A DNA stretch of 64,000 bases from Allorhizocola rhizosphaerae. GTDB taxonomy: Bacteria > Actinomycetota > Actinomycetes > Mycobacteriales > Micromonosporaceae. Location: contig NZ_QJUG01000007.1 of NCBI RefSeq assembly GCF_003426775.1, positions 1-64,000 of the forward strand. Reading direction: 5' to 3'. The translations under genes and the position numbers were made by a program. Below, piece by piece: positions 1 to 64,000 of this stretch. The notes below the pieces were generated by a model, which was not told the origin of the DNA, did not search any database, and saw only the letters and a program-made list of their open reading frames with translations. Positions within the stretch are counted from its first letter, which is position 1. The number at the start of each line of letters is the position of its first letter.

Positions 1-393
1 GGGCAGCGGCTCGGGCGCGGGCGGCAGGTCGGCCGCCCACTCCGGGAACAGCGGGCGCAGCGCACCGGCCAGGCCGCTCAGCCGTGGCCCGGACGGCCGG
101 TCGGCGAACTCGCGGACCGCGTCGACCACGGGCCCGAGCGTGTACGGCTCGCGCAGCGGCGGGCACACGCCCATCAGGGCGCGGGCGTGCGCCGATGCGA
201 GGAACTCGCGCAGCAGCCGGCTCTTGCCGATGCCCGCCTCCCCTTCGAGCAGCACCACGAACGGCGGCCGGGTCAGGGCGTGGTGCAGCGCGGCCAGCTC
301 GCGTTGCCGCCCGACGAACGCCGGGGCGGAAAGAGCCGGGAGCAGGCCCGCACCGGAAAAGCCGCGTGATCGTTCAATGAAGCGATTTTTCAC
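1..393 (-). CDS. LuxR-type AAA ATPase regulator, N-terminal part (cut by window edge)
   Basis: The reverse strand reads through to the window edge. It gives an N-terminus with FVGRQRELAALHHAL followed by a P-loop GEAGIGKSRLLREF, the pattern of the AAA_16/NB-ARC-like ATPase module of large LuxR-family (LAL) regulators and related adenylate-cyclase-like ATPases. Such proteins are about 900 residues, and only about 130 are present here, so the C-terminal LuxR helix-turn-helix is assumed rather than seen. The start chosen is a GTG at 393 (MKNRFIERSRGFS). No convincing ribosome binding site precedes it, so the start could move. It is downstream of the DUF4142 gene on the same strand but separated by a hairpin. 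Confidence 0.7.
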   Translation of the reverse strand, partial: MKNRFIERSRGFSGAGLLPALSAPAFVGRQRELAALHHALTRPPFVVLLEGEAGIGKSRLLREFLASAHARALMGVCPPLREPYTLGPVVDAVREFADRPSGPRLSGLAGALRPLFPEWAADLPPAPEPLP

Positions 394-483
394 GCTGCGC
401 GGGCCGAATGTCCATTGTCTACTCGTCAGTTGCCAAACCTTTACCGCACCTTACCGGTGGGGCCTTCTGGGCAAAAGCGATGA

Positions 484-510
484 AGCGGCACCCGTTGGCG
501 GGGTGCCGCT
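484..510 (-). terminator. Hairpin terminator after the DUF4142 gene
   Basis: AGCGGCACCC (484-493) and GGGTGCCGCT (501-510) form a perfect 10-bp stem with a 7-nt loop. It lies 22 nt beyond the DUF4142 stop and before the next gene on the same strand, with only a short T run following. This fits an actinomycete terminator. Confidence 0.6.
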
Positions 511-531
511 CGTTGTCGGCGGCTGGTCGCG

Positions 532-1239
532 CTAGTTGCGCTGGACGTTGAGGCCCACCTGCGGAGCCGCGTTGAACAGCTCGTCCAGGTGCGAGGTGAT
601 CACCGGGATTGCGTCGGCGGCAAGCTGCTTGACATCTGCGTCGGTACCGTGGGCGGACTCGTCCTCGGCGTTGTCCTTGCTGTCCTCATGCGAGGCGATC
701 TGGGTACCGACCCAAATCTGGTCCCAGTGCTGGCCGGCCGGCGTGACGTCCAGGATCGCGGCGGCCGCCGCCCGCTCGTTGCCGGTCCCGCTGGGCAGGT
801 CCACCCCGAGCTGCTGGGCCACCTGCTGCAGGGCGTCGTCGAGCTTGGTGTGGTCCTCGACCATCTTGGCGCCCAACTGCTTGACCGTGTCCGAGGTGCC
901 CTTTTCCTGCGCCAGCCTGCCCGCCGCGATTTCGGCCAGGTTGCCCTGGTGCGCCTCGGTCAGGTACTCGCGGTCCATTGCGGACAGCTGTCCTCCGCCG
1001 GGACTCGGCGAACCTCCGGGACTCGGCGAGCGGCCAGGACTGGGCGAACCGCCAGGGCTCGGCGAACCTCCTCCGGGGCTCGGCGAAAGCGCCGGGGACT
1101 CCTCCGGGATGATCGGGCTCGGCATCTGCTCGGCCGGGCTCGGCATCGTCGGCTCGTCCGGCGACGGCTGTGCCGCGCTCGGCGCGGCCGACAGCACGAC
1201 TGCGGCCAACGCGGAGATCAAGACGGTCGCTACTCTCAT
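532..1239 (-). CDS. Secreted DUF4142 domain protein with Pro/Ser-rich linker
   Basis: This 235-residue protein starts with a signal peptide (MRVATVLISALAAVVLSAAPSAA). A low-complexity linker of SPSPGG-type repeats follows at residues 45-85. Then comes a helical DUF4142 domain (about 88-230) with the family pattern DREYLTEAHQGNLAEI and a histidine-containing second half. DUF4142 proteins are ferritin-like, exported or periplasmic proteins of unknown biochemical role. The ATG at 1239 is preceded at about 7 nt by a GGGGG ribosome-binding tract. A terminator follows the gene and it appears monocistronic. Confidence 0.85.
   Translation of the reverse strand: MRVATVLISALAAVVLSAAPSAAQPSPDEPTMPSPAEQMPSPIIPEESPALSPSPGGGSPSPGGSPSPGRSPSPGGSPSPGGGQLSAMDREYLTEAHQGNLAEIAAGRLAQEKGTSDTVKQLGAKMVEDHTKLDDALQQVAQQLGVDLPSGTGNERAAAAAILDVTPAGQHWDQIWVGTQIASHEDSKDNAEDESAHGTDADVKQLAADAIPVITSHLDELFNAAPQVGLNVQRN
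1003..1090. repeat. Short tandem coding repeat (SPSPGG units)
   Basis: Imperfect repeats of the ggactcggcgaacc type encode the Ser-Pro-Gly linker of the DUF4142 protein. They are in frame and unlike CRISPR repeats. The copy number is likely to vary between strains. Confidence 0.7.
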
Positions 1240-1394
1240 GACTGGTACCCCCGTAAATTGCTGTTTTCGTCGGCCGTCTCATTCCCCACACACTGTCCGT
1301 CAAACATCGACTACGCTGGGTGCGGGACGGCGGCCCGCCCGGGGACCGCCGCACTGCGCTTCGCTTCGTCGCGTGCTGGGCTGGAGTGCGCTGA

Positions 1395-1844
1395 TCAGGA
1401 GGAGGCGGGGGATTCGGCCGTCCGGCTGGAGTGAGCCCGGGGTGCGGACTTGCCGGCCAGCAACGCGTCCAGGGACCAGCGCCCCGGCCCGAGCGCGGCG
1501 ATCAGCAGGAACGACCAGCAGAACAGCGCCGCCAGCTCACCGCCGTTGTTGAGCGGGAGCAGGGCGATGGGCTGGTGCACGACGAAGTAGGCGTACGCCA
1601 TCGAGCCCGAGCACAGCAGCGCTGCCATGCGGGTGCCCAAGCCCGCAAGCACCAGCAGACCGCCGGCGAGCTGAATCGCCGCTGCCCACCACCCCGGCCA
1701 GGCCGCGAACTCGATCGCGCGACCCGATCCGCGGTTGCCCCCGAAGACTCCGAACAGTGACGAAACTCCGTGCAAGGCGAACAGCAGTCCCAGTACCACC
1801 CGGAACAGCGCCGTGGTCACCTCGGCGAAACGATTACCTGACAC
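1395..1844 (-). CDS. DoxX family membrane protein
   Basis: A small integral membrane protein of about 149 residues with four hydrophobic segments (ALFRVVLGLLFALHG, GWWAAAIQLAGGLLVL, MAALLCSGSMAYAYF, LAALFCWSFLLIAAL), typical of the DoxX family (PF07681). Related proteins act with redox or respiratory partners, but none is encoded beside it. The reading frame is open further upstream, but the domain begins here. The GTG at 1844 has AAAGGA 8 nt upstream. An ATG at 1853 (MHTVSGNRF) is the alternative, although the same SD then touches the start codon. Confidence 0.8.
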   Translation of the reverse strand: MSGNRFAEVTTALFRVVLGLLFALHGVSSLFGVFGGNRGSGRAIEFAAWPGWWAAAIQLAGGLLVLAGLGTRMAALLCSGSMAYAYFVVHQPIALLPLNNGGELAALFCWSFLLIAALGPGRWSLDALLAGKSAPRAHSSRTAESPASS

Positions 1845-1956
1845 AGTGTGCATCCTTTCGACTTTCCCACTATATGGAAGGGCATGGATGCATTGTAGAT
1901 CGCGAATCGCGCCTATCGGAAGGCGCGAATATTCCTGTACCACTATGTGAGCACAG

Positions 1957-2472
1957 TTAGCCTTCTTTCGCGCGGGCGCGGTAGGCGGCCACCGTGGTAC
2001 GACTGGCGCAAGTGTTGGAGCAGAAGCGGCGCGTCCGGTTGCGCGACTGGTCGACAAAGTAGCGGGCGCAACCGCTTGCGGCGCACCGCCCGAGGGTCAG
2101 CCCCGGGTCGCCGGTGGCAACGTGCGCCAGCGTCGCGGCCACCGTTCGGCCGATCCAGCCGACCGGCTCGCTGCCGTCGTGGGCAAAGTGAATGTGCGGA
2201 ATCCCCGCGCCGTCGTGTGTGGACAGATGCATCCTTGGGGGGTACCGCTTGAGCAGCTCATCGACCGCGGTGGGCGGCTGTGCGTCGACTACCTGGGCGA
2301 GCGCGTGATCGATGAGCCGCAGCAACGGGGCCAGCGCGCCCGCGGCCGGGCGGGCGACGTGGTGCTGTTCGAGCATTTCGCGCCCGTCCTGGGAGAGGTC
2401 GTCGGCGCCGCCGGAGTTCACGAGCTCGACCGCGAACCGGGTCACGTTCCCCAAGTAGTCCACGTAATCCAC
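1957..2472 (-). CDS. CGNR zinc-finger transcriptional regulator (ABATE/DUF1470 family)
   Basis: The protein has an N-terminal all-helical ABATE-type region and a C-terminal CGNR zinc finger. The finger shows as CAASGCARYFVDQSRNR followed by RRFCSNTCASRTTVAAYRAR, in which four cysteines bind zinc and the Arg-rich tail contacts DNA. Members are about 180 residues and act as one-component regulators in actinomycetes. The frame is open to an ATG at 2511, but that start would overlap the divergent gene. The GTG at 2472 has an AGGTGG ribosome-binding site and gives VDYVDYLGNVTRF, so it is preferred. The gene is divergent from a TPR-like gene. Confidence 0.8.
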   Translation of the reverse strand: MDYVDYLGNVTRFAVELVNSGGADDLSQDGREMLEQHHVARPAAGALAPLLRLIDHALAQVVDAQPPTAVDELLKRYPPRMHLSTHDGAGIPHIHFAHDGSEPVGWIGRTVAATLAHVATGDPGLTLGRCAASGCARYFVDQSRNRTRRFCSNTCASRTTVAAYRARAKEG

Positions 2473-2502
2473 TTGACCACCTACATCCGTCCCGCATAAC
2501 GT
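2473..2502 (+). promoter_or_regulatory. Promoter for leaderless transcript (TTGACC-18-TAACGT)
   Basis: TTGACC (2473-2478) and TAACGT (2497-2502) are separated by 18 nt. The -10 is followed after exactly 7 nt by the ATG at 2510, so transcription would begin at or next to the start codon. No SD is present. Confidence 0.6.
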
Positions 2503-2509
2503 AGGCCCC

Positions 2510-3178
2510 ATGATAACAAACGACGCCTACCCAATGGTTCGTGCACTGCATCGGGCGGGTGAGTGGGCGGCAGCACTCGACCTGCTCGGCGACGCCGATC
2601 CCGAGCTGCGCGCCCAGATTCTGGTCGACTGGCACTTCTGGAGCGTGGGCGACCACGACGCGGCCGAGGCCGCCATCGCCGCGCTCGACCCGGCGTCGGT
2701 CCGGGCGCGCTACCTGAGCGCGGCCCTCGCATACGCCCGCGTGCTGTTCAACCGAGGTGCACGGCCCGACGACCCGCAGGTGATCGAGTCCGGCTTTCGC
2801 GCGGCCCTCGACGACCCGGCACTGAGCGGGTGGGCAAACTTCAAGCTCGGCATCTTCGCCGACAATGTGATGCACGACCCGGCCACGGCTCTCGCCCACT
2901 TCGAGGCGGCGCATAAACTCTGCGAGGGCGATCCCATGCTGGAGTCCTATGTGGTGCGTCACCTCGGTGGCCACCTGCTCGACGCCGGCCGGCGCGACGA
3001 GGCCATCGACCTCCTGCGCCGATCCCTCCACCTGCGCGCCGCCCTCGGCGCCCGCCCGCAGGTCGGCGCTGCCGCAGCCACCCTCGCCGGCGAGCTGCCC
3101 GAGGGCCCCGAGCGCGACACCCTCCGTCAAACCGCCGCCCTCGTGGGCACCGACCTCAACGTCCCGTTCCTGCGCTAG
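2510..3178 (+). CDS. TPR-like helical repeat protein of unknown function
   Basis: A 222-residue soluble protein made of amphipathic helix pairs, for example GEWAAALDLLGDADPELRAQ, PATALAHFEAAHKLCEGD and GRRDEAIDLLRRSLHLRAAL, which read as degenerate tetratricopeptide repeats. No catalytic motif, signal peptide or membrane segment is visible. Homologues of this size are annotated only as hypothetical in actinomycetes. The ATG at 2510 sits 7 nt behind a -10 element and has no SD, consistent with leaderless initiation. A second ATG at 2534 is possible. It is divergent from the CGNR regulator, which might control it. Confidence 0.65.
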   Translation: MITNDAYPMVRALHRAGEWAAALDLLGDADPELRAQILVDWHFWSVGDHDAAEAAIAALDPASVRARYLSAALAYARVLFNRGARPDDPQVIESGFRAALDDPALSGWANFKLGIFADNVMHDPATALAHFEAAHKLCEGDPMLESYVVRHLGGHLLDAGRRDEAIDLLRRSLHLRAALGARPQVGAAAATLAGELPEGPERDTLRQTAALVGTDLNVPFLR

Positions 3179-3299
3179 CCACCACGAGATCGTCTGGTCC
3201 TGCGCGCCTGGCAAGCGGGGAGGGTCTGCCGGGTCACGTGCATGAGCCGCCTGACGAGCCGGCGGCCTGGTAGGCCACGAGAGCGATACGGCGTCTGGA

Positions 3300-3464
3300 T
3301 CAGCCCAGGTCGGCCACCACGCGCTCGGACTCCTCGGCGAACTCATGCGAGTACACCGGCGCCCGCCCCGGGTCCGTATCCCGCGCGGCAGCCGCGGCCG
3401 CAGCCGCGCCAAAGGTCAGCACGGCGCCTGCCACAAGACAGCCGATCAGCATCCTCTTTTGCAT
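3300..3464 (-). CDS. Small secreted protein (54 aa), function unknown
   Basis: MQKRMLIGCLVAGAVLTFG followed by an Ala-rich stretch makes a clear signal peptide or single membrane anchor. The short mature part ends EFAEESERVVADLG. The frame is open far upstream, but the signal sequence fixes the start near 3464. GAAGG lies just before the ATG, too close for ideal use. It resembles no family I can name. Compact secreted peptides of this type are common in actinomycetes. Coding potential is supported only by the signal-sequence pattern. Confidence 0.4.
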   Translation of the reverse strand: MQKRMLIGCLVAGAVLTFGAAAAAAAARDTDPGRAPVYSHEFAEESERVVADLG

Positions 3465-3554
3465 GCCTTCACGTTCGCGCCGCCACCCACCACGCGTCGT
3501 CCCGCAGCCACCGTATTCGGTAATACGTCCCGCAACGTATGTACACTGTCGCCG

Positions 3555-4157
3555 GTGTGGCGGATCGCTGATTATCAACGGGCGGAGGCTCCCACGACCG
3601 AGCCGGTCACGAAGTTCGGCGGTCAGCCCAGCTGGCTCACCGAGCCGCAGTGGCCGCTCAGCGCGAGCTGGGGCACGCCGATGCGCTTCGTGTGCCAGAT
3701 CGCCCTGGACCCCGAACTGGCCGGCGATAGTCCGGCCCGGCTCGCCTACATCTTCGTCACGCACGCAGACCACGGCCGCGACGCCGACGACTTCGACCCG
3801 GACGTCATTTTGCCCGACGGCGGCGAAAACGCCGTGATAGTCCAGCCAGGCGGCACCTACGACGGCCCGACCGCGCCGCTTACCGAAGGCCCGACGCTCT
3901 ACCACAAGGACGGCTCCCCCGCCGAATACACCGTCGAACTCATCCGCAGCGACGATGGCGCAGACGAGGACGATGACGTAATCGGCGGGGAGACCGTGCA
4001 GCACGACCTGCCGGGCGATGGTGCGCCGTGGCGCCCGTTGCTGCGCCTCGCCACCAACTGGACCCCGTTTTATCTCAACCTCGGCGCCGCCCCCGTCGCA
4101 TTCGCGTTCCTGTCCGCCGACGGCCGTGCGGGTTGCCTACTCGTCGAGGACTCCTAG
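3555..4157 (+). CDS. DUF1963 (YwqG-like) protein
   Basis: The protein (about 200 residues) contains TKFGGQPSWLTEPQWPLS near the N-terminus, then MRFVCQIALDPEL and YIFVTHADHG. This is the pattern of DUF1963/YwqG proteins, a cytosolic family of unknown function. The open frame extends upstream, but homology begins at about WRIADYQRAEAP. The GTG at 3555 is 7 nt behind TACACT (3542-3547), suggesting a leaderless transcript. The last 21 bp overlap tail-to-tail with the convergent leucine-rich-repeat gene. Confidence 0.75.
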   Translation: MWRIADYQRAEAPTTEPVTKFGGQPSWLTEPQWPLSASWGTPMRFVCQIALDPELAGDSPARLAYIFVTHADHGRDADDFDPDVILPDGGENAVIVQPGGTYDGPTAPLTEGPTLYHKDGSPAEYTVELIRSDDGADEDDDVIGGETVQHDLPGDGAPWRPLLRLATNWTPFYLNLGAAPVAFAFLSADGRAGCLLVEDS

Positions 4158-6317
4158 CCGTTCTTTCAGATCCGCGAAGTCCTCGAAATCGGGCGTGCGC
4201 GCCAACACCTGCTCCACGATGCGATAGGCCTCATCGTCACGGCCCATCGCGAGCAGGATGCGCACCTTCGTGTCGCGGATGTAGTCGTAATCCGGCTCGG
4301 ACGCGAACGCCAACGCACGCTCCACAGTGGACAGTGCCTTGTCCAACTCGCCGCTCTTCATCAGATGCCACGCGAGCGCGTTGCCCGCCCGCCGCGTGAC
4401 CTCCTGCTGGAACGCGCCCTCGTCGGTGTAGTGCCACACCATGCCAGGTGGCGGCACCAGCGCGAGCGCCTCCTCCGCGTACCGCATCAGCTTTTCGGTC
4501 ATGTCGGTCTGCTCAAGCGCGACGACCAGCCCGTAGTGGGCATACAGCTGGTCATAGTCCGAGAACCGCGCGCCGGGCCGGCAAAGCGCGATCGCCTCCT
4601 CGAAGCGGGCGATGGCCTCCTCCGGGTCGGCACTGCTTCCCCGCTTCACGAGCTCGTGCACGGCCTGCCACGTCGGATGGTCGACCTCACCGGTGCGAGT
4701 GTCCACATTGCGCAGGTCGATGCGCACCTCCGGAAACACCTCTTGCAACCGATCCAATGTGGACGAGTCGAGCTTGGTGTAACGCAGGTCGGCAAACTCC
4801 AACCCTGCCAGACTGTAGAACGACTCGGGCAGTGTAGTCAGCTCGTTGAACGACAGGTCCAGCCGGCGCAGGTCGGACATGGCCGCGAACGCCTCGTCTG
4901 GCAACGCGGTCAACGCGGGCCGGCCGTCTTCCTCACCCCACCGGTCGATGCCCAACTCTTCAAGCGTGGCAATGCTCCACACACCGTCCAAAAGCGAGTT
5001 GCTCGGATAGCGGCCGGCGTTGCCGCTGCGACCGTCCATTCGCAACACTCGCAGCCGCGGCAGCTTCGCCAGATCAGGCAACCGCTCGACATGGCCGAGG
5101 GCGGCATCGAGATGCAACTCCTCCAGCTGTGTGAGCGCAAGCAGTTCATCGGGCACCTCGCCGAGGACCGCCAGCGTCAGGTCAAGTTTGCGCAGCCGCG
5201 GCAGTCGCGTGACCACCATCGGGAAGCCACCCGGGCAGTGCAGCCGGTACAGGTCCAGATCGACCAATGTGGACAACCGCGACAGCGCATCCGGGACAGG
5301 GCACTCCAGATCGCCGGCCCGCAACACTTCCAGCACCGGCAGATCACCGAGCTCGTCGGGCAGCGCTTGGAACCGGTTGCCGGAGATGTCAAGCACGCGA
5401 AGGTTTTTCAGCTGCCCCACCGCCGGGGTCAGCTCCTTCAGGCTGATGCCGGACAGGTCGAGCTCCTCCAGCGCAACCATCTCCGCCACCCGCTCGGGAA
5501 TGCCCGCAAGCTCGGTGTTGCGAGACAGCGACAGCTTGCGCAGGTGGGGAAACGCGAACAACTGCTCGGGAAACTCCCGCAGCCGGCAGTCCGCAAGGTC
5601 CAACTCGGTAACCTCAACCGCACTCTCAAGCAGCGCGTCCAGTTTGGACAAGGTAGCCAGATGCGCAGGCGTAGCCGTGGGGCGCAGAATCGGCCGCCCC
5701 TCCCGCAGCGCATCCTCCACTTTGTCCTCGTCGGCGCGGCCATCCCTGCCCAACAGCTCGGGCAGGATCACCTCGTCCAGCTCCTCGTCGGTGAAGTCGA
5801 CCGGGCAGTTCGTCCGGTACGGATCGCCGACCACCACCGCGTCCGGCTGCTGCGCGAACGTCAGGTTGAAGTACAGCGTGCTCACGATGATCTTCGCTCG
5901 GGTCGCGCCGCGCACCTCCAGAAAACCGCCGTCGTCGCCATGATGGCCCTGCACGCCGTTGTCGACCAGCAGGTCGCCCCGCACGACGAGGGTCGGGCAG
6001 CCGCGCAGGAACACGTTGCGGGCGCGCAGGGTGCCCGTGACGAGCACGAAGTTGCCGCTGCTCCAATCCCACCAGTCGAGGTCGCCGTCGACGGTCAGAT
6101 CCCCGTCGACGATCACGTTGTACCGTACCCAGTCGCCCGCGGACTCGGCGGCGAAGTCGCCCGCCACGTGCAGGCCGCCCTCGTACAGCCGGATCTCCTG
6201 TCCCTCCGCGAATTCCTGGTAGGGGTACTCGACGTCGCCGGAGACGGCAAAGCGCTCCTCGGCCTGTTCAGCGTCGATTATTCGGTACCCGGAAGAAGGC
6301 TCGGTGATGGCGGTCAT
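4137..6317 (-). CDS. Leucine-rich-repeat protein with beta-helical N-terminus and TPR C-terminus
   Basis: A 726-residue soluble protein with three parts. Residues about 25-150 carry beta-helix-like repeats (VIVDGDLTVDGDLDWWDW, LVTGTLRARNVFLRGC, LVVRGDLLVDNGVQ) recalling polymer-forming or bactofilin-like folds. Residues about 230-560 are canonical leucine-rich repeats (LRKLSLSRNTELAGIPE, LEELDLSGISLKELTP, LRVLDISGNRFQALPDE). The C-terminal 150 residues are TPR-like (ALVPPPGMVWHYTDEG, DKALSTVERALAF). No enzyme motif is seen, so a protein-interaction scaffold is likely. The frame stays open upstream to about 7589, but that part is antisense to the mannosyltransferase. The start at 6317 (MTAITEPSSGYRI) lacks an SD and is close behind a TATTCT element. 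Confidence 0.8.
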   Translation of the reverse strand: MTAITEPSSGYRIIDAEQAEERFAVSGDVEYPYQEFAEGQEIRLYEGGLHVAGDFAAESAGDWVRYNVIVDGDLTVDGDLDWWDWSSGNFVLVTGTLRARNVFLRGCPTLVVRGDLLVDNGVQGHHGDDGGFLEVRGATRAKIIVSTLYFNLTFAQQPDAVVVGDPYRTNCPVDFTDEELDEVILPELLGRDGRADEDKVEDALREGRPILRPTATPAHLATLSKLDALLESAVEVTELDLADCRLREFPEQLFAFPHLRKLSLSRNTELAGIPERVAEMVALEELDLSGISLKELTPAVGQLKNLRVLDISGNRFQALPDELGDLPVLEVLRAGDLECPVPDALSRLSTLVDLDLYRLHCPGGFPMVVTRLPRLRKLDLTLAVLGEVPDELLALTQLEELHLDAALGHVERLPDLAKLPRLRVLRMDGRSGNAGRYPSNSLLDGVWSIATLEELGIDRWGEEDGRPALTALPDEAFAAMSDLRRLDLSFNELTTLPESFYSLAGLEFADLRYTKLDSSTLDRLQEVFPEVRIDLRNVDTRTGEVDHPTWQAVHELVKRGSSADPEEAIARFEEAIALCRPGARFSDYDQLYAHYGLVVALEQTDMTEKLMRYAEEALALVPPPGMVWHYTDEGAFQQEVTRRAGNALAWHLMKSGELDKALSTVERALAFASEPDYDYIRDTKVRILLAMGRDDEAYRIVEQVLARTPDFEDFADLKERLGVLDE

Positions 6318-6362
6318 AACGGCAGAGAATACGGCCACCCGCGCACCGCTATATTGCTGACC

Positions 6363-7607
6363 ATGTCCGAGCTCATACAGACCAGTGAATCCGACGCGGC
6401 CGGGGAGAAGGCCGCGCAGGTGCCACCGGAGCCGGTGCGCAAGGCCGACACTCGGCGCGCCTGGCTGGCATCGCTGCTGGCCGGATATTGGGTATGGCTC
6501 ACCGGGCTGGCGGCGTACACACTGGTCACCGCTGTGTCCTGGTTGCCGTTCGAGGAGCTGGCCAGCAAGGCCGGGCCCCCGCCGGAGTCCGTGGACCGGC
6601 TCGTCGCGGCGTGGCATCGCTGGGACACGGTGTGGTATGTGATCATCGCCGATTCGGGCTACGAATACGACCAGCGCTCCACCGCGTTCTTCCCGCTCTA
6701 TCCGATGCTCATCCGCGTCATGAACCCCGTGTTGCCGGGCGGCACGTTCGAGGCGGCGCTGATCGTGTCCATCCTGTGCTGCCTGGCCGCGCTGGTGCTG
6801 GTGCACCGGCTGACCGCGGAGATGCTCGGCCCCGCGCACGCCCAGCGGGTCGCCTACTACCTGTTGGCCTTCCCCACTGGGTTCTACCTGATCGCCGCGT
6901 ACAACGAATCGCTTTTCATCGCCCTCGCGGTGGCGTCGCTGTACTGCATGCGCCGCGGGCACTGGTGGATGGCGGGCCTGTTCGCCGGTTTCGCGGGCGC
7001 CACCCGGATGGCCGGCGTCATGTTGGCCCTCGCTTTCGTGTACGAATACCTTCGCCAGCGCGGCTGGCGCGGCATCCGGCTCAATGTGCTGGGGCTCGGG
7101 CTGGTGCCCGCCGGGCTGGGCGTGTTCATGTTCTACTGCTGGCGCGTGCTCGGCGATCCGCTGCACTTCATGGAGTCGCAGAAGGCCTGGTTCCGGTACG
7201 GCTTCAAGGCACCGTGGATCACGGTGACCGAGGTGATCGACTTGATCGGCCGCACGGATCCGTTCTTCGGGCCGACGACCATCCGCAACATCATCAACCT
7301 GACGGCGGCCCTGGGCTTCCTGGCCCTGCTGGTCCTCGCGCTGGTCGGCCCGTGGAAGCTGGGCAAGGACCACGCCTATCTCGTGGTGTTCGCGGCGGCC
7401 ATCATCCTCATGCCACTGTCCAATCCCATCCACTCGCACTATCCACTGAGCTCGATGTGGCGGTACATCCTGGAATGCACGGTGGCGTTCATGGTGCTTG
7501 CCCGGATGGGGCGCGACCGCTTCTTCGACCGCGGCTACCTGGGCATCGCCCTGATGTTGCAGGGAGCCATGGTGGTCACGTTCGTCCACGACCAGTTCGT
7601 GGCCTGA
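6363..7607 (+). CDS. PIG-V-like membrane mannosyltransferase
   Basis: A 414-residue polytopic membrane protein with about nine hydrophobic segments. The first extracytoplasmic loop holds the diagnostic WHRWDTVWYVIIADSGYEYD with the acidic residue expected of GT-C enzymes. It is followed by STAFFPLYPMLIRVM and the LLAFPTGFYLIAAYNESLF region, all typical of the PIG-V/GPI mannosyltransferase 2-like family (PF04188). In actinomycetes such proteins are thought to use polyprenyl-phosphate mannose for cell-envelope glycans or protein O-mannosylation. The ATG at 6363 is 7 nt behind TATATT (6350-6355) without an SD. It is divergent from the LRR gene, and a strong hairpin follows its stop. Confidence 0.85.
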   Translation: MSELIQTSESDAAGEKAAQVPPEPVRKADTRRAWLASLLAGYWVWLTGLAAYTLVTAVSWLPFEELASKAGPPPESVDRLVAAWHRWDTVWYVIIADSGYEYDQRSTAFFPLYPMLIRVMNPVLPGGTFEAALIVSILCCLAALVLVHRLTAEMLGPAHAQRVAYYLLAFPTGFYLIAAYNESLFIALAVASLYCMRRGHWWMAGLFAGFAGATRMAGVMLALAFVYEYLRQRGWRGIRLNVLGLGLVPAGLGVFMFYCWRVLGDPLHFMESQKAWFRYGFKAPWITVTEVIDLIGRTDPFFGPTTIRNIINLTAALGFLALLVLALVGPWKLGKDHAYLVVFAAAIILMPLSNPIHSHYPLSSMWRYILECTVAFMVLARMGRDRFFDRGYLGIALMLQGAMVVTFVHDQFVA

Positions 7608-7613
7608 TCACGG

Positions 7614-7649
7614 CCCGGCCCCGGGCGGTGGGTTCCGCTCGGGGCCGGG
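7614..7649. terminator. Bidirectional terminator between convergent genes
   Basis: A 15-bp stem (C7614-G7628 with C7635-G7649, one G-U pair) and a 6-nt loop lie between the stops of the mannosyltransferase (7607) and the subtilase (7666). It can serve both transcripts. Confidence 0.75.
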
Positions 7650-7665
7650 TGCGTGCAGACAGGGG

Positions 7666-8865
<1,200 letters not shown>

Positions 8866-9008
8866 TCCCCGACTCCTTTTCCTCCGCCGTCCTCCCCGGG
8901 GGTCTGGGGAGGACGGACTGAACGGTTGACCCAGATCTTACTCACGGATTCACCTATGTGGATATCACCGCGAAGAGTCCGATGTTCGACTGCACCGAGC
9001 GCGGCCGG

Positions 9009-9911
9009 TCAGCGATAGCACCGCCAGGCATACGGGTCGCCGGCCCTCGTCGAACGCGCGTATGCGCCCGTGCCATACGAGTCACGGCAGGCGACGTTCA
9101 GGTCCACAGCGGACGAGGAGAGGAGCCGGACGCATCGCCAGCGCCCGTCGCTGAGCGCATCCGCCGAGCCGCCGCTGTGCCGGTCGCAGTACCGCTGGAC
9201 CATGTTCTCCACCCCGCCACCGCTCGACGGTCCGAGCAGGACCGGGTCCGGGCTACGGGTCGGCGTCGGTGTCGGCGACACACTGGCCGTCGTGGACGGC
9301 GCCGCGGACGGACTGCGCGGTGTCGGGGAAGCAGACGTCACCGACGGCAGCGGCAAATCCGGGAGAATCAGCGGCTCCTCGCTGATCTCCGGTGACATGG
9401 CAGGCAGCGGCGCCGGCAGCGCTCCTTGCGGCGCGGGGTCCGATCCCCACATGAACGGCATGACGCACAGCAGCGTCCCCACGGCCAGCCCGCCCACCGC
9501 GATCAGCAACAGCCAGCGCCGCCTGCCCGCCCATCCGCGCGTCGCGGGCTCCAGGCGATGGCTGCGCGGGATCCGGCCGCCGCCCTCATCGAACTCGGTC
9601 TCCCACGAGCCGGTCGGGGCATCCCACGAGTGGTCCTTCTCGCGAAAGTACTGGTAGTCGTCATTGGACAGGTAGTCGTGCGGCTCCAGATATTCCTGTT
9701 CCCGCACAGAGTCGTCGGACGGGCGTTCGTGATGTCTCGCGTGCCGGCCCCCGCGCTGCGGTTCCAGTCGATGCCCGCCAGCCCGATCGGCGGAACGAGC
9801 AGACCTCTCGCCCACGACCGCCAGCCTCCTCGCCGTACACCGAACGCCGTCACACATCGCCGATATATCAGGATCGACGGCCATAATGGCCGGTCCGCGC
9901 CGATTCCGCAA
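9009..9911 (-). CDS. Single-pass membrane protein with extracytoplasmic Cys-containing domain
   Basis: A 300-residue protein. The hydrophilic cytoplasmic part (to about 130) is rich in acidic and aromatic residues (EPHDYLSNDDYQYFREKD). It is followed by one transmembrane helix (RRWLLLIAVGGLAVGTLLCVMPF), a Pro/Ser/Thr linker (about 165-225) and a C-terminal module with paired cysteines (MVQRYCDRHSGG, GRWRCVRLL, NVACRDSYG, YAWRCYR). The last module resembles short extracellular domains recurring at the C-termini of actinomycete membrane proteins. Function is unknown. Several in-frame starts exist near the N-terminus, for example M10 and M19. Confidence 0.6.
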   Translation of the reverse strand: MRNRRGPAIMAVDPDISAMCDGVRCTARRLAVVGERSARSADRAGGHRLEPQRGGRHARHHERPSDDSVREQEYLEPHDYLSNDDYQYFREKDHSWDAPTGSWETEFDEGGGRIPRSHRLEPATRGWAGRRRWLLLIAVGGLAVGTLLCVMPFMWGSDPAPQGALPAPLPAMSPEISEEPLILPDLPLPSVTSASPTPRSPSAAPSTTASVSPTPTPTRSPDPVLLGPSSGGGVENMVQRYCDRHSGGSADALSDGRWRCVRLLSSSAVDLNVACRDSYGTGAYARSTRAGDPYAWRCYR

Positions 9912-9937
9912 CTTTTGACGCGATCATTCCCAGGGGC

Positions 9938-9966
9938 TTGAAGTATTCTTAGAGATAAATTAATCT
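9938..9966 (+). promoter_or_regulatory. Promoter of the LPMO transcript
   Basis: TTGAAG (9938-9943) and TAATCT (9961-9966) are separated by 17 nt within an A/T-rich patch that is unusual for this sequence. The predicted transcription start near 9973 would give a leader of about 275 nt before the LPMO gene. Confidence 0.5.
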
Positions 9967-10247
9967 ATTTGGTACGTCTCGGGAGCCACCGGCACGGTGC
10001 AACGCCAGCAAGGGTCCGACTGTCCAGGGGCAGGCAGTCTGCGCGTCGGCTCATGAAGAGCCGCGCTTTTCGTTCGTTTCCAGCACCCGACGACCTTGCT
10101 GTGCTGCCGCCGTGCTCACGTCCCTTCGAGTGGCCGTGCATGTCCACCACCATGCCGCAACCGCATGCGTGGGGCAACCGAGAGCCTGGCGCTGCCGGGC
10201 CGCCTCGACGCGGCTACCACCTGTTTTCCCATCAGTGGAGGTAAAAA
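9967..10247 (+). promoter_or_regulatory. Long, apparently structured 5' leader of the LPMO gene
   Basis: There is no gene in this stretch. It holds a small hairpin (CACCG 9987-9991 with CGGTG 9995-9999). It also holds a terminator-like element in which GGCTC (10048-10052) pairs with GAGCC (10058-10062), flanked by GCGC on both sides and followed by TTTT. The true start has a strong GGAGG. Premature termination control is an inference, and I do not recognise a known riboswitch class. Confidence 0.35.
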
Positions 10248-10949
10248 ATGTTCCCCACGGCAAGACGCTCGCGGCTTTCGGCCGTCCGAGCGCTGGCCAT
10301 CGTGGCCGCCACACTGGCGTTGGCGGTCGGCGGCCTGCCCGGCATCGCTTCGGCCCACGGAAGCACGACCGATGCGGCGTCGCGCAACTTCGGTTGCTGG
10401 CAGCGCTGGGGCACCCGCCACCTGGACCCGGCGATGCAGACCCAGGACCCGATGTGCTGGCAGGCCTTCCGGGCCAACGCCGACACCATGTGGAACTGGA
10501 TGAGCCTGTTCCGTGAGGGTGTCGCGGGCAACCACCAGGGTGCCATCCCCAACGGCCAGCTCTGCAGCGGCGGACGCACCCAGGGTGGCCGGTTCGCCTC
10601 GCTGGACACGGTCGGCAACTGGACCGCGAAGAACGTCGGCCGCAGCTTCACCATGCGGCTGTTCGACCAGGCGAGCCATGGCGCCGACTATGTCCGGGTG
10701 TACATCACCCGGCAGGGCTTCAACCCCACCACCCAGGCCCTGGGCTGGAACAACCTTGAGCTGGTTGCCCAGGTCGGCAACCGGCCGGCATCGACGTGGC
10801 AGCAGACCAACTCGCCACACGCCGGGGTCGCGCTCAACATCAGCGTCAACGCGGGCAGCCGCAGCGGCCGTCACATCGTCTACACCATCTGGCAGGCGAG
10901 CCACTTCGATCAGTCGTACTACTTCTGCAGCGACGTGAACATCACCTGA
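10248..10949 (+). CDS. AA10 lytic polysaccharide monooxygenase, cellulose-type
   Basis: A 233-residue secreted copper enzyme of the Chitin_bind_3/AA10 family that oxidatively cleaves crystalline polysaccharide. The signal peptide ends SA before His37, which becomes the N-terminal His of the copper histidine brace. The second brace residue is His144 (FDQASHGADYVRVYITRQGF). GNHQGAIPNGQLCSGG and the C-terminal HFDQSYYFCSDV motifs resemble cellulose-active (C1-oxidising) members rather than chitin-active ones. The single domain covers the full length and no extra carbohydrate-binding module is present. GGAGG lies 6 nt before the ATG. A CopC-CopD gene follows after a hairpin, so both may share a transcript with attenuated downstream expression. 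Confidence 0.93.
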   Translation: MFPTARRSRLSAVRALAIVAATLALAVGGLPGIASAHGSTTDAASRNFGCWQRWGTRHLDPAMQTQDPMCWQAFRANADTMWNWMSLFREGVAGNHQGAIPNGQLCSGGRTQGGRFASLDTVGNWTAKNVGRSFTMRLFDQASHGADYVRVYITRQGFNPTTQALGWNNLELVAQVGNRPASTWQQTNSPHAGVALNISVNAGSRSGRHIVYTIWQASHFDQSYYFCSDVNIT

Positions 10950-10969
10950 TTTTCCGGTACCCGACGCGA

Positions 10970-11003
10970 GCACGCCGGTCCGCCATCGTGGCGACCGGCG
11001 TGC
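10970..11003 (+). terminator. Hairpin between LPMO and CopC-CopD genes
   Basis: GCACGCCGGT (10970-10979) plus CGCCA, with one bulged C, pair with TGGCG and ACCGGCGTGC (to 11003) around a TCG loop. The stem is 15 bp. It has no T-tract, so it may terminate partially or act as an RNA-stabilising end. Confidence 0.6.
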
Positions 11004-11026
11004 CCTGTGAGCCATATAGGACGGCT

Positions 11027-12625
11027 ATGCGCAAGCTCCTGCCTCTCGTCATCTGCGCGCTTGTCGTGCTCCCCCCGGCGCCCGCGCACGCACACGCCGC
11101 GCTCATCGCCAGCAACCCCGCGCAGGGCACGATCGTGCAGTATCAACCCACGCAGATCGATCTGACCTTTAGCGAACCCGTCACACCGGTGGTCGACAGA
11201 ATCCGGATCATCGGACCGGACGGGCAGCGGTGGGACAGGGGCACGCCGCAGGCCGAGGGCACGGAGCTGCGCATCCCGATGAACGAAAACCTCCTCTACG
11301 GCACCTATCTGGTGAGCTTCCGGGTGATCTCGGCCGACTCCCATCCGGTACCGGGCGGGTTCACGTTCCATTACGTCGAGCAGTCCACGTCGCCCGTGCC
11401 CGCCGTCGCACCCGAACCCGAGGACGACCCGGCCGTCAGCAGGCTCATCATGCTGGCCAAATACGTCGGCTACGCCGGGCTCGTGCTGCTGGGCGGCGCC
11501 GCGTTCGTCCTCACCCGGCTGTGGCCCGCACGGCTGGACCGGCGCGGGCCAAAACGCTTGCTGTGGCTCGGGCTTGGCCTCGTCGCCGCGTCCACCATCG
11601 CCGCGCTGGCGTTGCAGGTGCCCTACACCGGGCTGAGTTGGCGCGACGTGGTGGCCAGCCCGTTCGGCATCGCCCTGCTGATTCGGCTCGCCACGCTCGT
11701 GGTCGGCGCGATCCTGTTGCGGCCGTTAATCAACGGTGGCGGAGGCACCGTCGCGCGTGCGCTGGTGCTGGGCGTGGCGGCGATCGGCGCCGTCACCTGG
11801 CCGCTGACCGGGCACCCGGTGGGCTCACCGGTCCCGCCGGTGTCGGTGGTGGCCGATGCGCTTCACCTGGCGGGCGTTTCACTGTGGCTGGGCGGACTCG
11901 CCATGCTCGCCCTGTTCCTGCTGCGCCGGGCCAACGATGACGAGTTGTGCGACATCCTGCCGGTGTGGTCGCGCTGGGCCGGCATCACCGTGTCAGCAGT
12001 GCTGCTCGGCGGCGTCGTCTCGGCTTTCATCGAGGTGGGCACGGTGACCGCGCTTTACCAAACCCCGTACGGTCGGTACCTTCTGATCAAAATTGCCCTG
12101 GTGGCATTGGTGATCGGCGCGGCAATGCTCGCCCGGCGCGTCGTCACCCAGGGGCGAATCTCAATCGGGCCAATGGTTCGGGTAGAACTGGCCATCGCCG
12201 CCGTCGTGCTCGGCCTCACCGCGACCCTGACCCAGACCACGCCCGCGCGCACAGCCGAGGCCATTGCGCGGATGCCTGCCGCCGAACAGCTTCCGGCCCC
12301 CGAGGAGGCGTTCAACACGACGCTGGACTCCAGGCTGTTCCGGCTCAGAATGGCGGTTGACCCGGGCAAGCTCGGTGCCAACACGATCCACCTGTACGCC
12401 TACACCCTCGACGACCGGCCGTTGACGGTGCTGGAGTGGAAGGTGACCGCCGCCCTGCCCAGCGCCGGTGTCGAGCCCATCACCGTGCCGATCCAACGCA
12501 TCGCCGACAGCCACGTCATCGGCCCGGTCACCATGCCCACCCCAGGCGACTGGCTCCTCCGCGTCACCGCCCGGACCACCGAGGTCGACCAGGACACGGT
12601 GACCGTGACGGTACCGATCAAATGA
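11027..12625 (+). CDS. CopC-CopD fusion copper protein (YcnJ-like)
   Basis: A 532-residue protein. The signal peptide ends AHAHA. A CopC domain follows (about 24-125: HAALIASNPAQGTIVQY, LTFSEPVTP, SADSHPVPGGFTFHY with the copper-site Asp/His). The CopD region has about eight transmembrane helices (about 145-420), including ADALHLAGVSLWLGGLAML. The C-terminal extracytoplasmic domain (about 430-532) is YtkA-like. The family binds Cu(II) outside the membrane and is implicated in copper uptake or handling. Its position after a copper-dependent LPMO suggests it supplies or scavenges copper for that enzyme, which is an inference from context. The start at 11027 has AGGACGG upstream; a longer open frame upstream overlaps the LPMO and is rejected. 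Confidence 0.9.
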   Translation: MRKLLPLVICALVVLPPAPAHAHAALIASNPAQGTIVQYQPTQIDLTFSEPVTPVVDRIRIIGPDGQRWDRGTPQAEGTELRIPMNENLLYGTYLVSFRVISADSHPVPGGFTFHYVEQSTSPVPAVAPEPEDDPAVSRLIMLAKYVGYAGLVLLGGAAFVLTRLWPARLDRRGPKRLLWLGLGLVAASTIAALALQVPYTGLSWRDVVASPFGIALLIRLATLVVGAILLRPLINGGGGTVARALVLGVAAIGAVTWPLTGHPVGSPVPPVSVVADALHLAGVSLWLGGLAMLALFLLRRANDDELCDILPVWSRWAGITVSAVLLGGVVSAFIEVGTVTALYQTPYGRYLLIKIALVALVIGAAMLARRVVTQGRISIGPMVRVELAIAAVVLGLTATLTQTTPARTAEAIARMPAAEQLPAPEEAFNTTLDSRLFRLRMAVDPGKLGANTIHLYAYTLDDRPLTVLEWKVTAALPSAGVEPITVPIQRIADSHVIGPVTMPTPGDWLLRVTARTTEVDQDTVTVTVPIK

Positions 12626-12676
12626 CCGGCCGCGGCGATGCTTCCCGCAAGGCGATAGCACCATCGCAGCAGCATC

Positions 12677-14284
12677 TCACCAACGTTTCAGCATTTCTCC
12701 AACGGCGGCGATATCGACTTTATGCACGTGATGGGGGTGCAGCACGATGCGCAGGGTGCGACAGACCGGAAAGGCCCGTGACGCGTCCACAAACGACTTC
12801 ATGGTGGACACCAAAAGGTCTTGATGATCTGCTTCCCTGATGCGCGATCGCGAGGAACCCACCAGGGGCATGTTCACATCGGAGAACTGCCCATGGCGAT
12901 GGACCGCTTGCCACAGCCGGTCCAGGCTGTGCTGCACCCATGACAACGATGATTGAGCAACCAGATTGTTGCCCATCCTGCTGTAGGCGAGGCAGAAGAT
13001 GGACCGCCGTCCCTCGCGCAGGACCGCCACCGTGCCCACCGGATAACGGACGAGCTTTCCCAGCGGCTTGTCTGCCCTGCGCTCGTACAGGAGAGGCTCC
13101 ACCTCGGCAAGCGAACGGTCCAGGTCACGGTCCAGCCGTTCGACATCGTGGCGGTAGATACGGGCAAGCAGCTGACCCTGGGCGCTGTCGCTGGCGATGA
13201 TGATGTCGTCTTCTGTGGAGGTGTCAAAGGTATCGGTGAAGCCGATGACCAGATCCTCCTGCGGCCACGAGAACAGGTCGCCCGCGACGATGGCGACGTG
13301 GACTCGCAGGCCAGTGAGCGTATGGACGAGCAGGACCTGCTGGTCGGCCGCCACCACTTCCCGCGCCGTTGCGATCATCCGATTAGGCCGACCGGTGTCA
13401 ATCGGAAGCGGCGCGATGTGCCCAAGCTGCACCGGCTCGGCACTGCCGTCCCGGTCCAGCACGGCCGCCGCAACAGCAAGCCCGAACGCGGCAGCGTGCG
13501 AGGCTGCCATCGGCTGAGCGCCGCCCCTGTCGGCCCAAGCCTTCTGGCCGTCGGCCAGATCACTGATGCCGCGCACCACCAAGACCGGCACGGACCGGTT
13601 GAGATGCCCGGCCAGGGCCACACCGGCACCCTCCATTTCGATCGCGACGGCGTCGTTGAAGTGCTCACGCAGCCATTGCCACATTGGCGTGCTACGTGAG
13701 TCGAGCACTACCTCCCCGGCGGCGATCGGCGCGAACCAGACGGTCGGAACGGTAGTCGACGGCGGCAACAGACGCGTCCAGGAGCGGGCGCGGTTGATCG
13801 CGCGGGCTCGTTGGTCGAGCTCGTGCGGCGCGTTCCACGCCTGCGGCCGGGCGTGCAGCGACACGCCATCGACGCGGCCACCGTGCAACGCGTAAACCCG
13901 TGTCGCGACAACGACATCGCCGATATTCAGGTTGTCGTGCAGGGCGCCGGCGACACCGATGAAAAACACGGCCTCAGGCTGAAACAGGGCGATGGCCCGT
14001 TCGGCCAATGTGGCCGTGGCGTTGTTGCCCACCGTGGTGACCGCGAGCGCGACGAACCCCGGACTGCCTGGCAACCGCCCCACCTCAAACAGAGTGCCGG
14101 CGGGGTGGGCAACCTCGGCCGGATCGGACAGGTGCGCCAGCACGGCCTGATACTCCAGATCCAGTGCGGTCAACACCACCACGATCGGCTCGACTCCCGC
14201 GGCCATCATAGATTCAATTGTGTCACTTTCCGAATGTGGTTCGGTTGCTGACCCAACAACGCTCGAAGAGCTGTGGCGATGCAC
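12677..14284 (-). CDS. Nucleoside phosphorylase/nucleosidase domain fused to ThsA-type Macro domain
   Basis: A 535-residue two-domain protein. Residues about 33-280 form a PNP_UDP_1/MTAN-like nucleosidase: VVVLTALDLEYQAVLAHL, FFIGVAGALHDNLNIGDVVVA, the MEGAG ribose-binding Glu (217-221), and RGISDLAD with the presumed catalytic Asp242. Residues about 325-535 match the Macro-like domain known from Thoeris ThsA (GDLFSWPQEDLVIGFTDTFD, SDSAQGQLLARIYRHD, RYPVGTVAVL, YSRMGNNLVAQS), a family that binds ADP-ribose derivatives. A plausible role is a nucleosidase effector gated by a TIR-made nucleotide signal (inference). The GTG at 14284 is used; ATGs at 14209 and 14206 are alternatives, and no SD is visible for any. 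It is divergent from the TIR-like gene. Confidence 0.8.
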   Translation of the reverse strand: MHRHSSSSVVGSATEPHSESDTIESMMAAGVEPIVVVLTALDLEYQAVLAHLSDPAEVAHPAGTLFEVGRLPGSPGFVALAVTTVGNNATATLAERAIALFQPEAVFFIGVAGALHDNLNIGDVVVATRVYALHGGRVDGVSLHARPQAWNAPHELDQRARAINRARSWTRLLPPSTTVPTVWFAPIAAGEVVLDSRSTPMWQWLREHFNDAVAIEMEGAGVALAGHLNRSVPVLVVRGISDLADGQKAWADRGGAQPMAASHAAAFGLAVAAAVLDRDGSAEPVQLGHIAPLPIDTGRPNRMIATAREVVAADQQVLLVHTLTGLRVHVAIVAGDLFSWPQEDLVIGFTDTFDTSTEDDIIIASDSAQGQLLARIYRHDVERLDRDLDRSLAEVEPLLYERRADKPLGKLVRYPVGTVAVLREGRRSIFCLAYSRMGNNLVAQSSLSWVQHSLDRLWQAVHRHGQFSDVNMPLVGSSRSRIREADHQDLLVSTMKSFVDASRAFPVCRTLRIVLHPHHVHKVDIAAVGEMLKRW

Positions 14285-14375
14285 AGATCAAACAGGCATT
14301 CGCACGCCCATGGCACACTTGACAGAGACCTCTGCGTTACTTCATCGACGCCCGGAGTGAGTACACCCAGCCGGT

Positions 14376-15143
14376 ATGGGCCCCTTGGAGATTCCGGACG
14401 TTACCTTACATAGACCCCTACCAGAACGTAGCCCCCATCGCGGGTTCGTGGTCCATGCTGCTTCCATGATATCCAACCAAGAACTTCACTCCATCCCACA
14501 TACCCGACAGCTGCCCCTGCAGATTTCCCGGCCTGTGGAGCCGACCGAGCCGCGTTCGGCGCGAGATGTGTTCGTGGTGCACGGGCGGGACGAGCAGTTG
14601 CGTGAGGAATTCTTCGATTTTCTCCGCGCGCTTGACCTGCGGCCGCTGGAATGGGAGACGATCGTTGCGGCGACCGGACAGACCGCGCCTTCCCTCTTGA
14701 CGGTGATTCTGACAGCCCTGAAGCACGCGCAGGCCATCGTCGTCCTTCTAAGCCCGGACGACATGGTCCAGCTTCACCCCTCGCTACGAGAACCACGCGA
14801 GCCGGTCCAGGAAGTATCACCGATGATGCAGCCTCGACCGAACGTGCTCGTCGAACTGGGCATGGCGCTGGCCAGTTGTCCCGAGCAGACGATCGTCGTA
14901 GAGGTCGGGCATTTGCGCCCGGTGGCCGATCTCGGCGGGCTGAACGTCATTCGCCTCGACACCGGTGAAGTGGCGCTTGGCAAGCTGGTCCAGCGGCTAC
15001 GGCTGGCGGGGTGCGACGTCGATGACGGCGGCTCCGATTGGCGCGACGGCCGGCGGTTCGCCAGTCTGGTGGCGCATGATCGTCGCCCAGTCCGGTCGGG
15101 TTGGATCGGCGGCCTGTACCGCCTGGGCCGTGTCCACCGATGA
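14376..15143 (+). CDS. TIR-like nucleotide-binding protein (PF10137 type), putative NADase
   Basis: A 255-residue protein. After a variable N-terminus, residues 64-212 form a TIR-like fold of the PF10137 group: DVFVVHGRDEQLREEFFDFL, LKHAQAIVVLLSPDDM and RPNVLVELGMAL. Glu160 in the last motif corresponds to the NAD-cleaving glutamate of TIR effectors such as TIR-STING. The C-terminal 40 residues have no recognisable domain. It is divergent from the nucleosidase-Macro gene (91 bp between starts) and is followed 193 bp later by the FxsT-like gene. FxsC of classical FxSxx systems is also TIR-like, but this protein is shorter. The start is uncertain, and an internal ATG lies at 14466. Confidence 0.8.
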   Translation: MGPLEIPDVTLHRPLPERSPHRGFVVHAASMISNQELHSIPHTRQLPLQISRPVEPTEPRSARDVFVVHGRDEQLREEFFDFLRALDLRPLEWETIVAATGQTAPSLLTVILTALKHAQAIVVLLSPDDMVQLHPSLREPREPVQEVSPMMQPRPNVLVELGMALASCPEQTIVVEVGHLRPVADLGGLNVIRLDTGEVALGKLVQRLRLAGCDVDDGGSDWRDGRRFASLVAHDRRPVRSGWIGGLYRLGRVHR

Positions 15144-15336
15144 TCGCGGGTGGCGAAGACCGACAAGCGCATTGCATTCTTCAGCCCACGCCAGGCGTGA
15201 CCACTAAGTCGTTGTTAGTAGGTTAGGATCTCTCCGGCAACAGCATGTCATTGATGGTTGTTTGTTCAACTGAGGCGTGCGATGCTTGGTGCCTGACATA
15301 ACTTGACGATAGTTGGCACGGTTCGGAGCGTGCTGA

Positions 15337-18237
15337 GTGGCGATCGTTCTGCCAAATAGTGATCGGCTGCCACCCGGGCCACGGCGTGAGTTCTTTGAGG
15401 CCCTACATGCCTTATACGACACCGCTGGCCGGCCGGGAGCTCGCGTCATCAGTCTTGCGATCCGCCGGAATCGTGATCTGCCAGAGACGGTGTCGCACGA
15501 AACAGTCAGCGCGGTGCTGCGCGGGGCCTCCGTGCCGAACTGGGCGAAGGTCCACTCCATAGTCTTGACGCTCGCCGAACTGTCGACCCGGGATTATGAT
15601 GTCCGCCACCTGATCCAGAGGCTGCAACAGTTGTGGCTGGCGGCCGGATCAAAGTCAAATCTGGCGTCGCCCGTCGCGCCGCAGGAGCTGAAGATCCCGC
15701 CAAACGTCAGCAAGGTCCCGTCAAGCATCAATGTGGAGCGTCCGGTCATTTCTGACAGCAAGATCGTCAGTGGATTGCCGGATCGCAATCCCTTTTTCAC
15801 CGGCCGCGAGCCCCTCCTGGTCGGCATGCGGGACCGATTGCAAGCCAACCGCCATGCCCCTCTGGTGCTGTACGGGCTGGGCGGCGCCGGAAAGACACAG
15901 CTTGCCCGGGAATACATCCATCGATACGCAGGTACTTACGCGATCATTTGGTGGGTGTCGGCGGACAGCGCTCAGCAGGCGCGCGCATCGCTCGTGGGCC
16001 TCGCCGACCGGCTGCCGGTGCCGATGCACAGCAGTGCCGAACAGACAGTCACTGGCGTGATCCGGCGGCTGGAGTCGGGCCTCTTGCACTACCTTCTCGT
16101 GTTCGACGGGGCCAAGGACACGGAGATCCGGCAACTTATCCCAGCGGTCGGCGGCCATGTGGTCGTGACCAGCCGCGACCCGCAGTGGGCGCATGATCCG
16201 GCGACTGTCGGTCTTGAGGTACCGGAGTTTGACCAGACGGAGGCCATCCAGTTCCTTCGCAGCCGCGGCAATCAGCTGTCTGATCAAGAAGCCAATCGGT
16301 TGATTGAAGCAACCGGCCTGCTTCCGCTCGCCCTCGAGCAGGTCGCCGCGCTACACGAGGCGACCGCACAACCCTGGCAAGAGCTGCTGGCCCAGCTGAC
16401 GGAGCCGGTTCCCGGTCTCCTGTCGGCCGTGCCACCGACTCACTATCCTCTTACGGTCTCCGCAGCGTTGCGGCTCGCTCTCGCTCAGCTCGCAGCGGCC
16501 AATCCAGTAGCCGTGCTGACCATCGAGTTGTTCGCCTGGTTCGGCACGGAACCGGTGTCCATCGTGCTGCTGCGTGCCGGCCGGACCGGCGACATGTCAC
16601 CACCGCTGGCACGTGCCTTGCGCGATCCGATCCAGCTCCGCAGCGTGATAGCCGATATCAACCGGTTCGGGTTGGCCCGCCTGAACGGCGAGACCCAGCG
16701 GATAGAAATACAGCCTCTGATGCGCCTCGCGCTAAGCGATGCCCTGTCATCGGAGGCACTGGAACGGGGCCGACACAACGTGCACGCGATCCTGGCGGCC
16801 GCCAACCCGGGCTGGCCGGACAACTTGGCAAGTTTTGACATGCACCGTGAAATGGCCGCGCACGTGTTGCCGTCCGGCCTCGTAGAGTCCACCGTGGACG
16901 CCGCTCGGCGGGCGGTCTATCACCAGATACGGTACCGCTTCCTCTTCGGCGACTATCGGGATGCGTGCGACCTGGCCGAAACGGCGGTCAAGACGTGGCA
17001 GCGGCCTGATAACTCCCACGGCCAGAACAATGAGTTTGCTCTGCTGGCCACCCGTGAGTGGGCTAACGCGCTCCGGGCGCTTGGTCAGTACCGGCGCGCT
17101 CGGGAAGTCACCGAAGACGGAATGAGACGGTTACTGGACGATCCGCGGTATGGCAGTGAACACGCGCACACGATCGCGATGGCCGCGGGCCTGGCCGCGG
17201 ACCTGCGAATCGCGGGGGAGTACCAGCGGGCGCTGCAAATAGCCGAAGAGAATTCCCGCCGGCACGTCGGCCTATATGGCCAGACAGACCGGCGCACTGC
17301 GGTCAGCCAACACAATCACGCCGTGAGCCTACGGCTTGTTGGCGACTTCGAGGCGGCGCGGGTTGTGGACAAGGTGTTGCTGGACCTCCATCACCAGACG
17401 CTCGGGATGGAGCATAGTGTGACCTTGCTGTCCATGAACGCGCTTGCCGAAGATTTGTACGGGCTCGGCCTCTACCACGAGGCGCTTGATGTGTTGCAGA
17501 CATATCTGCCCGCCCAAACCCGCATGCCGGGCTTCACCGACCGCGCAATGCTCCTGGCCGCCCGCACGGCCGCGCTTGTCCGTCGCGCGCTCGGTGCAGA
17601 GGCAGAGGCGCTGGAGTCGCTCCGAAACCACTATCACGACAGTGTCGTCTCATTGGGCTCCGATCACGAATACACCTTGGCCGCTGCGATGAGCTATGCC
17701 AACGCGCTTCGACAGTGCGGGCAGAACGAAGAGGCATACGTGCACGCCACGGACGCGTTGGGTGCATACAGGCGGACGTTGGGGCGGCGCAATCCGCTCA
17801 CTCTCGCCGCGGAGGTGAACCTGGCCGTCATCCTCCGTGCCCAGGGCGAGCGCCACCGGGCTGCTCAGGCCGACAGTCTGACCACTGAGGCGCTGCGTAA
17901 CACGGTCGGGGCCCAGCATCCGTTCACCATCACAGCACTGGTCAATCTTGCGACGGATCACTCGCAGCTAGGCGACGACGTAGGTGCCCGACGCCTATCG
18001 GAGAACGCGTATGAACTCGCCAAGCGGTTCCGCGGCGAGAGCCATCCGGTCGCGTTGGCGGCGGGAGCCAACCTTGCCCTCGACCGGATTGCCACCGGCG
18101 AGCCGGAGGGCGTCGCGCAGCTGGTAGACAGGGTGCTGGCGGGCATTCGGAATTCACTGGGCCCAGACCATCGGATGTTGACTGAGGTTGACAGTGGTCT
18201 CCGGATTGAGTGCGACATCGAGCCCCCCTCCACGTGA
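15337..18237 (+). CDS. fxsT: FxsT-like STAND NTPase: HTH, NB-ARC and TPR protein
   Basis: A 966-residue protein. Residues 15-100 form a helix-turn-helix-like region (GRPGARVISLAIRRNRDLPE, VSHETVSAVLRGASVPNW). An NB-ARC ATPase (about 150-430) has P-loop GLGGAGKTQ (180-188), Walker B LLVFDGAKD and sensor TSRDPQW. From about 520 onward it is tetratricopeptide repeats, ending in CDIEPPST. This architecture is that of the FxSxx-COOH-system TPR protein, a switch-like STAND protein found beside RiPP precursors. The usual FDNADD after Walker B reads FDGAKD here. The GTG start at 15337 has GGAG 8 nt upstream. It precedes the precursor, radical SAM and HExxH genes on the same strand and is probably the sensor or regulator of that set. 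Confidence 0.85.
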   Translation: MAIVLPNSDRLPPGPRREFFEALHALYDTAGRPGARVISLAIRRNRDLPETVSHETVSAVLRGASVPNWAKVHSIVLTLAELSTRDYDVRHLIQRLQQLWLAAGSKSNLASPVAPQELKIPPNVSKVPSSINVERPVISDSKIVSGLPDRNPFFTGREPLLVGMRDRLQANRHAPLVLYGLGGAGKTQLAREYIHRYAGTYAIIWWVSADSAQQARASLVGLADRLPVPMHSSAEQTVTGVIRRLESGLLHYLLVFDGAKDTEIRQLIPAVGGHVVVTSRDPQWAHDPATVGLEVPEFDQTEAIQFLRSRGNQLSDQEANRLIEATGLLPLALEQVAALHEATAQPWQELLAQLTEPVPGLLSAVPPTHYPLTVSAALRLALAQLAAANPVAVLTIELFAWFGTEPVSIVLLRAGRTGDMSPPLARALRDPIQLRSVIADINRFGLARLNGETQRIEIQPLMRLALSDALSSEALERGRHNVHAILAAANPGWPDNLASFDMHREMAAHVLPSGLVESTVDAARRAVYHQIRYRFLFGDYRDACDLAETAVKTWQRPDNSHGQNNEFALLATREWANALRALGQYRRAREVTEDGMRRLLDDPRYGSEHAHTIAMAAGLAADLRIAGEYQRALQIAEENSRRHVGLYGQTDRRTAVSQHNHAVSLRLVGDFEAARVVDKVLLDLHHQTLGMEHSVTLLSMNALAEDLYGLGLYHEALDVLQTYLPAQTRMPGFTDRAMLLAARTAALVRRALGAEAEALESLRNHYHDSVVSLGSDHEYTLAAAMSYANALRQCGQNEEAYVHATDALGAYRRTLGRRNPLTLAAEVNLAVILRAQGERHRAAQADSLTTEALRNTVGAQHPFTITALVNLATDHSQLGDDVGARRLSENAYELAKRFRGESHPVALAAGANLALDRIATGEPEGVAQLVDRVLAGIRNSLGPDHRMLTEVDSGLRIECDIEPPST

Positions 18238-18404
18238 CGAAACTTGACGCTCTTCCGCGCGTTCCTGACGCTGACCAGAGTGTATTTGCTGCTGATGCGA
18301 AATAGGATCTCCTCAAACGACAGAGCATGGTGCCGGGGCCTAGGCGCCTCGGTGGCGTGACCGGTTTGTGGCCTCGGCTCATGCCTTCCGAGTGGGGGTC
18401 AACC

Positions 18405-18602
18405 ATGGAAAACGCGTCAACGACAGACAATCCGACCTGGCCGCCGTTGCTCGACGTAACTCGGCGGCCGATGGTGGAGCTGCTCGCAAACGGCGACACG
18501 GCACTGGCGCGGTGCACCAATCGGTTGATCCGAAGTCTTGATGACCCCGACGGCGTGATCTCAGCCTTCCAAAACTACGCCTTCCAGAACTTAGCTTCGT
18601 GA
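18405..18602 (+). CDS. fxsA: RiPP precursor peptide, FxSxx-COOH-like with tandem FQN core
   Basis: A 65-residue peptide. The N-terminal leader PPLLDVTRRPMVELLANGD, then RSLDDPDGVISAF, resembles FxsA leaders. The C-terminus is F55-Q-N-Y-A-F60-Q-N-L-A-S65, two consecutive FQN(Y/L)A units. Classical FxsA ends FxSxx; here the Ser is Asn, twice. Phe-x-Asn is a three-residue cyclophane (triceptide) motif used by related radical SAM enzymes, so crosslinking of Phe to Asn at both units is predicted. The ATG at 18405 has GGGGG 6 nt upstream, and longer in-frame starts (18327, 18381) are less likely. Its TGA overlaps the GTG of the radical SAM gene (GTGA), indicating translational coupling. Confidence 0.8.
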   Translation: MENASTTDNPTWPPLLDVTRRPMVELLANGDTALARCTNRLIRSLDDPDGVISAFQNYAFQNLAS

Positions 18603-19852
18603 TCGACAGGGTCTCCACCGAGGTCGTTCGAGCGGCGCAGCGGGAGGCCGCCGCATGGCCATACCGCGAGCTCGACCTGGCACGCTTGCGGGCCGATGGT
18701 TGGCACCCAACGCCGATCCACGATCTCATACTCAAGGTTCATCAGCGCTGCAATCTCGCGTGCGATTACTGCTTCGTGTACACGCAGGCCGATCAGACTT
18801 GGCGCGACCGCCCGGCGGTGATGCCTGACGAAGTTTGGCGCGCTGCAGTGGCAAGTCTCGGCCGTCATGTCCGGCGACATCGGCTCAGCGGTGTCAGAGT
18901 GATCCTGCATGGTGGAGAGCCGCTGCTGTACGGTGTGTCCCGCCTCGGCCTGCTGGCGAGCGAGTTGCGCGCCGAAATGCCCGCCGGGTGCAAGGTGCAC
19001 ATCGGCCTGCAGACCAACGGAGTTCTGCTCAACGAGAAGGTAATAGGCTCACTGCGGCAGCATCGGATCATGGTCGGAGTCAGTGTCGACGGGGTCGAGG
19101 CAGACCACGACCGGCACAGGGTCGGACCGAACGGCCGGGGCAGCTTCGCCGCTGTCCGGGACGCGATTGATCTGCTTCGCCGGCCGGAGAACCGGTCCAT
19201 CTACGGGGGACTCCTGTGCACGGTCGCGCCCGAAACCGATCCAATCGCGTGCTACGAGCAGCTGCGTGCCTTCGAACCGCCGATGATTGACTTTCTGCTG
19301 CCACACGCCAACTGGGAGCGTCCACCGAGGCGTCCAGCCGGCACGACCACGCCATACGCCGACTGGCTGGTCAGGGTGTTCGATCGGTGGTATGACGAGT
19401 CCGACGCGATCAGTGTTCGGTTGTTCGAGGACATCATCACGCTGCTGCTCGGAGGCGGCGGGCAATCCGAGCAGGTCGGGCTCAGTCCATCGGCCATGGT
19501 CGTCGTCGAGTCAGATGGGGCGATCGAGCAGGTGGATTCGCTGAAGTCGGCGTATGACGGGGCGTGCGCGACCGGCCTGAACATTCTGCACGACGACCTT
19601 GACGCGGCCCTGGAAGATCATGGCATTGTCGCGCGGCAGATCGGCCGGGCCGCTCTGTCGGCGCACTGCCTACAGTGCCCAGTCCACCAGGTCTGTGGTG
19701 CCGGCCATTATGTGCACAGATACCGACCTGGTTCCGGCTTCCGCAATCCATCGGTGTACTGCGAGGACATGCGGATTTTGATCGGGCACATTCGCGACCG
19801 TGTCGCGGCGGAGATTCGGCAACGGGAGACCGAGGTCGTGGAAGCACGATGA
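18599..19852 (+). CDS. fxsB: Radical SAM/SPASM RiPP maturase (FxsB-like, triceptide type)
   Basis: A 417-residue enzyme. The radical SAM cluster motif is C51-x3-C55-x2-C58 (VHQRCNLACDYCF), followed by the SAM-contacting HGGEPLL (104-110) and the VDG strand. The SPASM region has Cys357, Cys360, Cys366 and Cys388 (AHCLQCPVHQVCGAGHY, GFRNPSVYC) and Cys323. This matches FxsB-family maturases, which join an aromatic ring to a beta-carbon to form a cyclophane. The expected substrate is the preceding FQN-FQN peptide. Unlike FxsB proteins that carry a C-terminal metallohydrolase-like extension, this one ends after SPASM and the extension is a separate gene. GTGA and ATGA overlaps couple it to both neighbours. 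Confidence 0.9.
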   Translation: MIDRVSTEVVRAAQREAAAWPYRELDLARLRADGWHPTPIHDLILKVHQRCNLACDYCFVYTQADQTWRDRPAVMPDEVWRAAVASLGRHVRRHRLSGVRVILHGGEPLLYGVSRLGLLASELRAEMPAGCKVHIGLQTNGVLLNEKVIGSLRQHRIMVGVSVDGVEADHDRHRVGPNGRGSFAAVRDAIDLLRRPENRSIYGGLLCTVAPETDPIACYEQLRAFEPPMIDFLLPHANWERPPRRPAGTTTPYADWLVRVFDRWYDESDAISVRLFEDIITLLLGGGGQSEQVGLSPSAMVVVESDGAIEQVDSLKSAYDGACATGLNILHDDLDAALEDHGIVARQIGRAALSAHCLQCPVHQVCGAGHYVHRYRPGSGFRNPSVYCEDMRILIGHIRDRVAAEIRQRETEVVEAR

Positions 19853-21150
19853 CAACGACGACATACCACATTCTCGGACCGGAAACACTCGATAAGCTTG
19901 CCGAAGGCGGCGGCGGTCCGGCGGCCATCGACGAGCTGCGTTCCGCACAACTCAGCAAGCATCTGCTGCTTGCCAGATATCTTCTGGAGCAGTGGCCCGG
20001 CCCCGCTTCCGAACGCGACGCCATTGCCGATGCACTCGATCGGGCCCGCACCGAGGGCCCGGACAGATTCGCGGAAACGTTCGGTGCGCCGCTGGTCGGG
20101 GCGTGGAGTGCGATCACTGCTCAGGCGGGCAGCCGGGGACAGGCCTCCGAGGCGGATTTCCGTCATCTAGGCGCCGTAACCATGGTCGCCTGCGCTGCGG
20201 CCGGTGTCGACGGCGAGGCCAGTGCCCCGATCCGGGACAACCAGATCGCGATACCAGGTCTGGGTGTGGTCGTCGCTCCCCCGACGGCGGATGCGGCGCG
20301 GTTGGTTGCCGGCGACGGTCGCCTCACTGTCTACGCCGGCGATACGGTAATTCACCTACCGCACGAGCCCGAGGTCGAAAGCTCGGTGTGGCTGCCGGTG
20401 CGGTCTCTAGCCGGCGCGGCACCGAGACATTCAATCGCCCTGAGTCTCGACGACCTGGATCCGTATCGGCACGGTCACCATGCACCGCCGGCCCCCCGGC
20501 TGGCTGCCGCGGAGGTGGACCTATGGCGCCGCTTGTTTGCCGAGGCTTGGCAGCTGCTTGCCGAGCATTTACCGGAGCGAGCCGCGGAGCTTGCCGCGGG
20601 CCTGCGGACCCTCGTACCACTCCAGCAGAAGGATAGGCACACCTCGCGGAGTGCCACGATCCGGCACGCGTTCGGTGTGTTCGGATTGACCCGGCCGCAA
20701 TCCGCAGCGGACTTCGCGGTGACACTGGTACATGAGTTCCAGCACTCAAAGCTGAGCGCAATACTCGACCTGACGTCGCTTAGCGACCCGCAGGACACCC
20801 GCCGATACTTCGCTCCCTGGCGAACGGATCCCCGGCCGTTGGCCGGACTGCTTCAAGGGGTGTACGCGTTCGTCGGCGTGGCGGACACCTGGCGGGCGCT
20901 GCGTGCGGTCGATGGCATGACCGAGTTGGCCGAGCAACGCTTCGCCGAGGCACGGCTGCAGGTCGACAGCGGACTAGCCGCGATCGAGCAATCCGGCGCG
21001 CTCACGACGGCAGGCGGGCGACTAGCCACCCGTCTGCGCCACGCCACCGACACGTTGTTGGCTTCGCCGGTTCCCATCGCGACCGCTCAAGCCGCCGAAC
21101 GCGCGCTGGAGCAGACGCGACGGCAGTGGCTTGAGCGCAACCGACCGTAA
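19849..21150 (+). CDS. Stand-alone HExxH peptide-modification enzyme (aKG-HExxH hydroxylase type)
   Basis: A 433-residue protein of the HEXXH-motif peptide-modification family (TIGR04267-like). The intact metal motif is VHEFQHSKL, His295-Glu296-x-x-His299. Downstream is the family signature YFAPWRTDPRPLAGLLQGVYAF (320-341). A related domain fused to radical SAM triceptide enzymes has been shown to be an Fe/alpha-ketoglutarate beta-hydroxylase rather than a protease, so beta-hydroxylation of the cyclophane peptide is the leading prediction. In many FxsB fusions this domain is inactivated; here the metal ligands remain. The ATG overlaps the radical SAM stop (ATGA). It converges on the next gene with only 7 bp between stops. 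Confidence 0.85.
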   Translation: MTTTTYHILGPETLDKLAEGGGGPAAIDELRSAQLSKHLLLARYLLEQWPGPASERDAIADALDRARTEGPDRFAETFGAPLVGAWSAITAQAGSRGQASEADFRHLGAVTMVACAAAGVDGEASAPIRDNQIAIPGLGVVVAPPTADAARLVAGDGRLTVYAGDTVIHLPHEPEVESSVWLPVRSLAGAAPRHSIALSLDDLDPYRHGHHAPPAPRLAAAEVDLWRRLFAEAWQLLAEHLPERAAELAAGLRTLVPLQQKDRHTSRSATIRHAFGVFGLTRPQSAADFAVTLVHEFQHSKLSAILDLTSLSDPQDTRRYFAPWRTDPRPLAGLLQGVYAFVGVADTWRALRAVDGMTELAEQRFAEARLQVDSGLAAIEQSGALTTAGGRLATRLRHATDTLLASPVPIATAQAAERALEQTRRQWLERNRP

Positions 21151-21157
21151 TGGCAGG

Positions 21158-24100
21158 TTATGTCGGCGTCGACTCGATGTCACCCTCGGTGCGCTGACCC
21201 TGTTCTATCGCGGTGATCTGAGGATGATCCTCGCCGAGGGCCTCCCGCAAACCCGCGATCGACTCTGCGAAGAGCGCATCCGATCCCTGCTGGTCGCCTA
21301 TCGCCCGGAGGTCGTGCGCCAGATTGATCGCTCGCATCAGGGCGTAGGGATGCCTGGCGCCGCCACGCGCCTCATGCCCGTGACCCGCCAGGTGAGTGCT
21401 GAGTTCCAGCATTTGCCTTGAGAGCTCCGCGGCAGCCTCATGTTCGCCGGCGAGTGCGTAATCGGTCGCGAGGGACGCACCAGCGCAGACCGTGTACGGA
21501 TGATCCGGCGCGAGCACCCGGGTCAACTCCCGATAGCAATGCTGGTCCAGCTCGCGGGCACGGTCCGGTTGCTGGCACGCGCGAAAGAGGATCGCCTGGT
21601 TGACCAGCGCCACAAGAGTGAGTGGATGAGAAGAGCCGAAATTTTCTTCATACAGTGGCAGAGTATCGGCCAACTGGCGCATCGCCTCGTCGAGCTCGCC
21701 CAACTCTCGCAACACATTGGCGTAGCTGACGTTGATGGCTACCGAAAACTCGTGCACGAGTCCGAACCGGTTGTGCACCCGCTCCTGATTCTCTTGAATG
21801 ATCTCGGCGGCCTCGGATAGCCTGCCGGCCTTTCGCAGTAAGATGGCGTGCGTGCGCCCGGCCAGGAGCACCTGGCTGTGCCTCGGGCCCACAAGCTCCA
21901 ACAACGGAGAGCGCCACCGCTCCAGCACGTCCAGGCCCGCCTGGTAGGCACCCATACCGTAGTAGCTGCGAGCCATGTTGATGTATGCGGACAGCGCGCG
22001 GTGGTCGCCCGCACCAACAGTTTCCCAGTGCGCGGCGACGTCTCGATCCAACCGAAGCGCCTCGGCGAAATTGCCGACCATGCGCTGGTCGACTGCCAGG
22101 TTGCTTTGCGCGCGCAGCGTATATACCTCGGTTGGCCCGAACACTTCGCGGTGCAACGCGAGCAACTCCTGGTCGAAGTCGAGTGCCTCCTGATAACGGC
22201 CCTGGATCCGCAGATCGTGCCCGATCTGGTTACCCGTGATCAGCGTGATTTCATGCTGGGGCCCGAGGTCCGGGTTGCGCCGCAGCCGATCGTACGTATC
22301 GCGGGCCAGCAGAGCGGCGGGTCCACTGTCGCCAAGGGTCCGCATGGCGTTGGCCGCGCGTGCACGTGCCACCAGTGTCAGGTCCCCGTCGGGCCCCAGC
22401 CGGGTGCTTGACATGTCCTGCTCCCAGGCTTCCGCAGCCTGCAGCGCGAGCCGTCGACTGTTCTCGTAGTCACCCACGAGATACAGATAACGCGTGTGGT
22501 CCAGGACAGTCTGCCGTGCAGCCATGCTCTCGGCGTGGATCAGATCAGCCGGTTCGATGTGCGGACCCAGTTCACGTTGCCGGTGCAGTTCCCCTTGCTC
22601 ATCCGGGTCACCCGGATTGGCCGCGGCCAGTATGACTTGAACATTCTTCATCGCCTGCGCCGCCAAATCGGTGGGCAGGCTGTCCCGCAGGACGCGTTGC
22701 ACAAGCCGGTGTACCTGAATCCGCTGCGTCGGATCGACCTTTGCCAGACCATAACGGCTCAGCGTCCGGATGGCGCGGTTAACCGGGATGGCGGCACCCA
22801 GCATCTCGCGCAACGGCTCAGAGACATCAGCGTTCTTACCGTCGCGCAGGAGCGAGACTGCAATCGGCTGGCCGCCCAAATAGGCGAAAAGTTCGAACAG
22901 CTGAGCAGTTGCCGGGGCAGTCGAACGCAGTTCCTGTATGGCGAGGTTGACAAATGCCGCCACGGTCACCGGGTAGCCTGGCGGCTTGCCCTCAGACAGC
23001 AGATCCTTGATATGAGTGTCGAGAAGGGTGAGGTATTCGTTTATCGGCATCGCCGTGGCCAAGTGCCACGCAGCGGCCTGTTCCAGGGCTAGCGGCAGGT
23101 CGCCGAGTTTGTCCGCCAGTTCGTCCGCCTCGCCGATGGTGATGCGGAAGTTCCCAGTATTGTCGTCCTGTGTGCGCCTCTGCAACAGTTCCACACTCTC
23201 GTGGCGTTCAAAGACATCCACTTCAATGGCCTGGCCGACGGTCGCCCACTCTTGGTTGCGCGAGGTGAGCACGACGTGGCCGCCGGTTGACGGTATGAAT
23301 TGATCGAGCGAGCCCAGGTCGTCGGCGTTGTCGTAGACCAGTAGCCAGGCCAAGTCGCTGCTCGACAGGGCGTCGAGCACTGTCCGCGCGGTCTGCTGTG
23401 GATCCTCGACAGTGGTGGTCAGCCCAAGTCGCTCCGCGAGTTGCGACAGCGACGTGAGCACGCTTGAGGTGTGCTCAGCGGGTATCCACCACACCAAGTC
23501 ATACTCATCGATATTGCGGTAGACATACTCGACGACCAACTGGGTCTTGCCCACGCCGCCCATGCCTTGCAGTGTCTGCGGCAATACGGAGGCTTTGGAG
23601 CTGCTTCGCAGGGCCTCACTGAGCCGGTTGAGAAGCGCCACTCGGCCGATGAAATTCCGGTTGCGGATCGGCACACCGCCGCCCCAGATGACTCCGATGT
23701 GTGGCGGTTGGTTCTCTCCGGTCAAGGTGGCCGTGCGTTCGTCCGACGGGACGTGTGACTGCCGACGTCCGGCATCGCCATGTTCGCCTTTGGCGCCAAG
23801 GACAGCGAGGGTCGTGACGTCCGCACCGAGACCGCCGGCCACCATGTTGATCCACTGACGCAGCTCCACCGATCTTGGCTCACCCACGACGGAAGCCAGC
23901 CGGCTAGTGAATTTCAATAGTTGCGAAATGCCGTCCCCTGGGAGCGGCAAACGTTCCATCACACGGATCGCCGCCGGAATATCCTTCCAGCTCTGCAACG
24001 AACGCAACTCGTCGGCACCGACCAGCTCGCCCAGCGCATCGGCGACTTGCACGATGCCTATGGCCGTGAGATGGACGCTCAATGACTCCCGGTCAGCTGG

Positions 24101-24412
24101 CGACAGCACGGAGGCGCCCACCAGATCATCCACGAGCACCGCGACACGCGAGCTTGCTTCGCCCGGGTAGCGCCGCCGCAAAAGTGCCGCCAGCGTGCGC
24201 AGGCCACCGGAATATGCCATGCAAGATTTCGTTAGTGACACCAGATCGTCGCGGCTATCAGGGGGCCGCGGCGAGTCAAAAGGCCGATGCAGGACGGACC
24301 TCAACTCGCCGGCCAACGCCTCCCGCGCACCGGAATCGGACAGCTCCGGCACCTCCAGGAGCGCATCGACGATCAGATCGACATTCCCACGAGCATCAAC
24401 GACGTCTGACAT
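21158..24412 (-). CDS. Second STAND NTPase: effector-associated domains, NB-ARC and TPR
   Basis: A 1084-residue protein. Residues about 11-97 (VDLIVDALLEVPELSDSGAR, LTKSCMAYSGGLRTLAALL) look like an effector-associated domain of bacterial conflict systems. Residues about 100-195 look like a second helical adaptor of similar kind. NB-ARC occupies about 252-500, with P-loop GMGGVGKTQ (283-291), Walker B LLVYDNADD and TSRNQEW. TPRs run from about 590 to the end, finishing GDIESTPT. The NB-ARC/TPR part parallels the FxsT-like protein at 15337, including the Asp-Ile-Glu C-terminal tail, but the N-terminus is an adaptor rather than HTH. It converges on the HExxH gene. It probably recruits an effector with a matching adaptor, which I do not see in the window. 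Confidence 0.8.
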   Translation of the reverse strand: MSDVVDARGNVDLIVDALLEVPELSDSGAREALAGELRSVLHRPFDSPRPPDSRDDLVSLTKSCMAYSGGLRTLAALLRRRYPGEASSRVAVLVDDLVGASVLSPADRESLSVHLTAIGIVQVADALGELVGADELRSLQSWKDIPAAIRVMERLPLPGDGISQLLKFTSRLASVVGEPRSVELRQWINMVAGGLGADVTTLAVLGAKGEHGDAGRRQSHVPSDERTATLTGENQPPHIGVIWGGGVPIRNRNFIGRVALLNRLSEALRSSSKASVLPQTLQGMGGVGKTQLVVEYVYRNIDEYDLVWWIPAEHTSSVLTSLSQLAERLGLTTTVEDPQQTARTVLDALSSSDLAWLLVYDNADDLGSLDQFIPSTGGHVVLTSRNQEWATVGQAIEVDVFERHESVELLQRRTQDDNTGNFRITIGEADELADKLGDLPLALEQAAAWHLATAMPINEYLTLLDTHIKDLLSEGKPPGYPVTVAAFVNLAIQELRSTAPATAQLFELFAYLGGQPIAVSLLRDGKNADVSEPLREMLGAAIPVNRAIRTLSRYGLAKVDPTQRIQVHRLVQRVLRDSLPTDLAAQAMKNVQVILAAANPGDPDEQGELHRQRELGPHIEPADLIHAESMAARQTVLDHTRYLYLVGDYENSRRLALQAAEAWEQDMSSTRLGPDGDLTLVARARAANAMRTLGDSGPAALLARDTYDRLRRNPDLGPQHEITLITGNQIGHDLRIQGRYQEALDFDQELLALHREVFGPTEVYTLRAQSNLAVDQRMVGNFAEALRLDRDVAAHWETVGAGDHRALSAYINMARSYYGMGAYQAGLDVLERWRSPLLELVGPRHSQVLLAGRTHAILLRKAGRLSEAAEIIQENQERVHNRFGLVHEFSVAINVSYANVLRELGELDEAMRQLADTLPLYEENFGSSHPLTLVALVNQAILFRACQQPDRARELDQHCYRELTRVLAPDHPYTVCAGASLATDYALAGEHEAAAELSRQMLELSTHLAGHGHEARGGARHPYALMRAINLAHDLRAIGDQQGSDALFAESIAGLREALGEDHPQITAIEQGQRTEGDIESTPT

Positions 24413-24687
24413 TGGGGACTCATTTCCCAGATACGCAGAATCGGTAGGCCGATACTATCGGACGCGTTGCCCAAACAAATCGCCTCTCGATGCCGATTTT
24501 GAATGAGTCCATCATCGACTTCACTTTGATCGCGGCGGTGTTGTGTGAGCATGTTTTATCTATTCATTGATTAGGTAGACTGGGCTTATCAATTAGATTG
24601 CCTGGCGAGGAGGAAGGCCCGTGCAGAGCCTTATGGGCAATGCACCTACAGGCTCGCGTTCGCCTCGACCGTTCTACCGGCCTCGTG
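24413..24687. other. A/T-rich intergenic segment at the island's right end
   Basis: No gene is supported here. The part from about 24530 to 24605 is conspicuously A/T-rich (ttttatctattcattgatta, cttatcaattagattg) relative to its surroundings. It may contain the promoter of the STAND gene or mark an insertion boundary. I found no matching direct repeat near 12.65 kb. Confidence 0.35.
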
Positions 24688-25623
24688 CTATCGGCGCGCT
24701 TGACCGGGCCCGCCCACGCACTCGGAAAAGATCTCGTCGAGCACGCGCAGCGCGTTCGCGTCCGCCTCGTCGGCATCGCCCAGGGAATAGGCACAGGTGA
24801 CGAGCGTCTTCCACAGGGCCCAACCGCATCCGCGCGCCCAGGTCGCCTCGCCGACGGACAGTCGCTCCCGGAACACACGCCGGCCGTCGGCGGTCAGCAA
24901 TGTCCACGCGATCGCCAGGTCACACGCCGGATCACCGACACCGCATGTCCCAAAGTCGATGACGGCCGCCAGCTGCCCATCGTTGAGCAGGAGATTTCCC
25001 TGAGCGACGTCACCGTGGAACCAGCGTTCCACGCCATCCCAGCGCGCGTCCAACGCGGTCGTCCAGATCTCGCGCGCCAGGTCGACATCGACGTGACCGG
25101 CTAGTGCCGCGAGCGCCTGCTGCAACAGCCCATCGTAGGTGCGCAGTGTGCCGCCCCGGAACCAGTTGTGCTTTCCCGGGCGGGGACCGTCAGCGGTATC
25201 GACCTTCTGCAACGCCTTTAGGAACCCTGCCAGGTCGCCTGCAAATCGGACGGGGTCGGCGATCCGGTCCACGCCGGCCGGTTCGCCGTCGAGCCATTGG
25301 TAGATCGACCACGGGAAAACGTAGCCCGCACCCGGCTCGCCCTTGGCCAGTGGCACCGGGATGGGCAGCGGGAGATGGGCAGCGAGCACCGGAAGCCACC
25401 GGTGTTCCTTGCCCACCGCCAACGCGTATTCGGACGCGCTGGGCAAGCGCACCAGCATTCGGTCGCCGAGATGGAAGGTCCAGTTGTCCCAGCCATTGTC
25501 GGACACGGCCTGAACCGGCAGGTCGGCCCATTGGGGGAACTGGTCGGCGACGAGCCGGCGCACCTGCTCCACGTCGACCGGGATGCGCTCGGGCGCGGGA
25601 CCGAGATCCGGTGCGGTGCTCAA
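24688..25623 (-). CDS. Aminoglycoside phosphotransferase-family kinase
   Basis: A 311-residue APH/choline-kinase-fold protein. The N-lobe has GWDNWTFHLGDRMLVRLP. The catalytic Brenner motif WFHGDVAQGNLLL contains the Asp base, and the metal-binding motif is IDFGTCGVGDPACDLA. Members phosphorylate aminoglycosides, macrolides or small metabolites; the substrate cannot be read from sequence, and a chromosomal copy of this length is often a metabolic or self-protection kinase. The TTG start at 25623 is supported by AAAGGA about 8 nt upstream. It stands alone between the island and the sigma-factor operon. Confidence 0.88.
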   Translation of the reverse strand: MSTAPDLGPAPERIPVDVEQVRRLVADQFPQWADLPVQAVSDNGWDNWTFHLGDRMLVRLPSASEYALAVGKEHRWLPVLAAHLPLPIPVPLAKGEPGAGYVFPWSIYQWLDGEPAGVDRIADPVRFAGDLAGFLKALQKVDTADGPRPGKHNWFRGGTLRTYDGLLQQALAALAGHVDVDLAREIWTTALDARWDGVERWFHGDVAQGNLLLNDGQLAAVIDFGTCGVGDPACDLAIAWTLLTADGRRVFRERLSVGEATWARGCGWALWKTLVTCAYSLGDADEADANALRVLDEIFSECVGGPGQARR

Positions 25624-25789
25624 GCAGGCGTCCTTTCCTGACCATGACGGAAGTGGCAGTGGACCACGACGACAACTCGTCGCTTGAGTAAACCCGCGCA
25701 GCGGCTGCGCGTCCAGGCGATTAACGCCGACAAGCTCGACAGGACGGGCCCTAGCTCCCTGACGGCAACGTGTTCCGCTGGGTTTGCCG

Positions 25790-27034
25790 TTACCCGCCAG
25801 GCGAATTCAAACGCTGGGCTTTGCGTTGCAGGTAACGCTGTTCTGCGGCGCTTGTCGTGCGCCGGGCCGCACCCAGGAGCGCCGCGCGGGCGGCTTCATT
25901 GTCGCCGGCCATCTCCAGCAGGTGCCCGCGTACCGCTTCGAGGCGGTGTTGTGCGGCGAGCTGCTTGTCACCCTCCAACGTGGACAGTAGGCGCAGGCCG
26001 GCCCGCGGGCCGTGCACCATCGCCAGGGCCACCGCCTTGTTGAGCGTGGTGACCGGGCCAGGGGCGAATCGTTCAAGTAGCTCATACAGGCCGAGGATCT
26101 GCTTCCAGTCGGTCTCGGCGGCGCTCGGAGCCTCGGCATGCACAGCGGCGATCGCGGCCTGTAGCTGGTAGGGGCCGAGCTCGGTGCGCGACATCGCGTC
26201 GGTGACAAGCTCGATTCCGGAGGCGATTTCCGTTGCGTCCCAAAGGCTCCGGTCCTGCTCTGCGAGCGGGATGGGCACGCCCTGTGCGTCGGTGCGCACC
26301 GCCCGCCGCGCGTGCGTGAGCAGCATCAGCGCCAGCAGCCCGGCGACCTCACCGTCCTGCGGCACCGCGCCGTGCAACATCCGGGTGAGGCGGATCGCCT
26401 CCCCGGCCAGGTCGAGCCGTTGCAGCTCGGTGCCTGCCGTGGCGGCGTACCCCTCATTGAAAATCAAATAAAGAATCTGCAGTACGGTGGTGATCCGTCC
26501 CGCATGGTCGGCGGGATCCGGTACGGCGAACCCGATTCCGGACTCCTTGATCTGCCGCTTGGCCCGCGTGATGCGCTGCCCGATCGTCGCCTCGGGCACA
26601 AGAAACGCGTGCGCGATCTCGGTGGTGCTCAGCCCGCCCACCGCCCGAAGCGTCAGCGCCACCTGCGATGCGGGGCTCAGGACGGGATGACAGCACAGGA
26701 AAAGAAGCAGCAGTGAGTCGTCCTGTTGCGCACCGGGCACGCTCATCCGCGCCGGAGCCACGCGCATTGCCTCGGCGAAATCGCGGTTCTCCCGCTCGCG
26801 CCGGGATTGGTCGCTGCGCAACTGGTCGATGAGCCGGCGCGAGGCCACCCGGATCAGCCAGGTGCGCGGCTCGCCGGGCACTCCTTCGGCGGGCCACTGC
26901 GTCGCAGCGGCGAGCAGCGCCTCCTGCACGGCGTCCTCGGCGGCGTCGAAATGCCCGTAGCGGCGCACCAGCGCGGCGAGGACCTGCGGCGCGTTCTCAC
27001 GCAGCAGGCCCTCGAGATCCCGTGGAAACGTCAC
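25790..27034 (-). CDS. ECF42-type RNA polymerase sigma factor with C-terminal TPR extension
   Basis: A 414-residue sigma factor. Sigma region 2 (FDAAEDAVQEALLAA, WLIRVASRRLIDQLRSD) is followed by region 4 with helix-turn-helix (GLSTTEIAHAFLVPEATIGQRITRAKRQIK). A long DUF6596/TPR-like C-terminal domain occupies about 185-410. This domain plan and the adjacent DGPF-type YCII protein define group ECF42, for which no anti-sigma factor is known and the C-terminal extension is thought to control activity. Its ATG overlaps the YCII stop by 4 bp, so it is translationally coupled as the last gene of a three-gene operon. Confidence 0.93.
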   Translation of the reverse strand: MTFPRDLEGLLRENAPQVLAALVRRYGHFDAAEDAVQEALLAAATQWPAEGVPGEPRTWLIRVASRRLIDQLRSDQSRRERENRDFAEAMRVAPARMSVPGAQQDDSLLLLFLCCHPVLSPASQVALTLRAVGGLSTTEIAHAFLVPEATIGQRITRAKRQIKESGIGFAVPDPADHAGRITTVLQILYLIFNEGYAATAGTELQRLDLAGEAIRLTRMLHGAVPQDGEVAGLLALMLLTHARRAVRTDAQGVPIPLAEQDRSLWDATEIASGIELVTDAMSRTELGPYQLQAAIAAVHAEAPSAAETDWKQILGLYELLERFAPGPVTTLNKAVALAMVHGPRAGLRLLSTLEGDKQLAAQHRLEAVRGHLLEMAGDNEAARAALLGAARRTTSAAEQRYLQRKAQRLNSPGG

Positions 27035-27417
27035 AGCCCCGCCGTGTCGTCGGGTAAGCCGCCGCCGCCATCCATGATGGGCCGCACCTCGACGGTATCG
27101 CCCACGTTGGCGACGATCCGCTTGGCGATCTCCACCGCCCGGTCGTGCGTGGCCACGTCCACGATGCCGAAGCTCACCAGCACCTCTTTCGCCTCGGCGA
27201 ACGGGCCGTCGACGACCACCGGGCCGCCCTCGGCGGGACGGACGGTGCGCGACAGGGACGGGTGCCCGAGGCCCTCCGTCGACACCGCCTCGCCCGACTC
27301 GATCAGCTCCTTGCCGAGGTCCTCGTAGAACTGGCAGGCGGCGATGAACTCGGGGCTGGTGACATCGACGTTGTCCCAGTCGGACTGCTTGGTGTAGGCC
27401 AGCAGGATGTATTTCAT
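27031..27417 (-). CDS. YCII-related (DGPF) domain protein
   Basis: A 128-residue ferredoxin-like alpha/beta protein. It starts MKYILLAYTKQSDWD and contains the signature VVVDGPFAEAKEVLVSFGIVDV, placing it in the DGPF/YCII family that accompanies ECF41/42-type sigma factors. The function is unknown; it may be a ligand or stress sensor for the sigma factor. The reading frame is open upstream, but ATG 27417 overlaps the stop of the previous gene (ATGA) and matches the usual N-terminus. Confidence 0.9.
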   Translation of the reverse strand: MKYILLAYTKQSDWDNVDVTSPEFIAACQFYEDLGKELIESGEAVSTEGLGHPSLSRTVRPAEGGPVVVDGPFAEAKEVLVSFGIVDVATHDRAVEIAKRIVANVGDTVEVRPIMDGGGGLPDDTAGL

Positions 27418-27812
27418 GACGTCATCCTCACGCCGTCGGTCTCGTATCCGCCACCCGGCCACACCCACTTGGCGTGCAGCGAGTTGCCGTCCTCGCTGAG
27501 CACGGTGGTGCAATAGGCGGGCGAGCCCTTCTCGCCGCCCCAGATCGTGAGCGTGTTGCCGTCGATCTCGTAAATGTAGTCCAGCGTGCTGCCGTCGGTG
27601 CTGTAGAAGCGCGACTTGACCTCCTCGCTGGGCTCGCCGAACAGCGGCCTCTCGTGGCCGATCACCTCCAGCCCCTTCGCGGCGTGGCCGTCCTGGGTCA
27701 CGTCGACGTGCTGCAGCAGGAAGTGGCCGCCCTCCATCCACTCGTAGCGGACGGTGCCCTGGGCGCCGCCGGTCAGCTTCCACGTCCCGATCAGCCGGTC
27801 GAACTCCTTCAT
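27414..27812 (-). CDS. DUF1579-like beta-rich protein, first gene of the sigma operon
   Basis: A 132-residue soluble protein with LIGTWKLTGGAQGTVRYEW, GGHFLLQHVDVTQDGHAAKG and LDYIYEIDGNTLTIWGG, a lipocalin-like beta-barrel pattern related to DUF1579. Such genes often sit with ECF sigma/YCII pairs in actinomycetes. An upstream start at 27848 is possible, but ATG 27812 has GGAG about 8 nt upstream and begins at the conserved KEFDRLIGTW. It is followed directly by the YCII gene with a 4-bp overlap. A CGGTC-GGACC-type site lies 113 bp upstream. Confidence 0.8.
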   Translation of the reverse strand: MKEFDRLIGTWKLTGGAQGTVRYEWMEGGHFLLQHVDVTQDGHAAKGLEVIGHERPLFGEPSEEVKSRFYSTDGSTLDYIYEIDGNTLTIWGGEKGSPAYCTTVLSEDGNSLHAKWVWPGGGYETDGVRMTS

Positions 27813-27924
27813 GGCTTGCTCCCTCTCCTTGGGTTTGCGTTCTGACACGGGTACCTCGGAGTGGCGCCCGGCTTTTCGACACCGGTCGGGAAATTCTTCC
27901 CAAGATTTTTTTCTAGAGAGTAGG

Positions 27925-27946
27925 AAATACCGGCCCGGACCGTAAT
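27925..27946. promoter_or_regulatory. CGGTC-GGACC operator, copy 1
   Basis: The core ATACCGGCCCGGACCGTAAT matches copy 2 at 31596 in 17 of 20 positions and is nearly palindromic. It lies between the divergent DUF1579 gene and the decayed regulator gene, upstream of a GGAGG at 27948. Confidence 0.5.
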
Positions 27947-27962
27947 CTGGAGGTACGGATCA

Positions 27963-28384
27963 CGTGCCCCGGAGGATTCACCGGCCATCGAGATCGGCGT
28001 TGTCGGGCCGCACGACCTCGTCGACGAGGTGGCGGCTGCTGCACGAGGACGCGCAGATCGTGCTTGGCCTGGCCCGAGATGTCCGGCAGCGGCGAAGGGC
28101 TGCTCAAGGAGATCGTGGCCCTCGGCGGCACCTTCCTGCTCGTCACCACCCGCAGACCGCTCTACACGGCCACCGCCGGCTTGACCGCGCTGCCGATGTT
28201 GCGCCGGCTCGCCGACCGGCACGACCGGGTGCGGATCGGTTTCGGGCTGGGCCGCAGCGCCGCCGAGGCGGAAGCCCTGGCTCGCCGCGCGCTCGCGCGG
28301 GCCCGGCGCATCGGTGAGATCGCCGCCGTCCTTTCGCTACGCAGCGACACCGACATCGTGCTCCACACCACCGCAGGGGCTTGA
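27963..28384 (+). pseudogene. Decayed transcriptional regulator gene
   Basis: Pieces of one protein appear in different frames. An N-terminal IEIGVVGPHDLVDEVAAAA (about 27990-28046) resembles regulators that begin IGVVGP.DLV. From about 28064 another frame gives LLVTTRRPLYTATAG and RVRIGFGLGRSAAEAEALARRALARAR, typical of their C-terminal GGDEF-like domain. The middle of the protein is missing and the frame shifts at least once, so it should be non-functional. The GGAGG at 27948 is followed by a GTG in a third frame. The family name is from memory of the motif pattern and is moderately sure. The nearby operator suggests it once autoregulated and controlled the following sugar genes. Confidence 0.55.
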
Positions 28385-28488
28385 GCCGGCCGGGCGCGCC
28401 GAACGGGCCGGCAACCTGACCTCGGGGACAAACGGCCGACCCTTGACGCTTTATCTCCTGTCGCTGTGAGGGCCGGCCTCGATCCGGC

Positions 28489-29331
28489 TCAACCGCGCAG
28501 GCCGGTGGTGGCGATGCTGTTCACCAGGTACCGCTGCAGCACGCCGAACACCACCAGGCACGGCAGCACCGAGATCGCCGCCGAGGCCATGATCTGCGCC
28601 AACGGTACGGTTTCGGTGCGCAGCGTCGCCAGGCCCACCGTGAGAGTCCGCATGTCGTCGCTCTGCGCCACCACCAGTGGCCACAGGAAATCGTTCCAGT
28701 GCCACAGGAACACGAACACGCCCAGCGTCGCCAGGATCGGCCGGGTCAGCGGCAGCACGATCCGCCAGTAGATGCGCCACTCCGACGCTCCGTCCACCTT
28801 TGCCGCGTCGAACAGCTCCGCGGGCAGGTCGCGGATGAACTGCCGCATCAGGAAGACCGCCTGTGAGTTGGCCAGCGTCGGCACGATCATGCCCCAGAAC
28901 GTGTCTATCCCATCCATCTCGGACACGAGCACGAAGTACGGGATGAGCATCGCCTGGAACGGCACCATGAGCGTGGCCAGGAACGACCACATCAGCGTGT
29001 CGCGGCCGGGAAACCGCTTCTTGGCGAACGCATACCCGGCCATGGAGGCGGTGAGCAGGATCAGCACCACGGACACGACCGAGTAGACCAGCGAGTTGAT
29101 CGTCCAGCGGGTGAACCCCGCGGCCGAGAACACGCGCTCGATGTTGTCGAAGGTGAGCCGGTCAGGCAGGGCCGCCGGCAGTGTCGGCGCGCCCTCCGGG
29201 GTCAGTGCGACGACGAACATGAGCACGAACGGCGTCACCGTGATCACGGAGACGATCGCGAGCAGCGCGGTCAGCGAGAGGTTCGCGAGTGTGAAACGCC
29301 GCCGCAGCGCGGCTTCGGCAGGGGCGGTCAT
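28489..29331 (-). CDS. Sugar ABC transporter permease (MalG type)
   Basis: A 280-residue inner-membrane permease with six transmembrane helices. The EAA loop DAAKVDGASEWRIYWRIVLP contacts the ATPase, and the C-terminus LQRYLVNSIATTGLRG is typical of CUT1 carbohydrate importers. It is the last gene of the SBP-permease-permease operon, and its ATG overlaps the stop of the preceding permease. No ATPase gene is present, so a shared MsiK-like ATPase elsewhere is likely (known for actinomycete CUT1 systems). A longer upstream open frame is out of register with the family and rejected. Confidence 0.93.
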   Translation of the reverse strand: MTAPAEAALRRRFTLANLSLTALLAIVSVITVTPFVLMFVVALTPEGAPTLPAALPDRLTFDNIERVFSAAGFTRWTINSLVYSVVSVVLILLTASMAGYAFAKKRFPGRDTLMWSFLATLMVPFQAMLIPYFVLVSEMDGIDTFWGMIVPTLANSQAVFLMRQFIRDLPAELFDAAKVDGASEWRIYWRIVLPLTRPILATLGVFVFLWHWNDFLWPLVVAQSDDMRTLTVGLATLRTETVPLAQIMASAAISVLPCLVVFGVLQRYLVNSIATTGLRG

Positions 29332-30302
29332 GTGTTCTCCCGGTCGAGGATGAACCGCTGGATCAGTGACACCACGAGGACGATGGCGAACAGCACCACG
29401 CCCATCGTCGCGGCGTAGCCGAAGTCGAAGAACCGGAAGCCCTGGTCGAACAGGCCGAACACCAGCGTGTAGCTGGCCCGCACCGGCCCGCCACCGGTCA
29501 TCACATAGATGGTGTCGAACACCTGGAACGCGCCGATGGTCTCGATGACCAGGACGAAGAACAGCGAGGGGCGCAGCAGCGGCAGCACGATGCGACGCAA
29601 CCGCTGCCACGGCCCGGCGCCGTCCACCCGCGCCGCTTCCAGATAGGACGTCGGGATCGCCTTGAGACCGGCCAGCAGGATGAGCATCGAGTACCCGAAC
29701 CCCTTCCACGCCGACACCGCCGCGAGCGACGGCAGGACCAGCGTCGTGTCGCCGAGGAAGTCGACCGGCCCGAGGTCGGCCTTTGCCAGCAGCCCGTTGA
29801 CCAGACCGTCCAATTCGTACACCCAGCGCCAGATGATGCCCGCCAGCACGAAGCTGGTGACATAGGGCAGGAACAGCGCCCCACGGAACAGCCCTCTGGC
29901 CCAGATGACGCTGTTGAGCAGCAGCGCGGTGCCGATCGAGATCAGCACGGTGAACGGCACGTAGAAGGCGCTGTAAAGCAGCGTGGCTTTGAGGCTGACG
30001 GCGAACACCGGGTCGCGCATGAGGCGGGCATAGTTGTCCACGCCCACGAAATCGAACTCACCGCTGATCTTGTAGTCGGTGAAGCTCATGCCGAGCGCAC
30101 CGAACGCCGGCACGAACCGGAACACCACGAACAGCACCAGCATCGGCAGCACGAACAGCAGGCCGGCCGCCGGCTCACGCAACCGCTCGCGCCATGGCGC
30201 CTTGCCGCGGACGCCGAGGCGCTGACGGGGGCCGCGCGGCGTCGCCGGCCTCCCGTCAGCGTTCTGCGTCACCGTGTCGGGCAACGTCTCCGCCACGCTC
30301 AA
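29328..30302 (-). CDS. Sugar ABC transporter permease (MalF type)
   Basis: A 324-residue permease. A hydrophilic N-terminal segment precedes six transmembrane helices, with EAA loop EAARVDGAGPWQRLRRIVLP. It pairs with the MalG-type permease downstream to form the membrane channel of a CUT1 importer. It overlaps both neighbours by 4 bp (its start with the SBP stop, its stop with the next start), so the three proteins should be made together. Confidence 0.93.
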   Translation of the reverse strand: MSVAETLPDTVTQNADGRPATPRGPRQRLGVRGKAPWRERLREPAAGLLFVLPMLVLFVVFRFVPAFGALGMSFTDYKISGEFDFVGVDNYARLMRDPVFAVSLKATLLYSAFYVPFTVLISIGTALLLNSVIWARGLFRGALFLPYVTSFVLAGIIWRWVYELDGLVNGLLAKADLGPVDFLGDTTLVLPSLAAVSAWKGFGYSMLILLAGLKAIPTSYLEAARVDGAGPWQRLRRIVLPLLRPSLFFVLVIETIGAFQVFDTIYVMTGGGPVRASYTLVFGLFDQGFRFFDFGYAATMGVVLFAIVLVVSLIQRFILDRENT

Positions 30303-31540
30303 CCGCCCAGCAGGGCGTTGGCCTCTTTGGCCGCGTCGTCGAGCGCCTGCTGCGCCGACTTCTTGCCCTGCAGCGCGGCCTGGATGTGCGGTGCCAGGAC
30401 CGACATCACCTGGCGCGCCTTGGGATGGGTGTCACCCGGGTACAGCTTGTCGATGGCGGCGGCGAACTTCTTGGCGTTCTCGGAGGCGTCGGGCACCTGG
30501 ACATCGGAGCGGGTCGGGAAGAATCCGGACTCCTTGGCCAGGCCCGCCATCACCTCGGGCGTGGCCAGGTATGCCGCCAGCTTCTTGGCAGCCGCGTTGC
30601 CCGCCGCGTGCTTGCCCAGCACGACGCCGCCGGGAAGGCCGAACGACACCCTGCGCTTGCCCTCGATGGGCTGGCCCACGACGACGTTCTCCGCGCCGAT
30701 CGCCTTTTCGATCTGCGACAGTTGGCTGAGTTGCACCGTGGGCAGGACGGCCGCCTTGCCCTGGGTGAACGCGCTGCCTTCGAGGGACGAGGTGCTCGTG
30801 GCCGCGCCCTGCTGCAGCCCGCCGACCGCCGCGAGGTCGAGCAGGAACTGCAGCGCCTGCACGCCCGCCGGCTGGTTGAACGCCACCGACTTGCCGTCGG
30901 AGCCGAAGACCGAGCCGCCGTTTTGCCACAGCAACGGATAGAACGTGAGGTTCAGCGTCTCGTTGGGAGCGCCCGCGTAGTTGAGCACGGAGACCCCGGA
31001 GGCGGCGAGCTTGGGCGCCGCGTCCTTGATCTCGGCCCAGGTGTCGGGCACGTCGGTGATGCCCGCCTTTGCCAAGGCCGCCCTGTTGTAAACCGGCAGC
31101 GTGGCGGTGTGGTAGATCGGCACGCCGTAGAGCTTGCCGTTGACCGACAGCGCGTCGAGCGCGCTCTTGCCAAAGGCCGACTTGTCGGCGAGCACGTCAT
31201 CCACGGGTGCCAAGGTGCCCTGCTGAACATACTGCGGTATCTGGTCGGGCCCCAGCACCACCAGGTCGAAGCCCTTGCCCGCGGCAAGTGCCGTGGTGAC
31301 CTTCTCCTGGCGGCCGTCCCACGGCTGTAGCTCGATCTTCGCGTCGATGCCCGCGTTCGCGGCCTCGAAGTCCTTCTCCACCTTGGCCCAGAAGGCTTGG
31401 CTCTTCGCCTGGTCGGAGATCACCGGATACATCCACAGCGTGACGTTGCCACCGCCGCTCTGCTCACCGTCGTCACCGCCACAGGCGGCGAGCGCCGCGG
31501 ACAGCGCCGCCGCGAGGCTTAATGCCATGACCTTTCTCAT
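30299..31540 (-). CDS. Sugar-binding lipoprotein of ABC transporter
   Basis: A 413-residue extracellular solute-binding protein (family 1). The signal peptide ends LSAALAAC, where the lipobox Cys would be lipidated. The mature part has the type 1 SBP pattern (VTLWMYPVISDQAKS, LVVLGPDQIPQYVQQGTLAP, YGVPIYHTATLPVYNRAAL, FGLPGGVVLG). The ligand is unknown. ATG 31540 (MRKVMALS) has AAAGGA 5 nt upstream, and upstream in-frame starts at 31546 and 31564 are less likely. A CGGTC-GGACC site lies 56-77 bp upstream, suggesting substrate-responsive control. Confidence 0.92.
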   Translation of the reverse strand: MRKVMALSLAAALSAALAACGGDDGEQSGGGNVTLWMYPVISDQAKSQAFWAKVEKDFEAANAGIDAKIELQPWDGRQEKVTTALAAGKGFDLVVLGPDQIPQYVQQGTLAPVDDVLADKSAFGKSALDALSVNGKLYGVPIYHTATLPVYNRAALAKAGITDVPDTWAEIKDAAPKLAASGVSVLNYAGAPNETLNLTFYPLLWQNGGSVFGSDGKSVAFNQPAGVQALQFLLDLAAVGGLQQGAATSTSSLEGSAFTQGKAAVLPTVQLSQLSQIEKAIGAENVVVGQPIEGKRRVSFGLPGGVVLGKHAAGNAAAKKLAAYLATPEVMAGLAKESGFFPTRSDVQVPDASENAKKFAAAIDKLYPGDTHPKARQVMSVLAPHIQAALQGKKSAQQALDDAAKEANALLGG

Positions 31541-31595
31541 CAGCATCCTTTCCTCCACCATCACCGACGCGCACCTTCGCCGCCAACACCGGCCA

Positions 31596-31617
31596 GATAC
31601 CGGTCCTGACCGAAATA
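31596..31617. promoter_or_regulatory. CGGTC-GGACC operator, copy 2
   Basis: ATACCGGTCCTGACCGAAAT contains an inverted CGGTC/GACCG pair. It lies 56-77 bp upstream of the sugar-binding lipoprotein start and matches the sites at 27925, 36739 and 37909. Confidence 0.55.
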
Positions 31618-31692
31618 TAGGAGTCAGTCGCCAACAAGGTCAAGGCACCGATGCCGACACGTGACCATCGACCTCACCGGGCACGACCGTGC

Positions 31693-31721
31693 TTGACCTC
31701 GACGTTCGCAGCCACTATCTT
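31693..31721 (+). promoter_or_regulatory. Promoter of the amidohydrolase operon (TTGACC-17-TATCTT)
   Basis: TTGACC (31693-31698) and TATCTT (31716-31721) are 17 nt apart, close to a housekeeping sigma consensus. The -10 ends 6 nt before ATG 31728, so the transcript is probably leaderless. This decides the start of the following gene. Confidence 0.65.
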
Positions 31722-31727
31722 TCGGTC

Positions 31728-33290
31728 ATGACCGTTATTGAAGGCGGGCGCGTAACGGTCACGGACGCGCACCGGCTGCTCGGGCCGGTGCCTACCGACG
31801 ACGTCCCGTCCGCTACCGTAGCCGGACTGCTCGCCGAACTCGACCGGCTCGCCATCGACACGGCCTACGTCACCCATTCCTATGCCCTGTTCGGCGACCC
31901 TGCCGAGGCCAACGACGCGTTGTTTGCCGCCGTCGCGGGCGTGCAACGGCTGCGCCCGGTGCCCGTCGTGATCCCCGCGATCGGCGGCGCCGCGGTTCCA
32001 TCCACAGTGGGCGATCTCGACACCCTGCCCGCCCGCGGCGTCGCGATGGTCCGGCTCGCACCGTCTCGGCACCGGTTCGACCTTACCGGCCCGGTCGCGG
32101 CCCGCTGGCTCGATCGCCTCGCCACGCTCGGTCTGGCCGTCGCGGTCGATCTGGAAGACACCACCCCGGCCGCACTCCGGACCGTCGCCTCGGCGCATCC
32201 CTCACTGCCGCTGCTGGTGCTGGGTGGCGGGTTCCGGCGGCTGCGCGAGCTGGGCGAGCTGCTCGATGTCGCGCCGAGCGTGCGGCTGGAGACGGGCTCG
32301 CTGAACACGTCGGGCGCGGTCGAGTGGATCGCGGCCCGCTGGGGCGCCCACCGGCTCGTGTTCGGCACCGGGGCGCCGCTGCTCGACGACGCCGGGCCTC
32401 GGTTCCAGCTCGACCAGCTCAACCTGTCTGCCTCCGACCGCGCGCGGATCGCGTCGGGTTCACTCGCAGCCATGGTCGCAAGCCCGTCCACACCGGACGA
32501 TCCGCCGCCGCCCTGGACCGCGCGGCCACCCGGCCCGGTGCTCGACGCGCACGGGCACATCGGCGGCTGGCACGACTTCTTCATCCCGGACTCGACCGCG
32601 GCGGGGCTGGTCGCCACCGCGGAGCGGGCCGGCGTGACCGCCATCGGCGTCTCGCACCTGCTCGCGGTCGGGGCTGATCCGGCCGAGGGCAACCGGCGCG
32701 CGCTCGAAGCCGCCCGGGAGCACCCGGGCCGGCTCGGCGTCTGGCTGGTCGCCAACCCGCAACGTCCGTCCCAAGTGGACGCGCTGCGCGAGCAGTTGGC
32801 GCAGCCGCACGTGTGGGGCATCAAGCTGCATCCCGACGTGCATCAGTGTGCCCTGGACGATCCCGCGTATGCGCCGGTGTTCGAGCTTGCCGCCGAGCAT
32901 CGAGCGCCCGTCCTGGCGCACGGCCAGACGGGCTCGCCGTGGTCGGATCCGGTGCTGTTCGCCGAGGTGGGCCGGCGCCATGCGGAGGTGCCCCTGCTCA
33001 TGGGGCATGCCGGGTTGTGGGCGCACGGGTTCGCCCGCGCCGCCCGCCTGGTCGCCGACGTCCCCAATGTGTGCCTGGAGACGTGCGGCTCCCGGATGAC
33101 CGCGGGCTGGATCACCCGGCTCGTCAAGCTCGCCGGTGCGGATCGGGTCATCTACGGCTCCGACGCGTGCTTCCTGGACCTACGGCACGGCCTCGGCCGG
33201 GTGATGGGCGCACGGCTCACCGAGCCGGACCGCGCCGCCGTGCTCGGCGGCAATCTCGCGCGACTGCTCCACATTGGAGGAAAGGCATGA
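31728..33290 (+). CDS. Tandem amidohydrolase-fold protein, N-half degenerate
   Basis: A 520-residue protein with two TIM-barrel metallohydrolase-like (PF04909-type) halves. The C-terminal half (about 265-520) keeps the metal ligands: LDAHGHIGGW, IKLHPDVHQ, VLAHGQTGS, LMGHAGLW and YGSDACF. The N-terminal half (about 1-255) retains the fold pattern (AYVTHSYALFG, VVIPAIGG, LVFGTGAPLLDDAG) but lacks the DxH metal motif. It probably hydrolyses or lactonises a sugar-derived substrate; this is a family-level guess. The start at 31728 is fixed by the promoter spacing; an upstream in-frame GTG at 31689 would lie over the -35. Its stop overlaps the aminotransferase start. Confidence 0.8.
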   Translation: MTVIEGGRVTVTDAHRLLGPVPTDDVPSATVAGLLAELDRLAIDTAYVTHSYALFGDPAEANDALFAAVAGVQRLRPVPVVIPAIGGAAVPSTVGDLDTLPARGVAMVRLAPSRHRFDLTGPVAARWLDRLATLGLAVAVDLEDTTPAALRTVASAHPSLPLLVLGGGFRRLRELGELLDVAPSVRLETGSLNTSGAVEWIAARWGAHRLVFGTGAPLLDDAGPRFQLDQLNLSASDRARIASGSLAAMVASPSTPDDPPPPWTARPPGPVLDAHGHIGGWHDFFIPDSTAAGLVATAERAGVTAIGVSHLLAVGADPAEGNRRALEAAREHPGRLGVWLVANPQRPSQVDALREQLAQPHVWGIKLHPDVHQCALDDPAYAPVFELAAEHRAPVLAHGQTGSPWSDPVLFAEVGRRHAEVPLLMGHAGLWAHGFARAARLVADVPNVCLETCGSRMTAGWITRLVKLAGADRVIYGSDACFLDLRHGLGRVMGARLTEPDRAAVLGGNLARLLHIGGKA

Positions 33291-34474
33291 CCGATCTGGC
33301 GCTGCACGGCGGCACACCCGTGCGCGGTGAGCCGTGGCCAGCGTGGCCGCCGCCGCTCGACGATGCCCAGCGGCGACTGCTGCTGGAGGTCGCGCAGAGC
33401 GGGCGATGGGGCGCCACCCAGGGACCGCACTGCGGCCGGCTCGCCGAACGGTTCGCCGCGTTGTGCGGCACGCCGCATGCGGTCGCGCTCGGCAACGGCA
33501 CGCTCGCGCTTTTCGTTGCGCTCAAAGCGCTCGGTGTGCGGCCGGGCGACGAGGTCATCGTGCCCGCATACACGTTCGTCGCGTGCGCCACCTCCGTGGT
33601 GCTCGCCGGCGCCGTGCCGGTGGTCGTGGATGTCGACCCTTCCCACCTGCACCTCGACCCTGCTGCGGTCGAGGCCGCGATCACGCCCCGCACCACGGCG
33701 CTCATGCCGGTACACCTGGCGGGCAGTCCGGCCGACATGACCGCGCTGCTGCGGCTGGCCCACGAGCACGGCCTCGCGGTGGTCGAGGACTGCGCGCAGG
33801 CGCATGGCGCGCTCTACGACGGCAGGTCGGTCGGCGGACTTGGCGACGCCGGCACGTTCAGTTTCCAGTCGAGCAAGGCCATGACCGCGGGCGAGGGCGG
33901 GCTCGTCGTGTGCCGTGACCCCGAGGTGTACCAACGGCTCTGGTCGCTGTGCAACGTCGGGCGGCGCATCGGCGGGGCATGGTACGAGCATCCCGAGGTC
34001 GGCTGGAACCTGCGGCTCACCGAGCTGCAGGCGGCGCTGCTGCTGCCGTGGCTCGACCGGCTCGACACCGAGATCGACCGGCGCGAGGCGTTCGCCGCGC
34101 GGGTGACGGCCCTGCTTGAGGAGGCGGATATCGGCGCTTCCGTGGTGCCGCAGCCGCCCGGCACGACCCGCGATTCGCGCCATCTGCTGATGATTCGGTT
34201 CGACCGTCCACTCACGACAGACGAGGCGGGCTTCGTCGTCGAGGCTGCGAGCGCTGAAGGGGTACCACTTGACAATGGTTATCCGCCTTTGGGAGAACTG
34301 GCCGCCGTGCGAAAGAGCGGCGCGCGGGTCGAGCCGTACCCGCACGCCGCCGAGGCGTCTCGCCAAGTGTTCTGGCTCCGTCAGCAAATCATGATGGCCG
34401 ACCCTGCCGAGGCAGCCGATGTCGTGGCCGCACTGTCCAAAGTGCTCACTGCGCTTCGTACCTGGCCGCGGTGA
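33287..34474 (+). CDS. DegT/DnrJ/EryC1/StrS PLP aminotransferase
   Basis: A 395-residue sugar aminotransferase. N-terminal ALHGGTPVRGEPWPAWPP, cofactor-site VALGNGTLALFVALKAL and VVEDCAQAHGA are followed by the PLP-binding Lys197 in FSFQSSKAMTAGEGG and WNLRLTELQAALLLPWLD. Members transfer an amino group to keto-sugars or cyclitols, or act in reverse during catabolism. GGAGG precedes the ATG, which overlaps the amidohydrolase stop (ATGA), so the two enzymes likely act in one pathway with the adjacent sugar importer. The 3' end overlaps the convergent beta-propeller gene by 29 bp. Confidence 0.93.
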   Translation: MTDLALHGGTPVRGEPWPAWPPPLDDAQRRLLLEVAQSGRWGATQGPHCGRLAERFAALCGTPHAVALGNGTLALFVALKALGVRPGDEVIVPAYTFVACATSVVLAGAVPVVVDVDPSHLHLDPAAVEAAITPRTTALMPVHLAGSPADMTALLRLAHEHGLAVVEDCAQAHGALYDGRSVGGLGDAGTFSFQSSKAMTAGEGGLVVCRDPEVYQRLWSLCNVGRRIGGAWYEHPEVGWNLRLTELQAALLLPWLDRLDTEIDRREAFAARVTALLEEADIGASVVPQPPGTTRDSRHLLMIRFDRPLTTDEAGFVVEAASAEGVPLDNGYPPLGELAAVRKSGARVEPYPHAAEASRQVFWLRQQIMMADPAEAADVVAALSKVLTALRTWPR

Positions 34475-36719
34475 CCACGAGACGCGTGGCCTCAGGCCAC
34501 GTGATGACGCCGTCGCGGGCGAGGCGGGTGGAAACGACGGCCACATGAGCGGTCAGCCCGCCCCGGTGCGGCCAATCGGCCTCGTCCTTGATCAAGTCGT
34601 CGACGGTGCAGCCATTCGCGGTGGCCCTGTTCGGTACCCCGCTGTCGACATCACGGATCGTCACGGTCGCCGACGGGTCGGGGTGCGGGCACGGGCCGGC
34701 CGGCAGGTCGTAGCGGAACAATTGGCTGCCGCTGCTGAAGTACACGTCTCCATTGCTGTGCACGGCCAGATGCGTGGCCGCTCCGGAGCGCAGGACATGC
34801 TTTTGCCCGCTGGCAAGGTCGAGGCGGAACACCTCATTGCCGGTCAGCACGCCGTAGAGCATCTCGTCGACGGCGTTGTAGGCCAGTTGCCCCGAGCCGC
34901 TCGTGCTGCCGCTGTAGGTGTGCCGGACGGTCACCTGCCGGCTGGCGGTGTCGACGGCGAACACCTCGCCGCCCGCGATGCCCCACAGCCTGCCCTGCCC
35001 GTCGAACGTGAGCGCGGGGATGGTCGGCTTTCCGGGCGCGGGCACCATCTCCCAGAGTTTGCGCCCTTCGGCGACCGACCACGCGAACACCTTCGCCTCC
35101 GGCTGCGTCGGCAACGTCGCGCTCTGTCCACTGTAGATGGACGTACCGCCGTAGATCACGCCGTCCCGGTAGGCCAGCGACACGATGCTCTGATCGGTGA
35201 CGACGTGGCGCGTCTTCGAGATCAGGGCGCCGGTCGTCGTGTCCCATATGGCCAGTACCCCGCCGAGGTGCCCGAGGTCCGGCATTGTCCCGACGGCGAG
35301 CAGGTTGCCCGCGCCGACCAGCGCCCGCGGCCGGATCTGCAGCTCGGGCTTGAGGTCGAACAGGCGCAACGGGTTCTGGTCCGGCACCGGTTCGGGGCTT
35401 GGTGAGTACTCGCTGCTGTTCCACGGCTTGGTCGGATCGTAGGAGTAGACGCGGGCGTCAGGGTACGCCCCGATGTAGAGCCGGCCGCCGTGGCCGAGCA
35501 TGTCCTCGCTCTGCGAGAAGGTGTGGAACTCCTCGGTGCGGCCGGTGTCGGGGTGGACCGCGGCGAACCCGCCGTTGAGGAACCCGCCGGCGTAGACGCG
35601 CCCGTCCGGGCCTTCGGCCAGCGCGGTGATGTCGATCGGTTCGCCGGCAATGGTGGTCGGCACGAACGAACGCGCCCCCGTGGTGGGGTTGTAGCGGAAC
35701 ATCATGCCCCGCCACAGCAGCCCCACGATGCTGCGGCCCGGATAGTCGGGCAGGCCGAGCTCGGCCCAGCCGATGCCACGAGAATTGGCGACGCGGCCGA
35801 TGAACGGCATGCCGGTGCCGGTCTCGCTGCCGTCCCCGGGGTCGTAGCGGATCAGCTCGCCGGACCGGATCAGGTACACGCGGCCCTGCTCGTCGGCCGG
35901 CGGAACCTCCAGCCCGTGCACGTTGTCGATGCGGTCGATCCACTGGCCGGTGACGAGGTCGTAGACGAATAGCGGGTTGGGGAAGGCGGTGCCATAGCGC
36001 ACGTAGAGGTGGTCGCCGACGATGTCCACGTCATACACCCAGTCCGCGGTGACATCGCGGCCCGGCGGGTCGGGCAGCTGCCGCTTGGCGCCAGTGGCGA
36101 TGTCGACCTCGAACATCTTGGCGGGCGGGTTGGTACCAGCGTAGATCTTGCCCTGGTAGACCGCGAGGCTGCGGACGTATTGGTGCCCGGGTGACAGTTG
36201 GCCGTAGTCGCGGTACTGGCCCGTGCCGGGGTTGTAGGAGAACAGTTTGCCGTTGGGCGACGTGCCACCGTACACAATGGACTGCTCGTCCGTTGCCACA
36301 TCCCACACGAAGGTCTCGGAGGCGATCGGCTTGCCGAGGTCCACCACCCCCGTGGCGGCGGTCCAGCGGAACAGCTTGCTGCCGCCGTAGGTTCCGACAT
36401 AGACGCTGCCGTCGGGCGCGGAGTCCACGGCCCACGAGCCGCCGGCGCCGGGCAGGTCCAGGCGCGCGATCGCTTCGCCCGTCGCCGGGTCGACGGCGTT
36501 GAGGTGTGCGGGGGCGCCGGAAGAGGCGCTCCAGAGCACGGTCCGGCCGCCCGGTCCGGGGGCCACTGTGCCGCCGACGAGCAGAACATCCTGTAAAGGC
36601 ACGCCAAGCGACGAGATGCGCTCGCCCTCGTTCGCCGATCCGGCGCCACCGCCGGCCGCCACGAGGACGGTGGCCGCGAGTGCCGCGGTCGTGGTGGCCG
36701 CCAGCCACCTGCTTTTCAT
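34446..36719 (-). CDS. Secreted beta-propeller protein A
   Basis: A 757-residue exported protein. The signal peptide (MKSRWLAATTTAALAATVLVAAGG) is followed by about 11 repeats of PQQ/SMP-30-like blades (PDGSVYVGTYGGSKLFRW, YGGTSPNGKLFSYNPGTG, GRVYAGGFLNGGFAAVHPDTG, LWGIAGGEVFAVDT). A C-terminal helical tail (about 690-757, NRATANGCTVDDLIKDEADW) follows. It is clearly paralogous to the protein at 37947. Beta-propellers of this size occur in polysaccharide lyases and binding proteins, but no catalytic motif can be assigned. GGGAGG lies 7 nt before ATG 36719, and a CGGTC-GGACC site lies just upstream, tying it to the sugar operon. Confidence 0.75.
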   Translation of the reverse strand: MKSRWLAATTTAALAATVLVAAGGGAGSANEGERISSLGVPLQDVLLVGGTVAPGPGGRTVLWSASSGAPAHLNAVDPATGEAIARLDLPGAGGSWAVDSAPDGSVYVGTYGGSKLFRWTAATGVVDLGKPIASETFVWDVATDEQSIVYGGTSPNGKLFSYNPGTGQYRDYGQLSPGHQYVRSLAVYQGKIYAGTNPPAKMFEVDIATGAKRQLPDPPGRDVTADWVYDVDIVGDHLYVRYGTAFPNPLFVYDLVTGQWIDRIDNVHGLEVPPADEQGRVYLIRSGELIRYDPGDGSETGTGMPFIGRVANSRGIGWAELGLPDYPGRSIVGLLWRGMMFRYNPTTGARSFVPTTIAGEPIDITALAEGPDGRVYAGGFLNGGFAAVHPDTGRTEEFHTFSQSEDMLGHGGRLYIGAYPDARVYSYDPTKPWNSSEYSPSPEPVPDQNPLRLFDLKPELQIRPRALVGAGNLLAVGTMPDLGHLGGVLAIWDTTTGALISKTRHVVTDQSIVSLAYRDGVIYGGTSIYSGQSATLPTQPEAKVFAWSVAEGRKLWEMVPAPGKPTIPALTFDGQGRLWGIAGGEVFAVDTASRQVTVRHTYSGSTSGSGQLAYNAVDEMLYGVLTGNEVFRLDLASGQKHVLRSGAATHLAVHSNGDVYFSSGSQLFRYDLPAGPCPHPDPSATVTIRDVDSGVPNRATANGCTVDDLIKDEADWPHRGGLTAHVAVVSTRLARDGVITWPEATRLVVTAARYEAQ

Positions 36720-36738
36720 CGATATTCCTCCCTTGTAG

Positions 36739-36760
36739 ATTTCGGTCCGGTCCTTAAAGC
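36739..36760. promoter_or_regulatory. CGGTC-GGACC operator, copy 3
   Basis: ATTTCGGTCCGGTCCTTAAA lies 20-40 bp upstream of the beta-propeller A start, where it would overlap the promoter or 5' end. Its first nine bases are identical to the reverse complement of copy 2; the second half is weaker. Confidence 0.45.
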
Positions 36761-36797
36761 TAGAGAGCACGAACAGCAGGCGTCAAGGAGGGGAGAA

Positions 36798-37874
36798 ATG
36801 TCATCACGCTATGTAGCGGTGATCCGCGGGGTCGTCGCTGCCGCCCTCGCGGTCACGGCCGGAGCGGTCTTCGTGCCCGGATCCGCGTCCGCCGCAACAC
36901 TTCCGGGCGACAAGGCCAACTATGTCGTTGCCATGGGGCACCTCGCCGACAACTTCCGGGGCAACTGGGTCCGGCTCGGCACCTATGAGTTCAAAACCAC
37001 CGGCACGGTGACCGCCCGGATGTGGTTGTGGTCGCAGACCAGCCCCGTCTCGCGGGTCGGCACGGGCACCACCCCGGACAGCTCGTGCTCGACCACGTCG
37101 GGCTCGTCGACCAGCCGCGTGCGCACGTGCGAAATCCTCACCGCGGGCGGCTTCACCAGCACCGCGCCGGAGACCCGCACCGGCACGTTTACCACGTCAA
37201 CGCAGACGGTGGGTGGCGTGCCGACCCAGGTCGTGAGCATCAGCTGGCAGGTCAGTGGAGCGTGGACGGACGAGTGGTATGTCCGCAAGGATGCGGGCGG
37301 GCTGTTGTCCAGATTGGACTTCAAGTACAACACCAAAGCCCTTTATGGATATGGGTACGGAAGCAATGCCGCGCTGACCACGCGGCGCGCGATGAGTTCG
37401 GTTGTCGCCTTCCCGGGCACCCTCCAGCTGGATCAGTACGGTTGGTCCAAGGACAACGTCGCCTACTCTGACGGGGTCTTCCAGCACACCTCGTTTCGCA
37501 CCTGTGACGTCACGACGCACTGCATCACATATGTGCAACCGTCGTCGTCTCGGGCCTGCCAGAACGACGGCGGTTGCCCCGAATACGGCGGCGGCACGGG
37601 CCCAAACGTCACCTCCATCCAGTACTACATCAGCAAGATGTCAAGCTACGACAGGCGCGATTCGCTGTGGCACTGGTGCACCTGCCTGGCGATGGAGCAG
37701 GGCCGGTTCTGCTACACCGGCAATTCCCACGTCAAGCCGATGCTGCAAATCATCGACGACACCGGGGCTTTCCGCGGCTGGGTCGGCGTCGAGGCATCGT
37801 TCTATCCCCGAGACACCAGCGAATACCGCGACCGCGACATGATCTCCGTCTTCCGGCTGAGTGACTTCAGGTAA
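36798..37874 (+). CDS. Secreted Cys-containing protein of unknown function
   Basis: A 358-residue exported protein. The signal peptide (1-32, ending SASA) is followed by a beta-rich body with LADNFRGNWVRLGTYEFKTTG, TARMWLWSQ and an area with several cysteines (SFRTCDVTTHCITYV, RACQNDGGCPEY, HWCTCLAMEQGRFCYTG). I do not recognise the family. The cysteine number suggests disulfides in an extracellular protein. GGAGGGGAG lies just before the ATG. It is divergent from beta-propeller A, and operator copy 3 lies between them, so co-control is possible. Confidence 0.7.
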   Translation: MSSRYVAVIRGVVAAALAVTAGAVFVPGSASAATLPGDKANYVVAMGHLADNFRGNWVRLGTYEFKTTGTVTARMWLWSQTSPVSRVGTGTTPDSSCSTTSGSSTSRVRTCEILTAGGFTSTAPETRTGTFTTSTQTVGGVPTQVVSISWQVSGAWTDEWYVRKDAGGLLSRLDFKYNTKALYGYGYGSNAALTTRRAMSSVVAFPGTLQLDQYGWSKDNVAYSDGVFQHTSFRTCDVTTHCITYVQPSSSRACQNDGGCPEYGGGTGPNVTSIQYYISKMSSYDRRDSLWHWCTCLAMEQGRFCYTGNSHVKPMLQIIDDTGAFRGWVGVEASFYPRDTSEYRDRDMISVFRLSDFR

Positions 37875-37908
37875 CGAGCCGACGGGGTTGCCGGGCACGC
37901 GTCCTCCG

Positions 37909-37930
37909 TATTACGGTCAGGACCATATTC
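37909..37930. promoter_or_regulatory. CGGTC-GGACC operator, copy 4
   Basis: ATTACGGTCAGGACCATATT lies 17-38 bp upstream of beta-propeller B. It shares ATTNCGGTCAGGACC with the reverse complement of copy 2 and ends just before the GGGAGG ribosome-binding site, where a bound repressor would block transcription. Confidence 0.55.
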
Positions 37931-37946
37931 CTAACCGGGAGGTCGC

Positions 37947-39965
37947 ATGCTCGGCAAAACGCTCCGGCTGATTGTGGGGACGGCGCTCGCGGTGTCCGTG
38001 GGCGCCGTGCCCGCGGCCCAGGCCGCCCCGACCACCACCACCACGGCCGCACCGCCCACCGGATGCGGTTTCCAAGCCCTCGGCACGCTGCCGCTCAGCG
38101 AAACCACGACCGCGGGCACGGCGCTGGACGCCGACCACCCGTCCGGTCCGCGCGTCTACTCGGTCACCTCAAGCGCTACCCGGGCCGTGCTCGGCGTGCG
38201 CGACGCCGTGACCGGCGAGCTGCTGCACGAGGCCGGATTGCCTGGCGCGCTTGGCTCCTGGGCGGTCACCGTGGCCGCCGACCATCGCGTCTATGTCGGC
38301 AGCTACTCGGCGGGCCGGCTCTACAGCTACGATCCGGCCACACAGCAAGTCAAAGATTTGGGGGTACCCATTCCGGGCGACACCTTCATCTGGACGGTGG
38401 CCGCTGCTCCGGACGGAAGCGTGTGGGGCGGCACCTCGTACCACGGCCATGTGTTCCGCCACGATCCGGCGACGGGCGTCACCACCGACCTCGGCACGCC
38501 CATCCCCGGCGAGCAGTTCGTGCGCGACCTCGCCATCGGTGAGGACGGCACGGTGTATGCGGGCATCGGCTCGATGACGATGGCCGTGGCCGTCCTCGAC
38601 CCGGCGGGAAACGTGCGCGAGCGGATCGCGCCGCCCGGCGGTGTCGGCACGTCCGGATACGCCTACGACGTCGACGTGGTGGGCGATCGCTTGCTGGTCC
38701 GTTTCCAGAACACGGCCGGCGAGGGGTGGTTCGCCACATACCACCTCGCGGATCGGCGGTGGAGCACTCCGGTGTCCGAAGTGGACAGCCTCACGATCGG
38801 CGGGGGCCGGCACGGCAACGACATCCACCTCGTGCGGCAGGGTGAGCTGACCGCCTACGACCTGCAGACAGGATCGTTGCGCGGCACGGGTTTCACCGAC
38901 CTGGGCGACGGCGCGCCGCGACCCCTCGGCTGGATCCACGTCCCCGGTGCCCGCGGCCAGACCCTCGTCGGCACCGCCTCCGGAGGCGGGATGTGGCACT
39001 ACCGCCCGCACGAAGGCACCGGCCGCCGCATCGAGACCACGCTGACCGCGCAAGCCGTGGCGATCCGCTCCCTGGCCGCCGGGCCGGACGGGCTCGTCTA
39101 CGCGGGCGGGTTCTTCAGCGGCGGTCTCGCCACCTTTGACCCCGCCAGTGGAAACACCGTGGGGCGCAAGGGGATCGGCCAGATCGAGGGCATGATCGCG
39201 CACGGCGGCAAGATGTACCTCGGCGTGTACCCGAACGCGCGCGTGTACGAATACGATCCGAGCGTGCCTTGGCAGCGCGGCAGCAACCCGCGGCTGCTGT
39301 TCGAGCTGGGCTCGCAGGAGCAGAGCCGGCCGTTCGCCTGGGCCTCGGCCGGTGAGTACGTCGCGTTCGGCACCGTGCCGCAGGCAGGCGCCGTGGGCGG
39401 CGCACTCGGCCTGTACCACCCGGCCACCGGCGAGACCCGCGTCAGACGCGACATCGTGCCCGGCCACAGTGTCGTCGGCCTGGCATACCGCGACGGCGTC
39501 GTCTACGGCACCACGTCGACGTGGGGTGGCACCAACCAACCACAGGACGACGCCGCCGTGGCCTTCGCCTACGACATCGCGGCGGATCGCGTGCTGTGGC
39601 AGACCGCGCCGGTACCGGGTGATCTCGCGCTCGGCGCGATCGCCTTCGCGCCCGACGGAAAGCTGTGGGGACTGACGGTCGACGCACTGTTCGAACTGGA
39701 CCCGGCGACCGGGGCCACGCTGCGGTACCAGAAATTCGCCTCTTATCCATGGGACCGCGTCGACCACGTCTGGGTGGACACCTACCTGGAGCTCGCCGCC
39801 GATGGCACGCTCTATGGCAAGGTGCAGGGCCGCACCTACCGCATCGCCCGCGACACCATGACGCTGAGCCAGATCGTCCGCCCGACCTCCATCATGGTGA
39901 AGGGCCCGGACGGCCACCTCTACCTCTCCCGTGACCAGAACTTCTTCACGTACCGCATCTGCTGA
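37947..39965 (+). CDS. Secreted beta-propeller protein B (paralogue of A)
   Basis: A 672-residue exported protein. The signal peptide ends AQAA and a Thr-rich linker follows. Repeated blades run from there, such as ALGSWAVTVAADHRVYVGSY, YDPATQQVKDLGVPIPGDTF, VYAGGFFSGGLATFDPASG and LWGLTVDALFELDPATG. Blade-by-blade resemblance to the protein at 34446 shows a duplication, but B lacks A's C-terminal helical tail. GGGAGG is 5 nt before the ATG. Operator copy 4 overlaps the promoter region. Substrate or ligand is unknown; carbohydrate binding or lysis would fit the setting (inference). Confidence 0.75.
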   Translation: MLGKTLRLIVGTALAVSVGAVPAAQAAPTTTTTAAPPTGCGFQALGTLPLSETTTAGTALDADHPSGPRVYSVTSSATRAVLGVRDAVTGELLHEAGLPGALGSWAVTVAADHRVYVGSYSAGRLYSYDPATQQVKDLGVPIPGDTFIWTVAAAPDGSVWGGTSYHGHVFRHDPATGVTTDLGTPIPGEQFVRDLAIGEDGTVYAGIGSMTMAVAVLDPAGNVRERIAPPGGVGTSGYAYDVDVVGDRLLVRFQNTAGEGWFATYHLADRRWSTPVSEVDSLTIGGGRHGNDIHLVRQGELTAYDLQTGSLRGTGFTDLGDGAPRPLGWIHVPGARGQTLVGTASGGGMWHYRPHEGTGRRIETTLTAQAVAIRSLAAGPDGLVYAGGFFSGGLATFDPASGNTVGRKGIGQIEGMIAHGGKMYLGVYPNARVYEYDPSVPWQRGSNPRLLFELGSQEQSRPFAWASAGEYVAFGTVPQAGAVGGALGLYHPATGETRVRRDIVPGHSVVGLAYRDGVVYGTTSTWGGTNQPQDDAAVAFAYDIAADRVLWQTAPVPGDLALGAIAFAPDGKLWGLTVDALFELDPATGATLRYQKFASYPWDRVDHVWVDTYLELAADGTLYGKVQGRTYRIARDTMTLSQIVRPTSIMVKGPDGHLYLSRDQNFFTYRIC

Positions 39966-40165
39966 AGCGACAACAGGTCCTTCTCCGCTCGACAACCGGT
40001 CGCGGGATCGATGACTGCGAAAGCGTCACGGAAGCGGCGTGGAAGCCGGATGGAAGTGCGCTCACCCATGCTGGCTTTGGTGTGCTGTCCCGGCGACGTG
40101 GCCGGGACACACGACCGAGACGTGCGGGTGGCAGACGCCGTCCAACCGGACCTGGGAGGAACCCA

Positions 40166-41758
40166 ATGCGGATCACACACGGCGCGATCGCTGTCGCGCT
40201 CACGGCGGCGTTGCTGGGCTTACCGGCAACGCAGGCCACAGCCGTGCCGGGCGGCACGGCGAGTCCACCGCCGCTGCAGTGTGTCGACAACGGAACGAGC
40301 GGCAACCGCGTACAGGTGCTCTACACGTACGAACCCGGCACGAGCCGCCTAGCGGAGCGGGAGCCGGTGATGCGCGCGGCGGCCTGGGTCGCGCAGCAGA
40401 ACATCAACGACAGCGCCCGGCGCGACGGCGCGCAGCGCTGGCTGAAGTACCTGACCACCTCCACCGGATGCCAGCTCGTCATCAACTCCGTGCAGGTGCC
40501 GGCCGGGTCCACCAACGGCGGCGGGTTTCTCGACACGCTGAAGGCCATGGGCTACAACCTCCCCGGGCGCACATACGTGATCCTGTCGGAGAACCATCGC
40601 CTCAGCTGCGCGGGCACCGTTAACGACGGCGTCAACAACGACAGCACACCGAGCACGTCCAATCTGCACAACAGCAAGACGTGGTGGATCACCTTCCAGC
40701 CGTCATGCTTCACCGGGCACACGGTGACGCACGAGCTCGCGCACGCGCTCGGTGGCGTGCTGCCGGGGGCGCCGCACTGGGTCGACGGCAGCCACTGCAA
40801 CGACGGCAACGAGACGCTCTGCCAGGACACGGCCACCGTGGCGTGTCCCGATCCTCTGGCGGTGCGCATGCTCGACTGCGGCCGCGACGACTACTTCGCC
40901 GTCAACCCGCAAGGGTCGTATCTGCCCACGCACTTCAACGCCGCACTGCACAGCCTCTACCTGCAGGCCGGTTCCAGCGTGTCGCCGTTGACGACGATCC
41001 CGCCGCTCGCGCCGCAGGTTCTGCGCGCCACCGATGTCGAGGGCACCTCGATCGCGTTCAGCTTCCTTCCGAGCATGCTGCCGATCGGCGGTGGGTACAC
41101 CATGGACTACCAGTTGCTGCGCAACGGCACCGTTGTCGCGACGGTGCCCGGTTGGCAGACAACCGTGCGCCTGACCGGCCTGACCACGAACACCTCGGCC
41201 ACGTACACCGTCCGCCATCGCATCACCGTCAACGGGACCGTCCGGACCTCACCGGTGTCGCAGCCGCTGACCGTCACGACCAACAGCAGCACGGCTCCGG
41301 CAGGACAGGCGGAGAACGGCGCCGTGCTGATGCTCACCAACGACGTGACCGACCCGTCCGGACCGAAGCTGGCGATGGACCTGTATTCGTTCAGCGAGAA
41401 CGACAACGCCAACATCGTGCAATGGCCCGCCAACGGCCTGCACAACCAGCAGTGGAGGCTCACGACGTCGGGCAGCGGCTACACGATCCGCAGCCAGCAC
41501 AGCCTCAAGTGCCTGACACCGCTGAACGGCGGCACGGCCCCAGGCACCGACGTGGTGCAGTCGCCGTGCACGGGTGCGGCCGCGCAGCAGTGGGCCTTCA
41601 GCACCATCTCCGGTGTGACGTACCAGATTCGCTCCATCGCCGCGAACCTGTGCGTCCAGGCCGCGGGGGCCGGCACCGGCGGCGGGACGAGGCTCGTGCT
41701 CGCCGCGTGCTCCACAAGCGAGCCGACCCAGCGCTGGACGAGCAACCGCATCGCCTGA
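40166..41758 (+). CDS. Secreted zincin-type metalloprotease with FN3-like and ricin B lectin domains
   Basis: A 530-residue exported protein. The signal peptide ends ATQATA. The N-terminal domain has the zinc motif HTVTHELAHALGGVLPGAPHW (HExxHxxG). A fibronectin-like segment (about 290-400, TYTVRHRITVNGTVRTSPVS) follows. The C-terminal ricin-type beta-trefoil (about 410-530) shows QxW signatures QQWRL, QQWAF and QRWTS. It is expected to be an extracellular protease anchored to glycans. GGGAGG precedes ATG 40166, and an upstream in-frame start at 40082 lacks this. A strong hairpin follows the gene. Confidence 0.85.
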   Translation: MRITHGAIAVALTAALLGLPATQATAVPGGTASPPPLQCVDNGTSGNRVQVLYTYEPGTSRLAEREPVMRAAAWVAQQNINDSARRDGAQRWLKYLTTSTGCQLVINSVQVPAGSTNGGGFLDTLKAMGYNLPGRTYVILSENHRLSCAGTVNDGVNNDSTPSTSNLHNSKTWWITFQPSCFTGHTVTHELAHALGGVLPGAPHWVDGSHCNDGNETLCQDTATVACPDPLAVRMLDCGRDDYFAVNPQGSYLPTHFNAALHSLYLQAGSSVSPLTTIPPLAPQVLRATDVEGTSIAFSFLPSMLPIGGGYTMDYQLLRNGTVVATVPGWQTTVRLTGLTTNTSATYTVRHRITVNGTVRTSPVSQPLTVTTNSSTAPAGQAENGAVLMLTNDVTDPSGPKLAMDLYSFSENDNANIVQWPANGLHNQQWRLTTSGSGYTIRSQHSLKCLTPLNGGTAPGTDVVQSPCTGAAAQQWAFSTISGVTYQIRSIAANLCVQAAGAGTGGGTRLVLAACSTSEPTQRWTSNRIA

Positions 41759-41776
41759 CCGCAATCAGTCCAGAAT

Positions 41777-41809
41777 CCGGGCGCGCCATCGCGAGGATGG
41801 CGCGCCCGG
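41777..41809 (+). terminator. Terminator of the metalloprotease gene
   Basis: A perfect 14-bp stem (CCGGGCGCGCCATC with GATGGCGCGCCCGG) has a 5-nt loop and begins 18 nt after the stop. Confidence 0.8.
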
Positions 41810-41879
41810 CCCTTCCTGTCACTGTTGCACGCGTTTCCCTCGCCTCGCGGTTGGAAAAGAGACCTGGAGGGGAGAGAAG

Positions 41880-42012
41880 ATGTTCAATTCCCGGCTCAAC
41901 AGCAAAAACGGATCGCGCCATCGACTTCCATGAGGGTGACGCTATCGACGGGCCGGGGCTGAAGAGGCTTGTCCGCGAAGCCGTGGAGCTGAACAAATCA
42001 GCCGCCGAGTAG
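41880..42012 (+). pseudogene. Small ORF frameshifted at an A5 run
   Basis: A very strong ribosome-binding site (TGGAGGGGAGAGAAG) precedes ATG 41880. The zero frame stops after 17 codons. If one A of the AAAAA run at 41904-41908 is removed, the product is about 43 residues ending RAIDFHEGDAIDGPGLKRLV then REAVELNKSAAE, which looks like the C-terminal part of DUF1801/YdeI-type proteins. It is either a remnant, a sequencing error, or a frameshifting site. The YdeI-family gene next to it supports a shared origin. Confidence 0.35.
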
Positions 42013-42023
42013 CCTCGGCGGCA

Positions 42024-42332
42024 TCATTTCCTCGATTTTCTGCTGAGCACATATTGCACCGAGGGGCTGATGGGCTTATCCGTGCGGTGAATGCAGCCGA
42101 TCCAGCAACATGGTCGGCGCTTGCCTTCCTTCAGCTCCGCGGACACCCGTTCGACGTGCTCTCTTCTTGTCTCCGGCTTTTTCACGCTGATGGTCCAGCA
42201 GATCCATTCATTGCGCGCCAGCGGCGTAAGGTCTTCCCACGCCGCCAGTGCCTTCGGGTCAGAGGCGAGGACTCCCCGCAAATCGTCCGGCACGTCGTGT
42301 ACCACACCGCCGGAGACTTCCTCCTGAACCAT
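42024..42332 (-). CDS. YdeI/OmpD-associated family protein
   Basis: A 102-residue protein. VPDDLRGVLASDPKALAAWE is followed by LARNEWICWTISVKKPETRR and GKRRPCCWIGCIHR, the pattern of the YdeI/OmpD-associated (bacteriocin-protection-like) family. The biochemical role is unknown. Family proteins are either stand-alone at this size or carry an extra DUF1801 domain. The short frameshifted gene on the other strand resembles the latter. The start at 42332 has no clear SD. Confidence 0.75.
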   Translation of the reverse strand: MVQEEVSGGVVHDVPDDLRGVLASDPKALAAWEDLTPLARNEWICWTISVKKPETRREHVERVSAELKEGKRRPCCWIGCIHRTDKPISPSVQYVLSRKSRK

Positions 42333-42382
42333 GCGCCTGACTTTACGCCACGACCGCCCACCAGCCGCCTACAGCGAGGTGC

Positions 42383-42622
42383 TCGGCGAGCACGGCCGAG
42401 GTGCGGATCCGCTATCTGGAACACAGCCTGGAAGTGGAGATCAACGACGACGGTCGCGGCGCAGGCTCGGCGCCCGGGGCGGGTCTGGGGCTGGTCGGGA
42501 TGCGCGAGCGCGTGGCCGTGCACGCCGGCGACCTCCACGCCGGACCCCGCCGTGACGGTGGATTTCAGGTGCGGGCACGTTTCCCGCTCACGGAACGGCC
42601 GGCTGCGGCGGTCTCCTCTTGA
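42383..42622 (+). pseudogene. 3' remnant of a NarL-type sensor histidine kinase
   Basis: This frame reads ASTAEVRIRYLEHSLEVEIN, then DDGRG and GAGLGLVGMRERVAVHAGDL, ending RARFPLTE. It is the end of a HATPase_c domain, from just after the N-box to the C-terminus. The dimerisation domain, H-box and sensor part (normally 300 or more residues) are absent, and the YdeI gene begins 50 bp upstream. A deletion has therefore removed the kinase. Its stop TGA overlaps the region of the response-regulator start. Confidence 0.75.
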
Positions 42623-42630
42623 GCGGCGAG

Positions 42631-43302
42631 ATGATCAGGGTCGTCCTGGTGGACGATCAGGACCTGGTCCGCGCCGGGTTCCGTGTCATCCTCGGGAGCG
42701 AGGACGGCATCGACGTGGTCGGCGAGGCCCGCAACGGCGCCGAGGCGATCGACCTGGTGGCGGCGCTGCGCCCTGATGTGGTGCTGATGGACGTGCAAAT
42801 GCCCGATGTGGACGGTCTGGACGCCACCCGGCGGATCCTCGCCCGCGCCCCGGATTCTGACTGGCCGGTCAGGGTGGTGATCCTGACGACCTTTGATCGC
42901 GACGACTACCTCTTCGAGGCGTTGAAGGCCGGGGCCAGCGGGTTTCTGCTCAAGAACGCTCGCCCGGAGGACCTGATCGACGCGGTACGCGTGGTGGCGC
43001 GCGGGGACGCGCTGCTCTCACCTGAGGTCACCCGGCGGGTCATCGAACGGTTCAGCGCTCCCCAGCCGCTCCCCCGGCCACACCGGCCCACAGAGCTGAC
43101 CGAGCGCGAATATGAGGTCCTTGTCGCGCTGGCAAGAGGGGCGACCAATGCCGAGATCGCCGAACAGCTCCATGTCGGCGAAACCACCGTCAAGACCCAT
43201 GTGTCCCGGGTGCTGGCGAAACTGGGGCTGCGCGACCGGACCCAGGCCGTCGTGTACGCATACGAAAACGGCGTCGTCGCGCCTCCTTCACGCGGAGGAT
43301 GA
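42631..43302 (+). CDS. NarL/LuxR-family response regulator (orphaned)
   Basis: A 223-residue two-component regulator. The receiver domain has acidic pair Asp8-Asp9, phospho-acceptor Asp54 (VLMDVQMP), the conserved Thr (VILTTF) and Lys (GASGFLLKNA). A LuxR-type helix-turn-helix occupies the C-terminus (LTEREYEVLVALARGATNAE, ETTVKTHVSRVLAKLGLRDR). Its cognate kinase is truncated immediately upstream, so phosphorylation must come from elsewhere or be lost. ATG 42631 gives the family-typical MIRVVLVDDQ; TTG 42619 is possible. It probably controlled the ABC pair that follows. Confidence 0.92.
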   Translation: MIRVVLVDDQDLVRAGFRVILGSEDGIDVVGEARNGAEAIDLVAALRPDVVLMDVQMPDVDGLDATRRILARAPDSDWPVRVVILTTFDRDDYLFEALKAGASGFLLKNARPEDLIDAVRVVARGDALLSPEVTRRVIERFSAPQPLPRPHRPTELTEREYEVLVALARGATNAEIAEQLHVGETTVKTHVSRVLAKLGLRDRTQAVVYAYENGVVAPPSRGG

Positions 43303-43358
43303 ACCGATCGTTCCCGCGCCGGACGCCGGGCACGCGGCCGTCTGCCTAGCCTTGCGGC

Positions 43359-44240
43359 ATGTTGCAGGTACGGTCGATCAGCCGCAGCTTCCAAGGCACC
43401 AAGGTGCTCGACGCCGTGTCGTTCGACGCGGCCGCGGGACGCATCACAGGGTTCGTGGGCGCCAACGGTTCCGGCAAGACCACCACCATGAGGATCATCC
43501 TGGGCGTGCTCGCCGCCGACGAGGGGACGGTCACCTGGCAGGGCGGGCCGGTTACCCAGCAGGTACGCCAGCGTTTCGGCTACATGCCCGAGGAACGCGG
43601 CCTGTACCCGAAGATGAAGGTCGCCGAACAGGTCATCTATCTCGGCCGGTTGCACGGGCTGGATCACGCGACCGCACGGCGCAACACCGCCGCCCTGCTG
43701 GACCGCCTTGAGTTGACCGGCCGGGCCGACGATCCCGTCGAACGCCTGTCTCTGGGCAACCAGCAGCGGGTGCAGGTCTGCGCGGCGCTCGTCCACGAGC
43801 CGGACCTGCTGATCCTCGACGAACCCTTCTCGGGTCTCGACCCGCTGGCAATCGAGACGGTGCTCGGCGTCCTGCGGGCGCAGGCCGCCCGGGGCGTGCC
43901 GGTGCTGTTCTCCAGCCACCAACTGGAGCTTGTCGAACGGCTCTGCGACGATCTCGTGATCATCTCTGGCGGTGTCACCGCCGCCAGCGGCGACCGAAAG
44001 TCGCTGCAGGCCCGGTTTTCCACACCCCGCTTCGAACTCGTGGTGGACGGAGACGCCGGCTGGGTCCGCGACGTGCCCGGCGTGAAGGTGGCCGAACTCG
44101 ACGGTGCTCGGGTCGTGTTCGACGTGGCAGAGACCGAACAGGCCCAACGTGTGCTTCAACAGGCGGTCCAGCGCGGCCCGGTCCGTACCTTCGGCGCCGT
44201 CGTCCCGTCCTTGGCTGAGATCTTCCGGGAGGTCATCTGA
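43359..44240 (+). CDS. ABC transporter ATP-binding protein (NatA-like)
   Basis: A 293-residue ATPase. Walker A is GANGSGKTTTMR, the signature motif is LSLGNQQRVQV, Walker B is LLILDEPFSGLDP and the switch His is in FSSHQLELVE. The C-terminal 80 residues form the DUF4162-type tail common in NatA/drug exporters. It pairs with the next gene, whose ATG overlaps its TGA. The ATG is 6 nt after TAGCCT (43347-43352) with no SD, suggesting a leaderless transcript separate from the response regulator. Confidence 0.92.
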   Translation: MLQVRSISRSFQGTKVLDAVSFDAAAGRITGFVGANGSGKTTTMRIILGVLAADEGTVTWQGGPVTQQVRQRFGYMPEERGLYPKMKVAEQVIYLGRLHGLDHATARRNTAALLDRLELTGRADDPVERLSLGNQQRVQVCAALVHEPDLLILDEPFSGLDPLAIETVLGVLRAQAARGVPVLFSSHQLELVERLCDDLVIISGGVTAASGDRKSLQARFSTPRFELVVDGDAGWVRDVPGVKVAELDGARVVFDVAETEQAQRVLQQAVQRGPVRTFGAVVPSLAEIFREVI

Positions 44241-45325
44241 TGTCGTTCTGGCAAGCGACCCGCCTGGTCGCGCATCGGGAAATCCTTGTCCAGGTACGGG
44301 GTAAGGGCCTGTGGATCACCTTCGGATTCTTCGTGGTCGGGCTCTTCGCAGCGGCGATCGTACCGGGCCTGGCCGGCGACGATCCGGCACCGACAGTGGC
44401 CGTCGTCGGCCGGCAAGCGGAACGGACCGTGGCCGCCACCGACCTGCAACCCCGCCCGGCCACCGACGTTGCACAGGCGCAAACGCTGGTCCGCGACGGT
44501 GAGGTGGACGCGGCGGTGGTAGACGACCCGGCATCCACCACCGGGCTGCGGATCATCGCGATGACGCAGACTCCGTACCAAGTCATGGCCGCCCTCGCGG
44601 CGGCCCCGCCGGTGGATCTGCTGGCCCCCGACGCCGTCAGCGACCAGGTCCTCTACCTGGCCTCGTTCGGTTTCGCGTTGATATTCTTCATCTTCGCGAT
44701 ATCCGGCGTCGCCATCGCCCAAAGCGTGATGACAGAGAAGCAAACCCGGATCGTGGAAATCCTCGTCGCCACGGTCCCGGTCCGCGCCCTGCTGACCGGA
44801 AAAATCGCCGCCTACTGCCTGCTGGTGTTCGGACAGGTCGGAGTGCTGGCCCTGCTCACACCCATCGCGCTGCGCGTGGGTGACCTGGGCATCCTACTGA
44901 CCCTGATCGGCCCCGCACTGGGCTGGTTCGTGCCGTTCTTCATGCTCGGGTACGTGCTGCTGGCCTCCATGTGGGCGGTCGCCGGCGCATTGGTCAGCCG
45001 GGCGGAGGACCTCACCTCGAGCTCAACAGTGATCACGATCCTCGTCATGGTCCCCTACCTCGGGGTGACCTTCTTCCAGGAGAACGACCTGGTTATGACC
45101 ATCCTGTCGTACATGCCGTTCTCCTCCGCGGTGGCGATGCCGGTGCGCATGTTCGCCGGCGAGCCCCAACTATGGGAACCGTTCGTATCCCTGGCCATCC
45201 TCGCCGCCACATTGACCGCCACGGTGATGGTGGCCACGCGGCTCTACACCGGATCACTGCTGCAAACCGGCGCCCGTGTCCGCCTGCGCCGTGCCTGGAC
45301 CGGAGCCGAAACCCCACTGGCCTGA
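44240..45325 (+). CDS. ABC transporter permease (NatB/ABC2 type)
   Basis: A 361-residue membrane protein. The first transmembrane helix (GLWITFGFFVVGLFAAAIV) is followed by a large extracytoplasmic domain (about 45-135) and five more helices (FGFALIFFIFAISGVAIAQ, AYCLLVFGQVGVLALLTPIA and others). The MTEKQTRIVEILVATVP stretch is characteristic of ABC2_membrane_3/NatB exporters. It forms an exporter with the adjacent ATPase, for sodium, drugs or lipids. Start and stop codons of the pair overlap by one base. Confidence 0.9.
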   Translation: MSFWQATRLVAHREILVQVRGKGLWITFGFFVVGLFAAAIVPGLAGDDPAPTVAVVGRQAERTVAATDLQPRPATDVAQAQTLVRDGEVDAAVVDDPASTTGLRIIAMTQTPYQVMAALAAAPPVDLLAPDAVSDQVLYLASFGFALIFFIFAISGVAIAQSVMTEKQTRIVEILVATVPVRALLTGKIAAYCLLVFGQVGVLALLTPIALRVGDLGILLTLIGPALGWFVPFFMLGYVLLASMWAVAGALVSRAEDLTSSSTVITILVMVPYLGVTFFQENDLVMTILSYMPFSSAVAMPVRMFAGEPQLWEPFVSLAILAATLTATVMVATRLYTGSLLQTGARVRLRRAWTGAETPLA

Positions 45326-45466
45326 GAACGCACGAACAGTTTGAGGATCGCGTCGCGGCGCTTGGCCGGCTTCAGCCAGACCGGGAGTTCGGCGATCGTC
45401 GGCATGCGCCGGGACCCATCCACTTTTCGGCGTTCACCGAACTATCGCCCGGTTAGCGTCACTAAC

Positions 45467-46092
45467 ATGATCATCAATCCGAAGATCCTCTACTTCGGCA
45501 CCCCCGTCGTTCTGCTGTCCACCGAGAACGACGACGCCAGCGCCAACCTCGCACCAATGTCCTCCGCCTGGGCGCTGGGTCAAACCGTTGTCCTGGGCTT
45601 GGGCCCGGAAGGGCACACCGCAAACAACTTGCGCAAACGACCCGAACTTGTGATCAATCTTCCTGACCCACGGCTCTGGCCGGCCGTCGAGGCTATCGCC
45701 GATCTGACCGGTTCCGACCCGGTACCAGAACACAAACGCCCGGCGTACCGGCACGAGCGTGACAAGTTCGGCGCAGCCGGGCTGACCGCGGTGGAGTCGC
45801 TGCGGGTACGGCCCCCGCGCGTTGCCGAGTGTCCCCTGCAACTGGAGGCCCGCGTCGAGCACATGGCACTCGACGCAAGCGGTGAGTTTGTCATCGTGCA
45901 AGTGGGCGTGGTGACCGTGCATGCCGATCCGGGCATCGTCGGCCCGGCACCGACTACATTGACCCACAGCAATGGGGTCCGCTGATTTACAACTTCCGCC
46001 ACTACTTTGGGCTGGGTCGGCAGTTGGGCCACAACTTCCGATCGGAGACACCGCATCTTTCCGACACCCGCGGTGAGGTGTTGGCCGCATGA
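45467..46092 (+). pseudogene. Flavin reductase-like gene with a single-base frameshift
   Basis: The first frame encodes MIINPKILYFGTPVVLLSTE, NLAPMSSAWALGQTVVLGLG and RPELVINLPDPRLWPA, a flavin-reductase-like FMN-binding domain (PF01613), but runs into unrelated residues after about codon 158 and stops at 45985. The shifted frame continues the family sequence GTDYIDPQQWGPLIYNFRHY then FGLGRQLGHNFRSE, ending at 46092. Adding one G in the cccggcacc stretch near 45942 restores a protein of about 208 residues. It is either a real pseudogene or a base error. The ATG is 7 nt after TAGCGT (45454-45459), leaderless-like. Confidence 0.8.
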
Positions 46093-46160
46093 CCACGCAC
46101 TGACGCAAAGCCGCGCCCGCGTTATGGCACCCGCCACATCGCCGCCGGGTCAGTTTGCGG

Positions 46161-46463
46161 TCAGCCGGAGCGGTGCTGCTCGTTGTGGCGCAACGCTTCT
46201 TCGAGCTGGTCTTCCAGGACGATGATCCGGCAGGCGGCCTCCAACGGGGTGCCCTGGTCTACCAGTTCACGGGCTCGGGCGGCCAGGCGAAGCTGGTAGC
46301 GCGAGTAGCGGCGGTGCCCACCAGGCGAGCGTAGCGGGGTGAACAGCTTGGCCTGGTCGAGCCGGCGCAGGAAGTCGGGGGTAACGCCGATCATCTCGGC
46401 CGCCGCGCCCATGGTGTAAGCCGGGTAGTCATCGTCATCAAACCTGTCGTCGGTTTGGCCCAT
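46161..46463 (-). CDS. Small MerR-family transcriptional regulator
   Basis: A 100-residue protein with an acidic N-terminus (DRFDDDDYPAYT) and a MerR-type winged helix (MGAAAEMIGVTPDFLRRLDQ, LRSPGGHRRYSRYQLRLAAR). A short coiled segment (EAACRIIVLEDQLEEALRHN) follows in place of an effector domain. Such minimal MerR proteins recur in actinomycetes. ATG 46463 is preceded by GGAAGG at 5 nt; a longer in-frame start at 46547 lies beyond the leader hairpin. A perfect 18-bp palindrome 108-125 bp upstream is a candidate operator. Confidence 0.85.
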   Translation of the reverse strand: MGQTDDRFDDDDYPAYTMGAAAEMIGVTPDFLRRLDQAKLFTPLRSPGGHRRYSRYQLRLAARARELVDQGTPLEAACRIIVLEDQLEEALRHNEQHRSG

Positions 46464-46513
46464 CGTCACCTTCCAAGTGCAACTCCGTCCATGTGGGCTG
46501 TGGATGTCATCGA

Positions 46514-46545
46514 GGGCCCCGGTGCTTGAATCAGCACCGGGGCCC
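46514..46545 (-). terminator. 13-bp perfect hairpin in the MerR leader
   Basis: GGGCCCCGGTGCT (46514-46526) and AGCACCGGGGCCC (46533-46545) pair perfectly around a 6-nt loop. On the MerR strand it lies 51-82 nt before the start codon, between the candidate operator and the gene. It could attenuate transcription or end an upstream short RNA. There is no T-tract. Confidence 0.5.
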
Positions 46546-46570
46546 AAGGGTTGTAGGTCATCACACCATG

Positions 46571-46588
46571 ACCGGTGAGAACACCGGT
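46571..46588. promoter_or_regulatory. 18-bp palindrome upstream of the MerR gene
   Basis: ACCGGTG-AGAA-CACCGGT is a perfect inverted repeat with the size and spacing of MerR operators. It lies upstream of the MerR gene on its strand, so autoregulation is plausible. Confidence 0.45.
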
Positions 46589-47098
46589 TGTGTAGTTTCG
46601 CGACCGCCGTCGCAGTGACGGATGCGGTAGCGCGAAGATCGCATATTCGTGACCGGAGACCACCTTTCGTAACGATGGAACCTGCGGTGTCCGCTCAAGC
46701 CTTTAACCACACCAGCCGAGCGGGCGATCAAACGGTGTCCGACCCTCCCTTTCCTCTGTCTTCACTTACCTTTCAGCGTTACCGGTCTTACTGTCCGCCG
46801 GTGGCATGGGCCCCACCACTTGCTTTCCGGCCCATCCACGTCCAGCGGACCCCTTGCCTTGCGGTCGGCACTGAAACGCCGTGCCGACTCAACTTGCCCA
46901 CCGGGCCCTGACAGAGCACCCGGGCCTTGTCTTGCTCATGCGCCCCACTGGCGGGGGCGCTCGTCAGCGTCTGTTGCCGATCTCATTGCTCAACACCAGG
47001 AACATTAGCCGATGCTGCCGAGAATGTCTAGCACGTTCGTCATAGATTTGTTGGACTGCCGTGTCCAGCCTCGCAAGGCCGCGTCGCGCCGGTCGCCG
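46589..47098. other. About 500 bp without a supported gene
   Basis: No open frame here shows a recognisable domain, ribosome-binding site or consistent third-position GC. The sequence is less GC-rich than nearby genes and has pyrimidine-rich stretches (tccctttcctctgtcttcac). It may hold the MerR promoter or a non-coding RNA; I cannot support either. Confidence 0.4.
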
Positions 47099-47143
47099 GC
47101 GATCTGTGGTGGTGCGAGGATCTTCGACACCACCACAGATCGC
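47099..47143 (-). terminator. Terminator of the GH39-ricin gene
   Basis: GCGATCTGTGGTGGTG (47099-47114) pairs perfectly over 16 bp with CACCACCACAGATCGC (47128-47143), with a 13-nt loop. It starts 8 nt beyond the glycosidase stop codon. Confidence 0.75.
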
Positions 47144-47150
47144 TTGCCGC

Positions 47151-48986
47151 CTAGCGGCCCGACAGCCGCCAGGTCTGGTTCAGTGGGCTGCTTTGGGTGA
47201 CCGGACGGCAGGTCCACTGGTGGACCAGCGCCCCCGGTGCGGTGGATATGGCGTTGACATCCACGCACTTGCCGCTGTGCCGGACGACGAGCTGATAGTC
47301 GCGCGGGTCGTTGCCGGCGTACGTCACCTTCCGGAGGGTGAGCTGCTGATTGGTACCCCCATGGCAACTCCATTGGATGATCGCGGCGCCGTCGGCGGTG
47401 GATGCGCCGTTGACGTCCAAGCATTTACCGCTTTGCCGGTTGACGGCGGTGTAGGCGTCGGCGACTCCGGCGACCGGACGGAAGTCCCACAGCTGCTGGT
47501 TGCCGCCATTGCAGGTGTTCTGCTGCTGCTGGGTTCCGTCGGCGGTGCTCGCGTTCGGGTTGTGCAGGCACAGCTGGGAGTGCTGCGCGATCGCGGCGGA
47601 CGCGAAGCCGCCGCCACCACCCGACGGCGGGAGCAGGGTGATGGTGAAGGAGTCGTCGATGTTGGAGTGCGGCAGGTTGACCGTCGCGGCGTTGTTGGAC
47701 AGCGTCACGACCGTGTCCTGAATGGTCACAGGTCCGCTCACCGCGCCGCCGCCGTTGTGGGGGATGCGCTGTGCGACCACTCGCACCTGGTTGTTCACGA
47801 CGATGCCGCTGGTGGTGTCCAGGCGTTGCAGGTTGACGGCGATGTTTCCGGTGGTACGGCCGCCTCCCACCAGGATTTTGGCATTGCCGGAGTCCTTCGT
47901 GGCGAACGCGTCGTAGTTGGCGCTCGGCGTGACCTGCGCGATGGCGCCGGTCTGTGAGCCGTAGAAGTGGTAGACCCACCATTCGCCCTTGGGTTGGTGC
48001 TGGCCGGACACGCGCGTGAGCAGGTTGCCCAGGTCGTTGTGGAGATTGCCGGCACTGGCCCAGTTGGCGCGCAACCCGTCGGCGCCGGCCCGTTCCAGCC
48101 GGGCGATGTACCACGAGCCGTCGCCGGGGTTCTGCTCGTTGCTCGCGCCATATTCGTTGATCTGGTACGGGCGCGGGTGGGGGATACCGCGCGAGTTGAG
48201 CGTCGTGTTGGCGGTCGCGACATTGGCGACCGGGTCGCCGGGCAGGCTGTGCCAGCTGATGATGTCGGGAATCGTGTTGGTCGATTTGATGAAATCGAGG
48301 TACTGGGGCCACCAGCCGCTAGTCGAGGGTACGCAGGCACAACTCGGCCCGACGATCAGGTGGCTCGGGAACTCGGCGCGGATGCGCTGGTATGTGCGCC
48401 GCCACAGCTCGAAGTACTGCGACTGTGACCGGTTCCAGAACGGGGTGATGTTGGGCTCGTTCCAGATGTCCCACTGGACCGGCGCCCCGGTCGCGCGGAC
48501 GTCGTTGAAGAGCCGGGTGAGGAAGTTGTCGTAGTCGGTCCAGTTGCCGTTGTCGCCCGGGAAGCGGGAGATCGGGTAACCGTCGGCTCCCCACAGGTCG
48601 TGCGGCAGGATGATGAACTCGCCGCCCAGCGCTCGGGTGCGAAGTAGCTGGGCACGGGTGGAGTTCCAGCGTCGGTCGTATCGGCCTGACACCCAGCCGC
48701 CCGGACTGTCCAGCTGAGCGCCGCCGGCGCGCATGTAACGGAACTTCACGTCGGTGAAGAAGTGGTCGGCCGGCCCCGAGCCGTCCTCGGTCATGCCGTA
48801 GATCCAACCGGAGGCACGGTAGGTGGGAGAGCCTCCCGCGACCGAGAAGTTGACGCTGATCGACTCATCGGCGGCTTGCGCCGCCGGGGCCGGCGCGAGA
48901 AGGAACGCGGCCACCAGGGCGGCGACTGAGGCCAGCGCGATCGGCAGCCTTTCTCGCCGGTGCTGGATGTTCGATGCCGGATCCAA
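47151..48986 (-). CDS. Secreted GH39-like glycosidase with ricin B lectin domain
   Basis: A 611-residue exported enzyme. The signal peptide (about 12-39) is followed by a clan GH-A-like barrel (about 45-370) with acid/base Glu177 in WDIWNEPNI and nucleophile Glu278 in YQINEYG. A beta-sandwich (about 370-460) and a ricin-type lectin (about 475-611, repeated SGKCLDVNGAST and HSGKCVDVNAIST units) complete it. The barrel closely parallels the cytoplasmic protein at 55463, so both should act on the same linkage, one outside and one inside. The TTG start at 48986 is supported by AGGAG 6 nt upstream. Two LacI-type operators lie in its promoter region. Confidence 0.85.
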   Translation of the reverse strand: MDPASNIQHRRERLPIALASVAALVAAFLLAPAPAAQAADESISVNFSVAGGSPTYRASGWIYGMTEDGSGPADHFFTDVKFRYMRAGGAQLDSPGGWVSGRYDRRWNSTRAQLLRTRALGGEFIILPHDLWGADGYPISRFPGDNGNWTDYDNFLTRLFNDVRATGAPVQWDIWNEPNITPFWNRSQSQYFELWRRTYQRIRAEFPSHLIVGPSCACVPSTSGWWPQYLDFIKSTNTIPDIISWHSLPGDPVANVATANTTLNSRGIPHPRPYQINEYGASNEQNPGDGSWYIARLERAGADGLRANWASAGNLHNDLGNLLTRVSGQHQPKGEWWVYHFYGSQTGAIAQVTPSANYDAFATKDSGNAKILVGGGRTTGNIAVNLQRLDTTSGIVVNNQVRVVAQRIPHNGGGAVSGPVTIQDTVVTLSNNAATVNLPHSNIDDSFTITLLPPSGGGGGFASAAIAQHSQLCLHNPNASTADGTQQQQNTCNGGNQQLWDFRPVAGVADAYTAVNRQSGKCLDVNGASTADGAAIIQWSCHGGTNQQLTLRKVTYAGNDPRDYQLVVRHSGKCVDVNAISTAPGALVHQWTCRPVTQSSPLNQTWRLSGR

Positions 48987-49132
48987 TGTGGACTCCTTTC
49001 GAGGGCGTACGCGCGGCGATGCGGGCCCGGGATCGCTTCACCGTCTTATGAATCAGCGGTCACACCGGGGTGTACCGGCCAGGATCGGCACCTACGGCTG
49101 GGGGTGTGCCCGGCCGCTCCCGGCTCCGCTGT

Positions 49133-49144
49133 CGAATCGTTTCG
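49133..49144. promoter_or_regulatory. LacI-type operator CGAATCGTTTCG
   Basis: One mismatch to the CGAATCGATTCG consensus. It is about 147 bp upstream of the secreted GH39-like glycosidase start. Confidence 0.65.
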
Positions 49145-49211
49145 CACAGCGTAAATTTGATTCTGATAGATGTCAATCTTGTGTCGGCGAACAGCAGGCG
49201 GCCCTGGCAGC

Positions 49212-49223
49212 GGAATCGATTCG
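49212..49223. promoter_or_regulatory. LacI-type operator GGAATCGATTCG
   Basis: One mismatch to the consensus. It is 68 bp from the previous site, in the same intergenic region between the GH63-like and GH39-like genes; the pair would allow looping or cooperative repression. Confidence 0.65.
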
Positions 49224-49268
49224 CTACCGACGGTTCGCCACGACCCGCTCTTTGCGCCGTGTTTTGGG

Positions 49269-51032
49269 TCAGCGCGCCGCGGCGTCGGCGGTCCCCTGCT
49301 GTGCGCGATCGCCCACGGGAATCTGCGCCCGGCGGCGCTGTTCGGCCGCTGCGAGGTGCAGATAGCCGCTGGCCGTCCAGGTGTAGGCGCGGTCGCGCAG
49401 GCCCATGCCGGTCAACGCGTCGAAGTTCTCCGCGAAGCCGGACCTTTCGCACAACGCGCGGAAGCGTTGGCTGACCTCATTGGCGAGCTCGACGTGACCG
49501 GCACGGCGCAAACCATCCTCGATCAGTACGGTGGCCGGCGCCCAGATGGGTCCGCGCCAGTACCCGTCGGCCGTGTAGTGCGTAGAGGTTGGCAGCTCGG
49601 TGGCGAGGCCGTGTGGCGTCAGATGCCGGCGAATGCGGGCGGCCAAGGCGCCACTGATTTCGGTTGGCAGTTGCTCGCCGAGCACGATCGGCATGAGATG
49701 CAGCAGGCTGGAGGTGGACCAGGTATCACCCGACACCGGGGAGCGCGCGACGAAGCCGTCGCCGATCCACAGCTGCTCCAGCAGTGCCGTGCGCAGTTCG
49801 CCGGCCTGCCGGGCCCAGCCTTCCGCGGCTTGCGGGTCGCCGAGCCGCCGGGCCAGATCCGCCAGTTCAACCATCTGCAGGACAAGGAACGCAGCCAGGT
49901 CCGGGGTCTGGATCACGCGCTCGGTGTCGAAAGTGGTCGCGTTGTCCCATCCGCTGTCGTTACCGTGCTGATAGTGCGCCAAAGCGCTGCCCGGCACCCG
50001 CCGTTCGGTGAGCCAGAAGCCGGTCCATGCGGCCAGATTTCGGTACGCCGCAACGATTTCGGTATCCGGAAGGCTCGGGATGCGCTGGCGCAGCTCGCGC
50101 AGTGCCCAGCCGTGGATCGGCGGCTTGACGAAGTTGTAGAGAACCTCGGAGTGGGTGATGGAGTCAGGCAACGCCCCTGCGGGATCCTGGTGCTCGAAGA
50201 CCAGCCGATACTGGTCCCAAGCCAAATCAGGGGCGCCGTCGGCCAGGGCGAGGGCGTTGAAGCAGTGGTCCCAGCTCCACACCTTGTTCATCCAGTGCTT
50301 GGACATGAGAACGGCCGGCCGGGTGATGAAGCCGGCGGGCCGCACGGTCGCCGACCACAGCACATAGGCGGCCAATTCGGCGGCTGGTGTGTGCTCGTCC
50401 CGCCACGGCGCCACCGCGTCGACGAAATTATCAAAAGCGGCCTGTGCGTGGGCAATGACCTCTTCAAAATTTTTCTGGTACCGGTAAGGCGCACGCGCGG
50501 TCGCGAACTCCTCGATGGCGATCTCCCACGTGCCACTGTCACGGCCGATCGCCAGCTCTCGCCGGGCCGTGCCAAGCTGCTGGACTCCGGTCGCCTCGGC
50601 CGGCGCTCCAGACAGGACGGTGATCCGGTACCGGCGGCCCGTCTCGTAAAGCGTGTAGATGTGCGCCCCGTCAACGGGATCGCGAAACAGATACGGCCCG
50701 CTGAACGGTGTCAATGTGAGCTCGGCGGCGGCGATCCGCATGGCCAGGCCGACTCCGCGTACCCGGACCGTATCCGTCGTCTCGTACGCCAGCTCGATGG
50801 TGCCGCGACCGTCGCCACGCCACAGAAGCCGTGCCGGGGTCGCCGTGACAGCGGTACGCGCCGCGGGCACCAGGCGCAGCACCGGATGCAGGCCGTTCTG
50901 ATGTGAGACGAGGTGGATGTCCTCCGCGAACTTCTTTTCGCCGATAACGGGAGAGAAGTTGAACCAGGAGCCGTGGTGGCTGAATGGGATCTCCTGGAGG
51001 GAAAACTCCGGTCCTGCGCTGGCAGCGTTCAT
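49269..51032 (-). CDS. GH63-like (alpha/alpha)6-barrel glycosidase, cytoplasmic
   Basis: A 587-residue enzyme without signal peptide. An N-terminal beta-sandwich (about 1-200) precedes a six-hairpin barrel with MNKVWSWDHCFNALALA, GNDSGWDNATTFD, TPDLAAFLVLQMVELA and YWRGPIWAPATVLIEDGL, typical of GH63 and related glucosidases/mannosylglycerate hydrolases. The Asp in GWDN is the likely general acid. It follows the two permeases and SBP on the same strand, so it probably degrades the imported oligosaccharide. ATG 51032 is used; an AAGGA lies 14 nt upstream and the frame is open further upstream, so the start is not certain. Confidence 0.85.
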   Translation of the reverse strand: MNAASAGPEFSLQEIPFSHHGSWFNFSPVIGEKKFAEDIHLVSHQNGLHPVLRLVPAARTAVTATPARLLWRGDGRGTIELAYETTDTVRVRGVGLAMRIAAAELTLTPFSGPYLFRDPVDGAHIYTLYETGRRYRITVLSGAPAEATGVQQLGTARRELAIGRDSGTWEIAIEEFATARAPYRYQKNFEEVIAHAQAAFDNFVDAVAPWRDEHTPAAELAAYVLWSATVRPAGFITRPAVLMSKHWMNKVWSWDHCFNALALADGAPDLAWDQYRLVFEHQDPAGALPDSITHSEVLYNFVKPPIHGWALRELRQRIPSLPDTEIVAAYRNLAAWTGFWLTERRVPGSALAHYQHGNDSGWDNATTFDTERVIQTPDLAAFLVLQMVELADLARRLGDPQAAEGWARQAGELRTALLEQLWIGDGFVARSPVSGDTWSTSSLLHLMPIVLGEQLPTEISGALAARIRRHLTPHGLATELPTSTHYTADGYWRGPIWAPATVLIEDGLRRAGHVELANEVSQRFRALCERSGFAENFDALTGMGLRDRAYTWTASGYLHLAAAEQRRRAQIPVGDRAQQGTADAAAR

Positions 51033-51072
51033 CAAAATCGTTGGCTTCCTTGGTACCTGGAGATTATGGGAT

Positions 51073-51891
51073 TCAGTCCTTGACCGCGCCTGCGGTGACG
51101 CCCGCCGCGACGAAGCGCTGGGCGATGATGAGCAGTGCGGTGGCGGGGATGGACGCCACGACCGCGGTGGCCATGACGGCGTTCCATTCCTGGTTGTTGT
51201 TGCCGATGTAGTGATAGATGCCCAGCGTGATCGGCCGCAGCGCACCGCCGCTGTCGAGCGTGCTCGCAAAGATGAAATCCGACCACGCCCACAGGAAGGT
51301 GAACAGCGCCACCGTCACTGTCGCGTTGCGACTGATCGGCAGCACCACCGAGACGAACGTACGCAGGCGGCCCGCGCCGTCCGCGATCGCCGCCTGAAGC
51401 AATTCATTCGGTATACCACTCATGAAGGCGGTGTAGATGAGTACTCCAAACGGGACTGCGATGGTGGTGTCAGCGACGATCAGCCCGGGGAGGGTGTTGA
51501 GCATGCCGAGGTTGAGCAGCGCCGCGTAGTAGCCCATCGCCATGATGATGGCGGGGATCATCTGGGCGATGAGCAACAGAAAGCTCAGCGCCGCACCGCC
51601 TTTCGGTTGCAGCTTCGCCAGCGCGTACCCCGCCGGAGCGGCGATCACGAGGGTCAGCGCGACGGTGCCCAGTCCGACGACGAGGCTGGTCGCCAGATAC
51701 GGCAGCTGCTGGTCCAGCACGGCGCGGTACCCATCCAGGGTGCCGTCCAACGGGAAGAGGCCGGGCGGCTGCTTGCGCATGTTCTCGGGCCGGGTGAAGG
51801 AAACGTTGACCATCCAGTAGACGGGGAACAGCATGACCGCGGTCACGATCAGCCCGATCAGGGTCTTCCACCAGGTTCGCTTCGCGGTCAT
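51073..51891 (-). CDS. Sugar ABC transporter permease (MalG type)
   Basis: A 272-residue CUT1 permease with six transmembrane helices and EAA loop LLQAAIADGAGRLRTFVSVV then LPISRNAT. The C-terminus QRFVAAGVTAGAVKD is typical of MalG-like subunits. Its ATG overlaps the stop of the MalF-type permease by 4 bp. It is the third gene of the SBP-permease-permease-GH63 operon, and no dedicated ATPase is present. Confidence 0.93.
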   Translation of the reverse strand: MTAKRTWWKTLIGLIVTAVMLFPVYWMVNVSFTRPENMRKQPPGLFPLDGTLDGYRAVLDQQLPYLATSLVVGLGTVALTLVIAAPAGYALAKLQPKGGAALSFLLLIAQMIPAIIMAMGYYAALLNLGMLNTLPGLIVADTTIAVPFGVLIYTAFMSGIPNELLQAAIADGAGRLRTFVSVVLPISRNATVTVALFTFLWAWSDFIFASTLDSGGALRPITLGIYHYIGNNNQEWNAVMATAVVASIPATALLIIAQRFVAAGVTAGAVKD

Positions 51892-52781
51892 GCCTGCTGC
51901 CTCCGCTGTACCCGGATGTAGATCAGCCCGAAGAAGAGCGCCATGATGATCAACAGGTTGCCGACCGCGGCTCCGGGGCCGAACTGCGGCAACGGGTTAC
52001 CGAAGCCGAGCCGGTACGACCAGATGGCAAGCGTCGTGGACGAGTCGACCGGCCCACCCCGGGTCATGATCCAGATGATGTCGAAGACCTTCAGCGTGTA
52101 CACCAAACCGAGCAGCAGCGTGATCGCCGAGACCGGTCGCAACAGGGGCAACGTCACGTGCCAGAAGTGTTGCCAGCCGCCGGCGCCGTCCAGGGCCGCG
52201 GCCTCGTGGATGTGGTCCGGAATGGTTTGCAGTCCGCTGTAGAGCACGACGAGGTTGAACGGAATGCCGATCCAGATATTGGCAATCGTCACCGAAACGA
52301 GCGACCATTCCGGCGAGGTGAGCCAGTTGACCTGCCCCACCCCGACAATGCCGAGAGCGGTGTTGACGATTCCGGACTCGCTGTTGAGCATCCACGACCA
52401 CGTCGACGCCGAGACGATCAGCGGCAGCAGCCACGGCACCAGGAATAGCGCCCGCAGGGTATGCGAGAGCCGGAAATGCTGGTTGAAGAACAGCGCCAGC
52501 GCCAGACCGACGGTGAACTGGAACAGCAGTGAGAGCGCCGTGAATGCCAATGTGTGGGTGAGTGCCGGCACAAATGTGGGGTCGGCCAGCACCGCTCGAT
52601 AGTTTTCGGCGCCGATGAATGGCGCGTCGCCCATGACGAACGACCGGACCGTGTACTCGCGCAGGCTCAGGTCGACATTGCGGTACAGCGGGTACGCGTA
52701 GAAGGCCACCAAGTAGACCGCGATGGGGGCGAGAAACCCCCATGCGGCCCACTGCGACTTCACTCGTGATTGGACATTCAT
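51888..52781 (-). CDS. Sugar ABC transporter permease (MalF type)
   Basis: A 297-residue CUT1 permease with six helices and EAA loop IHEAAALDGAGGWQHFWHVT then LPLLRPVS. It starts 7 bp after the SBP stop and overlaps the next permease. It forms the channel with the MalG-type partner. Confidence 0.93.
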   Translation of the reverse strand: MNVQSRVKSQWAAWGFLAPIAVYLVAFYAYPLYRNVDLSLREYTVRSFVMGDAPFIGAENYRAVLADPTFVPALTHTLAFTALSLLFQFTVGLALALFFNQHFRLSHTLRALFLVPWLLPLIVSASTWSWMLNSESGIVNTALGIVGVGQVNWLTSPEWSLVSVTIANIWIGIPFNLVVLYSGLQTIPDHIHEAAALDGAGGWQHFWHVTLPLLRPVSAITLLLGLVYTLKVFDIIWIMTRGGPVDSSTTLAIWSYRLGFGNPLPQFGPGAAVGNLLIIMALFFGLIYIRVQRRQQA

Positions 52782-52788
52782 CGCGACG

Positions 52789-54030
52789 TTACTTGGTGGC
52801 GGCCGCGGCCGCTTTCTGTGCGGCGGCCAATGCGGCTTGCGGTGGCTGGGATCCGCTCAACGCCGCCTGTACCGCCGTCCATAGCTGTTGCGAGATCTTC
52901 GGGTACTTGGTGCCCAGGTTGTCACCGGTCCGCCCCTTGGCGGCGGCCACCGCGTCCACCCATACCTTCAGTTCGGGATTCGCGGTGACCTGCTTGGCCT
53001 GTACCTGCTTGGTCGGCGCTATGTACGACAGCGTCGTGGTCGTCGCCAGCGAGTTTTCGGAAGAAGCGATGCAGGACACCAGTTTCTGCGACACGCTGTA
53101 GCGCGCCGTGTCCTTCTGCACCGGCACGCTGACGAATTCGCCACCCGTCGGCGCCGGAGCGGTACCGCCATTGATCGCGGGGACCGGGATGATGCCGTAC
53201 TCGAAACCCGTCTTCTTCGCGTTGGCCAGTTGCCAGGTGCCGTTCTCGGCGAAGGCGTACTCACCGGTGGCGAACTCCTGCCAGCTCGTGGTTTGCGTGT
53301 TCTGGATGACCGAGTTGGGCGCGTACCCCTGTTTGAGCCAGTCGGTCCACAGGGAGAGCGCCGACACCGCGGCCGGTGAGTCCAACTGGGTCAGGTTCGC
53401 GCCGGAACCCCAGAACCACGGCAGGAACTGGAAACTGCCCTCCTCGGTGCCGATCGCCGAGAAGGTGATGCCCTTCTTCCCGGCCGCCTTCACCTTGGCC
53501 AGCGCCGCATTCAGCGACGCCCAGTCCTTGACGGTCGCGATATCGACGCCGGCGGCCGCCAAGACCTTCTTGTTGTAGTACAGCGCCAGGGTGTTGGCGC
53601 CGATGGGAACCCCGTAGGTCTTGCCACCGATCTGGCCGGCGTCAAGCAGGTTTTGCTCCACCGCGGCCGTATCGATCTTGGTCTCGCTCGTCGCGGTCAG
53701 CACACCCGCCTCGGCCAGGGTCGAGATCACAGGGTTGTCCACGATGAGCACGTCCGGTGCCACTGCCTGCTGCGCCGCGAGCAGTACCTTGTTGGTCAAA
53801 TCCGTGGTGTCATAGCCTGTCCGGGTGACTGTCACACCGGCGTCCTTGCCGCACTTTTGCAGCAGCGCCACCCAGGCCGAGCCGGCGTCGAACTGCGGAT
53901 ATGGATCCCAGATCGCGTAGTTGGTCGGTGAGTCGTTCCCGGTGCCCTGTGCCGTGCATCCGGCCATGCCGCCGGCGAACACCGCGGCGGCCAGTGAGAT
54001 CAGGCTTAGCCTGGTGAGGGACGATCGCAT
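52789..54030 (-). CDS. Sugar-binding lipoprotein of ABC transporter
   Basis: A 413-residue family 1 solute-binding protein. The signal peptide has lipobox MAGC (Cys at about 24). The SBP pattern appears as NYAIWDPYPQFDAGSAWVAL, VLIVDNPVISTLAEAG, YGVPIGANTLALYYNKKVL and FAENGTWQLANAKK. The ligand is probably the oligosaccharide released by the secreted GH39-like enzyme (inference from the shared operator). The start has AAGGA 9 nt upstream. The 28-bp double operator lies 65-92 bp upstream. Confidence 0.92.
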   Translation of the reverse strand: MRSSLTRLSLISLAAAVFAGGMAGCTAQGTGNDSPTNYAIWDPYPQFDAGSAWVALLQKCGKDAGVTVTRTGYDTTDLTNKVLLAAQQAVAPDVLIVDNPVISTLAEAGVLTATSETKIDTAAVEQNLLDAGQIGGKTYGVPIGANTLALYYNKKVLAAAGVDIATVKDWASLNAALAKVKAAGKKGITFSAIGTEEGSFQFLPWFWGSGANLTQLDSPAAVSALSLWTDWLKQGYAPNSVIQNTQTTSWQEFATGEYAFAENGTWQLANAKKTGFEYGIIPVPAINGGTAPAPTGGEFVSVPVQKDTARYSVSQKLVSCIASSENSLATTTTLSYIAPTKQVQAKQVTANPELKVWVDAVAAAKGRTGDNLGTKYPKISQQLWTAVQAALSGSQPPQAALAAAQKAAAAATK

Positions 54031-54094
54031 CGTTGCTCATCCTTCGTGTGCGGGACAGATTGGCGGAAGATTTGCCTCATGCTTTGCCTCACGT

Positions 54095-54122
54095 GTCGAA
54101 CCGATTCGCGAATCGGTTCGAC
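54095..54122. promoter_or_regulatory. 28-bp perfect palindrome: two tandem LacI-type operators
   Basis: CGAACCGATTCG (54097-54108) and CGAATCGGTTCG (54109-54120) are directly adjacent and are reverse complements of each other. With flanking GT/AC they form one perfect 28-bp palindrome between the divergent SBP operon and LacI gene. Confidence 0.8.
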
Positions 54123-54199
54123 CGACAATAGGCCCGGGTCGGCTACCGGTCAATACTTGCTTCGGCACGGTTGAGGTATGCTGGCTCAGACGGAAGGCT

Positions 54200-54211
54200 C
54201 GAATCGATTCG
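54200..54211. promoter_or_regulatory. LacI-type operator CGAATCGATTCG (consensus)
   Basis: A perfect 12-bp palindrome located 22-33 bp upstream of the LacI regulator start, positioned for autorepression. Confidence 0.75.
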
Positions 54212-54232
54212 TGATCCAGGTATCGGAGGCAC

Positions 54233-55261
54233 ATGGACATCGGTGAGATCGCGCGCAGGGCCGGCGTCTCGCGCAGCACCGTCTCTTACGCCCTCAGCGG
54301 GAAGCGGGCCGTTTCCGAGTCGACCCGGCGGCGCATCGAAAAGGTGATCGCCGAAGCGGGATACCGGCCCAATGCCGCCGCCCGTGCGCTGAAAGAAGGT
54401 CGCACGCGGACCCTGGGCCTGGTCATCCCGCCGGCGAGCCAGCGGCTGACCGACATGCAGCTCGACTTCGTCGCCAGCGTCGTTGAGGCGGCCGCGCAGA
54501 TCGACCTCGATGTGCTGTTGTCACCCAGCGGCGGTGACCACGACCGGTCCTTCGAGCGGCTGGTGACCGGGCGCCGGGTCGACGGCGTGATCGTCATGGA
54601 GATCAGGCTCGAAGACGCCAGAGTGGAGCGCTTGCGGCAGACCGCGCTGCCCTTTGTCGGGATTGGACGCACGGCGGACCCTGACAGCATGTCGTGGATC
54701 GATGTGGACTACGGCAACCTCATCACCCGGTGCGTCGACCACCTTGCCGACCTCGGGCACACCCACATCGCGCTCATCAACCGGTCTGAAGAGCTGGTCG
54801 CGTCGGGATACGGCCCGGGACACCGCGCTCTGGCCGGATTCCTGGAGGCGGTCGAGCGGCGCAACCTAACCGGCGTCGATGTGTGTTGCGCCGACGATCG
54901 CGTCGCCGGAGAGGCGCGCTTCGATGAACTTCGCGCCCGGCATCCGGAGGTCACCGCTATCGCCACGATCAACGAGGCGGCCCTGCCGGGGATCGAGCGG
55001 GCACTGGCCCGGCATGGGATGACCGTGCCACGCGACTTCTCCATCACCGGTGTTGTCGCGCAGCACTGGGCCGAATACTTCCGCCCTCCGTTGACGGCGG
55101 CCGACGTGCCGGCGCATGAGATCGGCGCCCGCGCGGTCGAGCTACTCCAAGAACAGATCGCGACGCCGGGCACGCCACCACGGCACATCCTGCTGGCTCC
55201 GCCGATAGCACTGCGTTCCAGCACCGGCCCGGCCCCACGCATGACACGGCACGATGGGTGA
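54233..55261 (+). CDS. LacI-family transcriptional repressor
   Basis: A 342-residue regulator. The N-terminal helix-turn-helix (DIGEIARRAGVSRSTVSYAL) and hinge helix (YRPNAAARALKEGRTRTLGL) precede a periplasmic-binding-like ligand domain (about 60-340). Its own promoter and those of the SBP operon and both GH39-like genes carry CGAATCGATTCG-like sites, so it is the evident local repressor, released by an imported sugar. GGAGG precedes the start codon at 54233. It is convergent with the cytoplasmic GH39-like gene. Confidence 0.95.
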   Translation: MDIGEIARRAGVSRSTVSYALSGKRAVSESTRRRIEKVIAEAGYRPNAAARALKEGRTRTLGLVIPPASQRLTDMQLDFVASVVEAAAQIDLDVLLSPSGGDHDRSFERLVTGRRVDGVIVMEIRLEDARVERLRQTALPFVGIGRTADPDSMSWIDVDYGNLITRCVDHLADLGHTHIALINRSEELVASGYGPGHRALAGFLEAVERRNLTGVDVCCADDRVAGEARFDELRARHPEVTAIATINEAALPGIERALARHGMTVPRDFSITGVVAQHWAEYFRPPLTAADVPAHEIGARAVELLQEQIATPGTPPRHILLAPPIALRSSTGPAPRMTRHDG

Positions 55262-55462
55262 ATGCGGGTCCTCACCCGGCTGTGGATTCGATCGCTCCTC
55301 CTGCTGATACGCCACTGGCCATGGTGGACACCGCGATGTGAGCATCACCCTTGGCGGCTCGCCACCGCCGCAATCGGTTACACCGGATTGGAGCCGGAGC
55401 CGTTGGTTTTACAGTCCCAGGCCGGACAGCCATGCCCCGCATTGAGCCCAGGTCGTCGTCAT

Positions 55463-56824
55463 TCAGGCAGTGCCCGGTGTGTTGGGCCACAGGCCACCGG
55501 CGGCCGACTTGCGCTTGTCGGGTGGTAGCAGTGTGACCGCGTAGCCGTCGTGGGGGTCTGTCCACGGCACGGTCACCGATGCGGTACCACCGCTGACTGG
55601 CAGCACCTGGTCGGAAACCGTGATCGGGCCCCGGATAGCCGCCTTGTTGTTGTAGGGAAAGCGGTAGAGAACGGCCCGGACACGGCCGCTTTGCTCCACC
55701 GGTGTGGTGGTGAGCCCGGTCAAGCTGACGGTCACGTCGCCGGTGACGCCTCGGTTTCCAAGCAGCACGTGGGCAACGCCGTCGTCCTTGGTGGCGTAAC
55801 CATCGGCCGCGTTGCCCGGCGTGACGGACACCCGGGTGCCGCTCATCGCCGCGTAGTGGCGGTAGAGGAACCAGTCCGCCAGCGCGACGTGCCGGCCGCC
55901 TTCACGGGCCAGCATGGCGGCCATGTCGTTGTGCAGGTCCGATCCTGATGCCCAGTTGGCGCGCAGGCCGTCGATGTCGTTTCGCTCCAGCCGAGAGATG
56001 TACCAGCCGGAGTTCGCGGGGTTCTGCTGACTCGGCCAGCCGTACTCATTGATCTGGTATGGCCGGGCGTCTATGCCTTTGCCCGACAGCAAGGCATCCA
56101 TCGCCTGCCGGGCAGTGGTGGGATCGACGGAGACGATGTCGTCGTTGAGGGAATGCCAGCTGACGATGTCCGGTACGACGTTGTTCGCCTTCACGTAGTG
56201 GAGATAGCCGTTCCACCATGGGTCTTCCGCACTGGGCGAGCGGCTGGTGCTGGCTCCGACGATGACCGCGTCAGGGAATGCGAGGCGGATGCGGGCATAG
56301 GTCCGCCGCCACATCTCAAGGTATTGAGCTTGGCTGCGCTGCCAGAACGAGTCGAGGTCCGGCTCGTTCCAGAGGTCCCATTGTGGGGTCATGTCCGAGA
56401 CCCGGACGTCGGAGATCAAACGGTCGAGGAAGTTGTCGTAGTCGGTCCAGTCGCCGTTGTCGCCGGGAAAACGCGGGCTGGTCGTCCCGTCCGCCCCCCA
56501 CAGGTCGTGCGGCAGGATGATGAACGTCCCACCAAGGCCAGCCGCGCGCCGGTACTGCGCCAGGGTCGAGTCCCAGCGCCGCTGGTAGCGATCCGCCGTC
56601 CAGCCTCCGGGGTTGTCGAGCTGAGCACCGCCGGCGCGTCCGAAACGGAACCTGATGTCGGTGAAGAAGTGGTCGGCAGGTCCAGCGCCGTCCTCGGTCA
56701 TTCCGTAGAGGATCCCCGAGGCGCGATAGACCGGCGCACCCAGCTCGGACGCGAAGTTGACGGTTACCGTGTCGACCGCCGCCAGCACCGGCGGAGGCAG
56801 GGACCGGGAATCGGGTTGGGGCAT
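55463..56824 (-). CDS. Cytoplasmic GH39-like glycosidase (paralogue of 47151)
   Basis: A 453-residue enzyme without signal peptide or lectin. The barrel shows acid/base Glu154 in WDLWNEPDLDSFW and nucleophile Glu260 in YQINEYGWPSQ, with GILYGMTEDGAGPADHFFTD and FIILPHDLWGADG matching the secreted paralogue. A C-terminal beta-sandwich (about 345-440) completes it. ATG 56824 has GGAG 6 nt upstream; a TTG at 56917 would add an unrelated N-terminus. An operator copy lies about 100 bp upstream. It probably finishes digestion of oligosaccharides imported by the adjacent ABC system. Confidence 0.85.
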   Translation of the reverse strand: MPQPDSRSLPPPVLAAVDTVTVNFASELGAPVYRASGILYGMTEDGAGPADHFFTDIRFRFGRAGGAQLDNPGGWTADRYQRRWDSTLAQYRRAAGLGGTFIILPHDLWGADGTTSPRFPGDNGDWTDYDNFLDRLISDVRVSDMTPQWDLWNEPDLDSFWQRSQAQYLEMWRRTYARIRLAFPDAVIVGASTSRSPSAEDPWWNGYLHYVKANNVVPDIVSWHSLNDDIVSVDPTTARQAMDALLSGKGIDARPYQINEYGWPSQQNPANSGWYISRLERNDIDGLRANWASGSDLHNDMAAMLAREGGRHVALADWFLYRHYAAMSGTRVSVTPGNAADGYATKDDGVAHVLLGNRGVTGDVTVSLTGLTTTPVEQSGRVRAVLYRFPYNNKAAIRGPITVSDQVLPVSGGTASVTVPWTDPHDGYAVTLLPPDKRKSAAGGLWPNTPGTA

Positions 56825-56925
56825 GAACGCTCCTGACGGTCCGCGGAACGGGCACGGATCTGCGGGCTCGCCACCGACGCGGCCGTTCCAGCGTAGTAAG
56901 AACCAGGCGGTGGCCAATCACGTGT

Positions 56926-56937
56926 CGAATCGGTTCG
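56926..56937. promoter_or_regulatory. LacI-type operator CGAATCGGTTCG
   Basis: Identical to the right half of the double operator at 54109. It is about 102 bp upstream of the cytoplasmic GH39-like gene. Confidence 0.7.
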
Positions 56938-57210
56938 CCGCCGTCAAGCGTAAGATCAATCAGTCCTCGGGTCAACAGCCCGAAGACTGCTTGACAATGT
57001 GCTTCACAGCCACCAATACCTTGTCCACTGGGAGGTTTCCCGAAAGTCTCATGTGCGCGGCGGACGCGTGGGCGCTCCAGCGGTACCAGATGAGGTGCAC
57101 GCCGGGTCAGCATCGACGCCTTCCGGTAACCGACCCGCCGGGTTCAGAGATCAACACCGCTGAGGGTCGGTTGGGCGAAAGACCAAGGCGCAACGACAGA
57201 GTGACCGCCT

Positions 57211-58032
57211 TCACCCGGCGTGCCGGCCGAGAGAGTCGATGGCATATAACCGGCTCGGCGCGTCGTCGCCGTCCCGCTGTCGCAGCGCCTCGAAGCAGCG
57301 CGCGCTCAGCGCTCGCGCCTCGGTGCCCGGCCAGGGCCGAGGGAGCAGTTCCGGTGGGAGCAGCGGGTCGGGCTCCATGGCGGCGGTGAACTGTGCGGCG
57401 ACCTCGATCGTTCCGGCCAGCAGCTCGATCCGGGCAAGCCCGGCGTGCGACTCGAGCAGTTGCCGCGCGCGCTCGCCGAGGCGGACGTAACGTTCGGCGA
57501 TCTCGCCCAGGGGCCACAGCGCCGCGGCCAGCCGTCGCGGGTCGCGTTCCCCGCCAACGCACAGGTCGGTGGTGGTGAGGGTGGTGACACCGGCACCGAT
57601 GCCGAGCCGATCCCGGTGCACCGCGATCAGGTCGTCCCAGTCGTTCGGTGTGACGTAGAGGCCGCCCTGCACGAAGGCTCCGCCGAGGTACACGATGGCA
57701 TCGCGGAAGCTGTCGCGCGCCGCCCGCGCCGTTTCCGGGATCGCGAAGGCGACCAGGCGCCATCGACCGTCCCACGGTTCGAGTCCCTGGTCCTGGCGAT
57801 AGGCGTACCGCACGAACTCCACCTCGTTGAAGACCTCCGCTGTGGCACGCAGGAGGGCGCGGCGGCCCCGGCCTTCGTGGGTGAAGCGTCCCTCGGCCAC
57901 AAGCCGCTTGATGCACAGACGCACCTGCTGGTCGGTCATGCCCAGTATCGCAGCGATGGCGTAGAGCTCGCCCGCGTCGACCGTGCCGTCGGCGCGGACG
58001 AGGCTCTCGACGAGCACACGGGTGGTGATCAT
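57211..58032 (-). CDS. PaaX-like transcriptional regulator
   Basis: A 273-residue regulator. The N-terminal winged helix (MTDQQVRLCIKRLVAEGRFT, GRGRRALLRAT) precedes a PaaX-type central domain (WDGRWRLVAFAIPETARAAR, LGGAFVQGGLYVTPNDWDDL) and a helical C-terminal domain. PaaX family members repress aromatic-acid catabolism using CoA thioesters as ligands, but no paa genes are nearby. It is divergent from the alpha/beta hydrolase, and the 68-bp shared region with repeated ACGAT motifs probably contains its operator. Confidence 0.88.
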   Translation of the reverse strand: MITTRVLVESLVRADGTVDAGELYAIAAILGMTDQQVRLCIKRLVAEGRFTHEGRGRRALLRATAEVFNEVEFVRYAYRQDQGLEPWDGRWRLVAFAIPETARAARDSFRDAIVYLGGAFVQGGLYVTPNDWDDLIAVHRDRLGIGAGVTTLTTTDLCVGGERDPRRLAAALWPLGEIAERYVRLGERARQLLESHAGLARIELLAGTIEVAAQFTAAMEPDPLLPPELLPRPWPGTEARALSARCFEALRQRDGDDAPSRLYAIDSLGRHAG

Positions 58033-58100
58033 GTGGCCGATTCTTCCATTCGAACAAGTCGCGTACGATCGTAGCTCAAACGATAGTTTAGGGAGATGCA

Positions 58101-59099
58101 GTGCGGATGCGAAGCAAGATCGTCATTGCGGCGGCCGGCGTCGCCCTCCTGCTGGCCGGTGGCGTGGGCGTGGTGCTCCACCAGCACTCGTACGACATGC
58201 GGGAGGAGCGCGTGACCATTGGCGCGCTCGACGGGGTGCTGGCCAAGCCCGACCGCGTCGACGGCCCGGTGGGGTTGGTGGTCTTCGTGCATGGCGACGG
58301 GCCCGTCAACGCGACACATGATGGTTTCTACCGTCCGATCTGGGAAGCCTTCGCCCGCGCCGGCTATGCGTCGCTGTCCTGGAACAAGCCCGGAGTCGCC
58401 GGATCGGCCGGCAACTGGCTGCATCAGAGTATGGAGGACCGGGCCGACGAGGTGACCGGGGCCGTCGAATGGGCCCGCTCACGCGCCGACATCGACGGCC
58501 ATCGGATCGGCCTGTGGGGCGCCAGTCAGGCGGGCTGGGTCATGCCGAAGGTCGCCGTCCGCGTGCCGGACCTCGCGTTCGTGATCGCGGTGTCGCCGGC
58601 CGTCAACTGGCTCGAGCAAGGCCGGTACCACCTGCTCGCAAGGCTCCACGCCGAGGGAGCGAGCCCCGCCGAGATCACGGCCGCCACCGAGCGCAGCGAC
58701 ATGATGCGGCGGTTGCTGCGCGCGGGCGCGACCTACGGCGAGTACCGGCGGCAGCCCGGCGCGGATGCCAACATCACCGCGGACCGGTGGACCTTCCTGA
58801 CGAAAAACCACCTCGCGGACGCCACGGCCGACCTGACTGCATCGCGGGTACCGGTCCTGCTGCTGCTAGGTGGCCGCGACATCAACGTGGATGTCGCCGA
58901 CACCGAGGCCGTGTACCGGAAAACGACGCCCATTTTGGAGGTCAGGCGCTACCCCGACGCCACCCACAGCATGATCCCGCACGCGGTGGAGGACTCGACC
59001 GTGCGGATGACCACAACCGCACTCTTCACACCGCGATCGCTGTTCACGGACGGTTTCCTCGCCGACCAGCGCCAGTACCTGGAGACCCGGCCGGCCTGA
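58101..59099 (+). CDS. Membrane-anchored or secreted alpha/beta hydrolase
   Basis: A 332-residue protein. An N-terminal hydrophobic segment (IVIAAAGVALLLAGGVGVVL) is followed by an alpha/beta-hydrolase fold: VVFVHGDGPVNATHDG (oxyanion region), nucleophile Ser in GLWGASQAGWV, acid Asp in LLGGRDINVDV and His in DATHSMIP. It resembles dienelactone-hydrolase/BAAT-type esterases. The substrate is unknown. The GTG at 58101 follows GGGAG at 5 nt, and ATG 58107 is an alternative. It is probably controlled by the divergent PaaX-like regulator. Confidence 0.85.
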   Translation: MRMRSKIVIAAAGVALLLAGGVGVVLHQHSYDMREERVTIGALDGVLAKPDRVDGPVGLVVFVHGDGPVNATHDGFYRPIWEAFARAGYASLSWNKPGVAGSAGNWLHQSMEDRADEVTGAVEWARSRADIDGHRIGLWGASQAGWVMPKVAVRVPDLAFVIAVSPAVNWLEQGRYHLLARLHAEGASPAEITAATERSDMMRRLLRAGATYGEYRRQPGADANITADRWTFLTKNHLADATADLTASRVPVLLLLGGRDINVDVADTEAVYRKTTPILEVRRYPDATHSMIPHAVEDSTVRMTTTALFTPRSLFTDGFLADQRQYLETRPA

Positions 59100-59726
59100 G
59101 GTTGGCTATGGCCGCTCTCACTTGCCTGTTCCGGTCTGGAACGCGGCGCAGGTTGGTGGTAGACCGGCCGTCCACCGTTGGTGATAACGGCGTCGGTCTA
59201 TTGCCACTGAAGCTCGTACGGTGCCGCCCAACGTTGTCTCGAACGGGTTCTTGCCACCGCGGACTGTCCGCCCTAAGGCTCGATCCACGTGTTCTGATTG
59301 ACGGCAGTCGTTCCAGTTGCTCCCGCTGGTCGGGTTGGGTGGTGGGCGGCGTTGGGTGGCGATCGTCTGGAAACGCTTCGGTCGCCGGTCGCCAGATGAG
59401 TGAGGCGCCGCGGGCGGCTCGCCATTTGTCGTTGCGGAAGGGGAAATCCCCCAAAAGTCATCCGGCCCGCCCACGTACGCAACATGTCCGATCACAGATC
59501 GCTCATACCGCCCGAGCTCCGGCAACTGCCCAATCGAGATGGTCCCAGCACCTGATAGAAGCAAATGCAATTCGGCAAGGGGTCAACGAGCACCAGCCCC
59601 ATCACCCAACTCATTTACTGGCATAAAATTGACTTAAATATGTACCGATCCCAATTTAATCGCTAGCTTTGCGTACGCCAATAGCGATCGGAGAGATCAG
59701 CGTGATCCTCCGGGGAAAGAGGGCAA
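59100..59726. other. About 630 bp without a supported gene
   Basis: Several short open frames exist on both strands, but none has a domain, SD or consistent codon bias. The last 100 bp are A/T-rich and hold TTGACT (59629-59634), likely part of the promoter for the following protease. The rest may be the remains of a lost gene. Confidence 0.4.
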
Positions 59727-60971
59727 ATGAGAAGCACCTACCTGCGGCGGTGTCAAGCTGCCGCCGGTGCGACCTTGCTGGTCGTTGCCACGTTCGCCAC
59801 CTCCGCGAACGCCGCACCAGCAGGAGACTCGAAGGCCGGTCAGCCGGCCTATGACACTGGCGCCAACGACCTGCGGACCGTGGCCGACGCCTACCGCGCG
59901 TCGTTCACCGACCTCTCGCCCGAGGCGGCGTTGAACGCGGCCCGGGCCCAGGCCAGGAGTGAGAAGTTCAAGCAGGGCCTGGACATCACGAAGGAGAGCT
60001 GGGCGGGCGGCTGGTTCGACCCGTACACCGCCCGCCACCACATCGCGGTGACCACACCGGCTGCGGCCAAGGACGTCGCCGCGCTGGCCGCCAAGACACC
60101 GGGGCTGAGCGTCGACACCCACCAGGTCACCCGCTCGATGCGTGAGCTGGGCGCGTTGGTGGAACAGATCCGCGGCGGCTCGGACAAGCTGGCGAAGGTC
60201 GCCAACAACCAGGTGACCATCGACGTCAAGACCAACGAGGTTGTGGTACGGGTGCCACAGGCCCAGTTCGCCACGCTCACGGCGGCCGACGTTCCTGTCG
60301 GCGTCCGGGTCGAGCAGGGCAGCCAGGTCAGCGAGCATCTGGACGCGTGCACCTCGCGTACGGACTGCGACAACGACCTACGCGCCGGCCTGGTGCTGCG
60401 CCGCTCGGGTACGCTGTGGTGCTCGCTGGGCTTCACCGCCCGCAGCGGTGGGACCAGGTGGGCACTCACCGCCGGACACTGCATCGGCACCATCGGCGAG
60501 ACGTGGTCCAATGGCACCAGCACGATCCGCACCGTCGGCCCGGCCACCGACGCACTCAACTCCGGCAACCAGGACGCCGGGGCGATCCAGGTGACCAACG
60601 CCTTCTACTCCGCGCAGACCGCGGGCCGAATCATGGTCGGGCCGTCGAGTTTCGCGGCCGTGACGGGCGAGAGCTACAATTTGGTCAACGAGGTCAACTG
60701 TCTGTCGGCCAGCTACACCAACCCGGCCCGTGCCGGCAACCCGTGCGCCACCGTCACCGACGTCGGCGCCTCCATCAAGACCCGCATGTCCGGCTATGAC
60801 CCGTGCGGCGGGGACAGCGGCGGCGGCTGGTACTGGCTGCCCGGCTCCGGCAACCGCTATGCTGTCGCGCTGCACAGCTCGAGCCTCGAGGGTTGCAATG
60901 TCGCCAACGGGGTCGCCTGGGCAAGCCCACTCAATGCGTTCTGGGGTGGACTGGTCTACGAGACCTCATGA
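59727..60971 (+). CDS. Secreted S1 serine protease (streptogrisin/alpha-lytic type)
   Basis: A 414-residue preproprotein. The signal peptide ends ANAA, and the propeptide (about 40-205) belongs to the Pro_Al_protease class (YTARHHIAVTTPAAAKDVAA). The chymotrypsin-fold catalytic domain has His in WALTAGHC, Asp in NQDAGAI and Ser in CGGDSGGGWYW, with cysteine pairs around them. It is expected to be a secreted endopeptidase that matures by autocleavage. An A/T-rich promoter region lies upstream, and the hairpin at 60999 terminates it. Confidence 0.94.
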   Translation: MRSTYLRRCQAAAGATLLVVATFATSANAAPAGDSKAGQPAYDTGANDLRTVADAYRASFTDLSPEAALNAARAQARSEKFKQGLDITKESWAGGWFDPYTARHHIAVTTPAAAKDVAALAAKTPGLSVDTHQVTRSMRELGALVEQIRGGSDKLAKVANNQVTIDVKTNEVVVRVPQAQFATLTAADVPVGVRVEQGSQVSEHLDACTSRTDCDNDLRAGLVLRRSGTLWCSLGFTARSGGTRWALTAGHCIGTIGETWSNGTSTIRTVGPATDALNSGNQDAGAIQVTNAFYSAQTAGRIMVGPSSFAAVTGESYNLVNEVNCLSASYTNPARAGNPCATVTDVGASIKTRMSGYDPCGGDSGGGWYWLPGSGNRYAVALHSSSLEGCNVANGVAWASPLNAFWGGLVYETS

Positions 60972-60998
60972 GATAGATCTGAATGCCAGAACAAAGTT

Positions 60999-61038
60999 CG
61001 CGTGTCCCTGCCGAGTGACTTTCGGCGGGAGACACGCG
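60999..61038 (+). terminator. Terminator of the S1 protease gene
   Basis: CGCGTGTC plus CCTGCCGA pair with TCGGCGGG and GACACGCG, with one bulged A, giving a 16-bp stem with a 7-nt loop. It lies 28 nt after the stop. Confidence 0.7.
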
Positions 61039-61069
61039 ACCCAGTTGAGGCGAAGGGCGTCCAACCGAC

Positions 61070-61564
61070 ATGAGAACCAAACTATCGATCATAGTGGCAA
61101 CGGCAGCACTCATCGCCGGCTGCGCCACAGCTACCGAGCAGGCACCGAGCATCACCGGGCAGGCTTCCGTCGGCCAAATCCCGGCCGGAGCATACGAGGT
61201 TGTCGATATCGTTGGGGTGAATCAGCCGGCCGTCAACGGCGCCCAAATAAAGCTGACCTTCGGCCCCGAAACGCTCACCGCTGACACGGGCTGCAACACG
61301 CTGACCGGGCGAACCCGCCTTGACGGTGACCGGCTCACCGTCTCCGACCTGAGGACGACCGACCTGCCCTGCGCCGAACCGTTCGTCTCGGTGCAGCAGT
61401 GGTTAGCGGCGTTCTTCGAGGACCAGGCCACCGTTGCCTTCGACAAGAGCCAGCTGACCCTAGCCACCGCGCAGACGACGATCCGGCTGCGATCGACTCG
61501 CCAGGCCGTGCCAGGCACGCCACCGGGGTCCGGTCAGCCGCCGAGCGTGCCGCGCACCGCCTGA
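61070..61564 (+). CDS. META-domain lipoprotein
   Basis: A 164-residue exported protein. The signal peptide has lipobox LIAGC (Cys18). The mature part has a META/HslJ-like domain (about 40-145) with IKLTFGPETLTADTGCNTLT and LRTTDLPC. The C-terminal tail is Pro-rich. HslJ-like proteins are envelope stress-associated; the role in actinomycetes is unknown. It follows the S1 protease after a terminator, so it is probably transcribed independently. Confidence 0.85.
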   Translation: MRTKLSIIVATAALIAGCATATEQAPSITGQASVGQIPAGAYEVVDIVGVNQPAVNGAQIKLTFGPETLTADTGCNTLTGRTRLDGDRLTVSDLRTTDLPCAEPFVSVQQWLAAFFEDQATVAFDKSQLTLATAQTTIRLRSTRQAVPGTPPGSGQPPSVPRTA

Positions 61565-61660
61565 ACACCGCACCCGCGAGGATGTGACCCTTCCATCGGG
61601 CAGCGTATGGTGCGGCCGCGGTAGCCGTGCCGCATAGCGCCACCGACCTCGAACGCGTTC

Positions 61661-62404
61661 TCAGACCGCCCGAACTTCGGCGAGCCGCTTGACCGCGTAG
61701 TCGTCGTCCCAGCAGACGGCGGCCTCCCATGCGGCCGACGCTTGCGCGGCGATGTCATACGCGTCTTCATCGAGGCCGGCGGCGTTGTCGGGCAGCACGA
61801 GGTCGAGGACGGGGACGTCGACGTGCGACTCGTCCCAGTCGATCAGCGCGACCTGATTCGCTGTCATGCGCACGTTGCCAGGGTTGTTGGGATTGCCGTG
61901 GACCACGCATGACTGACGTCCGATGAGCCGCGCCCACGCTGCTCGACATCGCGCAACGCCCTCAGGGGGCATCGCACCCAGGTCGATCTTCGTCCCGGTC
62001 TCGGCATGCAGCAGGTCGGTCGACGATCGCCAACCAGGGCGCTGCGGCCAGCCCTGCGTCAACCGATGCAGCTCGCGAAGCGTACCGGCCACGCGACGCC
62101 AGTCGGCCTGCGTCTCGGGCGGTCCGCCCTCCAAGTAGGTCATCACCACCAGACCGTCGGCGAACAGCCGGCCGTCCGTGGTCGGGATCGGCACCGGCAC
62201 GATCAGACCTTCACGGTCGAGGTATTGGAGGAGATCGGTCTCCCACGCGAGATCAGCATCGCTCCTGGCGCCGAGACGACCGACCGCGAGGCGCCCATTG
62301 ACGCGCACGCTCCACACATCGTTGGCAACTCCGCCAGCAAGCGGTTCGATGCGAGCGACGTCGTCACCCCACTGCTCGAGTGCCTCCCACCCCACCGGCC
62401 ACAT
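61661..62404 (-). CDS. Phosphotransferase-family protein with substituted catalytic Asp
   Basis: A 247-residue APH-fold protein. The N-lobe has LAGGVANDVWSVRVNGRLAV. The hinge is VVMTYLEGG. The Brenner motif reads VVHGNPNNPGNV, where the catalytic Asp of HGDxxxxN is replaced by Asn; the metal motif LIDWDESHVDVP is intact. Close relatives as I remember them have HGDP at this position, so this copy is predicted to be inactive or to have changed function. It is short compared with resistance-type APHs. The start has no strong SD. Confidence 0.8.
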   Translation of the reverse strand: MWPVGWEALEQWGDDVARIEPLAGGVANDVWSVRVNGRLAVGRLGARSDADLAWETDLLQYLDREGLIVPVPIPTTDGRLFADGLVVMTYLEGGPPETQADWRRVAGTLRELHRLTQGWPQRPGWRSSTDLLHAETGTKIDLGAMPPEGVARCRAAWARLIGRQSCVVHGNPNNPGNVRMTANQVALIDWDESHVDVPVLDLVLPDNAAGLDEDAYDIAAQASAAWEAAVCWDDDYAVKRLAEVRAV

Positions 62405-62629
62405 CTTACGGGGTTCAGAACATCACTGTCTCGGCATGAACGCCGGTCCGTCATCTCCGGTTTCCCGAAGCCCGCCCTGCAACCACCGCCTGTTTCCCTT
62501 GGCGGGCCATCTGGGCCGCACATAGGCTCGCTCGATATGCGCGTGACCCACTCGCTCCTGCACACCGACGACCTTTCGCCGGGCTGGCCGGGTGCTCGCC
62601 GTCGAGGTGGATGTCGCCGCCGCGCCGCC

Positions 62630-63493
62630 TCACCACCGATAGCCGAGGTGCTCCACCAGATCGCCGTGGACCTTGCGGAAGTAGCGCAGGTGCTGGTCGG
62701 TCAGGTGGTTGCGCCAGTCCCCCGCGACTCCCTTGCGGTAGTGGCTGTTGACGTCCTCTTCACCGATCCTGCGGCCGCTCTTGGTGAGCCGTGTGAACGA
62801 GAAGCGCTCCAGGACATCGTGCATATAGGACGCCGGGAGTCGCCGCATCGGTGTGGGCGGCAACACCCGCCGCAGCCGGGCCAGCGGTCGCGGTGTGCCG
62901 CGCCTGGCGGCCAGGTTCCACTTGACCGCCGCCAGGTGCGCCATGTCCCACGCCGACTTGTCGGTGAGCAGGTCGAAGTGCCGGAAGACCTTGGTCCACT
63001 GCGATAGCGGGTCGGCGGTCAGCTCCTCCATGCGCACCTCAAGCACGCCCGGGTTGTTCTGGTTCCACTCGGCCATCGGGTCCAGGAAGACGCGACTGAA
63101 GTCGATCTCAGCGATGAGCCCCGCGTCCTTGTCGAGCTTGAGCAGCTGCTTGCGGTGCTCCTGCAGCTCGCTCCACGGCACGCCGCTGATCTCCTCCGGG
63201 TGGCTGTTGCGATGGCTGAAATAGCCCGAGACGATGATGTCGCGCGGATCGCGGATGAGGTTGATCCCGCGCAGCGGCGGCAGCGTCTCAAACTCCTTCT
63301 GCCGCGCGTTGGTCATGATGAGCAGGTCCGGGTTCTCCGCTTTCACGAAATCGCCAGGCGTGTCGTAGGCCGCCCACTGCTCGGGCACGTGGAGGGTCAG
63401 AATCTTGAGGCCCAGGGTGTGGGCCGCCTCGTGCAGGATGTTTCGTGCCCAGGTGGAGGCGGCCTTGTGCCTGCCGAATAACGCGCGCAGCAT
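62630..63493 (-). CDS. PAPS-dependent sulfotransferase
   Basis: A 287-residue cytosolic sulfotransferase (PF00685). The 5'-phosphosulfate loop is FGRHKAASTWARNIL, the 3'-phosphate site is LIRDPRDIIVSGYFSHR, and the C-terminal PAPS-binding motif is HYRKGVAGDWRNHLTD. It lies 18 bp downstream of the P450 gene on the same strand, with AGGAG 5 nt before the ATG. A P450 plus sulfotransferase suggests oxidative tailoring followed by sulfation of a small molecule, possibly part of a natural-product cluster beyond the window edge (inference). Confidence 0.92.
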   Translation of the reverse strand: MLRALFGRHKAASTWARNILHEAAHTLGLKILTLHVPEQWAAYDTPGDFVKAENPDLLIMTNARQKEFETLPPLRGINLIRDPRDIIVSGYFSHRNSHPEEISGVPWSELQEHRKQLLKLDKDAGLIAEIDFSRVFLDPMAEWNQNNPGVLEVRMEELTADPLSQWTKVFRHFDLLTDKSAWDMAHLAAVKWNLAARRGTPRPLARLRRVLPPTPMRRLPASYMHDVLERFSFTRLTKSGRRIGEEDVNSHYRKGVAGDWRNHLTDQHLRYFRKVHGDLVEHLGYRW

Positions 63494-63511
63494 GTTGCTC
63501 CTGTTTACTGG

Positions 63512-64000
63512 TCAGCCGACCCGGATCGGGATGTGGGTGAACCCCCGCAGCGCCAGCTGGTCGAGCCGCGTCGAGGCGCCGGCCGGGGTGATCATGGGGA
63601 AGCGGCGCACCAGGCGGGAGAAGGCGATCTCGCCCTCCAGCCGGGTCAGCGCCGCACCGGGGCAGAAATGCGGGCCTGCACTAAATGTCAAGGCGGCGTT
63701 GGCGGGCCGGTCGGGGTCGAACACCCCGGGCTTGGGAAACCGGCTCGGATCGTGGTTGGCCGCGCCGAACATGACGAGCACCGTGGTGCCTGCGGGCACG
63801 GTCACGCCATAGACCTCCGCATCCTCGGCCGCGTACCTGGTGGTGAACTGGGCCGGGGCCTCCATCCGCAAGAACTCGTCGACGAAAGCCGAGGCTCGCG
63901 AAGGGTCCTCACGCAGCTCCGGCATGCGGTCGGGGTTGTCGAGCAGGATCGACAGTCCATTGCCGAGCAGGTGTGTCGTGGTCTCGAAACCGGCGTTGAA
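63512..64000 (-). CDS. Cytochrome P450, C-terminal part (cut by window edge)
   Basis: The last 162 residues of a class I bacterial P450 run off the window. Visible are the I-helix oxygen-activation motif AGFETTTHLLGNG, the ExxR-region EFLRMEAPAQFTTRYA, and the haem-binding loop FSAGPHFCPGAALTRLEGE with the Cys thiolate ligand. It ends FTHIPIRVG. The gene is upstream of and probably cotranscribed with the sulfotransferase. The N-terminal 240 or so residues are outside. Confidence 0.93.
   Translation of the reverse strand, partial: FNAGFETTTHLLGNGLSILLDNPDRMPELREDPSRASAFVDEFLRMEAPAQFTTRYAAEDAEVYGVTVPAGTTVLVMFGAANHDPSRFPKPGVFDPDRPANAALTFSAGPHFCPGAALTRLEGEIAFSRLVRRFPMITPAGASTRLDQLALRGFTHIPIRVG

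Follow-up and report, generated by a model that had tools for sequence, protein, structure and literature searches.

The window analysed here, a stretch of 64,000 nucleotides from the soil actinobacterium Allorhizocola rhizosphaerae, carries a gene for what is, judged by homology and alignment, a real, lineage-specific form of the precursor peptide FxsA, ending in two adjacent five-residue core units, FQNYA and FQNLA; the F-x-N motif by itself is not new. The tandem unit, the homology of the precursor, the synteny of its locus and the intact motifs of the adjoining enzymes are direct observations. We lean slightly towards a proposal in which this FxsA-type precursor would receive two Phe-Asn cyclophanes from the maturase FxsB, would be hydroxylated by an HExxH enzyme and would act as a signal linked to TPR proteins.

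The gene cassette

The features of the locus are given below, with positions counted along the window.

12677..14284, reverse strand: PNP-Macro protein, in which a nucleoside-phosphorylase-like domain is joined to a Macro domain of the ThsA type (PF20016, 3.7e-55), encoded divergently to the TIR gene
14376..15143, forward strand: accessory TIR protein of the CAP12/Pycsar type (PF10137, 1.7e-24)
15337..18237, forward strand: NB-ARC/TPR STAND protein (FxSxx-COOH system TPR protein; NF040586, 737 bits; PF00931, PF13424), upstream and co-directional
18405..18602, forward strand: FxsA-type precursor of 65 aa, with a leader followed by the tandem core FQNYA-FQNLA-S, placed from the ORF list, relatives and alignment
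18567..18581, forward strand: core unit 1, FQNYA, on the family's invariant Phe, with the aromatic at +3 (Y) kept
18582..18596, forward strand: core unit 2, FQNLA, the extra unit that relatives are without, at the usual C-terminal distance
18599..18602, forward strand: GTGA stop/start overlap of precursor and FxsB
18599..19852, forward strand: FxsB-family radical SAM/SPASM maturase (TIGR04269, 448.8 bits against a cut-off of 370)
19849..21150, forward strand: aKG-HExxH-type peptide beta-hydroxylase (TIGR04267, 167.6 bits against a cut-off of 40; HEFQH intact)
21158..24412, reverse strand: EAD2 - VMAP-M0 - NB-ARC - TPR protein (NF040586, 844.7 bits; PF19956), convergent

The order TPR-FxsA-FxsB-HExxH-convergent TPR is matched by ten intact Micromonosporaceae loci, and the domain order of the convergent protein is kept in the four relatives scanned. 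Judged from gene content and order, the cassette (NB-ARC/TPR, FxsA, FxsB, HExxH, convergent EAD2-NB-ARC/TPR) is the standard one for the family. No match to the TIR gene was found near relatives' cassettes in 80 loci. The PNP-Macro and CAP12-type TIR genes possibly form a Thoeris-like pair with a PNP effector; in 251 family genomes, every other match has a best-scoring stretch that spans essentially one half of the fusion, either PNP or Macro. GC3 across the block 12677-24412 lies at 0.73-0.77, against 0.82-0.94 in the four flanking genes tested, which suggests that the block is an acquired, defence-like island.

FxsB lies directly 3' of the precursor, overlapping it by 4 bp (GTGA), and the radical SAM gene named in an earlier reading made from the sequence alone proves to be this intact enzyme, with its TIGR04269 match and its conserved cysteines in the CxxxCxxC motif (C51, C55 and C58) and the SPASM region (C357, C360, C366 and C388). 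Of 117 columns with at least 90% conservation among 29 relatives, it matches 114, and its nearest solved structure is ChlB (9gm3, E 5e-76). A search for FxsB residues that follow FxN versus FxS gave nothing convincing, only S314; unusual residues in the window's enzyme are F59 and H341, the former otherwise seen only in locus L060. The hydroxylase gene in turn overlaps FxsB by 4 bp, and its protein matches ChlH (8s5f) among solved structures. The same protein also matches PDB entries 22nu/22ob, described as 'Radical SAM core domain-containing protein', at E 1e-53, far better than it matches ChlH.

The precursor and its tandem core

The precursor ORF runs from ATG 18405 to TGA 18600-18602, in agreement with the coordinates of the sequence-only reading, and encodes MENASTTDNPTWPPLLDVTRRPMVELLANGDTALARCTNRLIRSLDDPDGVISAFQNYAFQNLAS. 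A possible earlier start exists at ATG 18327, but the relatives' alignment begins at about 18405, which backs the start adopted here. The C-terminus reads VISA-FQNYA-FQNLA-S, the underlying DNA being TTCCAAAACTACGCC (TTC CAA AAC TAC GCC) for unit 1, TTCCAGAACTTAGCT (TTC CAG AAC TTA GCT) for unit 2, and then TCG TGA. Two five-residue units are thus present as that reading had described, though they are not the perfect copies it took them for: they are identical at four of five residues and 11 of 15 bases, differing by two synonymous changes (CAA/CAG and GCC/GCT) and by one altered codon, TAC (Tyr) to TTA (Leu). Unit 2 is consequently without the aromatic residue at +3 that unit 1 and most relatives keep (FQS[YF]). 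The TTA codon, at 18591-18593, is one of the eight Leu codons of the precursor, larger genes having zero to two TTA codons each; in some actinomycetes, TTA codons are tied to developmental control via bldA.

A sequencing or assembly error would account for a repeat observed a single time in a draft assembly of 493 contigs. However, the copies differ at four of 15 bases, whereas an artefact should have left them identical, and the reading frame runs on intact into the stop/start overlap; we regard such an error as scarcely credible.

Membership of the FxsA family

TIGR04268 scores the precursor at 19.7 bits, under its 28-bit cut-off. Among ten syntenic relatives, eight also score below the cut-off and two pass, D. 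aurantiacum (37.4) and V. aurantiacum (31.8), so the cut-off fails to separate the clade. The literal C-terminal F-x-S-x-x is likewise absent, both units being F-x-N, with YA and unit 2 following in the case of unit 1 and LAS closing unit 2. The best phmmer match among relatives is again that of D. aurantiacum (7e-19). In an alignment of 16 FxsA sequences the invariant columns are D17, D47 and F55, all of them present in the precursor; since unit 1 begins with F55, the motif is not a chance occurrence and unit 1 sits exactly on the family core. The assignment to an FxsA-type precursor made in the sequence-only reading is therefore borne out by homology, alignment and synteny. Because the cut-off and the F-x-S-x-x end are missed, yet eight of the ten syntenic relatives miss the cut-off too, we class the precursor broadly with the FxsA homologues, as a variant and no textbook FxSxx-COOH member.

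FxsA-like precursors were found in 42 of 355 family genomes in a family-wide search, the window counted. From named genomes, 80 FxsB loci were taken. The cores of the Micromonosporaceae relatives are single (FQSYASS, FQSFTS, FESFVET, FQSFASER, FGSFVSDS and others). The substitution of Asn for the classical Ser, as previously proposed, does hold for both units but is not unique to them, single F-x-N tails occurring in other FxsA: FQNFAPDD in L044, FDNYAGDP in L018, L019 and L023, FDNFAGEP, and FDNSISSN in L060.

Other arrangements of precursors were also seen. In Paractinoplanes deccanensis (L044), two FxsA-like precursors flank one FxsB, at 5649-6005 (+) and 8474-8722 (-), with the cores FQNFAPDD and FDNYAGDP. 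In L046, L047, L053 and L059, two consecutive FxsA-like precursors lie 3' of the HExxH gene, at about 8.3-9.2 kb, and several of them have YAAH-type tails, not F-x-S. When a second FxsA or FxsB was sought in the window's own genome, the FxsB cut-off was exceeded at the precursor locus only, and the other FxsA-like hits were unconvincing.

Rarity and origin of the tandem

Orthologues had been expected to conserve the FQN units, and this check failed: the syntenic relatives examined have one F-x-S unit. No other adjacent double unit was found in 94 distinct FxsA-like tails (some of them weak matches) and 18 class-level candidates, in a searched set where the window's genus is represented by one genome. 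Automatic 'tandem' flags in the tail survey were judged by eye, and each flagged tail proved to have one core and, incidentally, a further aromatic. Two of 355 family genomes contain the pattern FxNxxFxNxxx-TGA; the match other than the precursor, FRNLVFRNLYG in G053, comes from a chance ORF that lacks an FxsA leader. Across 395 class genomes, FxNxAFxNxA outside the precursor returned unrelated ORFs only, and a plasmid search gave no match. Matches in viral contigs were rejected, since they are either FQNDAFQNDAFQ repeats, lying within long proteins or close to their start, or a short ORF fragment; the proteins with these repeats in L177, L178, L179 and L180 measure about 400-750 aa and have no relation to FxsA.

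In the FxsB tree, the window falls within a clade of 16 rows, supported at 100/99, in which every known core is F-x-S, which indicates that Asn and the tandem are both derived in the window's lineage. AAC encodes Asn in both units, suggesting that the Ser-to-Asn change came earlier than the duplication. The 4-bp stop/start overlap is common to several relatives (L037, L032, L033, L045, L040, L031 and L035), so the gene end is old and the 15 nt of the extra unit were inserted in frame ahead of it; the shared overlap also rules out unit 2 as read-through of an old stop. On these sequence comparisons, the best account of the tandem has two steps: Ser was first replaced by Asn, and a 15-nt segment was then duplicated in tandem, in frame, ahead of the ancestral stop/start overlap.

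Such a duplication could be recent, neutral and functionless, in a non-essential or decaying precursor, and the singleton status of the tandem and the rare TTA codon inside unit 2 fit that description. We nevertheless consider it very unlikely, given that the frame, the stop/start overlap, the active-site motifs of FxsB and the HExxH enzyme, and both TPR genes are intact, and that the copies are non-identical yet retain FQNxA. Simulating four random substitutions in 15 nt gave at most one residue change in about 4% of runs, and the few residue changes between the units are only a hint of selection.

The proposed product

We take MscB to be an FxsB-type enzyme, which is our reading of its accession, IPR026335. 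MscB links Phe C4 to Ser C-beta, XncB and OscB link Phe C4 to Asn C-beta (PMC11002830), and with these precedents Phe-x-Asn fits the three-residue cyclophane rule, as the sequence-only reading had argued.

We infer two cross-links, a hydroxylation and a signalling role for the product. In this mechanism, FxsB would recognise the precursor leader and would join the Phe ring by a C-C bond to C-beta of residue three (i to i+2). With the third core residue changed to Asn and the five-residue core duplicated in frame in this lineage, FxsB would form two three-residue Phe-Asn cyclophanes in succession, F55-N57 and F60-N62, with a predicted mass shift of about -4 Da. Some residue in the cross-linked core may afterwards receive a beta-hydroxyl group from the HExxH enzyme; ChlH hydroxylates Asp and His once the cyclophane is in place (PMC12636437). 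The product would most likely work as a cellular signal, or as a ligand, tied to the NB-ARC/TPR proteins on either side, and not as an exported antibiotic.

Two consecutive cross-links are plausible because Phe-Asn cyclophanes are known and because the nearest solved structure, ChlB, is called a multiple-cyclophane synthase in a title listed among the references of PMC12636437. Against the double cross-link, the tandem is a singleton with no orthologue carrying a second unit, unit 2 is without the +3 aromatic, and the characterised MscB works on Phe-Ser, not Phe-Asn; in its favour, the differences between units spare F, Q, N and A, the 4% simulation being weak in this respect. Several of these points bear on another outcome, in which only one unit is cross-linked, FxsB measuring either from the leader (unit 1) or from the C-terminus (unit 2), and the other unit is a spacer or tail. 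The D47-to-F55 spacing from leader to core, constant across the aligned relatives, favours unit 1, while unit 2 sits three residues from the C-terminus, as FQSFTS does; the loss of the aromatic from unit 2 and the single core of the relatives also agree with one cross-link. The second unit, on the other hand, keeps F, Q, N and A despite four base differences, and the nearest solved relative is the multiple-cyclophane maker just mentioned. We judge the single cross-link fairly unlikely, and the doubly cross-linked product would be, by a modest margin, the likeliest outcome.

Comparison with known systems

The closest likeness is to the FxSxx-COOH system (FxsA TIGR04268 and FxsB TIGR04269, for example the MscB-type triceptide), with which the locus shares a short precursor directly upstream of FxsB, a C-terminal Phe-x-small/polar core, and an adjoining HExxH enzyme and FxSxx TPR protein. 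Here, in contrast, Asn replaces Ser, two adjacent units stand in place of one, and the TIGR04268 cut-off is missed. To ChlB/ChlH, the locus is related through its two enzymes, homologous to ChlB and matching ChlH, and through the several cyclophanes per peptide that are predicted here; there, the radical SAM and aKG-HExxH enzymes are fused, whereas here they are separate genes acting on a Phe-x-Asn repeat core. With the XncB/OscB triceptides (XYE and GRR types), it would share the Phe C4-Asn C-beta cross-link (PMC11002830), but these have maturases of other families, and TIGR04496 and TIGR04261 score far under their cut-offs on the window's FxsB.

The standalone FxSxx peptide-processing conflict system outlined in PMC7159879 likewise combines an FxSxx peptide, a radical SAM-SPASM enzyme, an HExxH 'zincin', an AP-ATPase with TPRs and an EAD domain. 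The passage of that source dealing with the system mentions a MinD/ParA-like domain, not seen here in a Pfam scan, and describes no tandem core. It predicts that FxSxx peptides, linked to AP-ATPase/TPR proteins, act as a toxin or as a signal, and takes the HExxH protein as a peptidase; a hydroxylase is now the better reading of this 'zincin'.

Implications

The precursor could be the first FxsA-family peptide in which a standalone FxsB makes two adjacent cross-linked Phe-Asn cyclophanes, serving as a lineage-specific bivalent signal to NB-ARC/TPR immune-like proteins, although we hold this full reading to be unlikely. The tandem core nonetheless offers a naturally occurring test of whether a standalone FxsB, usually found with single-core substrates, can process repeats and accept Asn for Ser, and its two near-identical units are a simple substrate for measuring the order and spacing of FxsB action. 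If the peptide is a ligand of the flanking NB-ARC/TPR proteins, its bivalent core would offer a handle on how bacterial NLR-like systems are triggered.

Follow-up and report, generated by a model that had tools for sequence, protein, structure and literature searches.

In Escherichia coli lac, a primary operator lies at the start site and an auxiliary operator about 8 turns upstream (O1–O3), and the E. coli GalR repressor is tail-less. At gal, GalR operators are described as sharing one face at a separation of 113 bp (11 turns), with dimers that stack into a tetramer and loop the DNA with HU, and with repression best at full turns (PMC4693257); the in vivo helical repeats given for E. coli lac are 11.08, 10.95 and 11.60 bp (PMC1762422). 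Overlapping operators are described for E. coli GntR at gntKU, together with the 13-bp peak of Ravcheev et al. 2014 (110 operons), and the same source acknowledges overlapping 13-bp LacI double operators as a structural puzzle (PMC4052901). In Bifidobacterium, BauR and AauR are described as local regulators of the LacI family that control the use of arabinosyl glycans, and the GH39 enzymes GAfase and AAfase as releasing arabinose-containing disaccharides (PMC5928203, PMC10688797). Here, we analyse a 64,000-nt stretch of Allorhizocola rhizosphaerae DNA (the window), in which we read, with a probability of roughly 0.8, a local LacI-family repressor regulon for an L-arabinose-containing plant glycan, including a composite operator, promoter operators and looping. 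The predicted features are as follows (operators have no strand).

47151–48986, minus strand: secreted GH39-like enzyme with a C-terminal ricin/CBM13 domain (profile matches 8uwt, E=4e-62, and 5u22/NF2152, E=1e-57)
49133–49144: primary operator for the secreted GH39 gene, whose -10 box lies 3 bp upstream of it
49148–49176, minus strand: Sigma70-like promoter of the secreted GH39 gene, TTGACA-17-TACGCT, under the threshold of the tool scan
49212–49223: auxiliary operator for the same GH39 gene, 79 bp further upstream than the primary one
49269–51032, minus strand: intracellular MGH1-like (GH63-clan) glycosidase, last in the SBP operon (PF22422, E=3e-53)
51073–51891, minus strand: ABC permease, MalG-like (PF00528)
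51888–52781, minus strand: ABC permease, MalF/UgpA-like (PF00528)
52789–54030, minus strand: solute-binding lipoprotein-like protein (SBP) of a sugar ABC importer (PF13416/PF01547)
54095–54122: composite operator, sites 54097–54108 and 54109–54120, 12 bp centre to centre, within a perfect 28-bp palindrome
54125–54153, minus strand: Sigma70-like promoter of the SBP operon, TTGACC-17-TATTGT; the operator starts 4 bp downstream
54200–54211: LacI-gene operator, perfect consensus, ending 22 bp ahead of the LacI start codon
54233–55261, plus strand: LacI-family repressor, 342 aa (PF00356 and PF13377), with no C-terminal tetramerisation tail
55463–56824, minus strand: second GH39-like enzyme, which lacks both a signal peptide and a ricin domain (AF2 pLDDT 83; best PDB matches 8uwt and 5u22)
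56926–56937: operator upstream of the cytoplasmic GH39-like gene

The repressor has a LacI helix-turn-helix and a periplasmic-binding-like domain (PF00356, PF13377 and PF00532, all above cut-off), and the residues of its recognition helix would, by analogy with LacI, be R-S...Y; its orthologs lack the lac-type C-terminal tetramerisation helix, stopping at about residue 334–342, directly after the core domain. A secreted GH39 (signal-like N-terminus and ricin domain), an importer and cytoplasmic GH63-like and GH39-like enzymes, as the original prediction had it, are consistent with the sequences; no ATPase gene for the importer was found at the locus, and tRNA and Rfam scans of the window gave no matches. 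The GH39-like call is right for both proteins by sequence, profile and fold matches: the pair falls in the NF2152/8uwt group by fold, sequence and both catalytic Glu, positions that are retained also in the second enzyme, a lineage-specific paralog. The gene that had been called GH63 encodes, by PF22422, an MGH1-like clan-G hydrolase (MGH1-like and Trehalase Pfam models both match); its predicted fold is nearest to GH63 YgjK (AF2 model, pLDDT 89.9; best PDB match, E=2e-24), yet at 15% identity.

Six CGAATCGATTCG-like sites had been reported, and all lie exactly where they were placed, at 49133, 49212, 54097, 54109, 54200 and 56926, one perfect and five with one mismatch; the 64-kb window holds no further site with at most one mismatch. 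Markov models of order 1–4 give a chance expectation of 0.07–0.4 such sites per window, and the maximum in simulated windows was two (60 simulations for each order). The count with at most two mismatches is also six and by itself not unusual, as shuffles had a mean of 3.8 and reached six in 15/100. The claim that two sites are fused into a perfect 28-bp palindrome was borne out by GTCGAACCGATTCGCGAATCGGTTCGAC at 54095–54122, and the operator at 54200–54211 points to autoregulation of the LacI gene.

Throughout the 8.81-Mb genome, exact CGAAYCGRTTCG occurs in six places, four in the window and two elsewhere, both of the latter within predicted genes, and CGAATCGATTCG with at most one mismatch occurs in 17 places, six of them in the window, versus two for a reversed control; four of the 11 sites outside the window are intergenic according to a simple gene caller. 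The motif is therefore not frequent across coding DNA, the outcome that the original prediction had named as contrary to it. A PL8 lyase at C85, downstream of a single-mismatch intergenic site, is a weak candidate for an additional member, whereas no convincing target lies next to the single-mismatch sites at C173, C258 and C456 or next to one C135 site, and a site pair 12 bp apart on C17 was rejected as a regulon element, as it falls within a gene. A LacI paralog at C17, with a similar helix (VS...Y) and a related palindrome, TCGAAGCGCTTCGA, nearby, would fit a global regulator, rather than the LacI of the locus, as the owner of the sites, but this is very improbable: the only two exact sites outside the locus are intragenic, the sites co-occur with orthologs of the locus LacI across families, and R-S...Y is found in no other readable LacI-like helix of the own genome (30 of 36 HTH matches fetched, not all readable). 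None of the papers listed in the literature search was recognised as describing this LacI regulon, and none of the four operator 12-mers was found in that literature.

LacI orthologs at 71–77% identity numbered 17 among 150 relatives, and an ortholog is present in 101 of 354 family genomes, own included; by genus-to-family assignment, the operator-bearing loci span actinobacterial families that we take to include Micromonosporaceae, Streptomycetaceae and Pseudonocardiaceae. The even palindromic operator with its central CG is conserved upstream of the LacI gene and its targets: among 96 orthologous loci, 89 carry one or more exact sites upstream of a core gene (7 carry none), as do 58 of 60 further loci (2 carry none), start positions in relatives being approximate because gene starts were anchored by tblastn. 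The 96 non-identical loci (duplicates L067, L075 and L083 were removed ahead of counting) contain 249 exact CGAAYCGRTTCG sites, 221 of which are in upstream zones (9% of the DNA), compared with 20 in total, and one upstream, for 11 permuted control palindromes; the 60 holdout loci, which were hand-picked from the 101 family genomes, leaving aside those already known and a portion of one large genus, contain 163, compared with 32 for the 11 controls together. Of the 17 close-ortholog loci among the 150 relatives, 6 retain the operators with no importer found locally. A chance motif as the origin of the sites is ruled out by the simulations, the genome counts and the conservation in relatives, and footprinting, genome-wide specificity and promoter geometry lend strong support to the proposal of a single LacI regulon with a single operator; the completeness of this regulon and its dedication to one glycan, also claimed, are at the level of inference.

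A -35/-10 pair adjoins the operator at 18 of 23 site-bearing SBP promoters (2/23 in a random-position control) and at 11 of 12 site-bearing GH39 promoters (3/12 in the control), with listed -10-to-operator offsets of 3–6 bp (SBP) and 3–7 bp (GH39) in a search that allowed other offsets. Judged by sequence, the two fused sites form a conserved composite operator, which begins about 4 bp behind a conserved -10 box and is nearly always spaced 13 bp centre to centre, the 12 bp of the window being a rare form; both the composite and its position are new here, as are the helical phasing and the probable substrate described below. In relatives, 58 of 123 loci have the composite, 61 times at 13 bp and 3 times at 12 bp, and it is present at 19 of 35 clade-A importer/MGH promoters. 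In the first loci, 26 pairs are spaced at 13 bp, 2 at 12, 3 at 10 and 1 at 14, and in the new loci 24 at 13 bp, 1 at 12 and 1 at 21. The inner halves favour A/T beside the central CG (0.78 versus 0.46 in the outer halves; sign test p = 0.004), a bias for which 24 loci with <80% identity give p = 0.065.

At separations of 49–178 bp, operators lie a whole number of helical turns from one another, at about 11.05 bp per turn. Rayleigh scans without de-replication disagreed on the period, and de-replicated sets tested against a jitter null took their place. At 11.1 bp the training set gave R = 0.493 (p < 0.0005 over 53 distances); the holdout, from which loci too near the training set were excluded by a threshold, confirmed the spacing with R = 0.498 at fixed T (p = 0.0074 over 24 distances in 17 loci). 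The pooled median T was 11.05 (95% 10.8–11.4). The phasing is seen in the 24 loci with <80% identity (scan p = 0.004) and is not significant in clade B alone (Streptomyces-type LacI, <62% identity); phasing is weaker for tandem-to-partner distances (R about 0.3) than for single-single ones (R about 0.5), and a control distance, measured from a site to the start codon of LacI, shows weak phasing in a 45-locus set (p = 0.03) and none in the 24-locus set (p = 0.34). Many of the pairs lie between divergent LacI and SBP promoters, and operator offsets from the -10 boxes are near-fixed, as expected if the phasing came from polymerase or supercoiling coupling of divergent promoters and not from contact between repressor dimers. 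We regard this as improbable, since phasing holds with both sites of a pair at a promoter and equally with one (n=29, R=0.49, p=0.00025) or neither (n=11, R=0.64, p=0.008), and the 79-bp GH39 pair of the window serves a single promoter. The whole-turn spacing rather suggests that the repressor works by bending DNA into small loops, and GalR-like looping is proposed as the mechanism because the period matches the in vivo helical repeat of lac loops.

Promoter geometry alone could account for repression in an ordinary LacI regulon, in which each operator is a lone roadblock, additional copies do no more than increase occupancy nearby and the two registers of the fused pair form a single target, with just one of them filled at any moment; two dimers 13 bp apart are described as structurally hard to place (PMC4052901), and clade B has no composites. 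This reading is nevertheless unlikely given a spacing fixed at 13 (rarely 12) bp with almost none between 14 and 22, base preferences that differ between inner and outer halves, and long spacings that are phased in training and held-out loci. More tentatively, and at somewhat less than even odds, the tail-less LacI could build a higher-order looped complex, in which two dimers on a 24–25-bp composite over the importer start, with inner half-sites relaxed and differently read, would be bridged to dimers on auxiliary operators held by selection at multiples of about 11.05 bp.

We take an L-arabinosyl plant glycan to be the probable substrate, because the GH39s match the fold of the arabinobiosidase NF2152 and, in relatives, GH54 arabinofuranosidase genes lie under this operator. 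As GH39 also includes beta-xylosidases, the GH39-like clade is polyspecific and the Foldseek neighbours of the MGH1-like enzyme are alpha-glucosidases and mannosylglycerate hydrolases, a non-arabinosyl glycan such as xylan or an alpha-glucan side chain is conceivable, if rather less likely. Against it, the closest solved enzymes are 8uwt and NF2152, the latter described with alpha-L-(beta1,2)-arabinobiose (PMC10688797), and the GH54 genes are under the operator in 7 loci of relatives, with a genome-wide co-occurrence of 17/18 versus 8/22 (p=2e-4). The sole GH54 of the window genome has no operator nearby.

From the sites, their conservation, promoter geometry, composite, phasing and enzyme folds computed here, we infer binding, looping, inducer and substrate in the following model. 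A LacI dimer would bind TCGAAYCGRTTCGA; at the importer promoter, two fused dimer sites, 12 bp apart (usually 13 in relatives), would cover the transcription start, and at the secreted-GH39 promoter a primary operator 3 bp past the -10 box would act with the auxiliary operator 79 bp upstream. The secreted GH39 would free an oligosaccharide, which, once imported, or through its product, would release LacI, and the MGH1-like enzyme and the signal-less GH39 paralog would complete breakdown within the cell. The primary operator at the start and the upstream auxiliary operator of the GH39 gene resemble lac O1–O3, although this LacI is without the tetramerisation helix of lac. As in E. coli GalR/gal, a LacI-family repressor has operators on one face at whole turns; here the phasing comes from natural variation over many species (49–178 bp), looping is proposed and the ligand differs. 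Two even palindromes about 13 bp apart recall GntR/gntKU, but here they are conserved in one apparently arabinosyl regulon with near-fixed promoter geometry and differing inner and outer base preferences, and the 12-bp form of the window yields a perfect 28-bp palindrome. A LacI-family local regulator with GH39 is shared with the BauR/AauR systems, in which GH36/GH127/GH121 stand in place of the MGH1-like GH63-clan hydrolase.

The locus is thus a regulon of known type with an unusually legible operator architecture, and a previously uncharacterised, ordinary gene cluster gains a probable substrate class. Dozens of natural 13-bp variants and three 12-bp ones, together with a nearly constant position at the promoter, make the double-operator puzzle testable, and the higher-order complex, if true, would help to explain how LacI dimers tolerate 12–13-bp spacing. 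The phasing, whose period comes close to the one measured for E. coli lac loops, is sequence-only evidence for GalR-like repressor looping across actinobacteria; if the proposed complex is right, natural operator spacing across actinobacteria would be a direct evolutionary readout of the in vivo helical repeat.

The six operator sites of the original prediction, at 49133, 49212, 54097, 54109, 54200 and 56926, are all present, and the 28-bp palindrome, at 54095-54122, is perfect. The window has no further site with at most one mismatch to CGAATCGATTCG; Markov models give a chance expectation of 0.07-0.4 such sites. Across the whole genome (8.81 Mb) there are six copies of the exact consensus CGAAYCGRTTCG, of which the two outside the locus both lie within predicted genes; CGAATCGATTCG with at most one mismatch occurs at 17 places, six of them in the window (reversed control, 2). 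None of the four operator 12-mers was found in the literature searched. Elsewhere in the same genome, on C85 (L253:7765-7776), an intergenic CGAAACGATTCG precedes a gene for a family 8 polysaccharide lyase, a weak candidate for a further regulon member. On C17, an intergenic palindrome, TTGTCGAAGCGCTTCGACAA (L250:4105-4116), lies near a LacI paralog with the helix VS...Y; it differs from the regulon operator only beside the central CG and is probably the operator of that paralog.

Among 150 relatives, 17 LacI orthologs were found at 71-77% identity; one is at 44% and the remainder are at 41% or less. The neighbourhoods of the 17 close orthologs share the gene set and operators of this locus; the importer was not found within reach in six of them (L054, L056, L057, L059, L060, L061), where operators are kept upstream of the MGH-like and GH39 genes. 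Scanning named genomes brought in 80 further loci. The operator pattern is present 249 times across 96 non-identical loci; 221 of these copies lie in upstream zones, which make up 9% of the DNA. The 11 permuted palindrome controls occur 20 times altogether; in 60 later loci the counts are 163 vs 32. An exact site precedes at least one core gene in 89/96 and 58/60 loci. One locus, L104, carries adjoining the ortholog a second LacI (6515-7516, minus strand) that shares the R-S...Y helix and has TCGAACCGGTTCGA sites of its own; cross-regulation between the two is possible.

Pfam identifies the LacI, the SBP, two permeases and an MGH1-like hydrolase, whose AF2 model (pLDDT 89.9) matches GH63 YgjK and mannosylglycerate hydrolase in fold. 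The GH39 match is weak in both remaining proteins, one GH39 plus ricin and the other, the second GH39, GH39 only; a PDB search with the GH39 profile hits 8uwt (E 4e-62) and 5u22/NF2152 (E 1e-57), and these two are also the best fold matches of the second GH39 (AF2 model, pLDDT 83). By inspection, the latter has neither signal peptide nor ricin domain. A closer ortholog was sought in 90 relatives and none was found; the best matches there are mostly secreted GH39s (50-56%), with one partial 57% match elsewhere in genome G030. Its gene would be its own transcription unit, given this feature:

56961-56989, minus strand: terminator-like stem separating the second GH39 gene from a PaaX-family gene

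Other genes of the window include a possible defence-related fusion, listed first, and three proteins found by domain search that had no PADLOC match:

12677-14284, minus strand: nucleoside-phosphorylase-like N-terminus with C-terminal Thoeris ThsA-type macro domain (Pfam, PADLOC)
15337-18237, plus strand: NB-ARC and TPR protein
21158-24412, minus strand: NB-ARC and TPR protein with effector-associated domain EAD2
4137-7589, minus strand: large leucine-rich-repeat and TPR protein

As for the substrate, NF2152 is described with alpha-L-(beta1,2)-arabinobiose in a source that also describes GH39 enzymes freeing arabinose-containing disaccharides (PMC10688797). At the loci, operators lie upstream of GH54 arabinofuranosidases (7/34), GH43 proteins (2/4) and a family of long LamG proteins containing a GH39/NF2152-like domain (28/37). 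GH54 is present in 17/18 genomes with the LacI ortholog vs 8/22 without; the organism's own GH54 lies outside the locus, with no operator there. We infer that the secreted GH39 would free an X-arabinose disaccharide (X being a placeholder residue), and that the MGH-like enzyme would split X from arabinose.

Two promoters adjoin operators in the window, the second not called by a promoter tool scan:

importer promoter: TTGACC-17-TATTGT, composite operator 4 bp downstream
secreted GH39 promoter: TTGACA-17-TACGCT, operator 3 bp downstream

Among the site-holding promoters of 45 representatives, a box pair with at least 8/12 matches adjoins the operator in 18/23 for SBP, 11/12 for GH39, 8/13 for MGH and 15/43 for LacI (random positions in the same regions: 2/23, 3/12, 0/13 and 6/43).

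The composite operator, the fused pair at 54097/54109, recurs. Pair spacings in the first locus set are 13 bp (n=26), 12 bp (n=2, one in the window and one in L046), 10 bp (n=3) and 14 bp (n=1), with none between 14 bp and 23 bp; held-out loci gave 13 bp (n=24), 12 bp (n=1) and 21 bp (n=1). Looser matching finds 64 composites in 58/123 loci, 61 at 13 bp and 3 at 12 bp. Clade-A importer/MGH promoters (<86% LacI identity) hold a composite in 19/35 cases, single sites in 14 and no site in 2; those of clade B (Streptomyces-type LacI, <62% identity) hold a composite in 0/3. At positions 5-6 the inner half-sites are less strict, and they favour A/T beside the central CG (0.78 vs 0.46; p = 0.004 by sign test, 16 to 3; in the 24-locus set 9 to 2, p = 0.065). 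Overlapping LacI sites 13 bp apart, reported for 110 operons, were judged there hard to square with structures (PMC4052901).

Distances between neighbouring operator units are helically phased. In 36 training representatives (<86% LacI identity), R = 0.493 at 11.1 bp for 53 distances, reached by 0/2000 jitter simulations. Sixty new loci were fetched after the period was fixed, with identity thresholds applied against all training loci and among themselves: below 90%, 17 loci with 24 distances gave R = 0.498 (p = 0.0074); below 86%, 10 loci with 14 distances gave p = 0.05; below 95%, 38 loci with 62 distances were matched by 0/5000 simulations. Pooled data gave a scan p = 0.004 when de-replicated at 80% and 0/1000 simulations each at 86% and 90%, with a median bootstrap period of 11.05 (range 10.8-11.4). 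Phasing is present whether both sites of a pair, only one or neither lies at a promoter; in clade B alone it is not significant. As a control, site-to-start-codon distances in the 24-locus set were not phased for LacI, SBP or MGH; in the 45-locus set LacI gave p = 0.03, and SBP, MGH and GH39 were not significant. According to PMC1762422, fits to lac looping in vivo put the helical repeat at 11.08, 10.95 and 11.60 bp, and GalR is described as looping via a stacked tetramer, with strongest repression at full turns (PMC4693257). It is the phased spacing, together with the composite operator, that lifts this regulon above an ordinary LacI regulon in interest.
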